In this document: positions 1 to 64,000 of the stretch, in pieces
Layout: the number at the start of each line of letters is the position of its first letter
How positions within the stretch are numbered: the stretch's first letter is position 1
Source of the DNA: Mycobacterium parmense
Lineage (GTDB): Bacteria; Actinomycetota; Actinomycetes; Mycobacteriales; Mycobacteriaceae
Assembly (NCBI RefSeq): GCF_010730575.1
Contig: NZ_AP022614.1
Location: 1,054,001-1,118,000, forward strand
Reading direction: 5' to 3'
Length of the DNA stretch: 64,000 nucleotides
Program-made: the position numbers and the translations under genes
The notes under the pieces: model-generated
Seen by the model: the letters and a program-made list of their open reading frames with translations, nothing else
Database searches by the model: none
Told to the model about the DNA's origin: nothing

Positions 1-187
1 GCATGGTTCGGGCCGAGCCAGTCGAGCAACTTGCGGTAGATGGCGGCCTGCGATTCGCCGACGTGGCGACGAAGTGGTAGACGGCGCCGCATTTGAGGAC
101 AGGGTCGTTCGTGGCAGCGTGACGCGCACCACCAGTCCGTAGCCCGGTAGGTTGGACACCGTCTGAGACAACCCGAAGGGAGACAGC

Positions 188-1423
188 GTGGGCCGACCCG
201 CGGCCATGGCCAAGCCCGACCGCGCGTGGATGATCGACACGCTGCTCGCGCTGCTGCAGACCCCGAGCCCGGCGGGACGCACCGACGCCGTGATGCAGCT
301 GATCGGTGACATCTTCGACGACTTCGGTGTGCCGTTCTCGCTGACCCGCCGCGGGGCGCTGACCGCCGAGCTGGCGGGGGAGTCGGCGACCACCGACCGT
401 GCGCTGGTGGTGCACGCGGACACCATCGGCTGCATGGTGCGGTCGCTCAAGGACAACGGTCGCCTCGAGCTGGTTCCGGTCGGTACCTTCTCGGCCCGGT
501 TTGCCACGGGTGCCCGCGTGCGGATCTTCAGCGACGACCCCGACGAGTTCATCACCGGAACGGTGCTGCCGCTGAAATCCAGCGGGCACGCGTTTGGCGA
601 CGCGATCGACACACAACCGACCGACTGGGAGCACGTCGAGGTTCGCGTCGACCGCAAGGTGTCCTCGCGCGAAGACCTCGCCCGCCTCGGCATCAGGGTC
701 GGCGACTTCGTCGCGCTGATCGCCAGTCCGGAGCTCACGGCCGACGGGTTCATCGTCTCGCGGCACCTCGACGGCAAGGCGGGCGTCGCGATTGCGCTCA
801 CGCTGGCCAAGAACTTCTGCGAGAACAGGCTGGTGCTGCCGCATCGCACCACGATCATGGTCACCATCACCGAGGAGGTCGGGCACGGCGCCAGCCACGG
901 CCTGCCCGCGGATGTCGCGGAGCTGATCTCGGTGGACAACGCGGTGTGCGCGCCCGGCCAGCACTCCATCGAGGACGGCGTGACCATCCCGATGGCGGAC
1001 ATGCACGGCCCGTTCGACTATCACCTGACCCGCAAGCTGTGCCGACTCGCCGAAGAATACGACCTCCCGTACACCCGGGACGTCTTCCGCTACTACCGGT
1101 CCGACGCCGCCGCGGCCATCGAGGCGGGGGCCGGCACCCGGGCCGCCCTCGTCGGGTTCGGGCTCGACGGCAGCCACGGCTGGGAACGCACCCACCTGCA
1201 GTCGCTGGAGGCCACGTACTGCCTGCTGCACGCGTGGCTGCAGACCCCGCTGACGTTCGCGAAGTGGGACGCCAAGCCGTCGGGCAATCTTCGCGACTTC
1301 CCGTCGTCGCAGCAGCCGGCGCCCAGCGAGCGGTGGGTGCCGCTGGCCCGTGGCGAGCACGAGCCGCCCGGCGACGCCTCACCGGGCGCGCACTGGCCGC
1401 CTTCGGAGGGCCCGCAGGCCTGA
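188..1423 (+). CDS. M42-type metallopeptidase of the NAGGN osmoprotectant system
   Basis: Predicted zinc aminopeptidase of the M42 family, in the branch found beside N-acetylglutaminylglutamine amide (NAGGN) synthesis genes. The di-metal site is visible: His76 with Asp78 (VVHADT), Asp195 (HLDGKAG), the Glu229-Glu230 pair (ITEE), Asp250 (SVDNA) and a C-terminal His in GSHGWERTH. Length (411 aa) fits the family. The GTG start is supported by AGGGAG about six bases upstream; an ATG six codons later is the alternative. It is cytoplasmic, with no signal peptide. The synthetase and amidotransferase partners, if present, would lie left of the window, where only 187 bases are visible. Role in NAGGN metabolism is by family association only. 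Confidence 0.85.
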   Translation: MGRPAAMAKPDRAWMIDTLLALLQTPSPAGRTDAVMQLIGDIFDDFGVPFSLTRRGALTAELAGESATTDRALVVHADTIGCMVRSLKDNGRLELVPVGTFSARFATGARVRIFSDDPDEFITGTVLPLKSSGHAFGDAIDTQPTDWEHVEVRVDRKVSSREDLARLGIRVGDFVALIASPELTADGFIVSRHLDGKAGVAIALTLAKNFCENRLVLPHRTTIMVTITEEVGHGASHGLPADVAELISVDNAVCAPGQHSIEDGVTIPMADMHGPFDYHLTRKLCRLAEEYDLPYTRDVFRYYRSDAAAAIEAGAGTRAALVGFGLDGSHGWERTHLQSLEATYCLLHAWLQTPLTFAKWDAKPSGNLRDFPSSQQPAPSERWVPLARGEHEPPGDASPGAHWPPSEGPQA

Positions 1424-1484
1424 GGCGCGGGCCCGCGAGGTGGCCACCTGGTGAGCCCGGCGTGGCGGCTGTACCGTCGGAACG

Positions 1485-2339
1485 GTGACCATCATCAAGC
1501 AGCTAGGTGCAGTGCGGGAATCGCTGGGCGCCAGCCTGTTCGGCATGGTGGCCGGCCCGGAAGGCCCGGCGCGGCGTGAGCGCATCCACGGGGCGCCCGG
1601 ACCTCGGTGGTTCGGGGAGGACCGGCCCATCCGCAGGGTGCACGCCGACGCGTCGATGTTCGTCGGGGGGCTGCGCGCGTTGCTGCTGCAGTCGCTGCAC
1701 CCGTTGGCGATGGCCGGGGTGGCGGAGCACTCGAACTACCGTGGCGATCCATGGGGCAGGCTGCAGCGCACCAGCACGTTCCTGGCGGTGACCACCTTCG
1801 GCGCGGCAACCGACGCGGAGCGCGCCGTCGACAAGGTCCGCGGCATCCACCGCCGGGTGCACGGCGTGGCCGCCGACGGCAGGGCCTACACCGCGACCGA
1901 TCCGCACCTGCTGGAGTGGGTGCACATCGCCGAGGTGGACAGCTTTCTGCTCGCCCACACGCTCTACGGCGCCGGGCCGTTGGACCGCGCCGGCCGCGAC
2001 GGCTATGTGGCCGACACGGCGGAGGTGGCGATCAAGCTCGGGGTCATCGATCCGCCGCGCACCGAGCGCGAGCTGGGCGAGCGTATAGAACGCTTCCGCC
2101 CGGAGTTGCGCAGCAGCGCGGCGGCGCGCGACGCCGCGCGCTATCTGTTGCTGACGCCACCGCTGCCGTTGGCGGCCCGGGCACCCTACGGGCTGCTTGC
2201 CGCGACGTCGGTCGCGATGCTTCCCGCGTGGGCGCGAATGCCGTTGCTGCTGCCCTACTTTCCGCCCGTCGAGCGCACCGTCGTCCGAACGGCCGGCCGC
2301 GCGCTGGTGGGCGGGATCCGATGGGCCATGACCGGTTGA
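1485..2339 (+). CDS. MpaB/latex-clearing-like oxygenase (DUF2236)
   Basis: 284-aa protein of the oxygenase MpaB / rubber oxygenase catalytic-domain family (DUF2236), presumed heme-dependent, with many mycobacterial paralogues of unknown substrate. Family-like features are an early RIHG stretch, a helical LLLQSLHP segment with a candidate heme-region His, and the RLQRTSTF and HRRVHG motifs. The GTG start lies 61 bases after the peptidase stop, so the two may be co-transcribed. The stop codon lies inside a perfect palindrome shared with the convergent ANTAR gene. The physiological substrate cannot be inferred. Confidence 0.8.
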   Translation: MTIIKQLGAVRESLGASLFGMVAGPEGPARRERIHGAPGPRWFGEDRPIRRVHADASMFVGGLRALLLQSLHPLAMAGVAEHSNYRGDPWGRLQRTSTFLAVTTFGAATDAERAVDKVRGIHRRVHGVAADGRAYTATDPHLLEWVHIAEVDSFLLAHTLYGAGPLDRAGRDGYVADTAEVAIKLGVIDPPRTERELGERIERFRPELRSSAAARDAARYLLLTPPLPLAARAPYGLLAATSVAMLPAWARMPLLLPYFPPVERTVVRTAGRALVGGIRWAMTG

Positions 2340-2351
2340 CCGGTCAACCGG
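2332..2351. terminator. Perfect 20-base palindrome containing both convergent stop codons
   Basis: CCGGTTGACC followed directly by its reverse complement. The TGA of the MpaB-like gene (2337-2339) and the TGA of the opposing ANTAR gene (2344-2346 on the minus strand) occupy symmetric positions in the two arms, leaving four bases between the stops. There is no loop or T-run, so a bidirectional terminator role is an inference; a repressor site is the alternative. Confidence 0.55.
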
Positions 2352-3138
2352 CGGCCCCGTCGCGCTGCGGGGCGCCCGCGGAGTCGGTGAACCACCGTCC
2401 GAGGGCGGCGTCGAGTTCGCCGCGTTCCTGAGCGATGGCGATGTCGTTCGCGACCTCGCGCACCTTGATGTTGTGGTGTTGCGAGATGCGGCGAAGAATG
2501 TCGAACGCGGTATCGTCGTCGCACGAAAGACGCTGCATCAGAATGCCTTTCGACCGGCCGATGATCTCCCGCGTGATCAGGGCCTCGTGCAGGTGGCCGA
2601 CCAGTTCGCGGGCGTCGCTGTACAGCGACGCGTTGTCGATCGCGGCTCCGCCCTGCAGCGCGAAAAGCAGGACGAGATCCAGGGCGTGGTCACTGAATTG
2701 ATGGGGCTCGCCGGAGAACAGCGCGAAACAGACCTGCGGATGGCGATCCGTCGGCACAGGCAGGGCCAGGCAGCTGCGGAATCCCGCTTGCGCCATCCGA
2801 TAGGGGAAATCCGCCCACCGCCGTTCGGTCTGCGCGTCGTCGACCCGACGGGGCTCGCGGTAGCGCGCGGCGTCGGCGATCGGGCCGGGCCACGGCTCGC
2901 GTTCCGACGCCGAATGCGCTACGGACGGCACCTCGTCACCGGCGACCGTTTCGAGGCCACCGAGACCCGTGTCGCCGCTGTCGCCGACGCGGACGGTGAC
3001 GCTGACGTGGTCACAGCCCGGGATGGTGCGCTTCGCCCTTTGCACCAGCCGCTGCAGCACGGTGGCCGAGTCGTCGTTTTCGCGCAGCCTGCCGATCTCG
3101 ACCAGCTCGTGAGCCAGTGAAAGCACCTGCTCGTTCAC
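2344..3138 (-). CDS. GAF-ANTAR regulator (RNA-binding antiterminator type)
   Basis: 264-aa protein with an N-terminal GAF-like sensor region (about residues 15-160) and a C-terminal ANTAR domain (about 170-235). The ANTAR part shows the usual run LVGHLHEALITREIIGRSKG, ILMQRL and AFDILRRIS. ANTAR proteins bind paired hairpins in nascent RNA and prevent termination. The GTG start overlaps the stop of the upstream STAS gene by four bases, indicating translational coupling with the STAS/ATPase genes. The GAF ligand is unknown. Confidence 0.88.
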   Translation of the reverse strand: MNEQVLSLAHELVEIGRLRENDDSATVLQRLVQRAKRTIPGCDHVSVTVRVGDSGDTGLGGLETVAGDEVPSVAHSASEREPWPGPIADAARYREPRRVDDAQTERRWADFPYRMAQAGFRSCLALPVPTDRHPQVCFALFSGEPHQFSDHALDLVLLFALQGGAAIDNASLYSDARELVGHLHEALITREIIGRSKGILMQRLSCDDDTAFDILRRISQHHNIKVREVANDIAIAQERGELDAALGRWFTDSAGAPQRDGAAG

Positions 3139-3509
3139 AGCTCGCCGTCCGTCAGCCCGGCTATGGCGTCGTCGAGCACCGAATAAAGAGGCACCACCTC
3201 ATCGACCCCCATGAGCCGGATCGGGCGGCTGGTCGCCGGGCCGTCGGCCACCACCACAACCTTCGTGTTGCCTGCGGCCGTCCGGTAGGCCTTGACCAGC
3301 ACTTCCAAGCCCGCCGAGGCCATGAAGTCGACGTCGCTCAGGTCGATCACCATGGCCGCCGGACGGCCGGCCAGCGCCCGGTCGGTCGCATCGGCCAACA
3401 CCGGAGCAGATCCGAGGTCGATCTCGCCGACGGCCTTGAGCACCTCGATGCCGCGCATCCGCTGCGACGCCACCGTCAAATGCGTTGATTGAGAACGTAA
3501 AGGGTCCAT
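3135..3509 (-). CDS. STAS-domain anti-anti-sigma factor
   Basis: 124-aa STAS protein of the anti-sigma-factor-antagonist type. The phosphoacceptor region reads VIDLSDVDFMASAGLEVL, with Ser65 as the likely target. The ATG at 3507-3509 is chosen over longer upstream starts because GAGGTG sits just before it, and because the STAS fold then begins at once (THLTVASQ). It ends in a four-base overlap with the GAF-ANTAR gene and follows the RsbW-like ATPase by 166 bases. It probably works in partner switching with that ATPase to free a sigma factor or other target. Confidence 0.88.
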   Translation of the reverse strand: MDPLRSQSTHLTVASQRMRGIEVLKAVGEIDLGSAPVLADATDRALAGRPAAMVIDLSDVDFMASAGLEVLVKAYRTAAGNTKVVVVADGPATSRPIRLMGVDEVVPLYSVLDDAIAGLTDGEL

Positions 3510-3675
3510 GGCACCTCGATGTCGGGAATCGAACGATGGGTTCGAAACATGACGGGCGGCCTTTTGCACCCTGCTCCAGCATGTCACAAACCGCGGCGAG
3601 GACGCGCGCCGCCTCCGCCATCGCAGAGCCGCGCGGGCGGCACCGGATGCGCTCGCCGGGATGGCCCGCGCAATG

Positions 3676-4125
3676 TCAGCGCCCGCCGGACTTCGTCGCG
3701 CACCGGTGGAATTGCAGGCAGACCGTGGTGCCGTCGGCGCGCCCTTCGACCGTGCATTCGTCGGACAGGGCATGCATCAACGGCAGGCCGCGACCCCGGA
3801 AGCCGGTCGGCGCGTTCGCTGCCGGTTCGACCCATCGGCCGCCGTCGGTCACGCACACCACGATCGTGGCGCCGGGCGTCTCGTACCGAACCGACAGCGT
3901 CATGACGCCCGGTCGGCCGCTGTCGCGGTATGCGTGCTCGGCGCAGTTCGACAGCGCCTCGCCGGTGCTCAGGATGACATCGCTCACGCGTTCGGGACTC
4001 AACGAGAAGTGCGTCTCGAGCCACTTCTGGAAGCGCGCCCGGAAGACGGCGACGTTTTCAGCGTCGGCGCGTCCGGTGAAGTTCGCGGATGGCACCACAA
4101 AGTTGGCGTCATCCGTGCGGCGCAT
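3676..4125 (-). CDS. RsbW-like ATP-binding anti-sigma kinase
   Basis: 149-aa single-domain GHKL ATPase. The N box is STGEALSNCAEHAY, G1 is CVTDGGRW and G2 is GRGLPLMHAL. Such proteins phosphorylate STAS antagonists and bind sigma factors or other partners. It precedes the STAS gene on the same strand. Starts are either ATG at 4125 or an adjacent GTG at 4128; no convincing ribosome-binding site separates them. No sigma-factor gene is adjacent, so the target lies elsewhere or is not a sigma factor. Confidence 0.83.
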   Translation of the reverse strand: MRRTDDANFVVPSANFTGRADAENVAVFRARFQKWLETHFSLSPERVSDVILSTGEALSNCAEHAYRDSGRPGVMTLSVRYETPGATIVVCVTDGGRWVEPAANAPTGFRGRGLPLMHALSDECTVEGRADGTTVCLQFHRCATKSGGR

Positions 4126-4220
4126 CACAAGCGCTGATCTACCCGATAACGAGCGGCGCTACACCACAAAACCGGCCCGAATTCCGAGAGATAGATTCGC
4201 GCGCGACCACCGCTCGGCGG

Positions 4221-5276
4221 CTAGAGATGCGCGGTGTGGCGGGCCTGGTTTCCGCCGTTGCGTTTCGCGGCGTACATCGCCGTGTCCGCGGCCTTGATCA
4301 GCTCCTCGAGGAGGGCACCGGTTCGGGTCCGCAGTTCGGCACACGCCGTGCCGATGCTGGCCGTGACGGCGGGGGAGACGGCGGCTATCGCGGCGCAAAG
4401 CCGGGCGGCCAATGGTCGCAGGTCCGGCGACGCGCTCGTCAGCGCGATGAGGAACTCCTCGCCGCCCGCGCGGCAGATGATCGCGTCGGCGGGCGCGTGC
4501 TGCCGCAGCAGGCCCGCGACCAGCTGCAGCGCCTCGTCGCCGGCCGAATGACCGAGGGTGTCGTTGAGGCGTTTGAAGTCGTCGAGGTCGACCATGACCA
4601 CCGCCAGATAGGCATGTCCCGGCGGGGGATGGGCCAGGCGGAGAGCGACCGCGTCCGACAGCGCCCGACGGTTCAGCAGACCGGTGAGGTCGTCTTCCTC
4701 GGAGCGCTGCGCGTACATCCGGATGCCGCGGGACATGCCCCAGAACCCGAGCGATACCGACAAGGTGACGAAGTTGATCAGCCAGAACACCGATGTGGCC
4801 GGGATGTCGCTTTGGTGGGACAGCCGCAGCGCCGCGGCGGTGGCGATCGTGACAGCCACCACGGCGTGGAGCAACAGCACTGTCGGGCTGTGAAAGACCG
4901 CGCTGTAGCCGCCCGTGACGGCCATGGGTGTACAGGCGAGCGTGGCCAGAATGGCGTTGGGCTGAGCCACGACCCACGCGCCGATGCACAGCACGGCGAC
5001 CGCCAGCGCCGTCAGCGACTGCCGGCGCGTCGGCCAGCCCGCCAGCCAGAAGACCGCCATGCCGACGGTGTAAGCGGCGGTGATCATCCCGATGATCACG
5101 GCTCGCGTGCTGTCCTGGGGGTGGCTGAACAACATGGACAGCGGCACGGTGGCCGCCGACATGGCAACGGTCGCCATGATCGCCCGCGCCGACCACAGCA
5201 TCCCCCGCTGCCGCAGGAACGACGTGACCCAGTCGTACTGCTCGGGTTGGTCGAGCCAGCTCTTCAGCCGAGACAT
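4221..5276 (-). CDS. Membrane-anchored GGDEF diguanylate cyclase
   Basis: 351-aa protein with several hydrophobic segments (about residues 25-180) and a C-terminal GGDEF domain. The active site reads GGEEF at residues 271-275 and the DDLTGLLNRRAL entry motif is intact, so c-di-GMP synthesis is expected. The RxxD product-inhibition site is absent: the aligned stretch is PADA. The ATG at 5274-5276 has GGGAGGA about six bases upstream, so the 52 codons further upstream are excluded. It lies directly upstream of the ATPase-STAS-ANTAR set on the same strand. Confidence 0.87.
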   Translation of the reverse strand: MSRLKSWLDQPEQYDWVTSFLRQRGMLWSARAIMATVAMSAATVPLSMLFSHPQDSTRAVIIGMITAAYTVGMAVFWLAGWPTRRQSLTALAVAVLCIGAWVVAQPNAILATLACTPMAVTGGYSAVFHSPTVLLLHAVVAVTIATAAALRLSHQSDIPATSVFWLINFVTLSVSLGFWGMSRGIRMYAQRSEEDDLTGLLNRRALSDAVALRLAHPPPGHAYLAVVMVDLDDFKRLNDTLGHSAGDEALQLVAGLLRQHAPADAIICRAGGEEFLIALTSASPDLRPLAARLCAAIAAVSPAVTASIGTACAELRTRTGALLEELIKAADTAMYAAKRNGGNQARHTAHL

Positions 5277-5533
5277 CGGTAATCCTCCCGGCGAAGCGTC
5301 ACCCTGAGCGGCACACGACAGCTGGCTGAATTGGCATGCGAATGTTGGTCGCGGATCTAGTAGACCAGAATCGACAGCTCCAAACCGGTCGAAATGCCGC
5401 GACCTCATCCGCCGGCGGGGTCCCGAAAGCATGCCGACGTGCTAACAGTCCGGCAACACGTCGTGCGGCATCGCGGCTTTTGCCGTCCGGTGATCGAGGA
5501 TGCGGGGCATGACGCAAGCGCGGGGGACCGACG

Positions 5534-6973
5534 GTGGCGCGTGAGATTTCGCGCCAGACGTTTCTGCGGGGCGCTGCCGGAGCGTTGGCGGCCGGTGCGG
5601 TTCTCGGTCCTGCCCGCGCCGTCGCCGACCCGAGAACCACCGGGTGGGGCGGCCTGACGTCCGCTATCGGCGGGCAGGTGATCCTGCCGGACAGCGGCGC
5701 GCAATTCTCCGCGGCCAAACAGGTTTTCAACACCAACTACAACGACTCCTCGCCGGCGGCGGTCGTGACGGTGAAGTCGCTGGCCGACGTGCAACGGGCG
5801 ATGGCATTCGCCGCGGCGAACAACCTCAAAGTCGCTCCGCGCAGCGGGGGACATTCCTACATCGGCGCGTCCACGGCGAACAGCACCATGGTGCTCGACC
5901 TGCGCCAGCTGGCCGGCGACGTCAACTACGACGCCGCCACCGGGAACGTCACGGTGACACCGGCGACCAGTTTGTACGCGATGCACCAGACGTTGGCGGC
6001 GGCGGGCCGGGGGATACCCACGGGCACCTGCCCTTCCGTCGGGGCGGCGGGGCACGCCCTCGGCGGGGGGCTGGGCGCCCAGTCGCGGCACGCGGGGCTG
6101 CTGTGCGACGCGCTGCGGTCGGCCACGGTCGTGCTGCCGGGTGGTCAGGCGGTCACCACGTCGGCCACCAGTCAACCCGACCTGTTCTGGGGGCTGCGGG
6201 GCGGCGGAGGCGGCAACTTCGGCGTCACAACGTCGTTGACGTTCGCCACCTTCCCGACCACCGACGTCGACGTCGTCAACCTCAACTTCCCGCCGCAGTC
6301 GTTCGCGCAGGTGCTGGTCGGCTGGCAGAACTGGCTGCGCAGCGCCGACCGGAGCATGTGGGCGCTGGCCGACAGCACCACCGACGCCTTCGGTCAGCAG
6401 TGCCGCATCATGGCCACCTGCCCGGCCGGGTCGGGCGCCAGCGTGTCCGCCGCGATCATCAAAGCCGTTGGGCTGCAACCATCCGGCACGGACAGCCACA
6501 CCTTCGACTATCTGGATCTGGTGAAATATCTGGCCGTCGGCAACCTCAACCCGGCGCCGCTGGGATATGTGGGCGGCTCCGACGTCTTCCCCACCATCAG
6601 CCCCGCCGCGGCGCAGGGAATCGCCGCCGCGGTCAACGCCTTTCCTCGCGGCGCGGGCCGGATGCTGGCGATCATGCACGCCCTTGACGGCGCCCTGGCG
6701 GACGTGGCGCCGGGGGCGACGGCGTTCCCGTGGCGCCGGCAGTACGCGCTGGTCCAGTGGTACGTCGAGACGTCGGGTTCTGCCGCGGCGGCCACCAACT
6801 GGCTCAGCACGGCACATCAAGCGGTGCAACCGTATTCGGTCGGCGGCTATGTCAACTACGTTGAGGCGAACCAGCCCGCTTCGCGGTACTTCAGCTCGAA
6901 TCTGTCCCGGCTCGCGGCCGTACGGCAGAAGTACGATCCGGGCCGGGTCATGTTCTCGGGCCTGCGTTATTGA
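5534..6973 (+). CDS. Secreted FAD-linked oxidase, berberine-bridge-enzyme type
   Basis: 479-aa flavoprotein with an N-terminal export signal (SRQTFLRG, then an Ala-rich stretch) and a FAD-binding PCMH domain. Both covalent flavin anchors are visible: His107 in RSGGHSY and Cys166 in GTCPSVG, followed by GHALGGG, so bicovalent 8-alpha-His/6-S-Cys FAD is expected. The C-terminal YVNYVE and YDPGRVMFS segments match the BBE domain. The Tat-like motif has RQ instead of RR, which is unusual; export route is uncertain. Substrate is probably a sugar or alcohol, by family. Start is GTG at 5534. Confidence 0.86.
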   Translation: MAREISRQTFLRGAAGALAAGAVLGPARAVADPRTTGWGGLTSAIGGQVILPDSGAQFSAAKQVFNTNYNDSSPAAVVTVKSLADVQRAMAFAAANNLKVAPRSGGHSYIGASTANSTMVLDLRQLAGDVNYDAATGNVTVTPATSLYAMHQTLAAAGRGIPTGTCPSVGAAGHALGGGLGAQSRHAGLLCDALRSATVVLPGGQAVTTSATSQPDLFWGLRGGGGGNFGVTTSLTFATFPTTDVDVVNLNFPPQSFAQVLVGWQNWLRSADRSMWALADSTTDAFGQQCRIMATCPAGSGASVSAAIIKAVGLQPSGTDSHTFDYLDLVKYLAVGNLNPAPLGYVGGSDVFPTISPAAAQGIAAAVNAFPRGAGRMLAIMHALDGALADVAPGATAFPWRRQYALVQWYVETSGSAAAATNWLSTAHQAVQPYSVGGYVNYVEANQPASRYFSSNLSRLAAVRQKYDPGRVMFSGLRY

Positions 6974-6979
6974 CGCCGG

Positions 6980-7861
6980 TCAGGCCGCATAGCCTCCGTC
7001 ATTGAGGTCGTCGAGCAGGCTCGGATGGGTGGGCCGCCAATCGAATTGCTCGCGCGTCAGCGCGCTCGATGCGGGCTGGTCCACCCCGAACAGGTGGCCG
7101 AGTACTCCGAAGTCCTCGGCCGGGACCGACCGGACGGGCAGGTTGAGCTGGCGGCCAATGGCTTCGGCGATGGCCCGCATCGGGTCGCCCTCGTCGGCGA
7201 CGGCGTGCGCGACCGTGCCAGGTGTTGCGCCTTCCAGAGCCAGCCGGAACAGCCGGGCGGCGTCGAGGACATGCACGGCGGGCCAGCGCTGGCTGCCGTC
7301 CCCGACATAACCGGAGACCCCGGTTGCTTGCGCGGCGGCGATCAGCAGCGAGGCGAACCCGAACGGTCCGCCCTGGCGATGCACGGACCGGGGGAGGCGG
7401 ACCACGGCCGAGCGAACGTCCTTCGCGGCCAGATCGAGGACTGCCCGGGCGGTGCGGGCGCGTCCGCCGATGGTTCCTTCGGCGGGTAGCGGATCCTCCT
7501 CCGTCGCAACGTGTCCGGGGATGGCCGGGGTGCCGGAGGCGACGACCAACGGCTTCCCGCTGCCTTCGAGTGCAGCCCCGAGTGTCGCTACGGCACAGCC
7601 TTCCTGGGCGCTCATCTGCTCGAAGTTGTTGAAGTCGTGGCCGAAGGCGAGATAGACGACCCCGTCGGATTGCGCCGCACCGGCCCGCAGGCTCCCGGGA
7701 TCGTCGATGTCTCCGGAGAAGTCGGTCGCCCCCATGGCGCGGGCGGCCTGCGCCGACGCGGGCGAGCGGGTCAGGCAGAGCACTTCGTGACCCGCGCCGA
7801 TCAGTTCGGGGACTACCGCTGAGCCGATTCCGCCGGTGCCCCCCGTGACGAATACCCGCAT
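6980..7861 (-). CDS. NAD(P)-dependent epimerase/dehydratase-type oxidoreductase
   Basis: 293-aa extended-SDR protein. It begins MRVFVTGGTGGIG, the Rossmann dinucleotide motif. The SDR Tyr-x3-Lys motif is not seen at its usual place (the region reads GGRARTARAVLDLA), so it may be an atypical or NmrA-like member. The ATG at 7859-7861 has AAGGAG eight bases upstream. It is divergent from a TetR gene 84 bases away, and two palindromes lie between the genes, so it is a likely target of that TetR. Substrate unknown. Confidence 0.84.
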   Translation of the reverse strand: MRVFVTGGTGGIGSAVVPELIGAGHEVLCLTRSPASAQAARAMGATDFSGDIDDPGSLRAGAAQSDGVVYLAFGHDFNNFEQMSAQEGCAVATLGAALEGSGKPLVVASGTPAIPGHVATEEDPLPAEGTIGGRARTARAVLDLAAKDVRSAVVRLPRSVHRQGGPFGFASLLIAAAQATGVSGYVGDGSQRWPAVHVLDAARLFRLALEGATPGTVAHAVADEGDPMRAIAEAIGRQLNLPVRSVPAEDFGVLGHLFGVDQPASSALTREQFDWRPTHPSLLDDLNDGGYAA

Positions 7862-7879
7862 GAGCCACTCCTTCGAGTA

Positions 7880-7897
7880 ATAAGACCAAGGTCTTAT
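7880..7897. promoter_or_regulatory. Inverted repeat, candidate operator 1 of the TetR divergon
   Basis: ATAAGACC-AA-GGTCTTAT: eight-base perfect arms around a two-base centre. It lies 18 bases upstream of the oxidoreductase start, where a repressor would block its promoter. It is distinct in sequence from the second palindrome nearer the TetR gene. Confidence 0.65.
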
Positions 7898-7910
7898 CAC
7901 CCTAGCAGCG

Positions 7911-7932
7911 TGACGGGACAATTGTCCCGTCA
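7911..7932. promoter_or_regulatory. Perfect 22-base palindrome, candidate operator 2 of the TetR divergon
   Basis: The half-site TGACGGGACAA is followed directly by its reverse complement, giving a perfect 22-base palindrome. It ends 13 bases before the preferred GTG start of the TetR gene. If translation instead began at the GTG at 7910 the palindrome would be coding, which is less likely. Autoregulation by the neighbouring TetR is the simplest reading. Confidence 0.7.
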
Positions 7933-7945
7933 GTATGATGGCGCG

Positions 7946-8518
7946 GTGCCCCGATGGGAACCCGATGCGCGCCAGCGGCTGGTCTCAGCCGCGCTGCATC
8001 TCTTCGCCGAACAGGGCTACGACCAAACCACGGTTACCCAGATCACGGACCGGGCCGGCCTGACCAAGAGCACCTTCTTCCGGTATTTCCCCGACAAGCG
8101 GGAGGTGCTGGCGGCCGGCCAGGAGACCCTGGCACGGCTTCTGGTCGACGGCATCGCCGCGGCACCGGAGAACGCCGGCGCGCTGACCGCGGTCGGCGCC
8201 GGGCTGGAACGCGCGGCAGGGGCGATGACGCCGTTCAATCGCGAGCTCGCGCCCCGCCTGCACGCGGTGATCGCCACGAGCGCGGAACTGCAGGAACGCG
8301 ACGCCCTCAAGCAGGTGGGCCTGGCCGCGGCGATGAAGGGCGCGTTATGCGCGCGCGGCGTGCCGGACCTGGCGGCAGCCCTGGCGGCCGAGTTGGGAGT
8401 GCTGGCGTTCAAGGAAGCCTTCGCCGCCTGGGTCGCATCGGACAACGAGCGCGGCCTGGCCGAATTGGTGCGCACCGCCCTGGAGCGGCTCCGCGCCACC
8501 GTGGCCGAGCTCGACTGA
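7946..8518 (+). CDS. TetR-family repressor
   Basis: 190-aa TetR regulator. The helix-turn-helix is clear (ALHLFAEQGYDQTTVTQIT, then TKSTFFRYFPDKREVL). The C-terminal ligand domain is not recognisable by eye. GTG at 7946 is preferred because the protein then starts just before the first helix and the upstream palindrome remains non-coding; a GTG at 7910 is the alternative. It is divergent from the NAD(P)-dependent oxidoreductase and probably controls both genes through the two palindromes between them. Confidence 0.88.
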   Translation: MPRWEPDARQRLVSAALHLFAEQGYDQTTVTQITDRAGLTKSTFFRYFPDKREVLAAGQETLARLLVDGIAAAPENAGALTAVGAGLERAAGAMTPFNRELAPRLHAVIATSAELQERDALKQVGLAAAMKGALCARGVPDLAAALAAELGVLAFKEAFAAWVASDNERGLAELVRTALERLRATVAELD

Positions 8519-8543
8519 GCACGAACGCGTATCGCCAGGAGAG

Positions 8544-9278
8544 CTAACTTTCCGCGGCGCGCGCCAAATCCGCGGTAGCCGAACGCAATTGGCTGGCAGA
8601 ATGAAGCGGGGCCGCAAAGCCGACGCGGACGTCCACCGTGCCGCTCGCCGCGTGCACGCGCAGGTCCAGGCCGTAGCGGTCGATGCCGGTACAGGTCGCG
8701 GCCTCGGCGTCGGGGCAGCCGCCGAACGCCCGGGCCATGGCCGCCAGGGCGTCGGCGTGGTCGGCGTTGAGGTGCGCGATGGCCCGCGCCGCGGCCGGGG
8801 AGACCGGGTCGGGCGAGGCGGCGTCATACTGTTCGCCGCTGACCGAGTCCACGCGGGCGTATCCGCCGACCCAGCGCACCCGGTGAACGCGCAGCACCCA
8901 CAGGGTGAAGTCACTGAAGTCGAGATAGACACCGGCGCCCGGCACCGCCTCCCGGTACGCCGCGCGGGCCGCGTCGCGTTCGGCGGCCGAGGGCCGAAAC
9001 ACCCGGCCGGCCAGCGTGATACGACCGACAGCGAGCGGGTCGGCGTCACTGCTGGCCGCGACGATCGACATGCTGGCCCGCGGGTCGGCCGCGAGGTTGC
9101 GGCCGTGCTCGGCCAGATCCGACACGCACAGCACCGGCGCCCCGCCCAGCAGTCCGTACGCCACGTATGACGCCCAGGGATCGCCGTCGGCGGTCAGGGT
9201 CGCCAGCGTCGCGGCGTTGGTTCCGGCAGCGATCGTGCGTGCCTGCTCGGCGGCAGACGGGCGGGCGGTGTTGTGCAC
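8544..9278 (-). CDS. PPOX-fold / DUF2470 protein (HugZ-like)
   Basis: 244-aa protein with an N-terminal pyridoxamine-phosphate-oxidase-like split barrel (LATLTADGDPWASYVAYG, then RASMSIVA) and a C-terminal DUF2470 region (AIAHLNADHADAL). This two-domain form is typical of HugZ-like heme-handling or flavin/F420-binding proteins. GTG at 9276-9278 is the first start after the FKBP gene's stop, which lies 38 bases upstream. It is cytoplasmic. A heme-related role is possible but not shown by the sequence. Confidence 0.8.
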   Translation of the reverse strand: MHNTARPSAAEQARTIAAGTNAATLATLTADGDPWASYVAYGLLGGAPVLCVSDLAEHGRNLAADPRASMSIVAASSDADPLAVGRITLAGRVFRPSAAERDAARAAYREAVPGAGVYLDFSDFTLWVLRVHRVRWVGGYARVDSVSGEQYDAASPDPVSPAAARAIAHLNADHADALAAMARAFGGCPDAEAATCTGIDRYGLDLRVHAASGTVDVRVGFAAPLHSASQLRSATADLARAAES

Positions 9279-9316
9279 AAACGCGACGCTACTTTCTTTC
9301 GCGCCGAACGTGGGCC

Positions 9317-9877
9317 TCAGGCCGAGGCGCTGAGTATCTTGATCGCGAAGACCAGCGTGTCGCCCGGCCGGATTCCGGCGCTGGGCTGACCGTTGGGGTA
9401 GCCGTCCGCCGACGTCATGGCGACGCCGACGGTGGAGCCGACCTTTTGCCCCGCGATGGCCTTCTGGAAGCCCGGCACGACTCCGCCGAGCGGGAAGTCG
9501 ACCGGAGCGCCCCGCTGGTAGCTGCTGTCGAAGACCGAGCCGTCGCGCCCGTTGACACCCATGTAGCAGACGGAGACGGTGGCCGTCGGCGCGACGACCG
9601 GGCCGTCCCCGGCCCGCAGGGTGTGCACCTGGGTCTGCGTCACGCTGAACGGTGTGGTCACGTTGATGCTCGGAGCGGTCGTATCCGTGGATCCGGTGAC
9701 GGCGATGCTGCCCGTCGTGCCGGCGAGCGTCCAGTCGGGTGTGCCACCCGCCTGCGGCGGGGCCGTTGGGCATGAGGCGGCCGCGGTCGCCTTGCCCGAG
9801 GCATCGAGCATCAGACCGATTGCGGCAACACAGGCCGCGAACGCGACCGCATAGGGATACACCTTCGAGGAATTCAC
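9317..9877 (-). CDS. Secreted FKBP-type peptidyl-prolyl isomerase
   Basis: 186-aa exported protein. An N-terminal hydrophobic signal region (AYAVAFAACVAAIGLML type) is followed by a linker and a C-terminal FKBP domain with VSVCYMGVNGRDGSVFDSSYQRG, PLGGVVPGFQKAI and PGDTLVFAIKI. The family catalyses cis-trans isomerisation of X-Pro bonds in exported proteins. Starts are GTG at 9877 or GTG at 9886; no ribosome-binding site settles this. A lipobox is not convincing (FAAC within the hydrophobic core). Confidence 0.85.
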   Translation of the reverse strand: MNSSKVYPYAVAFAACVAAIGLMLDASGKATAAASCPTAPPQAGGTPDWTLAGTTGSIAVTGSTDTTAPSINVTTPFSVTQTQVHTLRAGDGPVVAPTATVSVCYMGVNGRDGSVFDSSYQRGAPVDFPLGGVVPGFQKAIAGQKVGSTVGVAMTSADGYPNGQPSAGIRPGDTLVFAIKILSASA

Positions 9878-9994
9878 CGCCGCCACGCTACAGCCACTGA
9901 CGGGCGCGGCCGCCGGCCGAGTCGTGTTTGCACCGCGCGCTTGACCCGCACGCCCCGATTCGGTTCGAATGTTGCCAGCACGAGGGGAGCCCAG

Positions 9995-10315
9995 ATGAGA
10001 GCAATCGTTCGCCGTTTGGTCATCGCCGTCATGATGGCGATCACCTCGATGGCATCCGTGGCGGTGGTGCTGCCCGCAGTGAGTTCCGCCGACTGCGGTG
10101 ACGGCGAATGGTGGGACCCCACGGGCAAGGTCTGCCGCCCGCTCGGGGTCGGGCCGCAGCCCCTGGCATGCGACCCGGGTCAGTGGTGGGACCCGACGGC
10201 GAATGTATGCCGACCCCTCGGAGTCGGGCCGCAACCGCTGGCGTGCGACAACGGTTGGTGGTGGGATCCGGGCGCCAACGTGTGCCGGCCGCCGGTGGTT
10301 CCGCCGTCCGGCTAG
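9995..10315 (+). CDS. Secreted protein with three tandem WWDP cysteine repeats
   Basis: 106-aa predicted secreted protein. The signal peptide (MRAIVRRL, hydrophobic core, ending near SSADC) is followed by three near-identical repeats of about 24 residues. Each has the pattern C-D/G-x(2-3)-W-W-D-P-x4-V-C-R-P, and the first two are joined by LGVGPQPLA. Each repeat carries two Cys, so one disulfide per repeat is plausible. The ATG has AGGGGAG about seven bases upstream. I do not recognise a function. Tight repeat identity suggests recent duplication or selection for a repeated binding surface. Confidence 0.75.
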   Translation: MRAIVRRLVIAVMMAITSMASVAVVLPAVSSADCGDGEWWDPTGKVCRPLGVGPQPLACDPGQWWDPTANVCRPLGVGPQPLACDNGWWWDPGANVCRPPVVPPSG

Positions 10316-10446
10316 GACAGACTGGGACGTGACCGGCCGGCCGAGTCTCATGACGGTTTCGGTTGGGCAAAGTTCGTGCAGCGGTCCTGCAGCGCGCCCG
10401 CGATCCGCGAACCGATATCGCACGTCTGGCGCTACCGTGGGCTGCT

Positions 10447-10875
10447 ATGGGCCGACTGGACAGATTTGTGAAGCGCTGGCGCACAGCGCTTCACGTAGTC
10501 GTGTCGGCGTCGGTCGTTGCCATCCTCGGGCTCGGGGTCAGCCCCGCGGCTCATGCGGCTGCGGCCTCGGCGACGTTGCAGGTACAACACGCGTGGCAGA
10601 CCGGCTTCATCGCCCGTTTCGTCGTCACCAACTCGAGCATGGTGCAGATGCCCGACTGGCGCCTCGATTTCGACTTGCCGGTGGGAGAAACCGTCTCGCA
10701 CACGTGGAACAGCAACTTCACCCAGACCGGCACGCACGTGGTGATCACTCCGGCGAACTGGAATCACACCATCGCACCGGGCGGCTCGGCCACGGGTGGG
10801 ATGCGGGGGGTGCTGATCGGTGCCTTTTCGCCGCCGTCGAATTGTGTGCTCAACGGGCAATACCCTTGCACCTAG
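10447..10875 (+). CDS. Secreted CBM2 (cellulose/chitin-binding) protein, Rv1987-like
   Basis: 142-aa exported protein: basic N-terminus (MGRLDRFVKRWRTAL), hydrophobic core, signal cleavage near AHAAA, then one carbohydrate-binding module of family 2. The module shows the usual tryptophans (HAWQTGF, PDWRLDF, HTWNSNF, PANWNHT) and the GGSATGG turn. It ends NGQYPCT as I recall for the M. tuberculosis protein Rv1987. There is no catalytic domain, so polysaccharide binding rather than hydrolysis is expected. The ATG at 10447 gives the right length. Confidence 0.85.
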   Translation: MGRLDRFVKRWRTALHVVVSASVVAILGLGVSPAAHAAAASATLQVQHAWQTGFIARFVVTNSSMVQMPDWRLDFDLPVGETVSHTWNSNFTQTGTHVVITPANWNHTIAPGGSATGGMRGVLIGAFSPPSNCVLNGQYPCT

Positions 10876-11881
10876 CGCATGTCGCGCGGCGAACGCGTCG
10901 CGCTCTGCCTGGTCGGTCAAACGCGTTGGACCGCAGCCGTAACCGCCGCTGAGCTCGCCGCGGATCCGGCATGCGGCCCCGCCCCGGTTGACTAGTTCGC
11001 TCCTGCGTCGGACGGTACCGCTGCCGTGGGGATGGCGTTGTCGATGAGCATGACTGCGATGGCGGCGGCGGTGGCGAAGCTTTCGCTGTTGAGGACTCGG
11101 TGGCGGGCGGCACGGCAGCGATCTGACGAGGGAACAGAGGGATAATGATGACTTCCTTTGCCCCGCACACCGACGCAGTCAAATTCTTCGTCGACTGCAT
11201 GCCTCTTTCCGGAATCCTCGCCGAGGACGTGGTGCTGTACGGCTCGCTCGGAAATGGGTTGATCACGGGTCGCGTGGTTGAAACGGCGCGAGCATTTTGG
11301 CGACCGCAGACGGCACCGCAACCTCTAACACGGTTGCGCGACAACCCGTTACGCGCCGTGCCAACGCGATTGATCACGCGAGGTAGTGGTGGCGGTGGCG
11401 GCGGGGAGCTGCCAATAGTAAATGACCTGTCGTGGCTTATTTCCGCGCGTTTCTGGCTGTTTGAGAGTGAGGGCCGCTGAGCCCGGTTCCTACACCGGTC
11501 CGGGCCCCGATGAGGGCGGTAGCGCAGGCGTGCGGATCGGGCGAGGCCCCCAACTGCGGTTTAGCCGTGACCGCGATCAGCGGTGTCCGTGGTCGGGTCC
11601 GGCCGACATGGCCATAACTGTCCAGCAAAGGCCTGTGACCCGTATTCTCCACGCAGGCGCGAAACAACGCCCAAATTGCGCGAGAAGCCTGCCCCTCGGC
11701 CATCCAGGACGGGCTGCTCGCAAGGACGGGATCGTGCCGCAAAGGGGGGTGACATGCAGACGATGGGTGCTCCTCGCAGAGCCCGCCGATCTCGGATGAC
11801 TCCTGGCCCGCTCGGCTGGGCGCCAACCATCCGATCGCCTCCCATGAAGAGCCCACACAAGTAACAAAGGAGAATAGAGAA
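10876..11881. other. About 1 kb with no convincing gene
   Basis: Open frames of 110-180 codons occur on both strands (for example 11145-11480 plus and 10850-11377 minus), but none has a recognisable domain, a consistent ribosome-binding site or a clear codon bias. It may be decayed sequence. A strong ribosome-binding site (AAAGGAG) lies at its right end for the LpqH-like gene. Confidence 0.5.
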
Positions 11882-12295
11882 ATGAAACATCGGTTCGTCT
11901 TGGCTGCCGTGGGGGCGCTGACCGCTGCCGCCTCGACCGCTTGTCCACAAACAGGCAACTGGGTATCCTCGGCGGATGCCGGCACCGTTCAACTGACCGT
12001 CGACGGCCAACGGCAAGCCGTCCAAGGCGCGGTCTCGTGCACCGATGCCGGCAATTCCTCGACAGTCATCAACGTCGGAAGCCAGATCGAGGCTGAGGTA
12101 TTCGGCACCGGCAACGTCACCAGTGTCGGTTTGCACACCGACGCCGTTAACTTGCAGTACTTCAAAGGTGGCTACGGTCCCGGTGATGCCTCGGCCACCG
12201 TGGCGGGCAAGACCTACACGATCACCGGCCACATAACCGGCAGTGGCCTTAATGGGGCCCTCAAGCCCTTCGAACTCGATGTAACGTGCCCCTAA
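11882..12295 (+). CDS. LpqH (19-kDa antigen)-family lipoprotein
   Basis: 137-aa lipoprotein. The signal peptide ends at the lipobox STAC, with Cys21 as the lipidation site, and the remainder matches the mycobacterial 19-kDa lipoprotein fold (GTVQLTVDGQRQAV, TVAGKTYTITGHITG, ending LDVTCP). AAAGGAG lies about nine bases upstream of the ATG. Related lipoproteins are surface-exposed and TLR2-active. This is a divergent paralogue, because the threonine-rich linker of classical LpqH is short here. Confidence 0.85.
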   Translation: MKHRFVLAAVGALTAAASTACPQTGNWVSSADAGTVQLTVDGQRQAVQGAVSCTDAGNSSTVINVGSQIEAEVFGTGNVTSVGLHTDAVNLQYFKGGYGPGDASATVAGKTYTITGHITGSGLNGALKPFELDVTCP

Positions 12296-12482
12296 GCCAT
12301 CCGCCGTTTTATGTCAGCGGCGTGAGACAACCGGGCTACAAGCTGGACGATCCGCTGAAGTTGGCGAATCGCTGGTCAACTCCAAACGCCGCCTTGGTAA
12401 TCGAGAACGAGCAACTCAGCATCGACGGGAACAGGTAGGCCACAAAGCACCAGTAAGAGCCACCGCTGCGCAAGGAGTTCGG

Positions 12483-13322
12483 ATGATTCCGTTACACGAC
12501 AGCATTCCGGGGCGCCGGTTCCCGACCGTCAACACCGCGCTGATTGTCGTGAACTTTGCCGTGTTTCTGTTTTACGAGTTAACGAACAAAGACGCAATTG
12601 GTCAGGCGTCCTTCTTTCCCTGCGATATCACCAACGCCTGCCACCTCGGCCTACCATGGGCCATCAGCTGGATCACGTCGATGTTCATGCATGCCGGTTG
12701 GATTCACATCCTGGGCAACATGCTGTTTCTGCTGATCTTCGGCAACAACGTTGAGGATGCTTTCGGGCGGCTCGGTTATCTGGCCTTTTACCTCGCAGGC
12801 GGACTCGCCGGCACGATTTTGCAGACCGCGGTGACCCTGCTGTTCGGCACGACGGCCGACGCCCGAGAAGCGAATCTGGGTGCCAGCGGCGCCATCGCGG
12901 CGGTGCTCGGCGCCTATATCGTGCTCTATCCCAAGTCGCGGATCTTCGGGCTCATAGGCTGGATCCCGCTCAGCGTCCCCGCGTGGTTCTGTCTCGGTCT
13001 CTGGTTTGTGTTGCAGTTGTTCGCCGGCGGCTCGGCGCGGATCCACCCGGGCGCGGCCGGCGGCGGCGGTGTGGCATTCTTCGCCCATATCGGGGGGTTC
13101 GCCTTCGGCGCGTTCGTGGTATTAATCCTCACCCGCGCCAGACCAAGTTACCTTCGACCCGACGACCAAGCCCAAGCACGACCGCCGCGATGGCACGACA
13201 ATCCTTTGTCCACGAAGGACAGCGCGCCTGCGGCCCCGAGGACGTCCATGACCGTGGCGCCGCCGAGGGGGGCAGATGGCCCACAGGAGTCGACAAATGA
13301 CGGACCGCGGCCTTGGCGGTGA
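12483..13322 (+). CDS. Rhomboid-family intramembrane serine protease
   Basis: 279-aa polytopic protein. The catalytic serine is Ser135 in NLGASGAI and the partner histidine is His202 in FFAHIGGF. HILGNM on an earlier helix is the family's HxxxN motif. A polar 70-residue tail follows the last membrane segment and is probably cytoplasmic and disordered. Rhomboids cleave membrane proteins within the bilayer. The gene stands alone between the LpqH-like lipoprotein and a convergent membrane protein. Substrate unknown. Confidence 0.9.
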   Translation: MIPLHDSIPGRRFPTVNTALIVVNFAVFLFYELTNKDAIGQASFFPCDITNACHLGLPWAISWITSMFMHAGWIHILGNMLFLLIFGNNVEDAFGRLGYLAFYLAGGLAGTILQTAVTLLFGTTADAREANLGASGAIAAVLGAYIVLYPKSRIFGLIGWIPLSVPAWFCLGLWFVLQLFAGGSARIHPGAAGGGGVAFFAHIGGFAFGAFVVLILTRARPSYLRPDDQAQARPPRWHDNPLSTKDSAPAAPRTSMTVAPPRGADGPQESTNDGPRPWR

Positions 13323-13345
13323 TCGACCACGGCGCGTCTTTGCTG

Positions 13346-13373
13346 CGGCTTGGCGGCTTGGCGGCTTGGCGGC
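13346..13373. repeat. 8-base tandem repeat (CGGCTTGG, three copies plus part)
   Basis: Three direct copies of CGGCTTGG followed by a partial copy, 24 bases downstream of the rhomboid stop. The repeat looks prone to slipped-strand length change. No gene is read through it. Confidence 0.6.
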
Positions 13374-13533
13374 GAAGTGTTTTTCGCGTAGAACGGTTGC
13401 GCCACCGGGTCACGTATCCGTGGTCGGCGACGATGAGCTCGCCATCCGGGGCACTCAGATGGAATCGAAACTCACCAGCGTGATCCTTCTCGATCTCGAA
13501 CTTGACTGCCGATAGTATTCGTCGGCTCGTATT

Positions 13534-14043
13534 TCAATTACCGAATCCATTCGGAGACAGTGGTGGTACTGGCGCATGCTGAGGCGGCGCCGGCGAGTTC
13601 ACCTCACCAATGATGTACAAGACTGTGCAGACATAGGCTACAAGCAGGGCCATGACAACCCACTTTATGATGCGTTGACGCTGAGTAATCTCGTGCTGAA
13701 CTGAAGAGATCTCTCCCTGTCGGTCGACCGACACGGTGTATACGGGAGGTTTTTTTCGAAGCGCCCACCACCAAAACGGCAAATACAAGCCGCAGCTAAT
13801 ACATGTCAATACGAGGGCGGCCAGGTTGGCGACGACGAGATTGTAATCCGGACCAGTCGACACGACACCTTTAAATCGCCCTCGCTCTACGACTTTCGGA
13901 CCTCTCGCGCTCAGCGTGACCAAGCCCCCGGCACCTACAGAGCCGAGAAACGAGGTCGGCCTCGTCAGACGGTCCAGCTCCTCGGAAAGAAGCCGCTCCC
14001 GCTCGTGGGCGGGCAGCTGATCAGGTGCGGGACACGCGCTCAT
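13534..14043 (-). CDS. Hypothetical membrane protein
   Basis: 169-aa protein with a polar N-terminal half, a hydrophobic segment around residues 70-95 (LVVANLAALVLTCISCGLYL) followed by a Trp cluster (FWWWALRKK), and a second segment near 128-145. The C-terminal tail is Pro-rich. No family recognised. Local GC appears lower than in neighbouring genes, so acquisition is possible. The ATG at 14043 follows 198 bases of non-coding sequence. Confidence 0.6.
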   Translation of the reverse strand: MSACPAPDQLPAHERERLLSEELDRLTRPTSFLGSVGAGGLVTLSARGPKVVERGRFKGVVSTGPDYNLVVANLAALVLTCISCGLYLPFWWWALRKKPPVYTVSVDRQGEISSVQHEITQRQRIIKWVVMALLVAYVCTVLYIIGEVNSPAPPQHAPVPPLSPNGFGN

Positions 14044-14241
14044 TGAAACGCCTTCGCGGTGAATGTGATATCCACGGGCGGGGACCCTCCGTCGCCTACC
14101 GGCGCCTGATTGCAGCTGTACTCAGCGCAGTATTGCACCTCGAAGCCCACGCACACATGATTTTCAATTAAACTCCCGACCGCATTGAGGTACTCTCAGT
14201 CGTTACTAATGCGCTCATCGCAAGCGGACGGGCGGCTTTGC

Positions 14242-15429
14242 TCATCTCCATTCCAACAGGGTCATACTTCCCGCTTGCTCCGACGCCTGAGGGACCAGTG
14301 TGACTTGTGCCGGCGGGTGGCCGCCGTCGGCGGCAACGAGGTAGAGGCCGAGGCCGCCGTGCCCACCCATGCGAGCGGCTTGGGTGCCCAACGATGTGAA
14401 CGCGACCTGGGTGTCGTCGGGGCTAGCGACCGCATCCTGAACCGGCAGGGCGTTGGCATCATCACCAACATGCTGGGGCAACAACAGCGTCTCCCTGCCG
14501 GTTTGGAGGCAGCCGTTCTGGTCGTGGCCCGTGATGGCGAGCTTCGCGATGTTCATCGCGTAGAGCCGTAGTATCGCGCCGGGGCCCAGCCAGTTCACGG
14601 TTGCATTCCGGTTCAGTGTAGGGCTCACGGGTTTGCAGCCGAACTGCATGGATCCGTCGGAGTCGATCCACGGGAAACCCCAAGCTTCGCGTTCAATCTG
14701 CGCCTTGACTTTCTGCGGGTTCGTCGTCGATCCGGCCAGGAGTTCGTAGATGTCCGAGTACGAGCTGTCCACCTCTTGGCGGTAATAGAAATTACCTTTG
14801 CGGTCGAAGCCGACGGAATATATTCCGCTCTGGTTGCCTACCCCGGGGGAGGGTGCCGCGTTCGGTGCGGCGGCGGTGAAATTTCCGCTGGTGTCTTGCC
14901 ACCCAGCGACGGAAGCCCCTTTGATCGTGCTCGTGACCGCAAGTTTCGTTAGGTCTGGCGACACCGCGAGAGTCGGGTTCATCACTGTGTCCGTGCTGGG
15001 CTTCGACAGGAATGTCGCGACGGCTGAATAGTTCCCGGAGCTGGGGTCGATGAATCCGTACGTCCGTTTACCTGTGGTGTTCACGGTGTCGACGGTCAAG
15101 ATCCCGGACATCACGCGGGGACCCGACGGTGTCGACGGCGCCGCGCTGCCACCGGTCGGCGACGCCGCAGTGGCGCCGCTGCCCGCCGCCGACGTCGAGG
15201 TGGCACTCCCGTTGGGTGCGGAGGCATGACCACCGGACGAGCACGCCGTTGCCACGAGAAGTGCTGCGGCCAAGACGATTAGGGTAGCGAACAACGAGTC
15301 GGCACCGGCTTTCGCACGCCGCGCGCGCGTTTCGCGCGCCATGCGGGTGGCAAAACTCGGCTCCCTGCCCATGGTCTTCGATGTGTGCACTTTCGCTGCT
15401 CCCGCCCGCGGATGTGTGAGGACTGTCAA
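14242..15429 (-). CDS. Hypothetical lipoprotein or membrane-anchored protein, beta-propeller-like
   Basis: 395-aa protein. After a charged N-terminus a hydrophobic stretch ends in the lipobox VATAC-S, then a long Ser/Thr/Ala/Gly linker. The rest contains blade-like repeats (TLAVSPDLTKLAVTS, SPDDTQVAFTSLG) that resemble PD40/TolB-type propellers. It is therefore probably an extracytoplasmic lipoprotein. The true start may be internal, just before the hydrophobic stretch (for example the Met after KTMGREP). Function unknown. Confidence 0.6.
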   Translation of the reverse strand: MTVLTHPRAGAAKVHTSKTMGREPSFATRMARETRARRAKAGADSLFATLIVLAAALLVATACSSGGHASAPNGSATSTSAAGSGATAASPTGGSAAPSTPSGPRVMSGILTVDTVNTTGKRTYGFIDPSSGNYSAVATFLSKPSTDTVMNPTLAVSPDLTKLAVTSTIKGASVAGWQDTSGNFTAAAPNAAPSPGVGNQSGIYSVGFDRKGNFYYRQEVDSSYSDIYELLAGSTTNPQKVKAQIEREAWGFPWIDSDGSMQFGCKPVSPTLNRNATVNWLGPGAILRLYAMNIAKLAITGHDQNGCLQTGRETLLLPQHVGDDANALPVQDAVASPDDTQVAFTSLGTQAARMGGHGGLGLYLVAADGGHPPAQVTLVPQASEQAGSMTLLEWR

Positions 15430-15699
15430 TGCCTATCACGCTGAAGCGTCAAAGCACTGAGATTCCTGAGAATGGGCGGCCCCGAGCGAAGTTACGCCAC
15501 CTCGCTGCGTGACCTGGACGATGCACCAGAGGGACACGCCTGGCACGCGGTCAGAAAGGTCCGCGCGAGCGCAGTGCCACGGCGCGAAGCTGCTCAACAA
15601 CGGTGCTGTGCGCACCGAAGCATCTCTGGTCTACTCATGTCTATGACCAGCAAAGAACCGCGATGGGACGTGCTGATCGGATACCGCGCCCAGCTGGAG

Positions 15700-16262
15700 C
15701 GTCCAGAAACGTCAGCGACGTCTCACCGACGTCGATGAGGTGATGCTCTCGCTGCATGCCCGTGGGTTGACCACCCGGGAGATCAGCGCCCGTTTCGCCG
15801 ACATGTACGGTGCGTCGGTGTCCAAGGACACCATCAGTCGGATCACCGACCGCGTCGTGGAGGAGATGACGGCCTGTGCGGCTCGAAGGTGCCCGCTCGA
15901 TCGCGCGGGACGTCAATCTCAATAGACCGCACGCATCGGTCAGCACCTTCTTGGCGCGGATTCCGTTGCGGGAGTTGCCGCTTCCATACCCGGCCGGATC
16001 GTGGCGGTCATAGCCCAGCTCGGAGAACTCCTCATCGAGGGCGGTTTCGATGACCGTCTTGGTCATCGCTTTGAGCAACCCACCCGGCCCGGTCAGCGCC
16101 ACGCCGGCCTCACGGGCCTGGCGCACCAACTCCCGGGCGACCTTGAGCTCGTCGACCTCACTGCTATCAGGGACATCGATCGCCGCCGTGGCAGCGGCCT
16201 TGACTTCAGCCCCGACACACCGGGGACGATCAGACCGTTTACACCCTTATTGCGACAGTCCC
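15700..16262. mobile_element. IS256-family transposase remnant with an internal inversion
   Basis: Two blocks of one IS256-type transposase lie in opposite orientations. The minus strand (about 16210 down to 15881) encodes the N-terminal part (SEVDELKVARELVRQ, LTGPGGLLKAMTKTVIE, DPAGYGSGNSRNG). The plus strand (15700-15880) encodes the next part (VQKRQRRLTDVDEVMLSL, TREISARFADMYGASVSK). In intact elements these are contiguous on one strand. The minus block also has a frameshift after TDACG. A terminus resembling the IS left end (GGGACTGTCGC type, read on minus) lies near 16262. The 3' half of the transposase is gone. Confidence 0.8.
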
Positions 16263-16346
16263 GTCGGACCCGAAGGTACTCTCATCGTCGGAAACTACCG
16301 CACCCATCCGCGGAGCCTATGATGATAGGTCGGTTCCGGTGTTTAG

Positions 16347-16718
16347 GTGGTTGTGGCGATGTGGCAGCAATTGTCAGGGTCGGAGCAATTCCGGTTCGTC
16401 GGGCTTTCTCTAGGGCTGCTGGCGGGTGTCTTGGCATTCATCATCGGCGCGATAATCGGCGACTTGGGGGGCTGGGTTCAGGCCGCGGCGGCGGCGTCAG
16501 TGTTTTTCACGTGTGCCTTACGACTGAACAAGTTGATCGCACGGGCTCGCGGCACGGACGCCCCGCTGACCGGCACGACCGAGATGCAGCCAGTCTCGCG
16601 CGTCAAGGCCGACGACGGATACTTCAAGAAGTGCGCGGCCTGTGGGAAATTCACCCGCGACGCGACGATGTGCAGGAGCTGTGGCCGAGACCTTACCGAT
16701 AGAGGGCACGGCAGATAA
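16347..16718 (+). CDS. Hypothetical membrane protein with C-terminal zinc ribbon
   Basis: 123-aa protein with two hydrophobic segments (about residues 16-40 and 44-57) and a C-terminal ribbon CAACGKFTRDATMCRSCG, a CxxC-x9-CxxC zinc-binding pattern. No named family recognised. It lies just beside the IS256 remnant but reads intact. An ATG four codons downstream of the first start is an alternative. Confidence 0.6.
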   Translation: MVVAMWQQLSGSEQFRFVGLSLGLLAGVLAFIIGAIIGDLGGWVQAAAAASVFFTCALRLNKLIARARGTDAPLTGTTEMQPVSRVKADDGYFKKCAACGKFTRDATMCRSCGRDLTDRGHGR

Positions 16719-16948
16719 AAGCGGTGCGGAAGCCGACGACCACGTCGGGCCCCCGCAAAACTGACGCGCACGAGAAGTCCACGAACGTGTGATGCCGCCA
16801 CTGCCAACATGTCCAGGTGGCGCTGCGACGCCAATCGACATTTTCTGTGACCGTGGACCACGCTCTCCGCAACGAGTCGTGATCCAGTTGCCCGATCGAT
16901 TTCCGCTATAAGAACGATCTAAAACAAAACGGCCACAACAACTTACAC

Positions 16949-17041
16949 AGTGCACTTGGGATGACCGCTGAGACGTTGCGCAGTTGGATCCGTCAGCATC
17001 AAGTCAACAGGCGGCGAGCGTGCCTAGTGACCTCGAGCGCC
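16949..17041 (+). pseudogene. IS3-family orfA fragment
   Basis: A short frame reading LGMTAETLRSWIRQHQV matches the helix-turn-helix region of IS3-family OrfA proteins. It is cut off on both sides and ends at a stop after about 30 codons. Only debris remains. Confidence 0.6.
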
Positions 17042-17145
17042 TAAGGACCGCTCGTGTTGCTGCGAGTATTGCTCTTCCTTGTTATCCACGCGCCGTGTAG
17101 GTCATAAGGGAACTGCTGAGGACCCCGAGGAACCCCTCCTGCACG

Positions 17146-17589
17146 TCAGTGCGCCGGGACGCTCTGGGGCGGGCCGGAGAAGATGAACCCGTAACCGTGG
17201 TCCATGTCCTGGTAGTTCTCGGCGAGCGGCTGCTGAGTGAGCATCACGCTCATGCGCTCGGTCGCCTCGCATCCCGGCCCTTCACCGGAAACCGGCCGGG
17301 CCCAGTCAAACCAGTGCGTCGCATCGGGACCGGGGTTGTTCTGGACGTTATTGGCGCCTTTGCCGCCCAGTTCCAGTACGCAATTGCCGTGGGTGATGCG
17401 CCCGATCACGCCCGTGTCGCCGGGGTGCCCCCAGGCCGACAGGTGGGCCGGGCCACCAGCGCCAGGAGTAGGGGGCGCCCCGTTGCCCGGGATGAATGTG
17501 CCGTCCCATTCCAGCGAATCGGCGTGTGCTGGTGAGGCGCAGACGATCCCCGCCGCCAGCACGGCGGGGATCAACGCTGTCGCGCGCAT
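17146..17589 (-). CDS. Secreted hypothetical protein
   Basis: 147-aa predicted secreted protein. The signal peptide (MRATALIPAVLAAGIVC) ends near AHADS. The mature part has two Cys (GNCVLEL, GPGCEAT) and no recognised domain. Its ATG shares one base with the stop of the preceding small secreted protein gene, so the two form a translationally coupled pair. Both are probably exported together. Function unknown. Confidence 0.65.
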   Translation of the reverse strand: MRATALIPAVLAAGIVCASPAHADSLEWDGTFIPGNGAPPTPGAGGPAHLSAWGHPGDTGVIGRITHGNCVLELGGKGANNVQNNPGPDATHWFDWARPVSGEGPGCEATERMSVMLTQQPLAENYQDMDHGYGFIFSGPPQSVPAH

Positions 17590-17822
17590 CAGCAGTTGTG
17601 CCCCGTGATGACGCAGATGTTGTGCGCCGGATCGCCCGTGCCCTGGTTGACGTTGGGCTGCGGCGGGGCGACCGTCGGCGTGTCTGGGGGAACCGGCGGA
17701 TCTATCGGGTCAGCCTGTGCCACCGGCGCGAATGCCAGTGCCGATCCGGCGGGAGCGGCCGTGCCTATGGAGACCACTGCTATGGCGATGCCGCCAGCGG
17801 CGATCGCGGTTTGTATTCTCAT
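17589..17822 (-). CDS. Small secreted Pro-rich protein
   Basis: 77-aa exported protein. The signal peptide begins MRIQTAIAAGG and ends near AQAD; the mature part is Pro-rich (DPPVPPDTPTVAPPQP) and ends with two Cys (NICVITGHNC). ATG at 17820-17822 has GAAGGA about six bases upstream; an upstream start would add 21 unlikely codons. Coupled (one-base overlap) to the next secreted protein gene. Function unknown. Confidence 0.65.
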   Translation of the reverse strand: MRIQTAIAAGGIAIAVVSIGTAAPAGSALAFAPVAQADPIDPPVPPDTPTVAPPQPNVNQGTGDPAHNICVITGHNC

Positions 17823-17999
17823 GTTGATTCCTTCGTTTAGTGACCGTCTGGACCGGATTGCCGATGTGCGGGCAAACGGGAGCATATGCTCCGTGCGCCC
17901 TAGATTGCGAAGAATTGGCCGACTGCCCGTGCTCCGTCCACCCCTGTGCGTTCGCCGCTCCCCATGCTTTAAGTCGTCGTCATCGTCACCGGGATCGCC

Positions 18000-18290
18000 G
18001 GCTTTTCGCCTTGTTCGGTGGCCAACTTCGGGATGGGCGAATCCGACGATATCGTCGATGTCGCACGGCCTTGCGTGAACTCGGGCCCGATTCGGTACCG
18101 GTGAACTTCCTCATCCCGTTCGAGGGCACCCGTTGGGTAGGCATTGGGAAGTGACCCCGCAACGCTACGCATCCTGGGGATGTTGGGATTCGCCTTCCCC
18201 GACGTCGAAGTCCGCATCGCCGGCGGACGCGAAATACATTTGCTCACGCTGCAACCGCTGGCACTACTCATATCCTCTCCCCGGTAATTC
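18000..18290 (+). pseudogene. Biotin synthase (bioB) fragment, frameshifted
   Basis: Across shifting plus-strand frames the sequence encodes pieces of the BioB radical-SAM barrel: MGESDDIVDVA, then LRELGPDSVPVNFLIPFEGT, then [20 protein letters not shown] and [10 protein letters not shown]. At least two single-base shifts separate them, the first between VAR and ALREL. Both ends of the gene are missing, including the N-terminal CxxxCxxC cluster. This is a relic, not a working gene. Confidence 0.8.
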
Positions 18291-18864
18291 GGTCCTGAGG
18301 TACCCGGGCCGAGCGTCAGAGTGTCGTGCCCGTGGGAGGGCCGTCGAACTTCGCGCCGACCGCCGAAGCGCTGCTGGCGCAATCCGATACAGCCCCAAAA
18401 CTCGTCGTCGTCGCGGAGCGCGATCAGACCCCGGCAGAAGCTCGAATCCAGCGAGACTTCGCCGACCGCGAGATCAAAGCTAAAGTCGTGATTCTCGAGC
18501 CCGGTTTGGCATCCGTCCTTGGCATCCTTGAACCAGGTACCGACGTCGGAGGGAGCTCCTAGCTCGCGACGACCAATAAATTTGTCGCGCATCCAGTACA
18601 GCCTCTAAACGGCGGAGTTCCCCAGACAGTCAGATAAGTTGTTCTCCCTCCTCGGCATAAACATCCCCTAGACGTAGCGACTGGCATAGCCCGTCGCGCC
18701 AGCACGGAGAGTATGCGGGAATCGAATATGCAGTGTTACCGGTAAGTTTCCCGTGAGTTCAGCCGGATTGAAGCGATTTCAGTTGGAACCCACGGCCTTT
18801 CGGCTGTGAAGGTTCATAACTGCGGCGGGTTCGCGGGCCCTGAGTCTGGCGGCGTTGGGTGGCA
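18291..18864. other. 574 bases without an assignable gene
   Basis: A 78-codon plus frame at 18326-18562 (VVGGPSNFAPTAEAL type start, then KLVVVAERDQTPAE) is open but unrecognised. The remainder has frequent stops. It lies between the bioB relic and the recombinase operon and may include the left boundary of that element; no clear terminal repeat was found. Confidence 0.45.
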
Positions 18865-20136
18865 CTACGGTTCTACCGGCTGCTCGAGTTCGTCGCTGAG
18901 CAGCCGTTCGGCCACGGTGGTGTAGCGCCGTGCGGTGTTGTGGGAGATGCCGAAGACGAGAGACAGGTGCAGTGGGTCCGGGCCTGCGGTCAGCGCTTCG
19001 TGAAGGATTCGGTCGGCACGGATGCGTTCGATCGTGAATCCATTGTCGCTCAACGATTGTTTCACCGATTTTTGACTGACCGGCGTTGTGCGCAATGCAG
19101 TTTTCGTCGTGAGTAGAACGTGCCGGTTCGGAGTGTGGGGCCATCTGTCCCGGCGGTGGTCGAGCCATGTGTTCAGCGCTCTGTGGGTGAGCTCGCCGAG
19201 CCGTTGGTTGTGTCCGGCAAGGGTGATCCGCCGGTTCGGCAGGTCGATGTCGTCGAGCACCAGTTTGCGTATAACGGCTGTGCGGCAGGCATGTTCGACG
19301 CTCAGCGCCACGACGAGGCGTTCAAGCGGTTCGCTGGCGAGCTGTTCGATCGAGCGCACCTCGTCATCGGTGATGGGCAGGAGGTCCTGGTCTACTGGTT
19401 GGCTCTTCAAACCCGCTGTTGGGTTGCTGAAGACCAGAGCATTCTTCTTGGCGTGCCGGAACAGCGACCGCAGCGCCTTGATCAGATTGTGGCGCTGGTT
19501 TCCCTGAAACGGCCGCAGCGCCGCGTCGACGTCGGCCCTGGTGACCTCCCTGAGATGCTCGTAGGAGGTGGACCAGTGCGCGAGAAGGGGCTTGACCGAG
19601 CCGAAGTAGCTGTAGAGCGTCCTCGGTGATCGTGGGCGAGCACGTGCGCCGCCGACCAACAGGGTAAGGAGCCAGTGGTGGGCCGGCTCGGCGAATCCTG
19701 GCGGAAGTTCCGCGGTGACGCGGTCGATCCAGGCACGGATCGGAGGTTCGGTGTCGTCTTTCAGCAGGTCGAAGTGGGATAGGATTTCGACGAGCCTGCG
19801 ACGGGACGCGAGCCGATGCGGCCGGGTTCGAACCTCGGTGAGCGGCACGCGATCACCGGTGGGCCGACCGGCCAGAAGGGTGAGCAGGGCGTCGAGGCAT
19901 CGGTTTGTGGTCTCACCGCACCAATCGTGGGCGGCACCGAGTTCCCGGGCGTGTATCGCGGCGGCCGCGAGCACGGGGTCGTCGGATTCCAAGGCTGGAT
20001 GCCGCCGGGGCGGGCGAGGAGGCAGTCCCGCCTTTCTGCGTTGGTAGGACGCTCTTCTTGAACAGCTTCTGCCGCAGTATTTTTGGTCGCGGCGACTGTT
20101 GGCAGGCAGCGCAGTCCCGCAGTGCAGGCAGTTCAT
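18865..20136 (-). CDS. Zinc-ribbon, recombinase-like protein (third gene of recombinase operon)
   Basis: 423-aa protein. An N-terminal CLHCG...KYCGRSC zinc-binding motif is followed by a SAM-like helical core-binding region and a C-terminal tyrosine-recombinase-like domain. The first catalytic Arg region (EHACRTAVIRKLVLDDIDL) is present. The usual HxxR box reads RADR, and a Tyr lies at about residue 405 in NTARRYTT. The catalytic set is therefore degenerate; it may be an accessory DNA-binding partner. Its ATG overlaps the upstream HTH gene stop by four bases. Confidence 0.7.
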   Translation of the reverse strand: MNCLHCGTALPANSRRDQKYCGRSCSRRASYQRRKAGLPPRPPRRHPALESDDPVLAAAAIHARELGAAHDWCGETTNRCLDALLTLLAGRPTGDRVPLTEVRTRPHRLASRRRLVEILSHFDLLKDDTEPPIRAWIDRVTAELPPGFAEPAHHWLLTLLVGGARARPRSPRTLYSYFGSVKPLLAHWSTSYEHLREVTRADVDAALRPFQGNQRHNLIKALRSLFRHAKKNALVFSNPTAGLKSQPVDQDLLPITDDEVRSIEQLASEPLERLVVALSVEHACRTAVIRKLVLDDIDLPNRRITLAGHNQRLGELTHRALNTWLDHRRDRWPHTPNRHVLLTTKTALRTTPVSQKSVKQSLSDNGFTIERIRADRILHEALTAGPDPLHLSLVFGISHNTARRYTTVAERLLSDELEQPVEP

Positions 20137-20456
20137 CGCGGCGGCAGCGACCTGCCGGCGCGAGTGCGCGGCGTGACCGACCGGGCCTCACCGACCGCCG
20201 CTGACTCGTCGTCGGTGACGGGCGTGGCCGCTGCCACGGTTTCGGGTTCGGGAATCAGCAACTCGTCGACCCCGCAGCCGAGGACGGCGCAGATGACGTC
20301 CAGGTCGTTCAGTTTGATGGCGTTGGGGTTGCCCGACCACAGGCCCGACATCTTGCCGGCGCTGATGACCAGACCGCGGTCGGCGAGCATCCGCTGGAGT
20401 TCGCTGGCCTTCCAGATGCCGCGATTGGCCGCGGCCAATCGCAGGTTCCATTTCAT
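20133..20456 (-). CDS. Small Cro/XRE-type HTH protein (second gene of recombinase operon)
   Basis: 107-aa protein with a Cro/C1-type helix-turn-helix (KASELQRMLADRG, then SAGKMSGLWSGNPNAIKLNDLDVICAVL). It ends in a basic, Pro/Arg-rich tail. The ATG at 20454-20456 is chosen because it overlaps the stop of the upstream recombinase as ATGA; a longer upstream reading would run antisense over that gene's coding overlap. The stop overlaps the next gene in the same way. It may regulate or assist the two recombinases. Confidence 0.8.
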   Translation of the reverse strand: MKWNLRLAAANRGIWKASELQRMLADRGLVISAGKMSGLWSGNPNAIKLNDLDVICAVLGCGVDELLIPEPETVAAATPVTDDESAAVGEARSVTPRTRAGRSLPPR

Positions 20457-21550
20457 CGAGCGAGTCCTTTCCATCGATCGGCGACCCGGCGTTGCCCGGT
20501 GACCCAGGCATCTTCGACGTGGGTGGCGTGCACGTGGATATACCGAGCCGTTGTGCCCGTCCAGGCGTGACCTAATAGTTCCTGGATCGCGAATAGGTTC
20601 ATACCGGCCAGATAAAGCTGGGATGCGCAGAAATGCCGCAGCACATGCGGTGTCAGCTTCCCCGACCACCTCGGCAGATATCGGTCGGTGGCCTCGGCCA
20701 GGGCGCGGCGATAGACGTCGGCGGTCGCGCGCATACACGTCCCGTCGATGTTCTTGCGTTCGGACGGAAACAGCGGCGCAGCATGGTTTTTCGGGTCGAC
20801 ATCGAACAGGCCCAGCACGTCTTCGATGAACCACTGCAGGCTGCGGTCGGCGCCGTTGATCAGTGGCACTACCCGCGGCTTGGGACCTTTGCGACGAGAT
20901 CCCTTGCCATGACGGACGTTCAGCTTGCCGAACCGGCCCAGCTCCCAGCGCACGTCATCCAGGTCGAGCATCCGCGCCTCGTTGATCCGCAATCCGACAT
21001 CGGCCACCAGGCGAGCCACGGCGTAGTTTCGGGCGGTCGGGGCGAACTTGCGGCAGGTGACCAGCTCCCCGCGCCACCCCGCGAACAGCTGCTCCACCTC
21101 GTCGGCGGTCGGCGGGATGCGCAGCTGCGGATCCACCCACGCCCGCGGTCGGTTGATCTCATCGAGCGGGCACTCGATGACCCGGCCGCTGAGATTGTGC
21201 AACTCGACCTTGTGACGCAGTTCGAGGAACTGAAAGTACACCGTCAGCGCGGCCGCCCGCCCGGTCCGAGTCGACGCCCGGGCATCACGCAGCACCTTGC
21301 CGAAGTAGGTGTCGGCGTCAGCAGGCTGGATCTCCCACAGCGGCCGACCGAACCAGTCCCGGATCAGCTCAAGGTGATTCACGTCGTTGCGGATGGTCGA
21401 GTCGACCAACCCGGCCGATGCCCGGGCAAGGACGAATCCGGCCAGCACATCGGTCTCGAAGCCGGCGAGCTCATCCTCGGTCGCCGGTGCCCGCTGCTCC
21501 CTCAGGTCCCGCACGACAGCCAGAGCCAACCCACGCCTCCTCAACTTCAC
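20453..21550 (-). CDS. Tyrosine recombinase / site-specific integrase (first gene of operon)
   Basis: 365-aa tyrosine recombinase with a full active-site set: Arg188 (GLRINEARML), Lys216 (RHGKGSR), His302 and Arg305 (TPHVLRH), His328 (LLGHAW) and nucleophile Tyr337 (TTARYIH). An N-terminal SAM-like core-binding domain precedes it. GTG start at 21550. It leads a three-gene operon with two 4-base overlaps. This composition (active recombinase, small HTH, degenerate recombinase) resembles multi-recombinase mobile modules, but no attachment site is identified. Confidence 0.88.
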   Translation of the reverse strand: MKLRRRGLALAVVRDLREQRAPATEDELAGFETDVLAGFVLARASAGLVDSTIRNDVNHLELIRDWFGRPLWEIQPADADTYFGKVLRDARASTRTGRAAALTVYFQFLELRHKVELHNLSGRVIECPLDEINRPRAWVDPQLRIPPTADEVEQLFAGWRGELVTCRKFAPTARNYAVARLVADVGLRINEARMLDLDDVRWELGRFGKLNVRHGKGSRRKGPKPRVVPLINGADRSLQWFIEDVLGLFDVDPKNHAAPLFPSERKNIDGTCMRATADVYRRALAEATDRYLPRWSGKLTPHVLRHFCASQLYLAGMNLFAIQELLGHAWTGTTARYIHVHATHVEDAWVTGQRRVADRWKGLAR

Positions 21551-21861
21551 CCACAGTGAAGAATCATCAGCTGATCAGTTATCCAGTCGGCAAAGATGAT
21601 GCCACTTCATTCGCGGGTTTTGCAGCAGGGACACGCCCACAACAGCTGGTCCAGGCACTCGACGGGCTGGCGCACACCACTCGGTGGCTCAGGAACCCGT
21701 CGACTGTTGGTTAGAGACAGGCCGCCGGGCAGGCAAGGCAATCAAGCCGATCGAGCTAACGCGTAGCTACGCGCCACGCCGTGCCGACGAGCTGATGGGC
21801 ACAACGTTTCGTCTGGCTTTTAGCAGCTCAACATCTTTGCCAGAGACCTTTTCGTACGAGG
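21551..21861. other. 311 bases upstream of the recombinase operon, no gene
   Basis: Presumed promoter region of the recombinase operon and right boundary of that element. No matching terminal inverted repeat was found against the left side near 18.6-18.86 kb. Toward 21.83-21.86 kb the sequence begins to resemble an out-of-frame part of phzF. Confidence 0.4.
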
Positions 21862-22161
21862 CCCCTGGCCGCGCTCGCCACGCTGGAAACGCGTGGCCTT
21901 ATCATCACCGCGCCGGGAAGGGCTGGCGTCGACTTCGTTTCCCGCTTCTTCGCGCCGGCCGCAGGTATCGACGAGGACCCGGTGACGGCCTCGGCCCACT
22001 GCACACTTGGGGCCTACTGGTCGGCCAAGCTGAAGAAGACCGCCCTGACCGCACACCAAGTATCAGCACGCGGCGGTTGCATCGACGTGGACGTAAGCGG
22101 CAGCCGCGTCGACCTGACCGGGGGAGCAGTAACCATCACGCGTGGCGAAATAGCCGTCTGA
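21862..22161 (+). pseudogene. PhzF-family isomerase, C-terminal fragment
   Basis: A 99-codon frame encodes the C-terminal third of a PhzF-type protein: LAALATLETRGLIITAPG, FVSRFFAPAAGIDEDPVT, ASAHCTLGAYW, then QVSARGGCIDVDV and a normal stop. The N-terminal two thirds, including the catalytic Glu region, are absent and no start codon fits. The cut lies next to the recombinase operon, so loss of the 5' part by that element is plausible. The frame is otherwise undamaged, suggesting recent truncation. Confidence 0.8.
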
Positions 22162-22198
22162 CCGCCCCCATCCCTGAGCACATCAACCGCAGCGCACA

Positions 22199-23023
22199 TC
22201 ACACATCGCCATTCGGACGGCTTCCCGCATGGAGATTCCACTGGCCGCAATCCGGCGCCAGGACGTCGTTGACGTCGACTTCGAATCCGCCGACCAGCGG
22301 GCCGGGATTGGACGCGGTGCTCACGATGCGCTGGTAGAGAACGGCGGCGGGGTGGACCTGATTGCCGGACCACGCGCGAGTCTGCCACGCCCACCGCCGG
22401 CCGGCCGTGCTCGAAGACCCGATGACGCCATCGGTCACGGCCCACTGGCATACGTTGATGCCTCCGTAGACCCCGGTGCGCTGGACACCAAGAACCGAGT
22501 TGATTCCGCGAAACCACTGCAGCGCGACGCGATTCCAGGTGTCGTGGTTGATGTCCTCGTCGATGGTGAAGAAAATCGGCGCGCCCTGGCCGCCGCCCGC
22601 CGCGGTGTGCAGCTGCCAGGCGGTGCGCGCGTCCGCGATGCCGCCGGCGTAACCCCGCGTGAAGTCCGACGGTGCCGACCCACCTGGCTTGCCGTATTGG
22701 TAGTTACTGACGATCACCAGGCCCGCGGCCGTCAGCGACTCGGCATAGGACCGAGTGATCGGCTTGGCGCCGAACGACGAGCCGGGACGTGACAACGAAA
22801 CGTAGTTGACCACCCCGCGATAGCCGGCTGCCCGAATCTGCTGCGCCGGAATCTGATGCGCGGCGAAGTCGATCAGTTGCGGAACGGCGGCGGCCGCCGC
22901 GGGCATGCCACAGCCTAGTGATACCGCACCCAGGCCGGCCAATGCGGTGGCGTAGCGCAGCGCGTCGCGCCGGGAAATCGTACGCGGTCGCCCATCGCTG
23001 GCCGCCGGGGCCACATTCTGCAT
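22199..23023 (-). CDS. Tat-exported DUF1906 protein (Rv2525c-like)
   Basis: 274-aa protein with a twin-arginine signal (TISRRDALRYATAL, core, AAAA cleavage region) and a DUF1906 glycoside-hydrolase-like barrel: LIDFAAHQIPAQQ, YRGVVNYVS, IVSNYQYGK, IFFTIDEDIN, GVYGGINVCQWAV and FEVDVN. The acidic pair in TIDEDIN resembles the catalytic region of lysozyme-like barrels. In M. tuberculosis the related Rv2525c is Tat-exported and linked to cell-wall biology. A cell-wall role is inferred from this similarity. Confidence 0.86.
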   Translation of the reverse strand: MQNVAPAASDGRPRTISRRDALRYATALAGLGAVSLGCGMPAAAAAVPQLIDFAAHQIPAQQIRAAGYRGVVNYVSLSRPGSSFGAKPITRSYAESLTAAGLVIVSNYQYGKPGGSAPSDFTRGYAGGIADARTAWQLHTAAGGGQGAPIFFTIDEDINHDTWNRVALQWFRGINSVLGVQRTGVYGGINVCQWAVTDGVIGSSSTAGRRWAWQTRAWSGNQVHPAAVLYQRIVSTASNPGPLVGGFEVDVNDVLAPDCGQWNLHAGSRPNGDV

Positions 23024-23252
23024 CGCGTGATGTTAGCGACGCGACAGCTGTGAACGATAGGGCTGCACTTGGTTGCGTATCCAAATGGATACCGGGCGGT
23101 GACCGTTGAGCCGGTTATTGTTTGCGCGCCGCGCAACTTTGTGCTGTGACCGTTAGGAATCGTTACCGCGTTGGTGATTTCGCACTCTTATCCTTGGATT
23201 TCGAAGGATGCGACGCTTTCAAGCTCGGCATCCGCAAGCCAAGGGGGCTGAC

Positions 23253-23501
23253 ATGACGACCGCTATGACCGCGCACGAGGCATTCGAGGAAGACCCTGCC
23301 GACACAGCTGACGACGTCACCTTGGCGGTCGCGAAACTCAACGCTGGCGCCCATCGAGCGGACTCTGCTCTCGCCGGACGGAAGCCGCGCTGGCAAGCCA
23401 CCGAAGAGGAGATCCTGCGCGGGGCGATCACGGTGATATTGGTAGCCCTCTTGGTGGTGATCGGTGTCGCCACGGGTGCGATCTTGACGCCGACCGGTTG
23501 A
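23253..23501 (+). CDS. Small single-pass membrane protein
   Basis: 82-aa protein: acidic N-terminal part (EAFEEDPADTADD), a basic patch (GRKPRW) and one C-terminal membrane segment (VILVALLVVIGVATGAIL). ATG at 23253 has AAGGGGG about seven bases upstream, so the longer frame is not needed. No family recognised. It would sit in the membrane with a mostly cytoplasmic N-terminus. Confidence 0.55.
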   Translation: MTTAMTAHEAFEEDPADTADDVTLAVAKLNAGAHRADSALAGRKPRWQATEEEILRGAITVILVALLVVIGVATGAILTPTG

Positions 23502-23696
23502 TCGTTGCCACGGTCGACGACCGTTGCGTCACGCCTGGTCGTTGTTCTTGCACGCACCCCCGCCGTGTACACGATCAATTTCGATGAGAGCGCTGACGCG
23601 CGCTCGATCTCGCCGGGGGTAGGGCTGCCCCCGATAGTGCTGAGACAACGCATCAATATCGGTCATGCCGTCGTCGTCGTAGATATCGGCCCTCAA

Positions 23697-24608
23697 TCAC
23701 CTAGTCCTGAATGATTTTCCGTTGGATGCTTCACGCTCGGTCGCCAGCCTCTCTTGGGTTGCCGCCCACGACGCCAGGAGCGCGAGACCGTCAGCGGTCG
23801 GCGTGCCCGCGGGCGCGGTGTAGATGATGAGGTGCAGGCCCGGGTCGACGGGCAGCTCCAGAGACTCGACGTCCAACTCGAGCTGACCGACGATCGGATG
23901 ACGCAAGCGCTTGCGTCCGAATCGTTGCATCCGCACGTCATGAGATGCCCACCGTTGCCGGAATAGCTCACTGCACGTTGATAATTCGCCGACTAGGGCG
24001 ATCAGCTGCTCGTCGTGCGGATTGCGGCCGGCTTCCATGCGTAGCTTCGCGGCCGCGTCGCCGGCCATTTGGTCGTAGTCGACAAAGAAATCTTTGGCCG
24101 CCTCGGGAGCTAAGTAGACGAACCGCGCCGTGTTCGCTGGCCGACGCGGGTCGGCCAGCACCGGTGAATACAGCGCGCGGGCGAGTTGATTCATGGCGAG
24201 CACGTCATAACGTCCGTTACGGACCCAGGCCGGCGCATCGGAGATGGCGTCGAGCACCTGCTGCAGCGTCGAGCGCACCGTCACGGCAGGCCTGCGCCTG
24301 CGTCGGCCGCTGGGCGCCCCGGCTTGGCGCGCGAGGTGGAACAGGTGGTCGCGCTCGGCCTCGTCGAGTTGCAGGGCAGAGGCCAACGCGTCGAGCACGC
24401 CATCGGAGGCACCGGCGAGGCTACCGCGCTCCATGCGCACGTAATAGTCGACCGATACCCCCGCCAGGAGCGCTACCTCCTCGCGACGCAGACCTTTGAC
24501 CCGACGATTGCCGCCGCGAGCGGGCAAACCCGCCTGCTCGGGTGCGATGCGGGCGCGACGCGAACTGAGAAATTCCCGGATGTCGGCGCGGAGATCCATC
24601 GTGGCCAT
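23697..24608 (-). CDS. XRE regulator with MmyB-like ligand domain
   Basis: 303-aa regulator: an N-terminal Cro/C1 helix-turn-helix (GLRREEVALLAGVSVDYYVRMERG) and a C-terminal MmyB-like domain (APAWVRNGRYDVLAMNQLARALY, ELSTCSELFRQRWASHDVR, HPIVGQLELDVESL). This domain pair is common in actinobacteria and often controls an adjacent SDR or oxidoreductase. It follows an SDR on the same strand by 46 bases, so the two are probably one operon and the SDR its target. ATG at 24608 or at 24599. Confidence 0.88.
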   Translation of the reverse strand: MATMDLRADIREFLSSRRARIAPEQAGLPARGGNRRVKGLRREEVALLAGVSVDYYVRMERGSLAGASDGVLDALASALQLDEAERDHLFHLARQAGAPSGRRRRRPAVTVRSTLQQVLDAISDAPAWVRNGRYDVLAMNQLARALYSPVLADPRRPANTARFVYLAPEAAKDFFVDYDQMAGDAAAKLRMEAGRNPHDEQLIALVGELSTCSELFRQRWASHDVRMQRFGRKRLRHPIVGQLELDVESLELPVDPGLHLIIYTAPAGTPTADGLALLASWAATQERLATEREASNGKSFRTR

Positions 24609-24654
24609 ACCCCTACCGTAAGCCCGACCTGCAGCCCCAGGGGGGCGCCGACGC

Positions 24655-25461
24655 TTAGGGCGTACCCGTGGCGGTCGTCGCGATGCCGCCGTCGACCGGG
24701 ATGATGGTGCCCGTGAGGTAGGACCCAGCCCGGCTAGCGAGAAACACGGCGATACCCGCCATGTCGTCGTCGCGGCCGAGCCGGCGCAGAGGGGCCGCCG
24801 CCGCGACGGTGTCGCCGATGGCATCGAGCGTGGACGCCATCATCTGCGACGGGAATACTCCCGGTGCTACCGCATTTACCGTGACGTGCTGGGGACCCAG
24901 CTCTCGGGCAAGCACTCGGGTGAGTTGATGGAGCGCCGCTTTGCTGCTGGCGTACGAATAGTTGGGTGACTGGGCGACGTGGATGGCGGCGATGCTGCCG
25001 ATGTTGATGATCCGCGCGGGATCGTCGGCCGTCCCCGCCGTGCGAAGTGCGGGGAGCAGCGCCTGCACCAGCCAGAATGGCGACTTGAGGTTGAGGTCGA
25101 GCACTGCGTCCCACGCCTCGTCCGGGAACGTCGCCAGCGGCTCGCGCCACATCGCTCCCGCGTTGTTGACGAGGATGTCCAGGCGTTTCGAGTTGCCGTT
25201 GATCAGGTCAGCGAGGCGCAGACACTCGTCGTGCCTGGACAGGTCGGCGGGGACAGCTTGAACATCGCCGAATTCGGACAGCGCATGCTGCGCCTCCGCG
25301 CACGCGTCTGCCTTGCGTGAGCTGATGACGACGCGGGCGCCCGCCTGCAGAAGGCCGCGCGCGATCATCATCCCAATGCCCCTGGTGCCCCCAGTGACAA
25401 GAGCGTACTTCCCACTGAGATCGAAACGTTCTGTGTGAGTCGTTAATTGGCCGTCCGGCAT
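24655..25461 (-). CDS. SDR-family oxidoreductase
   Basis: 268-aa classical short-chain dehydrogenase. Cofactor motif TGGTRGIG, NNAG motif (ILVNNAGAM), catalytic Ser in IINIGSIAA, and YSYASSKAAL supplying the Tyr-x3-Lys pair. C-terminal VDGGIAT is typical. ATG at 25461 has GGAG about five bases upstream; 54 further upstream codons have no SDR similarity. Upstream of, and probably co-transcribed with, the MmyB-type XRE regulator. Substrate unknown. Confidence 0.9.
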   Translation of the reverse strand: MPDGQLTTHTERFDLSGKYALVTGGTRGIGMMIARGLLQAGARVVISSRKADACAEAQHALSEFGDVQAVPADLSRHDECLRLADLINGNSKRLDILVNNAGAMWREPLATFPDEAWDAVLDLNLKSPFWLVQALLPALRTAGTADDPARIINIGSIAAIHVAQSPNYSYASSKAALHQLTRVLARELGPQHVTVNAVAPGVFPSQMMASTLDAIGDTVAAAAPLRRLGRDDDMAGIAVFLASRAGSYLTGTIIPVDGGIATTATGTP

Positions 25462-25834
25462 TGGTCTCCGTTTCTTCTGTCGTGGAAGAATGCGCCCGCT
25501 TGGTCGTCCGCACCAGATCCACCACTTCTCCTCGGTCCAGCTGGGAGCCGACTCAACCAGGTTGACAGGCCTTTCGGACGTCTGGGAGACCCTGGCGATA
25601 CAGGTACTGGGAGAGCCACCCATGCCTGTGCGCGACCGTAGCGTGTGCCGTCACGTTGACTCTGCAGTTTCGGAGGGCCTACGGACAGGCGACAGGCAAC
25701 AACGAGAATGGGTGCGGTTGCCGGCAGGCCGGAGCGCGGGGTAGACAGCCACCGGTGCCCCGCGGGGAATGCCTCTTAGACAACGCCGTTGATGGGTATC
25801 AGCGTCCGGCCCGCACCGAACGCTCGGGCTCCGC
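25462..25834. other. 373 bases between SDR promoter and small lipoprotein, no gene
   Basis: Contains the promoter side of the SDR gene (minus strand) and the downstream end of a small lipoprotein gene. Open frames here are short and unrecognised. Confidence 0.4.
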
Positions 25835-26002
25835 TTAACCGACGCCCGGCGACTGCGTGGGGACAGGGGCCGGAGCAGGCACGTGATGAAAAAGTGCGCA
25901 ACCGGAGGCGAGGGTAGCCGAGATAACGACCAGCACCCCAACGATCGCCTGGGTTGCCCTGACGCGCGCGCCCCTTGCTGGTGTCTTTCGTGCGCTCATC
26001 AT
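25835..26002 (-). CDS. Small lipoprotein
   Basis: 55-aa predicted lipoprotein. A basic N-terminus (MMSARKTPARGARVR) leads to a hydrophobic core ending LASGC, a lipobox-like site, followed by a short His/Pro-rich tail (ALFHHVPAPAPVP). AAAGGCG lies about five bases before the ATG. Divergent from the methyltransferase. No family recognised. Confidence 0.5.
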   Translation of the reverse strand: MMSARKTPARGARVRATQAIVGVLVVISATLASGCALFHHVPAPAPVPTQSPGVG

Positions 26003-26327
26003 TCGCGCCTTTCGCTGAGTCGTGACTGGACGTTGCCCGACAACACCTTTCGTGCTCAACGTACGCCGCAACACGGCTTGGACGATGGATCGTCTGAATG
26101 ACCGCGAGATGAACATTATCTGGATGCCTGGCACCGTCAGTTTCAATCACATTCGCAAACAACAGTTCTCGCGTTTGATCACGCCTCGGCGCGCTCTACG
26201 CGGCAAAGCGGATTGCGGCAACGGTTCCCGGGATAACCTCGTAGGACGCCAAGGTGTAGCAATGCGATGGGCGACGACTGAGGCGCCAGCAGGCCAGGTG
26301 GGTAGAAAGCTGGCTACTGTGATCGGC

Positions 26328-27554
26328 ATGCCCGAGGATCTACAGCAGTTGCGGAACCAGCTGGTCGACGGGCTGCGAGAGTCGGGCCACGTGACCAGCG
26401 AGCGGGTGGCTTCGGCGTTTCGCACTGTCCCCAGGCACTCGTTCGTGCCTGGCGTTGAACCGGAGCGCGCGTACCGGGATGAAGCACTAGTCATCAAAAG
26501 TGACGCGAACGGCGTTCCGATCAGCTCGTCCTCTCAGCCGGCGATCATGGCCAGAATGCTGGAACAGCTCGATGTGCGGCCGGGTCATCGCGTGTTGGAA
26601 GTCGGCACGGGAAGCGGCTACAACGCGGCGTTGCTGGCCCATCTTGTCGGCGAGACCGGAGCAGTGGTGTCGGTCGACATCGACGTTGATCTCGTCGAGG
26701 ACGCCTGCGCTCGCTTGACCGAGTGCGGCTTGTCGACGGTGACGGTCGGCTGCGGTGACGGCAGTCTGGGCTGGGCCGAGTGCGCCCCCTACGACCGCGT
26801 CATTGCCACTGTCGGAGCGTCGGACATATTCCCCGCGTGGGTCGCCCAGCTTGCCTCCGACGGCCGGCTGGTGGTGCCGCTGGACTTGCGCGGCCCGCAG
26901 CGCTCGATTGCCTGGCAGCGAGTCGGTGATCATCTGGAAAGCGTGTCGGTGGTCAGGTGCGGGTTCATGCGTTTGCGCGGCGCGTTGGCCGGCCCGGAGC
27001 CTATTCGCCAGATCAGTCTCGAACCGCCGGTGTTTATCGGGATGGCCGAACCCCATGACATGGATGGAGATGCGCTTTCCGCGGCGCTGGCCCAGCCGGG
27101 TGCCGAGATTCCCAGCGGCGTTCGCGCCTCGATCGATGAGGTTTTGGATGGGCTCAGCTTGTGGCTGGCGCTGCGCGAGCCCGCGATGGCCTGGGTGTCA
27201 ACGATGGGCGCGGCAGCAGATCGCGCCCTCAACCTGGGTATGTATTACGCAGTCCGGAAACCGGTCAGCCTGGGTGCAGCCGCGCTCATCGGCACCGATT
27301 CCCTTGCCGCACTGGTACGCCTCAACGACCAACACCCCGTCGAACTCGGGGCGCTACCGCTGGGCCCGGACGGTCACCGGCTCGCGCAGCGGCTTGTTGA
27401 CCACATCAACGATTGGAATAGCTGCGCGCGGCCCGGGACAGCCGGACTGCGGGTGTCTGCCTATCCGTACGGCACCGACCCCGCCGCGATCGCCGAATCG
27501 CGCAACACCATCGACAAACGCTACAACCGGCTGGTTCTGACGTGGGCAGCATAG
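26328..27554 (+). CDS. PCMT-type methyltransferase
   Basis: 408-aa protein. The N-terminal half is a protein-L-isoaspartate methyltransferase-like domain: FRTVPRHSFVPG, then ISSSSQPAIMARMLEQL and the SAM motif VLEVGTGSGYNAALLAHL. The C-terminal half (about 200 residues) is an extension found in actinobacterial multi-domain relatives, some of which modify peptides in RiPP clusters. No precursor peptide was recognised nearby. ATG at 26328 is preferred from family N-termini (DLQQLRNQLVDGL); ATG at 26262 is possible. Function beyond methyl transfer is open. Confidence 0.8.
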   Translation: MPEDLQQLRNQLVDGLRESGHVTSERVASAFRTVPRHSFVPGVEPERAYRDEALVIKSDANGVPISSSSQPAIMARMLEQLDVRPGHRVLEVGTGSGYNAALLAHLVGETGAVVSVDIDVDLVEDACARLTECGLSTVTVGCGDGSLGWAECAPYDRVIATVGASDIFPAWVAQLASDGRLVVPLDLRGPQRSIAWQRVGDHLESVSVVRCGFMRLRGALAGPEPIRQISLEPPVFIGMAEPHDMDGDALSAALAQPGAEIPSGVRASIDEVLDGLSLWLALREPAMAWVSTMGAAADRALNLGMYYAVRKPVSLGAAALIGTDSLAALVRLNDQHPVELGALPLGPDGHRLAQRLVDHINDWNSCARPGTAGLRVSAYPYGTDPAAIAESRNTIDKRYNRLVLTWAA

Positions 27555-27797
27555 TTGTCTCGATCGCACTCAAATGCAAACCGGCACAGTCGGACCGGTA
27601 CCGGCGTCCCTTCGTCGGACGGGCAACGCCGCCTCGAGTCGCCGGCTGGGCGGACGTTCGAAGATGGCCGGATCGCGATTGGCTCCGGCGACAAGAAGGA
27701 ACACAGCCGAGCCCTCTTGCACGGTGCGCCCGTCGATGTCAGGGTTTCGGTGGCCACCCCTACCGTCAGCGAGCCTCCTGAATTCCCGGACAATAGG

Positions 27798-28904
27798 TCA
27801 GTCGGGTGCGATCGGCAGACGCGGGCATACCGCGATGTAGGGAATCGCAGGGGAAACCCAGTCACGCCACTGCTTTTGGCTCATGTTTGCGGTGACCTTG
27901 TCACACAGCAGGTCGGGCCACGCCGCGGGTCCGGGCCACACCCGCACCGTCGTGTCGCTGCTGCCGGAGGCGATTTGCCGCCCGTCCGGGCTGATCGCCA
28001 CACTGGTCACCGGGCCGGTGCGCCCGCTCAGGGGGGCGCCGATCTGCGCGCCGGTGCCAGCGTCCCAGATCCGCACCGTCTTGTCGCCGCTGCCGGAGGC
28101 CAGGCGCCGCCCATCGGGACTAAACGCCACACTGGTCACCGAGCCGGTGTGCCCGCTCAGGGGGGCGCCGATCTGCGCGCCGGTGCCAGCGTCCCAGATC
28201 CGCACCGTCTCGTCGTCGCTGCCGGAGGCCAGGCGCCGCCCATCGGGATCAAACGCCACACTGCTCACCCGGCTGCTGTGGCCCCTCAGTGGCGCCCCGA
28301 CTTGCGCGCCGGTGCCGGCGTCCCAGATCCGCACCGTCTGGTCGCCGCTGCCAGAAGCGATGCGCCGCCCATCGGGGCTAAACGCCACACTGAACACCGA
28401 GCCGGTGTGCCCGCTCAGCGGGGCGCCGACCTGCGCGCCGGTGCCGGCGTCCCAGATCCGCACCGTCTGGTCGCCGCTGCCAGAAGCGATGCGCCGCCCA
28501 TCGGGGCTAAACGCCACACTGAACACCGAGCCGGTGTGCCCGCTCAGCGGGGCGCCGACCTGCGCACCGGTGCCGGCGTCCCAGATCCGCACCGTCTCGT
28601 CATCGCCGCCGGAGGCCAGGCGCCGCCCATCGGGGCTAAACGCCACACTGAACACCGAGCCGGTGTGCCCGCTCAGCAGAGCGCCGACCTGCGCACCGGT
28701 CTCGGCGTCCCAGATCCGCACCGTCTCGTCGGAACTGCCCGAGGCCAGGCGCCGCCCATCGGGGCTAAACGCCACACTGCGCACCGTGCCGCCGTGCCCG
28801 CTCAGCAAAGCGCCAACCTGCGCACCGGTCTCGGCGTCCCAGATCCGCACCGTCTCGTCGGAACTGCCCGAGGCCAGGCGCCGCCCATCGGGGCTAAACG
28901 CCAC
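27798..28904 (-). CDS. C-terminal WD40 propeller part of a frameshifted TIR-STAND protein
   Basis: The frame carries about eight WD40 repeats of 43 residues (129 bases), each close to AFSPDGRRLASGS, ETVRIWDAGTGAQ and GAPLSGHTGSV. It then ends in a unique 45-residue tail with QWRDWVSPAIPYI. It has no start signal of its own and continues, in a different frame, the repeats of the upstream TIR-STAND open frame. It is therefore best read as the detached 3' part of that gene. Two repeats near 28.36-28.57 kb are almost identical at the DNA level. Confidence 0.8.
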   Translation of the reverse strand: MAFSPDGRRLASGSSDETVRIWDAETGAQVGALLSGHGGTVRSVAFSPDGRRLASGSSDETVRIWDAETGAQVGALLSGHTGSVFSVAFSPDGRRLASGGDDETVRIWDAGTGAQVGAPLSGHTGSVFSVAFSPDGRRIASGSGDQTVRIWDAGTGAQVGAPLSGHTGSVFSVAFSPDGRRIASGSGDQTVRIWDAGTGAQVGAPLRGHSSRVSSVAFDPDGRRLASGSDDETVRIWDAGTGAQIGAPLSGHTGSVTSVAFSPDGRRLASGSGDKTVRIWDAGTGAQIGAPLSGRTGPVTSVAISPDGRQIASGSSDTTVRVWPGPAAWPDLLCDKVTANMSQKQWRDWVSPAIPYIAVCPRLPIAPD

Positions 28905-31597
28905 ACTGCGCAGCTGCCGGAGGCCAGGCGCCGCCCATCGGGGCTAAACGCAACACTGCTCACCCAGTTGGTGTGCCCCCTCAGCGGGGCGCCGATCGGC
29001 GCGCCGGTCTCGGCGTCCCAGATCCGCACCGTCTTGTCGCTGCTGCCGGAGGCCAGGCGCCCCCCGTCGGGACTAAACGCAACACTGCTCACCCAGTTGG
29101 TGTGCCCCCTCAGCGGGGCGCCGATCGGCGCGCCGGTGCCGGCGTCCCAGATCCGCACCGTCCCGTCGCCGCTGCCGGAGGCCAGGCGCCGCCCCTCGGG
29201 ACTAAAGGCCACACTTTGGACCTCCGAGGGTGTAGGAACGATTTTCAGCGTGGTTTGTCGCATGACTACGGCATTGAGCAGTGCGCTGATATCGGTGTTC
29301 GGCGTGATGGCGGGCGCGGCCAGTATCTGCTGAATCGCCCGCACATCCCCGCCACCTTCCGCGCCGGTAAGCATGGCCTGCCCTTCCGAGGTCAGCTTCA
29401 ACGCGGTGGCGTCGCGGGTGCGCGCGTCGGCCAGGTGCTTGGCGTGGGTGGCCTGGACGAAGCCCACGATCGCCGCAATGGCACCGACGATGGCCACGAC
29501 AGCGACGATGGCGGCATAGCGGGCCCGCGCCCTGGCGTGGCGAAGTTCGGCCTGGCGTCGTTGGTCTTCGGTGGCCTCGCGGAGGTTTTCGGCGTCGCGG
29601 CTGGCGGCCAGGTAGAGGCGGCTGGCGGCGAGGCGATCGCCGAACCCCGACGTGCTCGCCAGGGTTTCGGCGTCGATGAGGCGGGTGCCGGTGAGCAACC
29701 ATGCGGGGTCGCGGTGGTGGGCGGTCCAGGCGGCGGTGTTGCGGTCGATGTCGTCGACGGTTTTGAGGTTCTGGCGCTCCTCGCGCAGCCAGCCGGCCAA
29801 GTCATCCCATTGACGCAGCAGGCTTTCCAACGCCACCTCGACGACGACCTGGCCGTCGCGCTCGTCTCGCACCAGCAGCCGTTTTTCCACCAGCGCGTCA
29901 ATCAACGGCCGGCTCTGTGCCGGCAGGTCGCTGTAGCGGGCGACGCGGCGCATGGGTTGGTCGCTGTCGGGGTTGATGGTGGCCAGCCACGGAATGAACG
30001 CCGCGCGCAACAGCTCGAGCTGGTGGGCGCGCTGGGCCGGGTCGAGGGCCAGAGTCTCCTCGACGGTGGACTGCACCACCCGGCGCATGCCGCCCATCGC
30101 CTCATAATTGGCCAGGCTCAGTTCGCCGGTACGGCCGTAGTCGGCATACAGCCGCGACAGGCTCAAAGCCAACAGCGGCAGCGCGTCGGCGCTACCGGCG
30201 ACGTCGGTGAGCAGCTGATCGACCAAGTCGGCAGCGATCGCCAGCCGGCGACCCGCCTCCCCGGCGCGGGCGGCCGGCCCGGTGATCACCTGCCGGAACT
30301 CGGCGGCCGGCATGGGTTTGAGTTCATCGAACAGCTCGGTGTCGAGGTCCTGAAGGGCGGGGTGGCTCTGCATCACCTCGTAGCGGTCGGTGCGGATGGT
30401 AGCCGCCACGATCAGCCCGACGTCGGCGGCGTTGAGCCGCCGCGAGGCCTCGGCGAGCAGCGCCAGGAACTGATCGGCCTGCGCTGCGGCGTCGGCGGAA
30501 AACAGTTCCTCGGCCTGATCCAGCGGTAACACCAGAGTCGGAGCCGAACTCTCCCGGTCGGCGGCAACGGTCGCTGCGGCCTGGTAGTCCTGGCCGTCAC
30601 CGCCACTGCCACGGCCGGGCGCGGCGCCCTGGTGGCCGCCGGCCGCGTCGCCCTTGAGGCGGGCGAAGGTGACCCGCCGCGCGGCTGCCCCGCGCAGCTC
30701 CACCAGCAGCTCACAGACCCGCTCGGGGTCGTGCAGGCAGGCGGCCTTGATGTCACCCAACGCCACCGCGGGCAGGCCCATCGTGGCACGGGCGCGCTCA
30801 ATGGCGGCCGCGAAACCGTGTGCCCCGGTCAGCGCGTTGCGTTCCGGGCGCACGATGCCCAGCACCGCGAAGCGGCGGTCGTCGCGCTGAAGTCGCGGGA
30901 TCAGCCCGGCCCGCAGAAACGACGATTTACCGCTGCCCGAGGGCCCCAACAGCACAAACAGCGACTTGCGGCCAGACAACTGTGTCAGCAACCGGAACCG
31001 CATGGCGCGCAGCTCATCGACGCCGCGCGCGATGGCGGCGTCACGGCCGAAGAACACCCCGGCATCGACATCCTCGAACGGCTCCCACCCCCGATACGGC
31101 GCCCGGTCGGGCTGATCGCGAGGCGGCCACACGAAAGCCTCGGGACCGATCCCGCTGCCCTCGATGGCTTTCTTCAGCTCATCCAGCGCGGCGGTGTTGA
31201 ACACCACCGGAGGCCCCCCGGCTACCTCGATGCTGGTCTGCGCGCCGCCGCCAAACAGATCACAACGCTGCCAGTGCGAGGTGATGTCGCCAGCCCCGGT
31301 GTCTTCTAGACGCGCAACCAAGATCCGCTTCCCGAACCCCTCGGCGGTGCGAAACTCCACCGCGCATTCCGCCGAGTTCAGCCAGCTCCTCGACAGCAGA
31401 CAGATGAGGTACTCACACCGGGAATTGCTGGTCACCAACTGACCCGCCCAGCGCTCACCCAGACGCAGGCCGGTCTGCGGATCAATATCGAGAAAAATCT
31501 CCCCTGCCAGTTCCGGGCGCTGGTCGGCCAACCACTTCTTCAGCGCCAGCGCCTCGCGATTGTCGCGGCTGGCATGGCTCAAAAAAATCAGCGACAT
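28802..31597 (-). CDS. TIR-nSTAND NTPase-WD40 protein, frameshifted in the third WD40 repeat
   Basis: Large multidomain protein. Residues 1-100 form a TIR domain (MSLIFLSHASRDN, SAECAVEF with a candidate catalytic Glu). Residues about 170-500 form a STAND-type NTPase: FFGRDAAI entry, Walker A GPSGSGKSS at about 218-226, Walker B LVLPLDQAEE. A membrane segment lies near 690-712 (AIVAVVAIVGAIAAIVGFV) and WD40 repeats begin near 790. The frame leaves the repeats at about 28912, after LASGS, and ends in an unrelated tail. The intact gene would run to 27798 (about 1,265 aa). Start at 31597 precedes the TIR fold directly. A signalling or antiphage role is inferred from domain architecture. Confidence 0.85.
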   Translation of the reverse strand: MSLIFLSHASRDNREALALKKWLADQRPELAGEIFLDIDPQTGLRLGERWAGQLVTSNSRCEYLICLLSRSWLNSAECAVEFRTAEGFGKRILVARLEDTGAGDITSHWQRCDLFGGGAQTSIEVAGGPPVVFNTAALDELKKAIEGSGIGPEAFVWPPRDQPDRAPYRGWEPFEDVDAGVFFGRDAAIARGVDELRAMRFRLLTQLSGRKSLFVLLGPSGSGKSSFLRAGLIPRLQRDDRRFAVLGIVRPERNALTGAHGFAAAIERARATMGLPAVALGDIKAACLHDPERVCELLVELRGAAARRVTFARLKGDAAGGHQGAAPGRGSGGDGQDYQAAATVAADRESSAPTLVLPLDQAEELFSADAAAQADQFLALLAEASRRLNAADVGLIVAATIRTDRYEVMQSHPALQDLDTELFDELKPMPAAEFRQVITGPAARAGEAGRRLAIAADLVDQLLTDVAGSADALPLLALSLSRLYADYGRTGELSLANYEAMGGMRRVVQSTVEETLALDPAQRAHQLELLRAAFIPWLATINPDSDQPMRRVARYSDLPAQSRPLIDALVEKRLLVRDERDGQVVVEVALESLLRQWDDLAGWLREERQNLKTVDDIDRNTAAWTAHHRDPAWLLTGTRLIDAETLASTSGFGDRLAASRLYLAASRDAENLREATEDQRRQAELRHARARARYAAIVAVVAIVGAIAAIVGFVQATHAKHLADARTRDATALKLTSEGQAMLTGAEGGGDVRAIQQILAAPAITPNTDISALLNAVVMRQTTLKIVPTPSEVQSVAFSPEGRRLASGSGDGTVRIWDAGTGAPIGAPLRGHTNWVSSVAFSPDGGRLASGSSDKTVRIWDAETGAPIGAPLRGHTNWVSSVAFSPDGRRLASGSCAVWRLAPMGGAWPRAVPTRRCGSGTPRPVRRLALC

Positions 31598-31906
31598 CCC
31601 TGCACAACCTTTGCTCGAGGGACCCAGGTAGCAGCGAGTCAAGTTTGACACCACCGAGCCGGTCTCTGCGGCACAAAGATCGGGTTCTTCGATTTGATCG
31701 ACTACGCCGCCGGTTCGCCGCACGCCATCGTGGTCTCTGCCGAGGCGAAATCGGGCTAGCGGCAACGACATCGATGCGGTTCGCCCCCGGGCCTTGCGGT
31801 CGGCAGGCCGAAGTCTCCGTTGTCGAACGTTCCCGGACGGCCGGTGCGAACGGATGGAGGCTCATGGGCTTTGCCCATGAGCCTCCATCCGGTGACGTGC
31901 AGCAGC
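31598..31906. other. 309 bases between the TIR-STAND gene and the Gly-rich protein, no gene
   Basis: Holds a strong 19-base-arm hairpin (separate entry). A plus frame reading IGFFDLIDYAAGSPHAIVV, then a stop at 31759, may be a gene scrap. Nothing else assigned. Confidence 0.4.
31851..31891. terminator. Hairpin with perfect 19-base arms and a TTT loop
   Basis: The left arm 31851-31869 (beginning CGGATGGAGG) is exactly complementary to 31873-31891, with loop TTT. It lies 15 bases beyond the stop of the Gly-rich protein gene (minus strand), so it could end that transcript. It lacks a T-run on either side. The perfect symmetry and GC content make it one of the strongest hairpins in the window. 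Confidence 0.65.
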
Positions 31907-32212
31907 TCAGCTGATGCAGAGGCCGAATGGGCCCAATGGGCACCAACCCTGCCGGCCACCCCAGCCGCCACCGCCGCCGGGTCCGCCCCAGCCGCGACCA
32001 CCGCCAGGTCCGCCCCAGCCGCGCCCGCCCCCGCCGTGCCAGCCGCCGCCGCGGCCGCCCCCGCCGTGCCAGTCATCCAACTGCGCATGCTGCGCCACGC
32101 CCGCGGTTGGCTGTGGCGCCGGATCGGCGTTGGCGACACCGGCCAGTCCGATGGCCGAAAATCCAAGTGCGCCAGCAATTGCACCTGTACTGACAATCGT
32201 CTTCAGATTCAT
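31907..32212 (-). CDS. Secreted glycine/tryptophan-rich protein
   Basis: 101-aa exported protein. The signal peptide (MNLKTIVSTGAIAGALGFSA) ends near ANADP; then come repeats built from WHGGGGRG and GWGGPGGG, and a C-terminal WCPLGPFGLC with two Cys. Similar Gly-rich secreted proteins with a C-terminal Cys-containing tail occur in mycobacteria; their function is unknown. A hairpin lies just downstream. Confidence 0.75.
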   Translation of the reverse strand: MNLKTIVSTGAIAGALGFSAIGLAGVANADPAPQPTAGVAQHAQLDDWHGGGGRGGGWHGGGGRGWGGPGGGRGWGGPGGGGGWGGRQGWCPLGPFGLCIS

Positions 32213-32583
32213 GATGGTCCCGCTTTCCAGGTAAGGCTTTTGGCTAGAACGTTGGGTCCTCGACCGCAGACATGACGTTAGATAGGCGAGCTATGAATGA
32301 GCTGTCAGACGGCTCAGCGGTATGTGTGCGGCGGCAAGCTCAGGATTCGACTCTCAGCTGGGTATGAACGGTCAACGCGGCCAAAGCCACCGAACTCCTA
32401 CTCTCGATCATTCCCAAATCACTGGCTAGATAAGCATTTTCATGCACTCCCCATTCCTACGTCGACACGATCGCTGACCGGCCCGCAGCGGGGGAGCGGC
32501 TCCAGTTCACCGACGCGGCCGACGTGCACCACCGTTGCCACTGGGATTGAACCTATGTGGGATAGCTATGTATAGTTCCTACC
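32213..32583. other. 371-base divergent intergenic region
   Basis: Lies between the Gly-rich secreted protein (minus) and the MarR gene (plus). Two copies of CTATGT flank ATAGCTAT (32562-32569) within 25 bases of the MarR GTG start. These AT-rich repeats could be the MarR promoter/operator. No gene seen. Confidence 0.45.
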
Positions 32584-33033
32584 GTGGAGGATGCCGATAT
32601 CGAGAGGTTGCGCAAGCAGCTCAAGCTGTTGCAGCGCCGACTGCGACGAGAGGGGCAGCCGGCGGAGGGCGTGTCGCGCTCCGCCCTCCTCGTGCTCGCG
32701 GCGGCCACGGCCGCGGCCGGGGACGTCCACCCGCGATACCTGGCCAACCGGTTGGAGATGACCAGCTCCAACGTGGCCGCTGCGCTGCGCGAATTGGAGA
32801 CGGCCGGCCTGGTCATCCGGGCGAAGGACCCGCTCGACGGACGACAGATTCGGATCCAGGTAACCGATCAGGGGCGGGCCGTTAATGCCCGCCGGCGGGG
32901 CGAGCGCCACTCATGGCTCGGCCGGGCGATCGTGTCCCAGCTCGACGAAGAAGAACAGCAACTACTCCGCACCGCGGGTGAGCTGATCGAACGCATCGCC
33001 GGCTACAGCGTGCCGCCAGCCTCAGGCTCATGA
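32584..33033 (+). CDS. MarR-family regulator
   Basis: 149-aa winged-helix protein. Recognition region HPRYLANRLEMTSSNVAAALRELETAGLV and wing RAKDPLDGRQIRIQVTDQG are typical of MarR. N- and C-terminal helices (LRKQLKLLQRRL, EEEQQLLRTAGELIERI) would dimerise. GTG start at 32584, with little or no leader visible. A cupin protein begins 68 bases after its stop on the same strand and is the likely co-transcribed target. Confidence 0.85.
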   Translation: MEDADIERLRKQLKLLQRRLRREGQPAEGVSRSALLVLAAATAAAGDVHPRYLANRLEMTSSNVAAALRELETAGLVIRAKDPLDGRQIRIQVTDQGRAVNARRRGERHSWLGRAIVSQLDEEEQQLLRTAGELIERIAGYSVPPASGS

Positions 33034-33101
33034 CACGCAAAGACCGTGTGCGGTCGACTCGACGCCCACGCGCCGACCATTCTTAAGCCAGGAGAGCATG
33101 T

Positions 33102-34013
33102 ATGAAAGTCGTTGCCTTCGAAGACGCGCCCTCGACGACACGCCATCGGAACACCCGCCGGGAGGCTACGCGCGACCATGGTGAGTCGCAAGGACGCCGG
33201 ATGCTCGCCGAGGTTGCGCCCGACGGGCTGCGCTTGCATCTCGGTCGCGGCATCCATCACGAAAGCGGGGCACCCTTTCGGGCGCCGCGTCACCACCATG
33301 TTTTCCAGCAGGTCCGATGGTGTGATTCCGGACGGAAAAACTTTGCCCCCGGTCAGTACATCGAGACTGGCGACGTAGCGTACTTTCCCAAGGGCGCCTA
33401 TTACGGCCCGGAGGTCAAGGACGGCGCCTACAGCGGATGGGCGACCCAGTTCGGATTTGGCGACCAACACCAGCTCGGCCCTGACTGGGAGCCCTTCCGT
33501 CGCCAGGCACGCGCGGACCTGCGCGCCCGGGGCACGTTCACCAACGGCCGCTACATCCCCGTCGACCCGGTGACTGGCGTGCGCGGCGAGGAGATGGACG
33601 GCGTGGAGGCGATATATGCACACACCGTGCGACTGAAGTCGCAGGGGCGCGACACATACGTCATCCCGCCCGAGGGCTATCACGCCCCAATCGTGATGCA
33701 CCCGGCGGCCTTCGCCTACTTTCCCCTCGCGCCGGGCGTAGAGATCAAGCGCCTCGGCTGCTTCTACGACCATCCGGGTGAGAACGGCGACACGCGCATC
33801 GCGATGGTCCGGCTACACGAGGGCGGCGTGTTCAGTTTGCGTGCCGACCGCAACCAGATCGGCATGACCACCAGCAATGGCCTGCGCATCAACGACGGCG
33901 ATCGGGCCTATCCGGTCCATACGGCCTACTACAGCCCGATCGGCGAGACGACCGACCTGCGGGGCTCAGACGGTACGGAACTCTACGTCGTCGAGCTGCC
34001 GCGCCAAGATTGA
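33102..34013 (+). CDS. Cupin-fold protein
   Basis: 303-aa protein. Cupin-like metal-ligand regions are seen: RAPRHHHVFQQVRW with Gly-rich turns (APGQYIETGDVAYFPKGAYYGP), and a second barrel-like half (FYDHPGENGDTR, GGVFSLRADRNQIG). A bicupin arrangement is likely. Substrate is unknown; bicupins are often dioxygenases or isomerases. ATG at 33102 has AGGAGAG upstream. It follows the MarR gene and is probably regulated by it. Confidence 0.7.
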   Translation: MKVVAFEDAPSTTRHRNTRREATRDHGESQGRRMLAEVAPDGLRLHLGRGIHHESGAPFRAPRHHHVFQQVRWCDSGRKNFAPGQYIETGDVAYFPKGAYYGPEVKDGAYSGWATQFGFGDQHQLGPDWEPFRRQARADLRARGTFTNGRYIPVDPVTGVRGEEMDGVEAIYAHTVRLKSQGRDTYVIPPEGYHAPIVMHPAAFAYFPLAPGVEIKRLGCFYDHPGENGDTRIAMVRLHEGGVFSLRADRNQIGMTTSNGLRINDGDRAYPVHTAYYSPIGETTDLRGSDGTELYVVELPRQD

Positions 34014-34099
34014 CCCCGGACCTCCCTCTCGCAGACCCGTTGGCCTGCCGCTCGAATCGATTGCGGGGGAGTCCAATACCGTCCGCCGGGGTTTGGGGT

Positions 34100-34996
34100 T
34101 TAGCTGCGCGCCGACAACCAATAGCCCCACCGCTGCTTGTCGACGATGTATTCCTTATTCCGCAAGGCGAATTCGCCGACACTGGTGGGTTTTCTGTTGC
34201 CTATCGTCTCCACCACGTCGTTGGTGCCGGCGAAGATCCCGTTGCGGTAGTCCCGGGCGACGTTCTCGAGGTGCTGGATGGTGTGCTCGTGGAATCCCTG
34301 GCGTCTGAGGTTGTCGGCGAAGGCCTCGATGCTGACCGGCTCGTAAGTGAACGGCACACCGAGCGCGTTGCTGAGTTCCCCGGCGATCTCGAAGTGGTTC
34401 ATCTCCACCGGCCCATACAGCGGGTATTCCTGGCCGTCGTGGTCGTGCGGCTCCTCCAGGATCCCGGCCACGACGTAGGCCTGGTCTTCTCCGGCGATAG
34501 GGGCATGGCGGCCGTCGGCAAACGGCAGCCGCAACGTGTTGTCGGCGTCCAGGAACTGGATGAGCCACTCGGCGAAGAAGGTCGGCTTGATATGGGCCGC
34601 CGGCACCGGAAAGTGGTTGAAGATCCGCTCAGACAGCCAATGTTGGCGCGACGCATTGCTGCCCGCATCCGGCCGGGCCGGTTTTTGGCTCATATTGACG
34701 ACGATCCCGACACCGGACTCGGCGGCGGCCTGGGCGAAGATGGTGGTGGCCTCGACCAGTCCCGGCGCGATCGGGTAGCTGAAGTAGGCGCCGTCGACGC
34801 CGTCGGTCGCGGCGCGTACGGCGGCCAGATCCAGCAGGTCACCGACGACGATCTGGGCGCCGGCCGCCTCGAGTCGATCGGAACGTTTATCAGCCCGATG
34901 CGCCAAGGCACGTACCTCGTGGCCGCGCTCCAACAGCAGGTGGGTGAGGTACTCGCCGACAACTCCGGTCGGCCCGGTCACCAGAAACGTACTCAT
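34100..34996 (-). CDS. NmrA-like NAD(P)-binding oxidoreductase
   Basis: 298-aa atypical SDR of the NmrA/HSCARG type. The cofactor motif is MSTFLVTGPTGVVGEYL, followed by HRADKRSDRL and GDLLDLAAVRAA. It lacks the canonical Tyr-x3-Lys, as expected for this group. The C-terminal half (PVEMNHFEIAGELSNALG) is typical. ATG at 34994-34996 has GAGGAG about ten bases upstream. It lies downstream of an amidase relic and an esterase on the same strand. NmrA-like proteins are redox sensors or quinone reductases. Confidence 0.84.
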   Translation of the reverse strand: MSTFLVTGPTGVVGEYLTHLLLERGHEVRALAHRADKRSDRLEAAGAQIVVGDLLDLAAVRAATDGVDGAYFSYPIAPGLVEATTIFAQAAAESGVGIVVNMSQKPARPDAGSNASRQHWLSERIFNHFPVPAAHIKPTFFAEWLIQFLDADNTLRLPFADGRHAPIAGEDQAYVVAGILEEPHDHDGQEYPLYGPVEMNHFEIAGELSNALGVPFTYEPVSIEAFADNLRRQGFHEHTIQHLENVARDYRNGIFAGTNDVVETIGNRKPTSVGEFALRNKEYIVDKQRWGYWLSARS

Positions 34997-35029
34997 GAAT
35001 GTTGTTCTCCTCGTTGTGTTGTCCGCGTG

Positions 35030-35202
35030 GCAATACTGTCCTCGGCGGGGATGTGGTGGGCACGGACGCGCGACCCGGATGTGGCCGGCACGCCAGCCAT
35101 GTCGTAGATCTCCTTGACCCCGAAAGGGATTCCGTGCAGGGGCCCGCGATATCGCCCGGCGGCGATCTCGCATTCCGCCCGCGCCGCGGCCAAGGTGGCC
35201 AG
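35030..35202 (-). pseudogene. Amidase-signature enzyme, internal fragment
   Basis: A short frame encodes LAAARAECEIAAGRYRG, PLHGIPFGVKEIYDMAGV and PATSGSRV, the segment containing the catalytic Lys (VKE) of amidase-signature enzymes. It runs directly on from the esterase stop. The Ser-cis-Ser-Lys remainder is missing and there is no start. It is a deletion relic between the esterase and NmrA-like genes. Confidence 0.7.
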
Positions 35203-36126
35203 CTAGGCCACCGCCGTTTGGAGTCCGAGCGTGGCGCGCAGCCAGTGACCCATTTCGGCGATGGCCCGGTCGACCTCCTCAACACGGCCAGCCCCCATGA
35301 TGAAGGAGTGCTGCCCCTCATCGACCTGCCGGACGACGACGTCGTTGCCCGCCTCCGTTGCCCTCCGCGAAAAAGCGACTGCATCCGAGGCAAGCAGTTC
35401 ATACTCGCCGTAATACACCGCGAGCGGCGGCAACCCGGACAGGTCGGCCCCGAGCAGATGCACCCGCGCGTCGGTGAATTCCACGCCGGTTCCGTCGAGC
35501 CAGCACGACCGGAACAGCTCCAGCAACCCCCGCGTCAGCAGCTTGTCCCGCCCGGCGTTGGCTTCGATGGATTCCCCAGACAGCGTGACGTCGGTCCACG
35601 GCGAAATGGACAGCACGGCGCCCGGCAGCGCATCGCCCCGATCGCGCAGCCGCAGCGCGAGTTCGACCGCGAGATAGCCACCGATCGAGTGACCGACACT
35701 GGCAATCTTGTCGGGTCGGTAGCCCTGATCAAGCAGCCAGCGGTAGGCGTTGTGCACGTCTTCGACCTGCGCCGGGTACTTGTGCTCCGGGGAACGCCGG
35801 AAGTTCAGTACCAGCGAGCGCGCGCCGGCCGCCTTTGCGAGGTGCCCAGCCGCCTTTCGGTCGGAGTGCATCGACATGAGCACGCTGCCACCCATATGGG
35901 TGTGCAACAGGACGGATTCCGGGTCGCTGTCGACCGGGATGCACCACAGTGCCTCGACCCCGCCGGCGTCCACCTCGGCGTAGGTGACCCCCTCGGGTTC
36001 CTTCGTCGCCAGATGGATGTTCTCGGTCACGTCGCGAATCGTCTCCAGCTCGAAGCTGGGATTCGAGGAGCGCCTGCCGATCTCGGCCAAGAAATCAGCG
36101 AACTCGACCGCCTGCTTGCTTGCCAT
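35203..36126 (-). CDS. Alpha/beta-hydrolase esterase, HSL-type
   Basis: 307-aa hydrolase. The oxyanion segment reads HTHMGGSVL (HGGG-like), the nucleophile Ser lies in GHSIGGY, the acid is probably in the HLLGADLSGLPPLAVYYGEYELL region and the His in DEGQHSFIM. It belongs with hormone-sensitive-lipase-like esterases (Lip family of mycobacteria). The ATG at 36126 has GGAAGGA about nine bases upstream and is preferred to a GTG eight codons earlier. A 36-base imperfect palindrome lies 27 bases upstream. Confidence 0.85.
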   Translation of the reverse strand: MASKQAVEFADFLAEIGRRSSNPSFELETIRDVTENIHLATKEPEGVTYAEVDAGGVEALWCIPVDSDPESVLLHTHMGGSVLMSMHSDRKAAGHLAKAAGARSLVLNFRRSPEHKYPAQVEDVHNAYRWLLDQGYRPDKIASVGHSIGGYLAVELALRLRDRGDALPGAVLSISPWTDVTLSGESIEANAGRDKLLTRGLLELFRSCWLDGTGVEFTDARVHLLGADLSGLPPLAVYYGEYELLASDAVAFSRRATEAGNDVVVRQVDEGQHSFIMGAGRVEEVDRAIAEMGHWLRATLGLQTAVA

Positions 36127-36152
36127 TCCCTTGTTCCTTCCGCTCGGCACCG

Positions 36153-36188
36153 TAGAATAACGATCACTATATAACGTTCGCTATTCTA
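36153..36188. promoter_or_regulatory. 36-base imperfect palindrome upstream of esterase gene
   Basis: Outer arms TAGAATA-A-CGA and the complement of TAGAATA-G-CGA, with an AT-rich centre; 14 of 18 base pairs match. Its place just upstream of the esterase start, in an AT-rich promoter, suggests an operator for a nearby regulator. The TetR gene at 36401-37006 is the nearest candidate. Confidence 0.55.
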
Positions 36189-36400
36189 TGGCTAGCCCTG
36201 AATCGCTGCATACCCCGTCCTGCAGTCGGCCCGCAGCGCGGCCGGGGCGGCCCGGCTCGCGACCCACCGGTTTGGCGAAGTAGGCGTCGAAGGACTTGGT
36301 GTCTGTCAAAGTGCTGATGCGGCAGCGAACCGGTGATCCCTGATGGGACAACCATTTTCGCTTCGTCGCTCTATGGTTCGACCGCCGCCGCCGCCGCGGC

Positions 36401-37006
36401 CTAAGTGGTTTCTGTCGCGGCGAAGGAGGCGATGTGATCGATGGTGGTGTTCAATGCGATTCGAAGGGGCTCGCCGTCGCGCACGGTCTTGGCCAGCAGC
36501 AGGCCGCCTTGCAGGGCAGTCAGCAGTGCCATGGCTAGCCGGTCGACGTCGGCGCTTTCGACGAGTGCGCCGCGAGCCCTCATCGCCGCCAAGCCATCAC
36601 GGATGGCGCCCTGCCAGCGCCGGTAGCCGACCACGACGTCATCTCGAGCAGCGTCGTCTCTGTCGGCGAGCTCGCTGGCCAACGAACCCAATGGGCAGCC
36701 TCCCCGAAAGTCGTTGGCCCGGGCCGCGTCCACGACGGCATCGGCCCAGTCGCGCAATCCGTCGATGTCGTCGAGGTGGGCGAGCAGGGGTTTGTGAAAC
36801 CCGAGGTTCGTGTCGCTCCAATACCCGATGACGGCGCACGTAAGAGAGTGTTTGTCGCCGAAGTAGTGGTAGATCTGCGACGCGCTGACCCCGGCGGCGG
36901 CCTGGAGATCCTCGGTGCTGGTGCCAGCTACTCCCTGCTGGTACATCAGGGCCGCGGCCGCGGCCAGGATGCGGTCACGGGTGGCTTGGCCCTTGCGCGT
37001 GATCAT
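36401..37006 (-). CDS. TetR-family repressor
   Basis: 201-aa TetR protein: helix-turn-helix ALMYQQGVAGTSTEDLQAAAGVSASQIYHYFGDK, then a C-terminal domain with FRGGCPLGSLASELAD. That segment is typical of the YcdC/TetR_C_16-like set found beside SDRs and dehalogenases, and resembles the two other TetRs in the dehalogenase region. ATG at 37006. Its promoter region is partly duplicated about 220 bases further upstream, next to the divergent SDR operon, so it probably controls that operon. Confidence 0.86.
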   Translation of the reverse strand: MITRKGQATRDRILAAAAALMYQQGVAGTSTEDLQAAAGVSASQIYHYFGDKHSLTCAVIGYWSDTNLGFHKPLLAHLDDIDGLRDWADAVVDAARANDFRGGCPLGSLASELADRDDAARDDVVVGYRRWQGAIRDGLAAMRARGALVESADVDRLAMALLTALQGGLLLAKTVRDGEPLRIALNTTIDHIASFAATETT

Positions 37007-37024
37007 CTCACAAGGATACCGATC

Positions 37025-37043
37025 TTGGTGTAGAAATTCCAAA
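37025..37043. promoter_or_regulatory. Candidate TetR operator, copy 1
   Basis: TTGGTGTAGAAATTCCAAA, an imperfect inverted repeat (TTGG...CCAA), 19 bases upstream of the TetR start. An almost identical site recurs at 37248-37266. About 100 bases around each copy are alignable. Confidence 0.55.
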
Positions 37044-37247
37044 GCAGACCAGATTTTGTGGAGTGACCAATCCGGCAGTCTGGCAGGCAAGCGCATGACG
37101 GCGCAGACATCCACCATCGCAAACCGGCGGCGGCGATGGGCCGGTTATCAACGCAGATCGAAGTTCTACATGGTCCAGCAAGCGGCCTGGATGCGGTCAC
37201 GGGTGGCTTAGCCGTCGCGAGTGATCCGTGCTTGAGGGTAACTAGTT

Positions 37248-37266
37248 TTGGTGTTGACATTCCAAA
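37248..37266. promoter_or_regulatory. Candidate TetR operator, copy 2, before the SDR operon
   Basis: TTGGTGTTGACATTCCAAA differs from copy 1 at a few central bases. The flanking 37188-37300 aligns with 36965-37075 (for example ATGCGGTCACGGGTGGCTT in both), so it carries the first codons of a duplicated, truncated TetR gene plus its promoter. It lies 52 bases before the small ORF that leads the SDR. Confidence 0.55.
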
Positions 37267-37317
37267 TGTAATGGAGTTTTGTGAAGTAGATAATCCAGAA
37301 AAACAGAAGGCGGTCAC

Positions 37318-37470
37318 ATGGCAACGCAGGGGTTCACCATCGCGAGGCAGGCCGCCGCCGCGCAGCAACCCGCGGTCCTCACAGGTGACGTCGAGGCGAT
37401 GCCGGGCCGACCGGTCACACCGTTCGCCCGGCGTGTGGACAACCAGCGCCAGCTCTTCAACAACGACTAG
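37318..37470 (+). CDS. Possible 50-aa protein upstream of SDR
   Basis: ATG at 37318 with GAAGG about eight bases upstream opens a 50-codon frame (MATQGFTIARQAAAAQQPAV ... ending QRQLFNND). It ends 28 bases before the SDR start. It has no membrane segment or known motif. It could be a small partner protein or a leader; coding is not certain. Confidence 0.4.
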   Translation: MATQGFTIARQAAAAQQPAVLTGDVEAMPGRPVTPFARRVDNQRQLFNND

Positions 37471-37498
37471 CCAAGCTCCCAGCAGAGAAGGAACACGA

Positions 37499-38230
37499 AT
37501 GAAATTCAGTGGCAAAAACGTCCTCGTCACCGGCGCGACGTCCGGTGTCGGGAGAGAAGCCGCGAAACTGTTCGCCCATCATGGCGCCGCGGTGATCGTC
37601 ACCGGCCGCGACAAAGCTCGCGGCAAAGCCGTGGTCGAGGAGCTCGCCACCGCAAGCGCACCTGCGCGCTTCATCGCCGCCGACCTGAACGTTTCCGACG
37701 ACGTGCGAGGGCTGATTCAGGAGGCCGGGGATGTCGACATTTTGGTCAACAATGCCGGTTTCTGGGAGTTGGCCCCGACCGCGGAAGCCACCGAAGCTGG
37801 TTTGGACGCCATGTTCGCGGTCAACGTCAAGGCACCGTTCCTGCTGACCGCAGCCTATGCGCCGGTGATGGCGGGAAACGGCGGCGGCGCGATAGTGAAC
37901 GTGTCCACGATGGTCGCCGACCGCGGCCAGGCGGGCATGGCCGGCTACGGCGCCTCCAAAGCGGCCCTGGAATCGCTGACCCGCTCCTGGGCCGCGGAAT
38001 ACGGACCCCAGGGCGTGCGCGTCAACGCCGTCGCGCTGGGCCCCACAATGACTCCGGCGATGGACCCGATGGCCCACATGCTGCCCACCTTCGTTGCCGC
38101 TATTCCGTTGGGCCGTGCCGCCCAGCCGATTGAGATCGCCAACGCCATCGCCTACCTGTGCAGCGAGGAGTCGAGCTTCATCACCGGTGCCGTCGTCCCG
38201 GTCGACGGTGGCCGCGTATCGGTGCTGTGA
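37499..38230 (+). CDS. SDR-family oxidoreductase
   Basis: 243-aa classical SDR: VTGATSGVGREAAKLF, DLNVSDDV, DILVNNAGFW, catalytic Ser in VNVSTMVA, YGASKAALES with Tyr-x3-Lys, and C-terminal VPVDGGRV. The preceding residues suit NADP(H) (VTGRDKARGK). AAGGA lies seven bases before the ATG. Downstream of a candidate TetR operator and likely repressed by the adjacent TetR. A second SDR follows after 77 bases. Confidence 0.9.
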   Translation: MKFSGKNVLVTGATSGVGREAAKLFAHHGAAVIVTGRDKARGKAVVEELATASAPARFIAADLNVSDDVRGLIQEAGDVDILVNNAGFWELAPTAEATEAGLDAMFAVNVKAPFLLTAAYAPVMAGNGGGAIVNVSTMVADRGQAGMAGYGASKAALESLTRSWAAEYGPQGVRVNAVALGPTMTPAMDPMAHMLPTFVAAIPLGRAAQPIEIANAIAYLCSEESSFITGAVVPVDGGRVSVL

Positions 38231-38307
38231 CCGGCTGCCCACACTCATCTGATCCTGGGCGCAACGCCCCCACTTTCACGCTAAAACCTCACGATTAGGA
38301 GACTTCG

Positions 38308-39102
38308 ATGAGCAAGCAGCCCTCCCCAAACGGCCGGATGCGGGGCCAGACCGTCCTGGTCACCGGCACCACCAAGGGTGGTATCGGCTACGAGACCGCC
38401 CGCCTTCTCGGTGACGAGGGAGCCATTGTCCTGACGCACGGCCGCACTCCGAAAGCGGCGGGCGCCTCTGTCGACAGCCTCGTGGTCGACGGTAACGGGG
38501 CGGGCAGGTTCATCCCGGTCGCCGCCGATCTGGGCTCGATCGCCGGCGCCCAGCAGTTGGCGGACGCCGCCCGAGCCGTAGCCCCCCAGGGCATCCACGG
38601 TCTGGTCAACAACGCCGGCGCCGGGTTCAACGAGCGGCGGCTGTCCCCGGATGGCTTCGAGATGACCATTGCCATCAACCACGTGGCGGTCGCCGCCCTG
38701 ACCGACGCACTCCTCGACCTGTTGCGCGCGGGTGCGGATTCCTTGGGGAGACCGTCGCGGGTCACCAACATGACCGCGTTGATCGAGGGGCGCGGCAAAG
38801 TCGAGACCGACTGGTCCTATCCGGGCAAATACAGCCAGACTCAGGCCTACTTCGACGCCAAGTTGACCAACCTGCTCTACACCTATGCCCTGGCTCGCCG
38901 CCTCGACGGCCGCGGGGTCACGGTCAACGCGGTCAGCCCCGGCAGCGTGAAATCGGGTTTCGGCGCCAAGGCCGGCGGAACCTTTGGGCTGATGGCACGG
39001 TTCGGCGCACCGCTATACGGGCCCCCCAGCAAAGGCTCCCGCGGAGTCGTGCGAATCATGACCGACCCCGAGCTGGCCACGGCCACCGGCAACGGCGCCT
39101 AG
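38308..39102 (+). CDS. SDR-family oxidoreductase ending at a premature amber codon
   Basis: 264-aa SDR: VLVTGTTKGGIGYETARLL, VNNAGAGFNERR, TNMTALIEGRGK and YFDAKLTNLLYTYAL, with a Tyr-x3-Lys pair. It resembles retinol-dehydrogenase-like SDRs. The TAG at 39100-39102 is followed in the same frame by 54 sense codons (YTPSKLKKSSKKS, TPELQEQVYLQTERILA) up to TAG at 39265-39267. That segment matches the usual C-terminus of such proteins, so the gene has probably lost about 55 residues by one base change. The catalytic part is intact and may still function. Confidence 0.82.
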   Translation: MSKQPSPNGRMRGQTVLVTGTTKGGIGYETARLLGDEGAIVLTHGRTPKAAGASVDSLVVDGNGAGRFIPVAADLGSIAGAQQLADAARAVAPQGIHGLVNNAGAGFNERRLSPDGFEMTIAINHVAVAALTDALLDLLRAGADSLGRPSRVTNMTALIEGRGKVETDWSYPGKYSQTQAYFDAKLTNLLYTYALARRLDGRGVTVNAVSPGSVKSGFGAKAGGTFGLMARFGAPLYGPPSKGSRGVVRIMTDPELATATGNGA

Positions 39103-39267
39103 TACACGCCCTCCAAACTCAAGAAATCCTCCAAGAAGTCCCGCACACCGGAACTGCAGGAGCAGGTCTACCTGCAGACCGAACGCATTCTCGCTGCCCA
39201 CCGCGACAAGCACTCCGGACATGTAGGAGATGGCCGCGTTCGCCGCGCATCGGAGAGTTTCGAGTAG

Positions 39268-39558
39268 GAGTTATCCGAGGCGGCGGATTTGGTGAATGCC
39301 AGCCCACCCAACCGGTCTGTCGAGATATAGGAAAGATCAGCGAGAAGCCTCGTGCACGTCGGCGCGGTGCACCACCCATGTCGATGTCGCCACGCTTACG
39401 GTCAGGTTGTCCACTCGCCCCAGGCTGCTCGCCGGTTTCCTAGTCAACGGCTCACCGTTCATCCGTCGGCGCCCGCGTCTCGATCGCACCCGCGTCGGTT
39501 GCCTCGGGTTCCTCACCCGCGCTTGAACCTCGCGACGATCGCAACTTGTGTACCGATG
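39268..39558. other. 291 bases without a gene, between convergent SDR and kinase genes
   Basis: Short unrecognised frames only. No convincing terminator hairpin was seen by eye. Confidence 0.4.
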
Positions 39559-39924
39559 TCAGGAATCGGCGGCCAATGGCAATCGGACCTCGAAGCGCGC
39601 ACCAGTGTCCAGGTTGCATGCCGAGAGCGTGCCGTGGTGTGCCTCCACCAGTCCCGCCGCGATAGCCAGCCCCAGGCCGGACCCACTGGGTAGTGATGAA
39701 TCGGTCCGCGGTACACGGTCGTTGGAGCCGCGGTAGGCGACGTCGAACACTCTGGGCAGATCGGCTTCGTCGATACCGACGCCGGTGTCATCGACTCGCG
39801 CCCACGCACCCTGCTCGTCTTGGCCGATTGCCAGCTGGACTCGTCCGCCTTGCGGGGTGTGGGCGATCGCGTTGGCCACCAGATTCGACAACACCCGCAC
39901 CAGGGCCCGGCCGCTGCCGATCAC
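39559..39924 (-). CDS. Histidine kinase ATPase domain, separated by a frameshift
   Basis: 121-codon frame encoding the whole catalytic part of a sensor kinase: N box [15 protein letters not shown]1 DDTGVGI, F-like [10 protein letters not shown] and G2 [13 protein letters not shown]. It overlaps the upstream HisKA-containing frame by four bases. Adding one base near 39925 would join the two into a normal kinase (…[14 protein letters not shown]). It is either a true frameshift mutation, a sequencing error, or a split kinase translated by coupling. Confidence 0.8.
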
Positions 39925-40586
39925 CTGTACGGTTCATCGGGCAGATCGACGTGCAATGCCACCCCGGCCCGTTCGGCGACGATCCGATGAGCGGTCACCA
40001 CATCGTCGACCACCTCGTCCAGCGCCACCGTTTCGTGTGCGGGTTGCACCGCGCCGGCGTTGATCTTCGACATCTCGAACAGATCGTCCACCATCTCCGA
40101 TAGCCGGATCGATTCGTGTTCAATATGTTTGGCTTGCTCGCGGGCTTCGTCGTCGTTCACCACGCCGTCGGCGATCGCCTCGGCCCCCGCGCGGATGCCG
40201 GCCAGCGGGGTGCGCAGGTCGTGGCTGACGAACGCCACCAGACGGCGCCGGGACTGCTCGGCTGTCCGCTCGGAGTCTCGGATCTCTTGTTCCCACACCG
40301 TTCTACGGGCTTGGTAACGCGCCAGCAGCACCGCGGCGGGTATTGTCACGACCGACACGACGACCAGCACCACCGCGGTGCGCTCGAATGTTTCGGTGAT
40401 CATGAAGCCGCTGGCGCCGAGAATCCCGGTGAAGGTGGCCAGGGTGGGAATCAACACGAGTGCCACCATGCTCACCGCCAGCGACCGCCACCGGGCGAGG
40501 CGGATGGTCAGCGCGCCAATCAACACCACAGGAATTGACCAGGCGAGCGCCCAACCGGCGATCTCCCACAGGTCAGTCGTCGGCAT
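39921..40586 (-). CDS. Sensor histidine kinase, membrane and HisKA part
   Basis: 221-aa frame. Two or three membrane segments (about residues 11-31, 37-60 and 70-92) precede a linker and a HisKA domain with phosphoacceptor His122 in [12 protein letters not shown]. It stops just where the ATPase domain should begin and the rest is in another frame (39559-39924). ATG at 40586 overlaps the end of the response-regulator gene by 14 bases. The signal is unknown; the extracytoplasmic loop is very short. Confidence 0.82.
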
Positions 40587-41268
40587 ATGACGTCGGTCCT
40601 TCCTGCCAGAGGTAGCCGCGGCCCCAGACGGTCTGCACCCGGTGGGCGTCGCCCAGCTTGGTCCGCAGCCGTTTGATGTGCACGGTGACGGTCGACAGAT
40701 CACCGAAATCCCACCGCCACACCAATTTCAGCAGTTCCTGGCGGGAGTACACGGTGTCGGTGTGGGTCAGCAGGAAGAGCAGTAGGTCGAACTCCCGACT
40801 GGTCAGGCTGACCGGTCGGCCATCGACGGTCACCGCGCGGCCCGCGGTGAACACGCGCAGCGAGCCGGCGCTCAGTTCCAGTGGTAGCTCATCGGCTGTC
40901 GAGGGGGCGCGGCGCAGTACCGATCGGACCCGAAGCACCAGTTCACGTGGACTGAACGGCTTCGTCACGTAATCGTCGGCCCCCGCCTCTAATCCGGCGA
41001 TGCGGTCGTCCTCTTCCCCCAGCGCTGTCAGCAGGATCACCGGCACCGCGTAGCCGTCCCCGCGACGCATACTGCGGCACAATGTCATTCCATCCGGGCC
41101 CGGCATCATCACGTCGAGGACGGCGAGGTCGAACTGTTCGGTTCCCAGTAGGTGCAGCGCCTTGTTCCCGTCGCGCGCGATCGACACGTCGTGCCCGTCG
41201 CGTTCCAGATACCTGCGCAGCACATCCCGGACGATGGGGTCGTCGTCGGCGATCAAGATCCGGCTCAC
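40573..41268 (-). CDS. OmpR-type response regulator
   Basis: 231-aa two-domain regulator. The receiver has the acid pair ADDD, phosphoacceptor Asp52 (AVLDVMMPG) and Lys in VTKPFS. The C-terminal winged helix shows [28 protein letters not shown] and [11 protein letters not shown] at 41268 places the start immediately before ILIADDD; GTG at 41280 is possible. It is co-transcribed with the downstream kinase (14-base overlap). Confidence 0.9.
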
Positions 41269-41552
41269 AACACGTGACACTAGACCCGAAAGCGATGACC
41301 AGCTGCGTGAACTTCTGACGCCTGACCTTTCGGCCGCCAGCGTCGGCGACGCCACCGTCAGGCACTGTCAGAGCGAGGTTGGCCCTTGGCGCGTGTGGTT
41401 GCAATCTGATCACCGCATGGTTGACTCCTGCCGTCGCCGTCGCGCCGGGATGGCACGCAGCCCCGCACGCCGCGCGGAACGCCTTAATCGAGCAGCTCCG
41501 CGCGTAGTATCTGACTAGACGCTGCCGCCACACATGTTGCTAGTTAACGTTA

Positions 41553-42086
41553 TTAGCGGATCTCGTCGAGATGGTCGCGCAACGGTGGCAACAGCGCGGC
41601 GAAGGTCATCGCGACCCCGTTCATGCAGTACCGCAGGCCGGTTGGCTGTGGTCCGTCGTCGAACACGTGACCGAGGTGGCTTCCGCACCGGCTACAGAGA
41701 ACTTTGGTACGCGTCATGAACAGGCTGGTGTCGGGACGCTCTACCACGGCGTTGTCCAGGGCCTTCCAGAAGCTCGGCCAGCCGGTGCCGCTGTCGAACT
41801 TGGTATCCGACGAATAGAGATGCAGCGCGCAACCAGCACAACTGAACACACCGTGGCGGTGTTCGTCGTTGAGCGCACTACTGTACGGAGCTTCGGTGCC
41901 TGCCTCGCGCAGCACGCCGTATTGAGCCGCGGTCAAAAGCTTTCGCCACTCGGCGTCGGTGTGGGTGACGGCAAACTGCGTGTCGGCCGGCGAGGACATC
42001 GCGTGCCCGGCGCACGCACTGACCGGGACCATCGACAAGATGGTCACACTTACAGCGGTGAGAACCCGCCGTCTCGTCATATCCAT
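41553..42086 (-). CDS. msrB: Exported methionine-R-sulfoxide reductase (MsrB)
   Basis: 177-aa protein. A signal region (MTRRRVLTAVSVTILSMV) ends near VSAC, possibly a lipobox. The MsrB domain follows: zinc ligands in CAGC and CSRC, SGTGWPSFWKAL, GSHLGHVFDDGP and the catalytic Cys in LRYCMNG. The last motif is usually RYCINS. It would repair oxidised methionine in exported proteins. Start ATG at 42086 or 42080. Confidence 0.88.
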   Translation of the reverse strand: MDMTRRRVLTAVSVTILSMVPVSACAGHAMSSPADTQFAVTHTDAEWRKLLTAAQYGVLREAGTEAPYSSALNDEHRHGVFSCAGCALHLYSSDTKFDSGTGWPSFWKALDNAVVERPDTSLFMTRTKVLCSRCGSHLGHVFDDGPQPTGLRYCMNGVAMTFAALLPPLRDHLDEIR

Positions 42087-42308
42087 CTCACCAACACCCT
42101 TGGCTGACAGGAAGATCATCCAACTCCATCACCGTAATCTCGCCCGCGGTGCCGCGTCTTCGTCAACGCCATTTCGTCATGATTCGGTAAGAAGCTCCGG
42201 AGCTGGGCCTCGGATTGAGGCGCCATTGTTTCGTAAGAATTCGGGCCACCGTTCTCGACTAGCCTGGAGGCAGTAGAGCTGGCATGGACACTGACCGCGG
42301 GGCGCGTC

Positions 42309-42880
42309 GTGCGGAGATCGTCGAGAACCAACCCGATATGGGTGGCCGTGCTGCTGTGCGCGGTCAGCCTCCAAATCACCGCCTGCACGGGCCTGTTCGC
42401 CGGTCTGGGCAAAGCCGCGCCCGCAATGAACATTCCCGGGCCCGCCGTACATGAGCCTGTGGGTACTCAGGGCGCCCGCGAGACTGCGGTGCTGGCGACG
42501 GAGACCCACCTCGGCACCCGAACCGCAGTCAACTACGCCGGCCGGGGAGCCTACAAGCAGGGCACCGCCACGTTCGACTGCCCGCCCAACTCCCGGCCGA
42601 CGCCTTCGCCTTTCGCGGACGGTGGACCCTGGACCACCAGCCCGCGACCGCTGAAGACGACGACGACACCATCGCGCTCAACTACCACGCCCGCAACGTC
42701 TACCTGGTGGTCGGCGGCACCGGCACACTCACCGTGACTAAAGACGATGAGGCTAAACGACTCTCCGTGACTGGACCCCCCAAGATGCACCAGATCGTCG
42801 CCGACGACGCCGGCCGGAACGGGCATCTTGAGGTACGGTTGTCCAGGGGATTGCAGGCCTACTCTTTCACCTACGGCTGA
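42309..42880 (+). pseudogene. Lipoprotein with DipZ-type C-terminal domain, frameshifted
   Basis: The first frame encodes a signal with lipobox (VSLQITAC), then THLGTRTAVNYAGRG and YKQGTATFDC. After a one-base shift near 42583 the next frame continues LPAQLPADAFAFRGRWTLD, IALNYHARNVYLVVGG and GLQAYSFTYG, ending at 42880. These match the C-terminal beta-domain of DipZ-type CcdA-thioredoxin proteins. The CcdA and thioredoxin parts are absent, so it was probably a stand-alone lipoprotein. The frameshift suggests it is now inactive, unless it is a sequencing error. Confidence 0.7.
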
Positions 42881-42889
42881 GGACTATCG

Positions 42890-43012
42890 ATGCAAATGCT
42901 TCGATTTCGGACAGAACCGACGCGGCTCCCTACTTGCACGCTGCTGGTCATTGCGACGTTCAACCTCATCAGTGCCGCGTGCTACACCGCCAAAACGGTT
43001 CAGCCGCAGTAG
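42890..43012 (+). CDS. Possible 40-aa lipoprotein
   Basis: ATG at 42890, ten bases after the preceding stop, opens a 40-codon frame. A basic N-terminus (MQMLRFRTEPTRL) and hydrophobic stretch end in ISAAC, a lipobox-like site, with a ten-residue tail. No clear ribosome-binding site. It sits between the DipZ-domain lipoprotein and a Cys-rich lipoprotein, hinting at a small lipoprotein operon. Confidence 0.4.
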   Translation: MQMLRFRTEPTRLPTCTLLVIATFNLISAACYTAKTVQPQ

Positions 43013-43025
43013 AAAGGGGAGTCCG

Positions 43026-43388
43026 ATTAAATCTGACGCTAGCCGCGCGATCGTGCTCTGCGGTGGTATAGCCGCTCTTGTTTTGGCGGTCGGGTGCGGA
43101 GGTGGCGGTGGTATGTCGCCGAGCAGCACGACTGCACCGGCATCCACCACGACCAATTCGTCCGATGTGACGCCAGCACCGCCATCTGCAGCAACTTCCG
43201 GGGGTCCCACCGGCGGCCGAGGAGTCGGCGGCGCCTTCCCCGGACATCCCGTCATATGTTATGCCGGCCTCAACTGTGGTTGTATCCGCTACATCACCTG
43301 TTACCGCGGGCCAGCTCGGCTACCTCAAACTGCGGAGCCGCCAACTCCGCCACCGCCACAACGCCCTGATGAAGGACCGGATCCGTAG
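43026..43388 (+). CDS. Cys-rich lipoprotein with CGCI motif, probable ATT start
   Basis: About 120 aa. A signal sequence (SRAIVLCGGIAALVLAVGC) ends at a lipobox, followed by a Ser/Thr/Pro linker and the core [20 protein letters not shown], then a Pro-rich tail. The core is shared with the protein at 45770-46141 ([15 protein letters not shown]). No ATG/GTG/TTG stands at the right place; ATT at 43026 has AAAGGGGAG five bases upstream and gives a normal basic signal N-terminus. A GTG at 43051 is the alternative. No known family. Confidence 0.6.
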   Translation: MKSDASRAIVLCGGIAALVLAVGCGGGGGMSPSSTTAPASTTTNSSDVTPAPPSAATSGGPTGGRGVGGAFPGHPVICYAGLNCGCIRYITCYRGPARLPQTAEPPTPPPPQRPDEGPDP

Positions 43389-43603
43389 ACCGACGCCACC
43401 AGGCTGCGTAACTTACCCTGTCAGGCATCGACGCGATCGTGCCATGACCGGAAATCATCATGGTAGCAATGGATTTGGTACAGAACAATCTGAACTGGTA
43501 AACCGGCCTCCCCGGTCTACCCACCTCGGGAACCAACGTCTGGGCAAGGTCGCCTGCCCCGGCGACAACGATCGGTTGACACCCGAATCCCGCAAGGCCA
43601 GGA

Positions 43604-43619
43604 TGTACTAGTCAGTACA
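43604..43619. promoter_or_regulatory. Inverted repeat TGTACT-AGTC-AGTACA
   Basis: Six-base perfect arms, 37 bases before the SDR start. The same core TGTAC-N6-GTACA recurs at 52962-52979 upstream of a methyltransferase gene, so one regulator may bind both. Confidence 0.6.
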
Positions 43620-43656
43620 GCCGGGCGTGACACGTTATCCAAAACAGGAGGTCGTC

Positions 43657-44607
43657 GTGGTCCCCACTTCCGGAAGGGCGGCGTTAATCACTGGCGCGAA
43701 CACCGGCTTGGGAAAGGATCTGGCCCGGCGGTTGGCGGTGCAGGACAGCTTCGACAGGATCTACTTGGCATGCCGCAACGAAGTGAAGGGGCTGGCGGCC
43801 AGGAATGATCTGCAGACGATTACCGGCAAGGACATCTTCGAGGTCATCGTCATGGACATGTCTGACCTGGAATCGGTCCGCTCGGCGATCCCGGCAATCG
43901 ACCGACCGTTGGCCGCCCTGGTGATGAATGCGGGGGGGACCGGCGGGCCCAGGCCGACGGCGCTGACACGGGACGGTGTCACGCAGATCTTCGCCTCAAA
44001 CGTCTTGGGTCACGTCGTGTTGCTGGAGGAGTTGGTTGCCGCCGAAAGGCTCGAGGGTGTCGCCGTGCTCACCGGCAGCGAAGCCGCCCGTGGTGTTCCC
44101 AAGCTGCGTATCCCGCGGCCCAAGTTTGCGACGCATTCTGTCGAGGAGTTCGTGTCGGTGATTGACGGCTCGTTCTTCGGCGACCGAAAGGCCAGCGCGA
44201 TGCTGGCCTACGCGCAGGTCAAGTATCTCGGCGCACTGTGGATCGCGGCGCTGGCCCGCAAACAACCCGAGCGTCGTTTTATCACGATGAGCCCCGGCAA
44301 TACCTCAGGCACCGAGGCCTTGCGTGACCTGCCGACGCCCATGCGGATCTTTTTTCAGCATGTGTTGATGCCCTACTTGGCGCCGGCGTTGGGGATTGGG
44401 CACGGCCTCGAAGACGGCTCGGCTCGCCTGGCGGAGGCGGTGACCAATCCGTCTCTGCGCAGCGGCGTGTTCTACGCCAGTGCCGAGAAGGCTCTCACCG
44501 GGCCAGTGCTCGACCAATCCGAGATCCTTGCGGACTTCGCCGATCCGACGATCCAAGACCACGCCGACGAAGCGATCCACCGGTTCGTTATGTCTTCGAT
44601 CGGCTAG
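43657..44607 (+). CDS. SDR-family oxidoreductase (light-dependent-protochlorophyllide-reductase-like group)
   Basis: 316-aa SDR: AALITGANTGLGKDLARRL, ACRNEVKGLAAR, LVMNAGGTG and the Tyr-x3-Lys pair in AYAQVKYLGAL. The long C-terminal part (GVFYASAEKALTGPV) is typical of retinol-dehydrogenase/POR-like SDRs. GTG at 43657 is chosen because AGGAGG lies five bases upstream; an upstream GTG at 43627 lacks this. Downstream of a TGTAC-N6-GTACA palindrome. A nitroreductase-like gene follows. Confidence 0.87.
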   Translation: MVPTSGRAALITGANTGLGKDLARRLAVQDSFDRIYLACRNEVKGLAARNDLQTITGKDIFEVIVMDMSDLESVRSAIPAIDRPLAALVMNAGGTGGPRPTALTRDGVTQIFASNVLGHVVLLEELVAAERLEGVAVLTGSEAARGVPKLRIPRPKFATHSVEEFVSVIDGSFFGDRKASAMLAYAQVKYLGALWIAALARKQPERRFITMSPGNTSGTEALRDLPTPMRIFFQHVLMPYLAPALGIGHGLEDGSARLAEAVTNPSLRSGVFYASAEKALTGPVLDQSEILADFADPTIQDHADEAIHRFVMSSIG

Positions 44608-44684
44608 CGTGCGCACCTGCCGCCGCCCTCAAGGAGAATGGGGAAATTCATGGGCCACATGTCCTTTGCGATTGGCGCACCGCA

Positions 44685-45410
44685 ATGACCAATGCAGACC
44701 TGCACTTCTATTTTGATCCGGTCTGCCCGTTCGCGTGGATAACCAGCAAGTGGGTGCGCATGGTGGCCGCGCAACGCGACTACCGCGTCGACTGGCGGTT
44801 TATTTCGCTACGGATCCTCAATGCCGGCATCGACTACGACACGCACTTCCCCGCGGGCTACGAAGACGGGCACACCGCCGGGCTGAAACTTCTGCGGGTT
44901 GCGGCCAGGATTCGCGCTGAGTATGGCCGCGCAGTTATCGGGCCGTTCTACGAGGCCATCGGCCGCAGAACCTTCGACACCGGGCCCGGCGATCGCCCAA
45001 TCGTCGCCGCAGCTCCCGGTTCGAGTGCCTTCCTGGAGCCGATCCTTCAGGACATGGGCTTGCCCACTGACCTATCAGACGCATTGGGGGATAGCGCGTT
45101 TGATACCGAACTGCGCGCGGAAACCGAGGAGGCCCTGGCGTTGACGGGACGAGACGTCGGCACTCCCATCCTGCACTTCCGCCCACCCGGGGGCGTCGCG
45201 TTCTTCGGGCCGGTCATCAGTCGGCTGCCTGGCGACGAGGAGGCGGGCTTGCTGTGGGACCACGTCGTGGGGCTAGCCAGCTTCCCCGGATTCGCCGAAC
45301 TCAAGCGCAGCCTGCGCGAACGACCCCAACTGGCCGGTTTTGACGTGCCGGCCGAATCGGTAGGCGTGCAGGAGGACTGGCACGGGGGCAGCCGGCGGAT
45401 CAAAAAATAG
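44685..45410 (+). CDS. DsbA-fold mycothiol-dependent nitroreductase-like protein (Rv2466c-like)
   Basis: 241-aa thioredoxin/DsbA-fold protein. The active-site loop is FYFDPVCPFAWITSKWV with a single Cys, as in the mycothiol-dependent reductase Rv2466c (CPWC there). GTPILHFRPPGGVAFFGPVISRLP gives the cis-Pro region. Such enzymes reduce nitro-compounds or handle thiol adducts with mycothiol. Loss of the second Cys suggests a monothiol mechanism. It follows the SDR by 77 bases in the same direction. Confidence 0.83.
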   Translation: MTNADLHFYFDPVCPFAWITSKWVRMVAAQRDYRVDWRFISLRILNAGIDYDTHFPAGYEDGHTAGLKLLRVAARIRAEYGRAVIGPFYEAIGRRTFDTGPGDRPIVAAAPGSSAFLEPILQDMGLPTDLSDALGDSAFDTELRAETEEALALTGRDVGTPILHFRPPGGVAFFGPVISRLPGDEEAGLLWDHVVGLASFPGFAELKRSLRERPQLAGFDVPAESVGVQEDWHGGSRRIKK

Positions 45411-45435
45411 CTCTGCGGCGCTGGCCCGAGACGCG

Positions 45436-45699
45436 TCAGCGTCGGAGCTCGATCCACCCGTCGAGCGCGGCACGGTCCATCGAGAACGGCATGCGATCAG
45501 CCGGCCGAGGCCTTGCAAGATGAGGCATCACATTGCGCCACAGGTACGACGAGGTCGGGTTGTCGAACTGGAACACAATCGCGTCGCCGTCGCCCTCGTC
45601 GATGTAGGCCATTTTGCTGCCGTGAATTTCTCGATACTTCGATTTAACGAACGGTGTTGTCCCGAAAATGATTTCGTCGCTCTCCGGTTCGTGATGCAT
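45436..45699 (-). pseudogene. Truncated haloalkane dehalogenase (inverted partial copy)
   Basis: The first 60 codons match the intact dehalogenase at 49148-50068 almost exactly ([44 protein letters not shown]). Then a one-base insertion shifts the frame, and about 45 bases later similarity ends. The HGNP oxyanion motif is FDNP here. The nucleophile Asp, acid and His are all missing. Orientation is opposite to the intact copy, together with the shared TetR promoter region. Confidence 0.85.
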
Positions 45700-45738
45700 C
45701 GGTCCGAATCCGCCTGCGTAGGACAGCGGACTGTTGAC

Positions 45739-45748
45739 TGACCGGTCA
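45739..45748. promoter_or_regulatory. TGACCGGTCA palindrome (copied TetR/dehalogenase operator)
   Basis: Perfect 10-base palindrome within the duplicated divergent promoter, identical to 49099-49108. It now lies between a dead dehalogenase fragment and the chimeric lipoprotein gene. Confidence 0.6.
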
Positions 45749-45769
45749 ACTAGCGGTAGCGTCGGCCGC

Positions 45770-46141
45770 GTGCCAAAGTCGTCGGACACCCGCGAGCGCC
45801 TGGTGTCGGCGGCGGCCTCACGCGCAGGTGCTGGCTTGTTCGTCTTAATCGTCGTTGGATGCGGTGCAATTGCCGGTGGCGGGTCGCAAAGCGGGGCGCC
45901 CAGACCTACCACGGTGACCGCATTGTCCAGCGAAACACCATCGTCCCCAAACGATCCCGGCGACCCTGCCGGAGGCGGAGCCTTGCCAGTACATCCAATT
46001 ATGGGATGCTATATCGGCCTCAACTGTGGGTGCATTCGTGGCTTCACATGTCCTGGCACTATCCCGCACCACCACCATCCCGCTCCCACAAATGACCAAC
46101 CGCACGGTGCTCCTGGCGGCGCCCCCGGCGGTGGGGGCTGA
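45770..46141 (+). CDS. Chimeric Cys-rich lipoprotein with TetR-derived N-terminus
   Basis: The first 16 codons ([16 protein letters not shown]) equal the start of the TetR gene at 48469-49077. At SRA the sequence switches to a lipoprotein: hydrophobic [10 protein letters not shown] with lipobox, Ser/Pro linker, and the core [20 protein letters not shown] shared with 43026-43388, then a His/Gly/Pro tail. The fusion supplies start codon, promoter and operator from the tetR copy. The frame is open for 123 codons. Whether the new N-terminus allows export is unclear. Confidence 0.6.
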
Positions 46142-46166
46142 CGCTGGCCGCTGAGGTCAGCAGGCG

Positions 46167-46274
46167 CTAGTGTCGTGAGTCATTAATTCGGCTGTTCTTA
46201 TTAGAATGGGGTGATGCCGTCGCCGCGTGCCCATCAGCAACTACTGCCGACGAATTAATGACTCAGGACACTAG
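46167..46274. mobile_element. 108-base MITE-like element with 24-base terminal inverted repeats
   Basis: Left end begins CTAGTGTCGTGAGTCATTAA. The right end is its inverse complement with one mismatch (G/C at position 9) over 24 bases. TA dinucleotides inside CTAG at both ends fit TA target use, as in IS630/Tc1-type elements. The 50-base centre has a short frame MPSPRAHQQLLP, perhaps the start of the parent transposase. Non-autonomous. Confidence 0.75.
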
Positions 46275-46406
46275 GTCCGCACCGCCACCGTCGACAGCAG
46301 ATCGGCGAGCCGGTCCGGCCGGACGTTGGCGGAGTACTACGACGCCGATGATGTTTACTGCTTGAGTAATTGGACTGGCAGAGAAGCCCCGGATGACCTT
46401 CTCGCT

Positions 46407-47069
46407 CTAGGGGACCCGAAGGATGGTGGTAGCGGACCGCTTGACCGCGGCGGTTCGGATTTCGGCCACCTCTGCGTACGCCTGGTTTGTCACTAGGTCG
46501 AACAGCGCCTCTTTGGAGGGATAGTTCCCCAGGAAAACTAGATCAGGTAGGAAATCGTCGTCGTAGGCCAGGTCAGGTAGGAACCGAGGGAAAACGTAGC
46601 GGCCTGCGACAGCTTTGACCATAGGCGCTGCTGCCGCAAGGTATTCGTCGTACCGCTGCCGTCCGCCCTCGTGGAACCACAGAATATTCAGTACGACGAC
46701 ACCGCTGTCGAGCAATGCTGCACCGCTGTCAGCCGGCTCAATGGCACAACGCGTGAGCACCGCCCGGTGGACAGCGTCGGTGCGTAGATGCGCGATACGC
46801 CGATAGCGTTCACTGCGCCACATCTCGTCGAACGCCGTTGCGGACGGGTACCGGACGAATCCCACCAAGTCGGGATCAAAATCACCCTCAAGCGATTCCT
46901 CCACTTGCAGAAACGGGGTCGACAGTTCGGCGCCAACCTCGGCCAACATGGGAAGGACAGCCGCGCCGTATTGTCCGTAAAGTTCCATTCCGCCAGGCCT
47001 AAACCACAGCGCATTCAGCATTGCGACAGGGCCGCCCGATCCGCAGCTCGCAGTCGGTGTTTCGCTCAT
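46407..47069 (-). CDS. Tandem DUF1330/EthD-like protein
   Basis: 220-aa protein made of two related halves of about 100 residues: ALWFRPGGMELYGQYGAAVLP / ILWFHEGGRQRYDEYLAAAAP and DLVGFVRYPSATAFDEM / DLVFLGNYPSKEALFDL. Each is a ferredoxin-like alpha-beta barrel of the DUF1330/EthD kind, so one chain can mimic a dimer. Its start overlaps the stop of the subfamily-III dehalogenase by four bases, indicating coupled expression. It may bind or process a dehalogenase-related product; that is inference. Confidence 0.78.
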   Translation of the reverse strand: MSETPTASCGSGGPVAMLNALWFRPGGMELYGQYGAAVLPMLAEVGAELSTPFLQVEESLEGDFDPDLVGFVRYPSATAFDEMWRSERYRRIAHLRTDAVHRAVLTRCAIEPADSGAALLDSGVVVLNILWFHEGGRQRYDEYLAAAAPMVKAVAGRYVFPRFLPDLAYDDDFLPDLVFLGNYPSKEALFDLVTNQAYAEVAEIRTAAVKRSATTILRVP

Positions 47070-47950
47070 CTGTCTTTCTCTCCCTCGTCGTCGGCTCCTC
47101 CGAAGCGCTGGATGATCGCTTCCGCGATGGCGTCAGGTGCGTCCTCCTGAATGAAGTGGTTCGCCTGCGGGAGGCGGATCAATACGTTGTCGGGGAAGGC
47201 GCCTTGTAGCCGGCTGAGCACCGCAGCGAGCCCGAACGCAGGGTCTTTCATGCCCCAGACAAACAAGGCGGATTTGGAGCCGAGTCGGCTGGGTACGTCG
47301 CGGGCCAGCCGTTCGAGCAGTGGGCGGGCTGCGCGGATCTCCCTGGGGAACTCGGCGATGCCGCGCCGTGCGGCCGGTGATGGTTGGACATCGCGATAGT
47401 GCTGCATGACGGCATCGGTTGGTTTCTGGGAAACCGCGAAGGGAAGAAATTCGACAAAGAGGTTGCGGTGCAAGACAAGATACTGCATGGGCCAGGAGCT
47501 CATCACGATGCTGAAGAGCTTGAGTCGCCACCCGTCCGAGGGCCAAAACCAGGTGTTGCCCAGCACCACGCCTCGGACGGTTGCGTGACGCTCCGTGGCG
47601 ATGGCCATGCTGACCGGGCCACCCCAGTCCTGCCCCATGGTGATGAACCCGTCGAGGTTGAGATGGTCCAGCCATTCCCCGACCGCGGCGACGTGTTCCT
47701 CGACGGTATAGCCGAAATCACTGGGGTGCTCCGAGAGCCCGAATCCCAGATAATCGACAGCGATGCAACGGAACTCGCCGCGAAGTCGCGTGATGATGTT
47801 GCGGTACAGGAAGCTCCACGTCGGATTTCCATGAAAGAATATGATCGGGGTTCCGTGGCCCTCGTCGATGTAGTGCATTCGTCCGTAGCGGCCGTCGAAC
47901 CATCGCGATTCGAACGGATATAGACTTCGGTCCACGGTGAACTCATGCAT
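47066..47950 (-). CDS. Haloalkane dehalogenase, subfamily III-like (DmbC-type)
   Basis: 294-aa alpha/beta hydrolase with haloalkane dehalogenase residues: HGNPTW with halide-binding Asn42, nucleophile Asp108 and Trp109 in GQDWGG, catalytic acid Asp236 (VWGMKDPAF) and His265 (NHFIQED). GNTWFWPSDG, VQPSPAARRGIAEFP and the acid after strand 7 resemble DmbC/Rv1833c. It would hydrolyse carbon-halogen bonds in haloalkanes; native substrates of these mycobacterial enzymes are unknown. Third gene of a probable operon tetR-membrane protein-dehalogenase-DUF1330. Confidence 0.88.
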   Translation of the reverse strand: MHEFTVDRSLYPFESRWFDGRYGRMHYIDEGHGTPIIFFHGNPTWSFLYRNIITRLRGEFRCIAVDYLGFGLSEHPSDFGYTVEEHVAAVGEWLDHLNLDGFITMGQDWGGPVSMAIATERHATVRGVVLGNTWFWPSDGWRLKLFSIVMSSWPMQYLVLHRNLFVEFLPFAVSQKPTDAVMQHYRDVQPSPAARRGIAEFPREIRAARPLLERLARDVPSRLGSKSALFVWGMKDPAFGLAAVLSRLQGAFPDNVLIRLPQANHFIQEDAPDAIAEAIIQRFGGADDEGEKDR

Positions 47951-47984
47951 CGGGATAGGCTGACCTTTCTATAGAATTGGTTTC

Positions 47985-48434
47985 TCAGAAGGATTTTCGG
48001 ACTCGCAGCGCCAGGCCCCCGGCTGTCGCAAAGACGACGGCCGATAAGATGTCCAGGAGTACGACCACCCAGGAGAAGGCGGACACGTGGCGGTCTGGTG
48101 GCGCATCGATAAAGCTGTCGCTCAACGGGCCAAACCAGGCGGGGAGCACGTGCTGGAGAATGAAGCCAGCGGCGTTGACGCTGCCGACCACTACCGCGGC
48201 CAGCGGCGCCCAGCGACTTCGTGTCGCGACCAGGACCACAGCAAACACGACCAGTAGGGTCTGAACTGTCCCGATCGCGATAATTGGAAGCGGTTCAAAG
48301 TCGAGCCCGCGGCGCAGGTGATCGACTCCGTGGACGAAATACACCGTCACAAACACCGCGGCGGTCAGCCGCAACATCGAAGCCACCTTCGGGGCGGATC
48401 CGAGCTCTGACAACACTGGTGTCGTTTTAGTCAT
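47985..48434 (-). CDS. Four-helix membrane protein
   Basis: 149-aa protein with four hydrophobic segments (LRLTAAVFVTVYFV, IAIGTVQTLLVVFAVVLVA, APLAAVVVGSVNAAGFIL, FSWVVVLLDILSAVVFATAGGLAL) and a HGVDHLRRG loop. No family name is certain. ATG at 48432-48434. It lies between the TetR and dehalogenase genes with 34-base gaps on both sides, so it shares their transcript. It could assist uptake or efflux of a halogenated substrate or halide; that is inference. Confidence 0.75.
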   Translation of the reverse strand: MTKTTPVLSELGSAPKVASMLRLTAAVFVTVYFVHGVDHLRRGLDFEPLPIIAIGTVQTLLVVFAVVLVATRSRWAPLAAVVVGSVNAAGFILQHVLPAWFGPLSDSFIDAPPDRHVSAFSWVVVLLDILSAVVFATAGGLALRVRKSF

Positions 48435-48468
48435 GCCAGCCCGGATCTGCGACTTCGGCAGGGGCGCC

Positions 48469-49077
48469 TCATGAGGAAAGTCCGCCCTCGGAGAGGTAGG
48501 CGGCCACAAAGTCGTGCAGCGCGGCCGGGATACCAGCAACACCAGCATCGTTGAGTTTGGCGAGCAAGGTCACGCCTTGGTATTGGGCGAGCAAGTGGTG
48601 GGCCAACTGATCGGGATCGACGCCTTCTCGAAGAGCCCCCCGCGCGGCGGCCTCACGGCACAGCAGCGCCAAGCCCTCTTCCATTGCCGCGAAACACTGC
48701 GCGATATGCGCACGCACAGCGTCGTCTGTGGTCGACAACTCGGCCGCCAGGTTGCCGAACGGGCAACCTACGGCCCGACCGAATTGCGATTCGAAATCGG
48801 CCTGAATGGCTCCGATCATGTCGGGAATCGCACGCAGGCGCCGAACGGGGTCGTCGTCCACAAAGTCGGCCAGCCGTACCGCATAAGTGACGGCGTGCAG
48901 GTCGATGACCGCGTTGGCAAGGTCACATTTCGACGAGAAGTAATAGTAAAAGCTGCCCTTGCGGGCATCGGCGGCCGCGCATATCTCATCCACCCCGACA
49001 GCCTGATAACTGCGCTCCAGAAACAACCGGGCCGCCGCCGACACAAGGCGCTCGCGGGTGTCCGACGACTTTGGCAC
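48469..49077 (-). CDS. TetR-family repressor of the dehalogenase divergon
   Basis: 202-aa TetR protein: [37 protein letters not shown] and a C-terminal domain with [14 protein letters not shown], shared with the other two TetRs of this region. GTG at 49077 starts just before the first helix; a TTG 12 codons upstream is possible. The divergent dehalogenase starts 70 bases away, with the palindrome TGACCGGTCA between. It heads the minus-strand operon and likely represses both directions. Confidence 0.88.
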
Positions 49078-49098
49078 GCGGCCGACGCTACCGCTAGT

Positions 49099-49108
49099 TG
49101 ACCGGTCA
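49099..49108. promoter_or_regulatory. TGACCGGTCA palindrome in the TetR/dehalogenase promoter
   Basis: Perfect 10-base palindrome inside TTGAC-N6-GTCAA, 21 bases from the TetR start and 39 bases from the dehalogenase start. An identical copy exists at 45739-45748 in the duplicated segment. Confidence 0.65.
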
Positions 49109-49147
49109 GTCAACAGTCCGCTATCCTACGCGGGCGGATTCGGACCG

Positions 49148-50068
49148 ATGCATCAAGAACCGGAGAGGGACGAAATCATTTTCGGAACAACACCTTTCGG
49201 TAAATTGACGTATCGTGAAATTCACGGCAGCAAAATGGCCTACATCGACGAGGGCGACGGCGACGCGATTGTGTTCCAGCACGGCAACCCGACGTCGTCG
49301 TACCTGTGGCGCAATGTGATGCCTCATCTGCAAGGCCTCGGCCGGCTGATCGCGTGCGATCTGATCGGAATGGGGCATTCGGACAAGCTCAGCCCATCCG
49401 GACCTGACCGCTATCATTACGCCGAGCACCGCGACTACCTATTCGCGCTTTGGGAGGCGCTCGACCTCGGCGACAACGTGATCCTGGTGATTCATGACTG
49501 GGGCTCGGTGCTTGGCTTCGACTGGGCCAACCAGCACCGTGACCGCGTGCAGGGCATCGCCTACATGGAAGCCATCGTCGCCCCGCTGCGGCCGTCGGAT
49601 TTCACCGCCGACGCGCCGGCCTTCGACATCTTCTCCGCGGCGGGTGAGCAGATGATGCTGGAACAGAACCTCTTCGTCGAAGCGATGCTGCCCGCCCAGA
49701 TCCTGCGTGATCTCACCGACGAGGAGATGACGCACTACCGGCGGCCTTTCCTGAACGCCGGTGAAGACCGGCGCCCCACGTTGTCGTGGCCGCGCGACAT
49801 TCCGATTGGGGATCGGCCCGCTGACGTCGTCGCGGTCGTGAACGACTACGCCACCTGGCTCGCAGCCAGCGATGTTCCGAAGTTGTTCGTCAACGCCGAA
49901 CCGGGCACCATCCTTAACCGACGCCCACGTGAGCTCGTCCGCCGCTGGCCCAACCAAACCGAAATCACCGTTCCAGGAATGCATTTCCTTCAAGAGGACA
50001 GTCCCGACCAGATCGGCACCGCAGTCGCTGATTTCGTGCGGCAACTGCGTCCCACGTCGCACGGCTAA
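49148..50068 (+). CDS. Haloalkane dehalogenase, subfamily II-like (LinB/DmbA-type)
   Basis: 306-aa enzyme closely resembling LinB and Dmb[13 protein letters not shown] carries halide-binding Asn47. Nucleophile Asp117 and Trp118 lie in [11 protein letters not shown], the acid is Glu141 (YMEAIV, after strand 6 as in subfamily II), and the base is His279 (GMHFLQED). [15 protein letters not shown] and [11 protein letters not shown] are near-invariant family segments. ATG at 49148 fits the known length. Hydrolysis of broad-range haloalkanes is expected. Divergent from a TetR gene and convergent with the subfamily-I enzyme. Confidence 0.92.
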
Positions 50069-50101
50069 AACACAAAGGCATCGCGAGCTTATTCGAACCA
50101 G

Positions 50102-51028
50102 TCAGGCGCACTGGGTCGATTGGGGAGTGGACTCGACGAACCGGGTCACGGCGGCGGCGAGTTCAACACCCTTGTCTTCTTGAAGGAAGTGTCCAGCGTT
50201 TGTGATGGTCACCGGGGGATGCCCTGCGGCACCGGGGATTTCCGCGCGGAACACCGCATCGGCGCCTCGGGTGATGGGGTCTGAGTCGGAGAAGGCGCAG
50301 AGAAACGGCCGATTGAACTGGCGCAACGAGTCCCAGGCGGCCCGGTTTGCCGCGGAGGCGGGATCTTCGGGGGCGATCGGAACCAGCAAGGGGAATTGTC
50401 GGGCACCCGCCTTGAAGGATTCGTCGGGAAACGGGGCGTCGTAGGCGGCGATGACCTCGGTGCTCAGGTCGGACACGCAGGCGCCGTTGACGATCCGGCC
50501 GGCATTGAACACGGGTGTCTCCTGGCTATACCGTTGCCAGGCCAGGAATGCCTTTCCCGGGTGTGTGTCGCCAGTCGGCAGAAACGTGTTCGCAGCGACA
50601 ACCCGGGCGAAGCGCTCGGGGTGTTCACCAACCAGGCGCAGGCCAATGAGTCCGCCCCAGTCCTGGCACACCAGGGTGATCGCATCAAGGCCGATCGCCT
50701 CAACGGCCGCCCATGTCCAGTCCACATGCGCCTGGTAGGTGTAGTCGTCGCGACTGGCAGGCTTGTCGCTGCGCCCGAAACCAACCAGATCGATGGCAAC
50801 CGCCCGTAACCCCGCATCGGCGAGCACTGGGATCATCCGACGGTATAGGTAGGACCACGATGGTTCGCCGTGTAGCAACAGAATCACCTCACCGTCGCGT
50901 GGGCCCTCATCGAGGTAGTGCACACGCAGCATGCTTCCGTCGGTGGCAGCTACCTCCACGTAACGCGGTTGGAATCCGTAGTCGGGCAACGCGTTGAATC
51001 GCTCATCGGGGGTTCGCAGGATCTGCAC
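50102..51028 (-). CDS. Haloalkane dehalogenase, subfamily I-like (DhlA/DmbB-type)
   Basis: 308-aa enzyme of the DhlA/DmbB (Rv2296) group. HGEPSWSYLYR has Glu55 in place of the Asn of other subfamilies. Nucleophile Asp123 and Trp124 lie in CQDWGGLIGL, the acid is Asp250 (FSDSDPIT) and the base His280 (AGHFLQED). The length and long cap region (LAWQRYSQETPVFNAGRIVNGA) fit. It converges with the subfamily-II gene, with 33 bases between stops. A TetR gene lies 409 bases upstream on the same strand. Confidence 0.9.
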   Translation of the reverse strand: MQILRTPDERFNALPDYGFQPRYVEVAATDGSMLRVHYLDEGPRDGEVILLLHGEPSWSYLYRRMIPVLADAGLRAVAIDLVGFGRSDKPASRDDYTYQAHVDWTWAAVEAIGLDAITLVCQDWGGLIGLRLVGEHPERFARVVAANTFLPTGDTHPGKAFLAWQRYSQETPVFNAGRIVNGACVSDLSTEVIAAYDAPFPDESFKAGARQFPLLVPIAPEDPASAANRAAWDSLRQFNRPFLCAFSDSDPITRGADAVFRAEIPGAAGHPPVTITNAGHFLQEDKGVELAAAVTRFVESTPQSTQCA

Positions 51029-51437
51029 GGTCGGCTCCTTTTCGCCGTCGTCCTCGGCTGTTGAGCGCGATGGGCCGGGCTCACAACGAGGTCAAATCCG
51101 AGGCAGCTGCGTTTTCGCAGCAGCCGTCATGTCCAGTCAGCAGTTTCACGAACATGAGGTCGACGCACCTTGTTTCAAAACGTCAACATTCGCCGCCACG
51201 TGCTGATGTGGCGAAAGGGGCCCGCGAACAGCTGACGCGGCCGGACGCCACTTCGGCCGCCTAAACCCGTTATCTCGCATGCCTGCCACGGGTTGCTCAG
51301 TCGTTGCTTCCAATCTCCCGTGCACCACACCCAGACTGTACCGCACGGTATAACGTCATCAAGAAGCTCTTCCTTGACTGGGTAGGTTTAACACCTCGCT
51401 AACAGAACCTGCACCGGGCGCCATGTTCCTTGAGCGG
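51029..51437. other. 409-base upstream region of the subfamily-I dehalogenase
   Basis: No gene. Contains an inverted repeat TACCG-CA-CGGTA (51339-51350) in AT-richer sequence, and a CTGCG-TTTT-CGCAG hairpin near 51107-51120. The first could be an operator for the upstream TetR or the dehalogenase promoter. Confidence 0.45.
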
Positions 51438-52094
51438 TTAGCGTGCCCGCGGCTTTCGCGTGGTGGCTTTACGTTCCCATTGATGCAGCTGCACCACGGC
51501 GCTGAAGAGCGTGTCCTGCAAGGGAGCGACATCGCCGCGGACCCGGGCGAGCAACATACCGCCCTGCAACGCGGCGATCACCGCGGTCGCAAGTCGGGCA
51601 GGGTCAGCCTCGGCGACCAGGCCACCGCGGTCCTGGATCCTCTGCAGCCCCCTCGCCAACGCGGCTTCCCACCGGCGAAATGCGGCATCAAGTAGCGGCG
51701 CAAAGGCTTTGTCGTTCTTCAGTTCTGAGGCCATCGTCCCTAGGGGACAAGCAAATGGACCTCCCGGCGCGCTGTGTATAGCCAGTACGCCTTCGACCCA
51801 ACCATCGATTCCCTCCCACGAGTCGATGTGTTCCAACGTGGGCTGCTGGGCGAGAACCAACTCCAATTGCCTCTCGATCACCGCTGCAACCAGGTCGGCT
51901 TTGCTATCGAAGTAGTGGTACAGCTGAGACTTACCTGCACCGGCGGCGGCCAACACATCATCGAGGGTGGTCAGCCCGACACCGCGCTGATACATCAGCA
52001 TGGCCGCAGCGTCGATGATTGCGGCACGGCTGCGCCTGCCCCGTTCCGTTACCGGCAGGGGGCGTGCCGTCGAGGAGCGCGCCGACACAGACAC
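51438..52094 (-). CDS. TetR-family repressor
   Basis: 218-aa TetR regulator. HTH is AAMLMYQRGVGLTTLDDVLAAAGAGKSQLYHYFDSK, C-terminal domain has FACPLGTMASELKND, the same subgroup as the TetRs at 36401 and 48469. GTG at 52094 is one of three nearby GTG choices. It precedes the subfamily-I dehalogenase on the same strand and is a plausible regulator of it. AT-rich symmetric sequence ACTC-TATAT-GAGT lies just upstream. Confidence 0.84.
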   Translation of the reverse strand: MSVSARSSTARPLPVTERGRRSRAAIIDAAAMLMYQRGVGLTTLDDVLAAAGAGKSQLYHYFDSKADLVAAVIERQLELVLAQQPTLEHIDSWEGIDGWVEGVLAIHSAPGGPFACPLGTMASELKNDKAFAPLLDAAFRRWEAALARGLQRIQDRGGLVAEADPARLATAVIAALQGGMLLARVRGDVAPLQDTLFSAVVQLHQWERKATTRKPRAR

Positions 52095-52189
52095 AATTCC
52101 CACTCTATATGAGTTGCGAATCAGCGCAGCGGCGCCGCCGCCACTGACCGGAGAAGTCACAAACGGGCTTCCAACCAATATCTTGTGCG

Positions 52190-52867
52190 CTAATCACGAC
52201 TCCCGCCCGGCGTTGCCGCGTGCAGCACGGCGATCACACGGTGATCGAAATCGACGATACTGCTGACCAGTAATCCGGCGGCGATGGCGAGGTCGCCGAG
52301 TGCGGCTGCGTTGACCCGTGACCAGGGAAACCACTGCCCGACATGATGTTCGGTTTCCCAGCGCAGTATTTCGTGACACGCCGCTGTCGTCGGCGGGTCG
52401 ACCTCGGCAACGACGATCCCGCCGGGCGCGAGCAGCTCAACGGCGCGCCTGAGTGTCCGGACGGGGTCTCCGCCGATGCCGATGTTGCCGTCGGTGAGCA
52501 GAATCTGTTCCCAACAGCCTTCGGCGGGCAACGGTGCGAAAAGGTCAGCGTGAATTGCGGTTCCACCACGATCACGCGTCAGATCGACGGCGGCGCGTGA
52601 GGCGTCCACGCCCAATGCAGCCCAGCCGCGCTCTCGCAGCGACGCGGTGAATCGTCCGGGGCCGCATCCGAGGTCCAGGGTTGGCCACGCCGAGCAGCGC
52701 CGCAGAACGTGCCCATCGGCGAGCCGATCGCGGTGGCTGGCGTGCGGGCCTCCGATCCAACGGGTCATGGGCAGCTCTCGCACGTGCCCGCGATCGTCGC
52801 GAGCCCAGCACACGGCGCCCGCTGCGCCTGCACGATAGATCAGATCCACGGGTTCCTGCGCGGGCAT
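52190..52867 (-). CDS. Class I SAM-dependent methyltransferase
   Basis: 225-aa methyltransferase. SAM motif TLDLGCGPGRFTASL, acidic loop GVDASRAAVDL and LAPGGIVVAEVDPP are clear. ATG at 52865-52867 is set by a strong GGAGGAGG four bases upstream. Possible substrates are small molecules; halide or thiol methylation is conceivable in this context but not indicated by sequence. A TGTAC-N6-GTACA palindrome lies 95 bases upstream. It precedes the TetR and dehalogenase genes on the same strand. Confidence 0.83.
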   Translation of the reverse strand: MPAQEPVDLIYRAGAAGAVCWARDDRGHVRELPMTRWIGGPHASHRDRLADGHVLRRCSAWPTLDLGCGPGRFTASLRERGWAALGVDASRAAVDLTRDRGGTAIHADLFAPLPAEGCWEQILLTDGNIGIGGDPVRTLRRAVELLAPGGIVVAEVDPPTTAACHEILRWETEHHVGQWFPWSRVNAAALGDLAIAAGLLVSSIVDFDHRVIAVLHAATPGGSRD

Positions 52868-53359
52868 CGAACCTCCTCCCGTCTGAATCATCCCGGCTTA
52901 GTCCCAATCCATCGCCGCGTCGCCGCCATCTTGGCTGACCCAGTGGTCAGAGGGAATCGTAGTGTACCGGACAGTACACGATGAGGTTTCTTTGTTGGTT
53001 CTTGAGTCGGGGGGTAGACCTGCCGTCGAGGCCGGCGGGCTTCCCCGGCCAGGTCCATGAGCCGGCGCAGCAGGCTCAAGTCGACAGTCGGTAGCCGGAC
53101 ACCGTTGGTGACGACGAACCGAGGATGCAATGCACAATCCGTTGCCGTGTTGTGCCGTCATTTCACGTTGCAGCATCGGCGGTTTGGAATCACGATTCCG
53201 ATAAGCAAGCGCAGCTTGAAACAGTCTGGCAGACAACATGATAACGGTTAGATTTTCACTGCGGGCAGGAGACGCCGCCGACCGTCTCGCATAATTGATC
53301 GGCGGTCCTGGGGTCGACCACTTGTCAAGCCCATCGGGCCGGCTGCGCCCGCTGATTTG
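52868..53359. other. 492 bases upstream of the methyltransferase, no assignable gene
   Basis: Contains the GTGTAC palindrome (own entry). A minus frame (52888-53130) reading RLPTVDLSLLRRLMDLAGEARR is open but not recognised. Toward 53.36 kb a vapC relic begins. Confidence 0.4.
52962..52979. promoter_or_regulatory. Inverted repeat GTGTAC-CGGACA-GTACAC
   Basis: Six-base perfect arms around six bases, 95 bases upstream of the methyltransferase start. The core TGTAC-N6-GTACA matches the site before the SDR at 43657. Confidence 0.6.
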
Positions 53360-53654
53360 AAGGCGGTCTGGTTGCCACGAGAGCACCGCTGAATGCCGAA
53401 GCGCTCACAGTGCCCGCGGGCCGGCCGAATACGAACAGCTCTGGGCGGACCGCCACACCGCCTACGAGTATCTGCCGACCAATGCTGCATTGGCGGGCAC
53501 ACAGGGCGCCTTGGCGCGAACCGGCCAGCATCGAGCCGTCGGAGTTGCCGCCGCGCACCAGATCACCGTGGTCCACCACGACGCCGGCGTTGAAACGGCC
53601 GCACTCGTATTGACGTTCCAGCACCGGTGGGTAGTACCGCGAGGGAGCATCTGA
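53360..53654 (+). pseudogene. VapC-type PIN-domain toxin fragment
   Basis: From 53403 an 83-codon frame encodes the C-terminal part of a VapC-like protein (PAEYEQLWADRHTAYEYLPT, GQHRAVGVAAAHQITV, AALVLTFQHRWVVPRGS). Upstream, in another frame, are bases resembling the preceding segment (APLNAEAL). The N-terminal Asp region is missing and the DxxI/A motif is altered (AAHQI). A non-functional relic with no intact antitoxin next to it. Confidence 0.65.
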
Positions 53655-53752
53655 GCGCCCATCCGCCGGTCGGGATCCAATTTTGGATAATGAGGCCGGT
53701 CGGACGCGGCACGACTTGCACAAGCTCCGACACCGCTACGGCGCCAGCCAAG

Positions 53753-54211
53753 TCACGGCTGTGCGGTGTCGGCTTGCCCTGGGATCCGGCGTCGGTTGCC
53801 CCGATAAACTTGGTAGAGATTCACGATCGCCAAGAACATAACGAACAGCGGGATGAATGGTGGCTTTATCCCTAGGGGCAAAACATTCGCCGGCACTTTC
53901 GGCTGTAAATGCACGTAGGTCGCAATTCCCATGTTGACGACAAGTGCGGCTGAGGCGAGGAACACGACCGGGCCATAGACCTTCGGAATACTCCGCCTGT
54001 AGAAGGTCGGCAACAGCAAACCAAGGCCGATGGCCATCTCGCCGGGTTTACCGAGGGGGATGCTCATTCGCGGCAGGCCACTCTCGGTGATCTGCACATC
54101 AAACATGGTTCGAAACGGGTCAAAATATTTCAAGAACCCGAACATAAACATAAACACACCAAGAAATATCGAGTTGTATTTCAATAGCTTGTTCTCTTGT
54201 ATTTGATTCAT
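53753..54211 (-). CDS. DoxX-like membrane protein
   Basis: 152-aa protein with four hydrophobic segments (SIFLGVFMFMFGFLKYF, EMAIGLGLLLPTFY, VYGPVVFLASAALVVNMG, FIPLFVMFLAIVNLY), in the arrangement of DoxX-type proteins. ATG at 54211 has GAAGGA five bases upstream. The first 100 bases are markedly AT-richer than neighbouring genes, suggesting foreign origin. Function unknown; DoxX relatives take part in redox or thiol-stress responses. Confidence 0.7.
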   Translation of the reverse strand: MNQIQENKLLKYNSIFLGVFMFMFGFLKYFDPFRTMFDVQITESGLPRMSIPLGKPGEMAIGLGLLLPTFYRRSIPKVYGPVVFLASAALVVNMGIATYVHLQPKVPANVLPLGIKPPFIPLFVMFLAIVNLYQVYRGNRRRIPGQADTAQP

Positions 54212-54494
54212 AGATTCCTTCCGATATATCAGATCTATCAATTCGGGTTTGGACAAGGTTGTTGCCGCCCGACTGGATTGACAGGCCAAATGTTACGGTC
54301 CAAAGCCGCCGGGAGCGGGTGATTACCGCGGTTGCTTGTGTCCCTCAGGCCCGAGCGCTGGGCGGGGTGATCGCGCCAACAGCGGGAACGTCAATCCGGG
54401 GGAACGGCTGGCCGTTTGAGCGCGACATCGAAGTCTTTCAACGCGATGTGTTGTCCGCACTGGGACATCATGCTGACTAGAAATTGGACCGACA

Positions 54495-54640
54495 ATGCCA
54501 ATTCAGATGTGTCCGGCCGTGGCGTCAAAACAGGGTCGTTCTGCCCGGCGGCTGACGGCCCGTGGAGCGGCTGCCAGAGCCCGCATAGAAGCCACATCGC
54601 TAGTACGGGAGCGTGGCGTGGCAGGAACGACCCTCGGCTC
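54495..54640 (+). pseudogene. TetR N-terminal fragment
   Basis: The frame reads RSARRLTARGAAARARI and ATSLVRERGVAGTTLGSL, a TetR helix-turn-helix start with one codon missing before EATS. After about 45 codons it turns into unrelated sequence. No ligand domain follows. A truncated regulator. Confidence 0.55.
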
Positions 54641-54976
54641 GCTCGTCAGCGAACGCGCCGACCGATCCGACTCCGCGAGCCTCGAACGCGCCCCGAACGG
54701 GCGGGGCCGAGGCCAGGGGAGTGGCGGACAACCCAAAACAATCACGGCCAATCTGGACCCCGCCCGCACGCTCGACATCGGCCGCAGGAGCCGGGTCTGC
54801 GAGGTGTCGCGGATCAGCGAATCTGCAACTGATCGGAAATGATCAGCTCGACCTGCCGCTTGCATGACTCTTTCATGCTGGACAGGTGTCCAGTTATGCT
54901 TTCATTAAGGCATCAATGTTTCTTTCCCTGGGCGGTAGGCCCTGAGCGGTACACAGACAACGAGAGGAATGCGGAC

Positions 54977-55405
54977 ATGAGTGGTGTTCCCAGCCGTCAG
55001 GCTCGATTGGCGCACGCGGCGAAGCACGCCGAACTGTGGAACGCGGGGAAGAAAGACGAATGGGTGGCATCGTGGCGCACGATCTGCCCTGGCGAGGTGC
55101 GCATGTTCGATCCGGTCGGCACGGAGGAGAAGCGCGGCTTCGAAACCGCTACATCGGAGGCGTTCGACATGTTCCAGTCCATCCTCAAGATCAAAATGAT
55201 CACAGTCCAAGTGAACGGCGACGAGATGGCGTGGACCTGTGAGAATCACTTTGGCACTGAGCCGAACGTTGAAATGGCTTATAGCATCGAAACATTCGCG
55301 TGGGACGGCGACGGAAATCTGCTGATCAAGACCTACTATCCGATGCCTGAGACCGTCGGCTCCGACAGCGACCCCTACGCTCACCTTCTCGAGGGTCGGG
55401 AGTAG
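54977..55405 (+). CDS. NTF2/SnoaL-like protein
   Basis: 142-aa protein. The cone-shaped alpha+beta fold of the NTF2-like superfamily is suggested by HAELWNAGKKDEWVASWRTICPGEVRMFDPVG, MAWTCENHFG and YSIETFAWDGDGNLLIKTYY. Such proteins are small-molecule isomerases, hydrolases or binding proteins. ATG at 54977 has GAGAGGA about nine bases upstream; the longer frame is excluded. It stands alone between relics. Confidence 0.7.
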   Translation: MSGVPSRQARLAHAAKHAELWNAGKKDEWVASWRTICPGEVRMFDPVGTEEKRGFETATSEAFDMFQSILKIKMITVQVNGDEMAWTCENHFGTEPNVEMAYSIETFAWDGDGNLLIKTYYPMPETVGSDSDPYAHLLEGRE

Positions 55406-56124
55406 CCCTGCGGCGGCGGTGCAGTCCACCAGTTCCGCATACGTCCTCGCGACCGCGATCCGACGGCCGCCAAGTAAATTGCGAAAACCGCCAGACGCAA
55501 TGAGACCGGACATCGATTATCGACGAGCGAAATCCATTGGGCTACCACGCAATGGCTTACCTGACATAATGTCGCTTATCGGCAAAAGCCCATGCTGCGT
55601 GCTTTAGACGAGAGTGCTCGCACACGTTGGCGGTTGGCCCATCTGCGCAGTTCTCGGCGCTGTTCCGACGCCTACAGTTCCGAACGAGACGCTGCGGTAG
55701 TTGTGCAGACGCCTAGGCCGGCCGATCTTTCAATCCACTAGTGAATGATTCGGGTGTTAGGTGAAGTCTTGAGCGAGCCCCGACCACCCGGCGGCGCAGC
55801 CGGCAGCCCACCGCCCGCCTCAACCTGCCGCCGGGCCGCGTGCAATACGTCACTGTGACGAATTGTATTCGTGCGGCGGTCTTCTGAAGCTCCGGGTCGG
55901 GTTCTCGATTATCAAGCACCGCGGCCGCAGATCCAGCAGCACGTACGAAACCGTCGTGACTGCCTGGGTGCCGCGGATGACGCGCCTGGCGGACGGTGAG
56001 AAATCGGTCCTTGTCGCCGACATCGCCTGACCCGCGGCTTATCCCCTACACGGCATTCGCTGTCGAATACGCGTCCTTTTCGGAACCAGTTAGCGGCAGT
56101 GCGAGAACACCTGGGAGCGCTCGC
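55406..56124. other. About 720 bases of decayed sequence
   Basis: A plus frame ending TAWVPRMTRLADGEKSVLVADIA (stop near 56030) looks like the C-terminus of a lost gene but is not assignable. A 13-base palindrome CGTCAC-T-GTGACG lies at 55848-55860. No intact gene. Confidence 0.45.
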
Positions 56125-56350
56125 TTAGCGTGCGGCGCCATACGGTGCGCTGTCGAAGCGAGCACGTGCAGCATGGATATCAGAATAACGGGTATCGGCC
56201 CAATCGATGAGGCTCGCCATCGGCTCCAGCAGGGATTGGCCCAACGGGGAAAGGCGATATTCAACGCTCGGCGGCTTGGTTGGAAAGACATGGCGCCACC
56301 TTGCTCAAGCCATTCGATGATCCGGGAAGGCGACGAAGGCGACGCGGCGG
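56125..56350 (-). pseudogene. HxlR-family regulator, C-terminal fragment
   Basis: On the minus strand one frame encodes PPSVEYRLSPLGQSLLEPMASLIDWADTRYSDI followed by a tail and TAA at 56125-56127, the C-terminal half of an HxlR winged-helix protein. The N-terminal recognition helix is missing. Written as two pieces it is PPSVEYRLSPLGQSLL and EPMASLIDWADTRYSD. A relic beside the intact vapBC pair. Confidence 0.65.
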
Positions 56351-56368
56351 GCCATACCACTGATTTTT

Positions 56369-56764
56369 CTAGACGTGGATGATGGTGACGCCGGCGGCGT
56401 CGGCGAGCGTGTCAAAGTCATCGTCTTGGGTGACCACTGGCAGGCCTTGGGAAGTCGCGATTGCGGCGATCCACAAATCGTTGATGCGGATCCGGCGGCC
56501 AGTTTCGGCGAGGTGGATCCGCAGGCGTGCCCATGTCCGTGCGGCGTCTTCGTCGACGGGCAGCGCGGTCATGTCGGCTACGGCGTCTAGCGTCGCGAGC
56601 CGTTGTGCTCGAATGTTAGCGGTGGCGGCGGCGAGCACGCCGGCGTTGAGCTCCGCCAGGGTGATCACCGTGGTGGCGACTTCGTCTGGAATGCGGGTTT
56701 GGTCGAGTTGGCGGCCGCTTTCATGAGCGATGAATACTGATGTGTCGACGACACCGGCGGTCAT
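56369..56764 (-). CDS. vapC: VapC-type PIN-domain ribonuclease toxin
   Basis: 131-aa PIN protein. Metal-binding acids are visible: Asp7 (VVDTSVFIA), the Glu in TLAELNAGV, Asp in INDLWIAAIA and the acid run QDDDFD. VapC toxins cleave RNA, often tRNA or rRNA. Its start overlaps the stop of the antitoxin gene by four bases, the usual antitoxin-first order. No damage seen. Confidence 0.9.
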   Translation of the reverse strand: MTAGVVDTSVFIAHESGRQLDQTRIPDEVATTVITLAELNAGVLAAATANIRAQRLATLDAVADMTALPVDEDAARTWARLRIHLAETGRRIRINDLWIAAIATSQGLPVVTQDDDFDTLADAAGVTIIHV

Positions 56765-57021
56765 CGGATCGGGCCGAGGTCTTCAGTGGTGTCGCCGGCC
56801 AGTGCGCTGAGGTCCTCGCGCAGGCCGGGATCGGCTTGTGCTCGGCGTAGTCGCTGCGTGAGTTCGTCGCGGTGCAGCCATCTGCGTCGTGCTGGTTGTG
56901 GTGCGATGAGTACGGCGACGGGTTTGCCGTTGACGGTGACGGTGATGTCTTCGCCGGCTTGGACGCGGCGTAGCAGGCCGGCGGTGTTGTTTCGGAGTTC
57001 ACGGGACGCCACCTCAGCCAT
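56761..57021 (-). CDS. vapB: VapB-type antitoxin (Phd/YefM-like)
   Basis: 86-aa antitoxin. The N-terminal Phd/YefM fold is shown by MAEVASRELRNNTAGLLRRV and GEDITVTVNGKPVAVL; the C-terminal part would wrap the toxin. ATG at 57019-57021 matches the common MAxVxSRELRN start; longer readings run into a tautomerase relic. It would neutralise VapC and bind its own promoter. Confidence 0.9.
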   Translation of the reverse strand: MAEVASRELRNNTAGLLRRVQAGEDITVTVNGKPVAVLIAPQPARRRWLHRDELTQRLRRAQADPGLREDLSALAGDTTEDLGPIR

Positions 57022-57034
57022 GCTACGAGCGTAG

Positions 57035-57116
57035 CGCAATCGTAGCCCACTTCGCCGATCGTCCTGCGGTAGTCGGGTGGCTGTCCCTCGACGAGGTCGA
57101 TGCGTGCCAGTGGCAT
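57035..57116 (-). pseudogene. Tautomerase-family N-terminal fragment
   Basis: MPLARIDLVEGQPPDYRR and IGEVGYD match the N-terminus of 4-oxalocrotonate-tautomerase-like proteins, including the initiating Met-Pro (catalytic Pro is position 2). After about 26 codons it passes into vapB upstream sequence in another frame. A remnant only. Confidence 0.6.
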
Positions 57117-57233
57117 GGTTGGACTCCTTCACGGGGGCTCAGGGGACTCGACCGATCGAGATCGTCGAGTGCGAGCTTAGCCTCTGGTCAATGGGGTTTT
57201 CGGGACGACCGAGCACACGTGGAGTCCCGCCGC

Positions 57234-57863
57234 TCACCCTGCGTGACCGGACCGGGCCTCGTCGGCGCGGTTCAACCCCGCGAGCCCGATGAGGTCTTCG
57301 TGCAATTCGAACCAGACGGTGTGATAGCTGTCCACGAGCGGACGCGACACGAACGAGTAGTCGCCCGCGACCACCGCCTCGGCGGCGCGGTCCAACCGCC
57401 GTCGGTAATGGCCGAGTCGGGGGGCCAGGCCGGCGATCTGGTCGACCAACGGCACGACGGCCTGATGCACTGCCAGAAGACGCTCGATCACGCGGCGGTC
57501 GTACTCCGCGTCGGAATGGTCGTTGGGCTCATCGGCTCCGCGGGTCTGCCAGTCGGTGATGACCGCCTTGAGCTCCCGATTGTGTTCACGGAACTTCCCG
57601 TAGACGCCCGCCACCGCCCCTTGGTCGGCGCTGCGCCGCTCGGTGGTCACAAGCTCGGTGCACCGCTCGCGCCCGGACGGCGTGATCCGGTATCCCATCG
57701 GCGTCATCTTGACCAGACCACGCCCGGTGAAGCCGTCCAACGCCTCCCGCACCGCCGTGGCGTCGGCGCCGACACAGCCCGCGATCGTCTCGGCGGAGAC
57801 GCCACCCTTCATCGCCACGATGCGCAGCAGGGTCAATTCGTCGCTCACCGGCGAACACCGCAA
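57234..57863 (-). CDS. Conserved partner of the short dikinase (Rv1126c-like)
   Basis: 209-aa protein with an N-terminal winged-helix-like region (LTLLRIVAMKGGVSAETIAGCVG, GFTGRGLVKMTPMGYRITPSGR) and a helical C-terminal half. In M. tuberculosis the corresponding Rv1126c lies beside the dikinase Rv1127c, and the same arrangement occurs here 30 bases downstream of the dikinase. It is probably co-transcribed. It may regulate the dikinase or bind DNA; the role is unknown. Confidence 0.78.
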   Translation of the reverse strand: MRCSPVSDELTLLRIVAMKGGVSAETIAGCVGADATAVREALDGFTGRGLVKMTPMGYRITPSGRERCTELVTTERRSADQGAVAGVYGKFREHNRELKAVITDWQTRGADEPNDHSDAEYDRRVIERLLAVHQAVVPLVDQIAGLAPRLGHYRRRLDRAAEAVVAGDYSFVSRPLVDSYHTVWFELHEDLIGLAGLNRADEARSGHAG

Positions 57864-57893
57864 AGCGGGACGGGACGGTCGGAATACACCGAA

Positions 57894-59543
57894 TCATGAA
57901 TCATCAAACTCGAAGTCCTGGTGGGAGTGAGGTGCGGCCCGCTGGTGACTACAGATCATAAGGAGGACCGGCAGCGGATGCTCCGCCGTCACGGCCGAAG
58001 CGCCGGCGGCGAGCGCCTGATAGACGGTCGATGGTTCCCGGTGGTCAACCCGTGGAAGGCCCGCGGGTGCTCCTTCGGACGCCGGCAGCACCTCGACGGG
58101 ACTCGCCCGGCGCGCCCAGACCAGCAACGTGGCCATGTCCGGATCGGCGGTCTCCGACGGACTCGTCAGCGGCAACAGGCCGGCGTAGACCTTGCCGGTG
58201 CCGCCGTCGACCGTGACCTCGGTGCCGGCCAACCCGCGCAGGCTGCCCTGGCCGCACCCGACGACGCACGGAGTCTGCAACTCCCGGCTGACGACCGCCG
58301 CGTGCGACGTCGAGCCACCCTGCTCGGTCACCACCGCGCGGGCCGCGATCATGCCGCCCACATCCTGCGGGCTGGTGGTCTCGCGGGCCAGCACTACGTG
58401 CTCGCCGGCGTCGGCGGCGTCGGCGGCCGAATCACTGTCGGCGACAACGCGTCCCGCTCCAACGCCCGGACATGCGGGCAGCCCCGACGCGACAACGGTG
58501 GCCCGCTGAAGCGCCGCCGGCTCGATGACGGGAGTGAGCAACACATCGAGCTGGGCGGGTGTGACGCGGCCCAACGCCTCGTCGATGCTGATGCGACCCT
58601 CGCGCTGCAGGGCGACGGCAATGGCGACCGCGGCCCTGGCCGACCTTTTCGCGGACCTCGTCTGCAGCAGGTACAGCCGTCCGCCCTCGACCGTGAACTC
58701 GATGTCCTGGGCGTCGCCGGCCTCGGCTTCCAACCAGGACGCCGCCTCCAGGAGCTGTCGGTGAATGTCGGGGTGCTGGTGGGCCAGCGCACGCAGCGGC
58801 AGCGGATCGCATCTGCCGCCGACCACGTCTTCCCCCTGTCCACCCGGCAGCCACTCTCCGAAAGGACTCGCTTCCCCCGTGAGGGGATTTCGGCTGAACA
58901 GGACCCCGGTGCCCGACCGGTCGTCCAGGTTCCCGAACACCATGGCCTGCACGGTCACAGCGGTGCCGGCCATCTTGCCCTCGAGATGATGGTGGCGACG
59001 ATAGGAAACCGCGCGCTCGGAGTTCCAGGAGTCGAACACGGCCTGCACCGCGGCCTGCAACTGGGTGTGCGGGTCGGCCGGAATGCAGCCTTCGGCGGGA
59101 CCGACCACCTGGCGGAAGAGTTCCCGGAAGCGCGCGTGGGCGTCGCGCGCGAACGCGGCGCCGCACCGTTCCGCGAGAATGTGCTCCACGTCGTCGTTGA
59201 TGCCAAGATTGAGCACGGTATCCATCATCCCGGGCATGCTTGCCGGCGCGCCGCTGCGCACCGAGACCAGTAGCGGCACGGGTCCGCTGCCGAAGGTGTG
59301 GCGCGACTCGGCCTCGAGCCAGGTCAAGGCGTCGCGAACTTGCGGCCACAGCCGGTCCATGAGCTGCTCTGGCGCCTCCAGATACTGCCGGCACGCGTCG
59401 ACGGTGACGGTGAACGCCGGCGGTGTCGGCAGTCCGGCCGCGCGGATCTTGGACAGTCCGTGGGCTTTGCCGCCGACCAGCATCCGCGGATAGACGCGGC
59501 TGCCGTCGAGGCGGACGACGAGCCGTCCGTCGAGAGCCTCCAT
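57894..59543 (-). CDS. ppdK: Short pyruvate-phosphate-dikinase-like protein (Rv1127c-like)
   Basis: 549-aa protein with the PPDK nucleotide-binding domain (LVGGKAHGLSKIRAAGLPTPPAF, VRSGAPASMPGMMDTVLNLG, TGVLFSRNPLTGE) and the phosphohistidine domain (GGSTSHAAVVSRE, His414). The C-terminal PEP/pyruvate-binding barrel of full-length PPDK (about 870 aa) is absent, replaced by about 100 unrelated residues. It can therefore be expected to make phospho-His but not to use pyruvate alone. ATG at 59543 has GGAGG four bases upstream. Confidence 0.86.
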   Translation of the reverse strand: MEALDGRLVVRLDGSRVYPRMLVGGKAHGLSKIRAAGLPTPPAFTVTVDACRQYLEAPEQLMDRLWPQVRDALTWLEAESRHTFGSGPVPLLVSVRSGAPASMPGMMDTVLNLGINDDVEHILAERCGAAFARDAHARFRELFRQVVGPAEGCIPADPHTQLQAAVQAVFDSWNSERAVSYRRHHHLEGKMAGTAVTVQAMVFGNLDDRSGTGVLFSRNPLTGEASPFGEWLPGGQGEDVVGGRCDPLPLRALAHQHPDIHRQLLEAASWLEAEAGDAQDIEFTVEGGRLYLLQTRSAKRSARAAVAIAVALQREGRISIDEALGRVTPAQLDVLLTPVIEPAALQRATVVASGLPACPGVGAGRVVADSDSAADAADAGEHVVLARETTSPQDVGGMIAARAVVTEQGGSTSHAAVVSRELQTPCVVGCGQGSLRGLAGTEVTVDGGTGKVYAGLLPLTSPSETADPDMATLLVWARRASPVEVLPASEGAPAGLPRVDHREPSTVYQALAAGASAVTAEHPLPVLLMICSHQRAAPHSHQDFEFDDS

Positions 59544-59659
59544 CACGCCTCCATTTCGCTTCCCACAGTGTGCCCGGCAACTCGTGGGGGCCCGCCAGAG
59601 GGTTAGCGCATCTACGCTGGCGGGGCGGCGTACCCGGCGCTCGAAACGAAGGGAATGGC

Positions 59660-59980
59660 GTGATACCACCGCACAACGATTCCGTCTGGCCCGACGACAC
59701 CCGTCGCGCGGCGGTGGCGCTCGGCCTGGCCGCGGCAAGCAACAGCGACATGGAGTTTCACGACCTCGTGAACGCAATCAACGACGCGCTGAGCAGCGGA
59801 CGGCCTCTCCAGTTCGTGCTGGAGGTGATCCGGCTCGCCGCCGGGCTGGGCGTGCAGTTCGGCGACGCCGAAAGCGCCGCCGCGTACCGGCAGCTGGCGG
59901 CGCAATGCCAAGCGGCCGAGGACGATATGCGGTCACGCGATCACTGGAGAAGCGACGGCGACCCGGCCCGCGAAAACTAG
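59660..59980 (+). CDS. Conserved small hypothetical protein
   Basis: 106-aa cytoplasmic protein with helical content (MEFHDLVNAINDALSSGRP, AAAYRQLAAQCQAAEDDMR). GTG at 59660 has AAGGGA six bases upstream. Divergent from the dikinase gene; its stop lies in the first unit of a 10-base tandem repeat. No family recognised. Confidence 0.6.
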   Translation: MIPPHNDSVWPDDTRRAAVALGLAAASNSDMEFHDLVNAINDALSSGRPLQFVLEVIRLAAGLGVQFGDAESAAAYRQLAAQCQAAEDDMRSRDHWRSDGDPAREN

Positions 59981-60020
59981 CGAAGACTAGCGAAGACTAG
60001 CGAAGACTAGCGAAGACTAC
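59971..60020. repeat. Five tandem 10-base units (CGAAGACTAG)
   Basis: Five direct units: the first is CGAAAACTAG, three are CGAAGACTAG and the last ends in C. They fill the space between two convergent genes, and both stop codons lie within the array (TAG 59978-59980; the opposing TAG read at 60017-60019). A length not divisible by three means each unit shifts frame, so the array stops translation in all frames. Confidence 0.8.
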
Positions 60021-60256
60021 TCCTTGGCCGCGTGTTCGCGTTCCTCGTTGACTTTCGCCGCGGCACGGGCCTGCTGCGCCTCGACGCGCTTCTTGCCCTC
60101 GTCCTGCTGCGCCTCGCCCTTGTCCTGTTGCGCCTGGCCCTCGGCGACCACGTCGTCGCGGCCAAACGCTCTGCCGACCAGCACCTTGGTCCTGCCCACA
60201 GCCACCTCGATGACTCCGAGCACCGTCAGAATCGGGCCGCTCACATAATTCGGCAT
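60017..60256 (-). CDS. CsbD-like stress protein
   Basis: 79-aa protein of the CsbD/YjbJ kind: a short hydrophobic N-terminus (MPNYVSGPILTVLGVIEVAVG) and a Gln/Lys/Glu-rich helical part (QAQQDKGEAQQDEGKKRVEAQQ). These are general-stress proteins of unknown activity. Its stop lies in the last unit of the 10-base repeat array. Confidence 0.78.
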   Translation of the reverse strand: MPNYVSGPILTVLGVIEVAVGRTKVLVGRAFGRDDVVAEGQAQQDKGEAQQDEGKKRVEAQQARAAAKVNEEREHAAKE

Positions 60257-60535
60257 CTCGCCTGTCCTCCCTGCATCGATCGACTCACCTCACGCGTGTC
60301 TTTCTGCCCTGACCGAATGGCGCTGCGGTGAATGCGATCGGACTGCGCGGAAAAGCCGTCGAAAATCATTGCCGACCTGTCCGCGTGTGTCGCGGATCGG
60401 CGCGCGGACGCGTGACACGATTGACACATGTTGTTCGAGCTCAGCAGATCGCTTGTGATACTGAGGAATAGAGCGCGAGGACTCCGTCGCCGGATGTCGG
60501 GCGGCAAGAGCAACCCGACGCCGGGCTGAGGGTGG
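60257..60535. other. 279 bases between CsbD-like and Crp-like genes, no gene
   Basis: Presumed promoter of the CsbD-like gene and 3' region of the Crp-like gene. Imperfect TGACAC repeats occur near 60410-60435; no clear consensus Crp site. Confidence 0.35.
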
Positions 60536-61213
60536 TCAGGCGCGGGCCCGGCGCGCCAATCGTGCCGGCTCCATGATGATCAGCGTCTTGCCTTCCTGCC
60601 TGATCCAGCCGCGTTCGGTGAAATCGGCGAGCGCCTTGTTGACCGTTTCGCGAGAGGACCCGACTAGTTGGGCCACCTCCTTTTGGGTCAGCCGGTGGTC
60701 GACGTGGAGCGAGCCGGCATTGCTGGTGCCGAATCGCATTGCCAGATCCAGTAACTGCTTGGCCACCCGGCCGGGGACATCGGTGAAGATCAGATCGCAC
60801 AGCGCGTTGTTGGTGCGTCGCAGCCGACGCGCCAGCACCCGCAGCAGCTGTTCGGCGATCTCGGGGTATTCGCCGATCCACTTCTGCAGGGCCGCGCGGC
60901 CCATGGTTCTCGCCTGCATCTCGGTCAGGGTGGCGACGGTCGAGGTCCGGGGCCCGGGGTCGAACAGGGCAAGCTCGCCGAACATGTCGCCGGGTCCCAG
61001 CACCGCGATCATGTTCTCGCGCCCGTCGGGGGTCTTGTGGAAGACCTTCACGCTGCCCGAGGTGATGATGTACAGGTCGTCGCCCGGTTCACCCTCCACG
61101 AACACGATTTCTCGGGGCCGGAACGCCACGCGATCCAGGTGATGGGTCAGCGCGGCGGCGGCCTCGTCGGAGACACCTTGAAAGATACCGGCTCGCGCCC
61201 AAACGTCAGTCAC
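60536..61213 (-). CDS. Crp/Fnr-family regulator, GlxR-like paralogue
   Basis: 225-aa regulator highly similar in outline to mycobacterial Crp (Rv3676). The cNMP-binding region ([29 protein letters not shown] with the phosphate-binding Arg) and the C-helix [25 protein letters not shown] are intact. The helix-turn-helix is [24 protein letters not shown]. Differences near the N-terminus ([21 protein letters not shown]) suggest a second Crp rather than the global one. It is expected to respond to cAMP. Confidence 0.9.
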
Positions 61214-61383
61214 GCGTTACCTTTCCACGTGTCGGTCGAAATAACCCGCCTGCCTACACTTGACGCTGCGCGCGCGGCGGGCAGTCACCGCTTTACAGCC
61301 TACCCGCGGTGTGTAACGCAATCGTTCCAGGCCCGGCGGATTTTCGCCAGCGGTGGCCCGCTCTCACGCCATCGTGCTCGACC

Positions 61384-62883
61384 TCAGGCGATCGTGTAGT
61401 CGTCGAGCGGGAAGGTCGATGCCTCCCGCACCGCATTGCGTGTGGAGGTCGGCCGCAGTAGCGCGGCCTCGCCGCTGGGGTTGAAGTAGTACGACCGTGA
61501 CGTCGCGCAATCGCCCCAACGGAAGACAGAGTCCCCCAACGACCGGGTCATCCGATCGAGAAACCGGGCATTCGCCTGTTCGGTTACCTCGAAAGTGGTT
61601 GCGCCCCTGCGCTTGTACTCGCCGAGCAGCCGGTCCATGTGCCGCATCTGATACTCGATGGTGTTGAAGAACGACAGTCCCGAGAAGCCGTACGGGCTGA
61701 CCAGGTTCAGGTAGTTGGGGAACCAGGGAATCGTTATTCCCTGGTAGGCCTGAAATCTGTTCTCGCGCCACCACTTCCCCAGGTTTCGACCCTGGCGGCC
61801 GATCACCTCGACGACCGGGAAATTGGCGTCCCACAAGTCGAAACCCGTTGCCAGGACGAGGACGTCGACGACGTCCTTCTCACCGTTGGCGGTGACGACG
61901 CCGTCCGGATCGATCCGCTCGATCGGATCCGTCCGCAGGTGCACGTGCGGCTTGTCGAAGGCCGGATAGTAGTGGTTGGACCAGGTTGGGCGTTTGCAGC
62001 CGAAGTCGTAGTCCGGCGTCAGTTTGCGGCGTACTTCGGCGTCGCGGACCGTCACGAACCGGCTGACCGCGGCCACGTCACCGCCGTCGACGCCCAGACG
62101 GCGGAACTGCCGATAACGCAGCGCGCTCAACGTGATCAGCTCGAAGAAGGTGTCGGTCACCCAGCGGAAGAGGCGCTGCGACAACGGCAGTCGCGAAAAC
62201 AATTGCTGTATCGCGGCGGGAAAGGGAAAGTCGATTTTGGGAACCGTGTGGATCGCGGTGCGCTGGTACACGGTGAGCTCGGCGGCCTGTCTGGCGAGTT
62301 CCGGGACGAGTTGCACCGCGCTGGCGCCGGTCCCGATCACCCCGACCCGCCGCCCCGCGAAGCGGCAACCCTCGTCCCACGCGGCGGTGTGGAAAACCTT
62401 CCCGCCGAAGCTCTCGATTCCGGGGAGGTTCGGGACCCGCGGCTGGGACAAAAAGCCGGTAGCGGTGACGAGGATGCTGGTCTGCAGCCTCCGGCCGTCG
62501 ACCAACGCCACCTGCCAGAGGTGGGCGTCCTCGTCCCATCGGGCGCCTTCGACTGTCTGGTTGAACCGCATGTGGCGGCGCACGTCGTACTTGTCGGCGA
62601 CCTGCTCGGCGTAGCGTTTGAGCTCGGCCCCCGGCGCGAACAATCGCGACCAGCGCGGGTTGGGTTCGAACCAGTACGAGTAGGTGGTGGCCGGGACGTC
62701 GCAGGCGACGCCCGGATAGCGGTTCACGTGCCAGGTGCCGCCCAGGTCGGACTCGCGGTCAAGGATCACGAAATTCTCGTACCCGAGGCGCTTGAGCTGG
62801 ATCGCTGCGCCGATGCCCCCGAAGCCGGCGCCCACGACGACCGCCTCGAAAAATTCCGTGTCCACATTTGGCTCCGTGTTCAC
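61384..62883 (-). CDS. Flavin monooxygenase, Baeyer-Villiger type
   Basis: 499-aa FAD/NADPH monooxygenase. First Rossmann motif GAGFGG (18-23), the Baeyer-Villiger fingerprint FGGKVFHTAAW (159-169) and second Rossmann motif GTGASA (about 186-191). VVDVLVLATGFDLWDANF is the conserved ATG region. It resembles EthA-like enzymes that insert oxygen into ketones or activate thiocarbonyl prodrugs. The ATG at 62883 lies just after 175 bases of divergent promoter region. Confidence 0.9.
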   Translation of the reverse strand: MNTEPNVDTEFFEAVVVGAGFGGIGAAIQLKRLGYENFVILDRESDLGGTWHVNRYPGVACDVPATTYSYWFEPNPRWSRLFAPGAELKRYAEQVADKYDVRRHMRFNQTVEGARWDEDAHLWQVALVDGRRLQTSILVTATGFLSQPRVPNLPGIESFGGKVFHTAAWDEGCRFAGRRVGVIGTGASAVQLVPELARQAAELTVYQRTAIHTVPKIDFPFPAAIQQLFSRLPLSQRLFRWVTDTFFELITLSALRYRQFRRLGVDGGDVAAVSRFVTVRDAEVRRKLTPDYDFGCKRPTWSNHYYPAFDKPHVHLRTDPIERIDPDGVVTANGEKDVVDVLVLATGFDLWDANFPVVEVIGRQGRNLGKWWRENRFQAYQGITIPWFPNYLNLVSPYGFSGLSFFNTIEYQMRHMDRLLGEYKRRGATTFEVTEQANARFLDRMTRSLGDSVFRWGDCATSRSYYFNPSGEAALLRPTSTRNAVREASTFPLDDYTIA

Positions 62884-63057
62884 AAGCGACCCGGTCTTCC
62901 TGTGGTGCGACTCTAGCCGTGGTCACCACCGCCATCCACCTCCCCGATGACGGCCCCTCCCCGGGGAGCCGTCAGGGGCCACGCTCGTATCGCATTCCGT
63001 CACGGTGACGTTTTCACAGCAAATTTCAAGCCTCCGGGCGGTAACCTCATTTCGTGA

Positions 63058-63342
63058 GTGCAAAGAAAGACGCGGCGTAACGACCGTCGTTCTGATGTAG
63101 GACGTTCCCTCGCCGAGTCCGCGATGCTGTATTCAGCTGCGATTCTTCTCACCGCCGGGGCCCTGGTGGTCAGCGGGGCCACCGCTCGCGCCGACTCGCA
63201 GTCCCCGGCCCCCAGGCCGCCGTGGGATGCACCCAAATGCCTCACCTTCGACGGCCAGCCGCCGCGCCTGAACTACCTGCCGTGTGGCTGGACAACCGAT
63301 GGCAAGCGGTGGACTCCGCCGCCGTCCCCACCCGACTCGTGA
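63058..63342 (+). CDS. Small secreted Pro-rich protein
   Basis: 94-aa exported protein if GTG at 63058 is used, or 72 aa from the ATG at 63124. A basic N-region precedes the hydrophobic core LYSAAILLTAGALVVSG and cleavage near ARADS. The mature part is Pro/Trp-rich with two Cys (APKCLTFDG, YLPCGW). No ribosome-binding site decides the start. Function unknown. Confidence 0.55.
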   Translation: MQRKTRRNDRRSDVGRSLAESAMLYSAAILLTAGALVVSGATARADSQSPAPRPPWDAPKCLTFDGQPPRLNYLPCGWTTDGKRWTPPPSPPDS

Positions 63343-63461
63343 AGCAACGAACCGCGTGGTGGACACCTTGATCGGCACGGGCCGACCGGAACGCTGAGTT
63401 GATGGGTCCGCGCGTCACGGGCATTATTGGCGTGCCATCGCGAACAGGTGACATCTAATAG

Positions 63462-64000
<539 letters not shown>

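Follow-up and report, generated by a model that had tools for sequence, protein, structure and literature searches.

In Mycobacterium tuberculosis, the three types of haloalkane dehalogenase (HLD) are encoded at separate loci. LinB has its role in pollutant breakdown on catabolic plasmids, and OleB, a beta-lactone decarboxylase, is encoded alongside its olefin-pathway partners OleA, OleC and OleD. On pDCA of Xanthobacter flavus EL8, a TetR gene adjoins an HLD-I dehalogenase divergently, and DhaR/DhaA of Rhodococcus is a similar TetR-dehalogenase case. Subfamily I enzymes combine an Asp-His-Asp triad with a Trp-Trp halide pair. For subfamily II, one account gives an Asp-His-Glu triad with an Asn-Trp halide pair (PMC10619424), and for subfamily III another gives Asp-His-Asp with Asn-Trp, as in the DhmeA pentad, and describes these enzymes as weak dehalogenases (PMC10503415). 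The biological role of HLDs is described as still poorly understood (PMC10619424).

Here we analyzed a 64,000-nucleotide stretch of the Mycobacterium parmense genome (the window), in which one HLD of each subfamily lies within 4 kb (Table 1). In the pDCA stretch viewed there is a single HLD, and the likeness is one of gene arrangement. Among 396 genomes, the cluster is shared only with G316, which has all three HLDs, and G284, which has HLD-I and HLD-III; the initial annotation had proposed searching other genomes for this neighborhood. We consider it fairly probable that the locus is a horizontally acquired, inducible cluster for organohalide hydrolysis, put together from two or more modules under separate regulation.

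Table 1. Features in and around the HLD cluster, in window positions
Feature	Position	Strand	Basis
Short-chain dehydrogenase (SDR)	43627..44607	+	Pfam PF00106
Rv2466c-like protein, mycothiol-dependent nitroreductase	44685..45410	+	PF22234
Relic, 3' end of MDMPI_N (mycothiol transferase-like) gene	45436..45487	-	DNA match to G284, residues by eye
Inverted partial copy of TetR1/HLD-II divergent promoter with first codons of both genes	45489..45817	-	DNA self-comparison
Second TetR1 palindrome copy, unaltered	45734..45749		One of two sites in 5.95-Mb genome
Tandem DUF1330 protein	46407..47069	-	PF07045 in two stretches
HLD-III, haloalkane dehalogenase subfamily III	47066..47950	-	NCBIfam, solved-structure matches, tree, alignment
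Small membrane protein	47985..48434	-	Hydrophobic stretches by eye; uncertain start (ORF open from 48548)
TetR1 regulator	48469..49077	-	PF00440 and PF16925; proposed start is a GTG (ORF open from 49113)
Proposed TetR1 operator TTGACCGGTCAGTCAA	49098..49113		16-bp palindrome; pattern scans and promoter scan
HLD-II, haloalkane dehalogenase subfamily II, LinB/DmbA-like	49148..50068	+	NCBIfam, solved-structure matches, tree, alignment
Gap HLD-II/HLD-I, 33 bp	50069..50101		Comparison with G284 and G316
HLD-I, haloalkane dehalogenase subfamily I	50102..51028	-	NCBIfam, solved-structure matches, tree, alignment
TetR2 regulator	51438..52178	-	Domain search; upstream of HLD-I, same strand
Class I SAM methyltransferase	52190..52891	-	Profile match; relatives on plasmids

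The three dehalogenase genes are complete open reading frames, as first described, and their assignment to three different subfamilies held in a 52-row tree. HLD-II groups with LinB (support 100/100) and HLD-III forms a clade at 100/96, while the HLD-I side separates from both with 100/99 support and is linked only weakly to DhlA (84/55). The nucleophile Asp-Trp, acid and His noted earlier were recovered for all three in an 11-row alignment together with the halide-binding residues, and each enzyme carries the five catalytic residues of its subfamily: Asp123, His280 and Asp250 with Trp124 and a second Trp in an LAW motif (aligned with the Trp of AW in the reference row, DhlA) in HLD-I; Asp117, His279 and Glu141 with Asn47 and Trp118 in HLD-II; and Asp108, His265 and Asp236 with Asn42 and Trp109 in HLD-III. 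In NCBIfam, HLD-I scores 479.5 bits against NF002043 (cut-off 265) and HLD-II 415.8 bits against NF002938 (cut-off 241), whereas HLD-III, at 450.5 bits, narrowly misses the curated cut-off of 466 of the DmbC equivalog NF002873, as do its counterparts in G284 (447.5) and G316 (449.6); it is assigned to HLD-III by tree and pentad and is not filed as DmbC. The closest solved structure to HLD-I is 4mj3, which we take to be DmrA. HLD-II is closest to 7pw1 (AncLinB-DmbA), then 2o2h and 2qvb, the last being DmbA (PMC8584953), and HLD-III to 8ooh and 8ckp, the latter DhmeA (PMC10503415). We infer that the three genes encode haloalkane dehalogenases (EC 3.8.1.5), which would hydrolyze carbon-halogen bonds. 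With dN/dS of 0.11–0.20, all three are judged from their sequences to be under purifying selection.

HLD-II is 65% identical to plasmid linB and 72–74% identical to five Mycobacterium-named proteins among the matches listed, and shares with LinB/DmbA the Asn-Trp halide pair and Asp-Glu-His triad, as these are given in one source (PMC8584953). Unlike linB in the 1.1 kb of context viewed, it is divergent from TetR1 and lies beside HLD-III and HLD-I. HLD-III resembles the DmbC type (NF002873) in its Asn-Trp pair and Asp-Asp-His triad, and is 61–67% identical to one set of mycobacterial genes and 39–43% to a second. In contrast to that type, it belongs to a clade of its own (97/96), one of whose members carries the name of M. 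simiae, and its gene overlaps DUF1330.

TetR1, with a TetR_N and a C-terminal domain and a conserved palindrome at its divergent promoter, fits a repressor with its own operator. The left end of the palindrome is the first box of a promoter-like site, TTGACC-18-TATCCT, facing HLD-II; such sites number two versus 1.5 expected, which is within chance. A TTGACT box facing TetR1 was read by eye and is not listed by the promoter scan. Searching with the pattern TTGACYGRYCRGTCAA and up to one mismatch, we found exactly two sites in the genome of the window, at 49098 and, within the inverted copy, at 45734. G316 has one exact site at the equivalent position and two more at one mismatch; G284 and G136, a further genome with HLD-I, have none. 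Across the fetched loci, 2.46 Mb with overlaps included, all exact sites lie either next to a TetR1 gene or within the inverted copy; L170, a locus left out when the pattern was written, is no exception. Seven of the eight TetR1 homologs in the fetched loci (L163-L169, from seven other mycobacteria; 60–67% identical) are divergent from an HLD-I type gene that is 45–48% identical to HLD1; the palindrome lies between the two genes.

Based on this arrangement, TetR1 should control HLD-II in one direction and the TetR1, membrane protein, HLD-III and DUF1330 genes in the other. By binding the predicted operator, which shares bases with both the HLD-II-facing -35 box and the TTGACT box, the repressor would shut off HLD-II on one side and the putative four-gene operon on the other when no inducer is present. 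Whichever ligand frees TetR1 from its operator would be a lead to the native substrate, and the confinement of the palindrome to the cluster in this genome offers a direct handle on it. HLD-III lies behind TetR1 and opposite HLD-II in both the window genome and G316, and the start of DUF1330, whose tandem nature was correctly described, overlaps the stop of HLD-III by 4 bp in the window, G284 and G316. The membrane protein has no Pfam match, its four helices are a by-eye reading, and only a fragment of it is present in G284 and G316. Counting against the operon, two terminator-like sites on its strand fall inside TetR1 and a third inside the membrane protein gene, though the total of four in the region versus 5.3 expected is no more than chance.

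The DUF1330 overlap in three genomes and the retention of HLD-III where HLD-II is absent (G284) also fit another reading, in which HLD-III works with DUF1330 as a different hydrolase in the cell, for example an OleB-like beta-lactone decarboxylase, and only HLD-I and HLD-II dehalogenate. We regard this as possible though not probable, given that neither OleA, OleC nor OleD was found among the neighboring genes scanned and that HLD-III sits behind TetR1 in the unit opposite HLD-II. The five HLD residues are all intact, though OleB-type members are described as keeping them too (PMC10503415).

In the second module of the proposed inducible cluster, TetR2 would govern HLD-I from upstream. TetR2 homologs adjoin HLD-I in six other contigs (L014, L019, L022, L023, L192 and L198, with L194 representing the contig of L022 again). 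At the L019 locus, from M. rhodesiae JS60, presumably the source of DmrA, an HLD-I 74% identical to that of the window has a TetR2 homolog (61%) directly upstream, but no HLD-II or HLD-III occurs within 20.9 kb. A shared palindrome that might serve as a TetR2 operator was looked for and none was found. The initial annotation had placed both regulators in one subgroup; both do match TetR_C_13 and TetR_C_13_2, but their best matches differ. While the regulators do adjoin HLD genes as it said, the single dedicated operon and pathway it suggested gives way to two apparent regulatory units, one pairing TetR1 with HLD-II and HLD-III and one pairing TetR2 with HLD-I; of the other members proposed for it, the membrane protein is fragmentary in the related genomes and the methyltransferase also occurs in a separate module. 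Both repressors might be released by an organohalogen or its alcohol product, upon which the three enzymes, with their unlike active-site geometries, would hydrolyze different ranges of haloalkanes to alcohol and halide. The SDR (ortholog 93% in G284's copy of the cluster, none found in 40 kb of G316) and the Rv2466c-like protein (relatives 94% in G284 and 71% in G136) could handle products or electrophilic stress.

In G284 and G316, a molybdopterin oxidoreductase gene (PF00174) directly follows HLD-I. The 4-kb spacing noted earlier stands, but partly reflects the absence of this gene from the window's strain. Relatives of the methyltransferase lie beside molybdo-oxidoreductase and glycosyltransferase genes on Rhodococcus and M. 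abscessus plasmids, with no HLD within the 11 kb viewed of each of the two, which weakens its candidacy as a member of a dehalogenation pathway. Counting for such a role, a haloacid dehalogenase gene lies about 3 kb from the methyltransferase in the M. abscessus plasmid stretch, and on pMAC109a such a methyltransferase lies about 11 kb from HLD-I. In G136, HLD-I, TetR2, methyltransferase, MDMPI_N, Rv2466c-like and molybdo-oxidoreductase genes all lie within about 8 kb. No DNA match to TetR1/HLD-II was found in G284, or within the fetched 13 kb of G136; since HLD-I and HLD-III persist in G284 in the absence of both HLD-II and TetR1, the three HLDs need not act together.

The gathering is unusual, as had been claimed. 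Leaving aside the genome of the window, 14 of the 198 genomes hold both HLD-II (E<=1e-80) and HLD-III (E<=1e-60); they are 440 kb to 3.2 Mb apart on one contig in six and on different contigs in eight, where adjacency across contig ends is possible, which rules out the cluster as a typical mycobacterial arrangement. HLD-I rarity was judged from fetched neighborhoods: none of 120 from other sites (118 with an HLD match at E<=1e-20; some short; L022 and L194 on the same contig) holds HLDs of two subfamilies at E<=1e-20. One (L042) has a tandem HLD-I pair, and relaxing the threshold brings up a second, weakly matching hydrolase (23–33%) in L189, L190 and L199. With P0145 as query against 397 genomes of the order, no genomes but that of the window and G316 appear among the matches listed for cluster-type HLD-III at E<=1e-132. 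Cluster-type HLD-II and HLD-III proteins also come from contigs of the same two lengths (138,851 and 94,439) and fall within the cluster clades, suggesting an old linkage. No title or abstract opening among the literature matches listed describes a three-HLD cluster, the search being weak for subscription papers.

This rarity and the suggested old linkage, with HLD-III behind TetR1 and opposite HLD-II in two genomes, bear against chance neighborhood, by which a plastic, weakly constrained island gathered the three HLDs singly, with no common pathway or signal. Purifying selection on the three also weighs against it, though alone it shows no joint function. We consider chance neighborhood somewhat unlikely, even though the modules are separate and each either has a regulator to itself or has relatives in other places, the three genomes differ in content (no HLD-II unit in G284, no molybdo-oxidoreductase in the window), the MDMPI_N gene is broken in the window and G316, and integrase and transposase matches occur in the same stretch. 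More doubtful is an old pair of HLD-II and HLD-III that acts on one natural organohalogen, both genes being controlled from their divergent promoter by one TetR and one operator, with a repressor and operator of that type controlling an HLD-I in other mycobacteria. If such a pair existed, the identity of that organohalogen would give HLD-II and HLD-III their missing native role. That a like regulator and palindrome accompany HLD-I in certain mycobacteria and HLD-II in others suggests that the regulator senses a signal common to both.

The proposed cluster has apparently moved between species. Seven of its genes show dS of 0.12–0.28 among the window, G284 and G316, versus 0.36–1.00 for four other usable control genes, taken as presumptive orthologs. 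Between G284 and G316, a native second HLD-III has dS of 0.78 and the cluster HLD-III 0.23, which argues for horizontal movement. Two controls were left out, 61384-62883 (no usable match) and 8544-9773, where dN is above dS and the called frame is thus probably wrong. Because rpoB (dS 0.28–0.37, DNA identity 90–92% among the genomes) only slightly exceeds the cluster divergence, it is the other controls, together with rarity, that carry the case for transfer, and vertical inheritance with many losses is a less likely alternative. A plasmid origin was rejected after a whole-region plasmid megablast (only two Streptomyces records, covering 2%), and a phage origin after two viral-contig scans gave no relative; Rfam gave no match in 41000-56500, and no tRNA was found in the window. 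A recent adaptation to anthropogenic halogenated pollutants, like linB on catabolic plasmids, is very unlikely, as the signs of horizontal spread and the plasmid-borne linB and pDCA dehalogenases are set against that plasmid result, the lack of a recognized complete catabolic pathway beside the cluster, and a divergence (the dS above, with related HLD-II and HLD-III proteins 71–78% identical) that looks older than industrial haloalkanes.

The dead partial dehalogenase copy reported at 45436-45699 is a real copy, but it spans more than a dead HLD: 45489-45817 (329 bp) is an inverted copy of 49030-49357, 95% identical, that covers the TetR1 start, the HLD-II start and the palindrome between them. 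Next to it, the DNA match between the window and G284 (92%) runs up to 45487, and G284 has the MDMPI_N gene whole (L205:16636-17382). Although tblastn with the G284 protein listed no match in the window, 11 of the 12 final residues of the relic agree with that protein by eye, and in G316 a 32-residue fragment of MDMPI_N is left.

The three open reading frames (ORFs) annotated as haloalkane dehalogenases (HLDs) are present, and the top NCBIfam dehalogenase model differs for each of them. The nearest solved structures are 8ooh and 8ckp (DhmeA) for HLD-III, AncLinB-DmbA and DmbA for HLD-II, and 4mj3 for HLD-I, and alignment showed that the catalytic residues of all three are complete and fit the pattern of the respective subfamily. 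In a maximum-likelihood tree of 52 proteins, the three enzymes are placed apart with strong support, the exception being the weak link (84/55) between HLD-I and the subfamily reference DhlA, and no two of them fall in the same subfamily. The distinct models, the intact residues and the separation in the tree thus bear out the initial annotation, which had assigned one HLD each to subfamilies I, II and III. A fourth HLD in the genome, an HLD-I paralog 53% identical to the cluster's HLD-I (HLD1), lies far off at 812 kb.

Coordinates of the cluster and of other features in the window
Feature	Position	Strand
Control gene for dS	5534-6973	
Control gene for dS	9941-10315	
Control gene for dS	10363-10875	
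Two ORFs with carbohydrate-binding matches	9941-10875	
Mutator-family transposase fragment	15641-16129	
Phage-type integrase gene	20453-21550	
129-bp tandem DNA repeats	27936-29215	
989-aa protein	28802-31771	
Small ORF, first	42828-43388	
SDR	43627-44607	+
Rv2466c-like	44685-45410	+
MDMPI_N relic	45436-45487	-
Inverted copy	45489-45817	
Small ORF, second	45734-46141	
MITE-like element	46167-46274	
DUF1330	46407-47069	-
HLD-III	47066-47950	-
Membrane protein	47985-48434	-
TetR1	48469-49077	-
Original of the inverted copy	49030-49357	
HLD-II	49148-50068	+
HLD-I	50102-51028	-
TetR2	51438-52178	-
Methyltransferase	52190-52891	-
Control gene for dS	60536-61213	

In a sample of 198 genomes of the genus, the window genome included, HLD-I (E ≤ 1e-80) was found in 149, HLD-III (E ≤ 1e-60) in 59 and HLD-II (E ≤ 1e-80) in 28. 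Fourteen other genomes have both HLD-II and HLD-III, on the same contig but at least 440 kb apart in six and on different contigs in eight. Two HLD subfamilies together (E ≤ 1e-20) were found in none of 120 neighbourhoods, of which 80 surround HLD-I genes of the GTDB collection and 40 were picked for an HLD, TetR1 or DUF1330 gene; the window genome's own paralog is among these 40, and at least one contig is included twice. The gathering of three HLDs was correctly observed and is rare. Tandem HLD-I genes, 63% and 50% identical to HLD1, were seen in an Alcanivoracaceae genome bin (L042:10001-11858).

Among 396 genus genomes, close relatives of HLD-III (E ≤ 1e-134) occur, besides the window, in two mycobacteria, G284 (93%) and G316 (91%). 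The same neighbourhood recurs in G316 with all three HLDs (HLD-I 91%, HLD-II 95%, HLD-III 91%, TetR1 96%, TetR2 94%, DUF1330 93%, methyltransferase 93%) and only in part in G284, where HLD-I, HLD-III, TetR2, DUF1330 and the methyltransferase are found at 91–94%, together with the SDR and Rv2466c-like genes, and HLD-II and TetR1 have no counterpart. A tRNA-Ser gene lies about 3 kb from the cluster in G284. In both genomes, a molybdo-oxidoreductase gene directly follows HLD-I, and its absence from the window accounts for the gap of 33 bp between HLD-I and HLD-II there.

The seven cluster genes have dS values of 0.12–0.28 across the three genomes. The sharpest control comes from within the HLD family: a second, DmbC-like HLD-III located elsewhere in both G284 and G316 gives a dS of 0.78, compared with 0.23 for their cluster HLD-III. 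Four other control genes give 0.36–1.00 when the window genome is one of the pair and 0.43–0.72 for G284 versus G316. The slow gene rpoB, at 0.30–0.37 and 0.28 for the same two comparisons, is only slightly above the top cluster values. Because the cluster values are below those of the controls and DNA matches longer than 300 bp outside the cluster are at 64–80%, the cluster shares a younger common origin than the genomes. This would be explained most simply by horizontal transfer, a reading strengthened by the added control genes. The cluster lies in a stretch of lower G+C content: 2-kb bins between 10 and 58 kb (28–32 kb excepted) give 0.59–0.67, versus 0.68–0.71 for the first 10 kb. The right edge of this stretch is not clear-cut because G+C is likewise 0.64–0.66 over the window's final 4 kb. 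The same stretch holds the phage-type integrase gene and the transposase fragment. At its left edge, two adjoining ORFs have carbohydrate-binding matches, to CBM_14 (where no single stretch passes by itself) and to CBM_2.

Relatives of the methyltransferase and molybdo-oxidoreductase lie together on a Rhodococcus plasmid and an M. abscessus plasmid. On the latter, a TIGR04282 glycosyltransferase accompanies them, and a haloacid dehalogenase is located about 3 kb off. A further genome, G136, combines HLD-I (78%), TetR2 (72%), methyltransferase (62%), MDMPI_N (a mycothiol transferase-like gene; 52%), Rv2466c-like (71%) and molybdo-oxidoreductase (72%) genes, so part of the gene association is older. 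The mycobacterial plasmids pMK12478 (L211) and pMAC109a (L234) carry an HLD-I, 48% identical to HLD1, near TetR and SDR genes; redox proteins and sigma factor/zf-HC2 pairs, two in number, are also seen there. Judged from sequence, the most likely picture is of a mobile set of putative organohalide hydrolases that would be inducible and was assembled from separate modules.

A palindrome, TTGACCGGTCAGTCAA, lies between TetR1 and HLD-II. Seven TetR1 homologs of other mycobacteria (L163–L169; 60–67%) are each divergent from an HLD-I type gene; an NF002043 match was confirmed for the one tested (L163), and these genes form a clade with a plasmid HLD (100/96). The motif TTGACYGRYCRGTCAA lies between the two genes at all seven loci, an agreement that is partly by construction because the pattern was derived from them. 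At L170, which was not used for the pattern, the motif stands directly upstream of an eighth homolog (57%) with no adjacent HLD. Two further checks do not depend on how the pattern was made: exact sites in 2.46 Mb of compared loci are all at TetR1 genes or in the inverted copy, and the 5.95-Mb window genome has no sites beyond the two within the cluster. G284 and G136 have no site, and a pair of one-mismatch sites in G316 carries little weight because a reversed control pattern, with none in the window genome, gives one or two in each of four other genomes. A promoter scan found TTGACC-18-TATCCT facing HLD-II, with the first box within the palindrome, at a rate of two promoter-like sites in 7 kb versus 1.5 expected by chance. 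The genes for TetR1, the membrane protein, HLD-III and DUF1330 are consecutive on the same strand, about 35 bp apart if the proposed starts are right and with one 4-bp overlap, a spacing by which HLD-II and HLD-III could both be under a single repressor. The layout and the palindrome predict TetR1 in this role. TetR2 lies upstream of HLD-I. Six other contigs also have a TetR2 homolog adjoining HLD-I, in five cases on its upstream side and in L192 on its downstream side.

Our boldest reading, which we consider unlikely, is that HLD-II and HLD-III would be an old pair with one repressor and one natural substrate. Among the best 120 matches of each list, the protein-database entries for the cluster-type HLD-II P0006 (77%) and HLD-III P0145 (78%) agree in the length of their longest contig, 138,851 bases, as do those for HLD-II P0033 (71%) and HLD-III P0148 (73%), at 94,439 bases. 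In the tree, P0006 and P0033 fall in the cluster HLD-II clade (100/98) and P0145 and P0148 in the cluster HLD-III clade (97/96). The equal sizes suggest, short of proof, that each pair lies on one contig. None of the best 120 HLD-I matches lists either size; HLD-II P0021 and HLD-I P0301 share a contig size of 4,336 bases, possibly by coincidence.

The dead dehalogenase copy initially described is a real partial copy with a wider extent: it is an inverted 95% copy of the stretch from the opening codons of TetR1 across the promoter to those of HLD-II, and thus includes both gene starts. It abuts the 3' terminal bases of an MDMPI_N gene, which is whole in G284 and of which a 32-residue fragment remains in G316. 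The palindrome is unchanged in the copy, and the -10 box facing HLD-II reads TGTCCT versus TATCCT in the original. The second small ORF begins with a fused piece of TetR1 and might now stand behind the copied palindrome; by eye, both small ORFs share a similar motif. The nearby MITE-like element of about 108 bp has inverted ends, with TGAGTCATTAATTCG at either side, a motif found only at the window genome's own locus among 232 loci compared.

Elsewhere in the window, the 989-aa protein, with TIR_2, nSTAND1 and WD40 matches and no PADLOC model match, looks like a putative NLR-like NTPase. The tandem repeats span both its C terminus and the ORF that follows.
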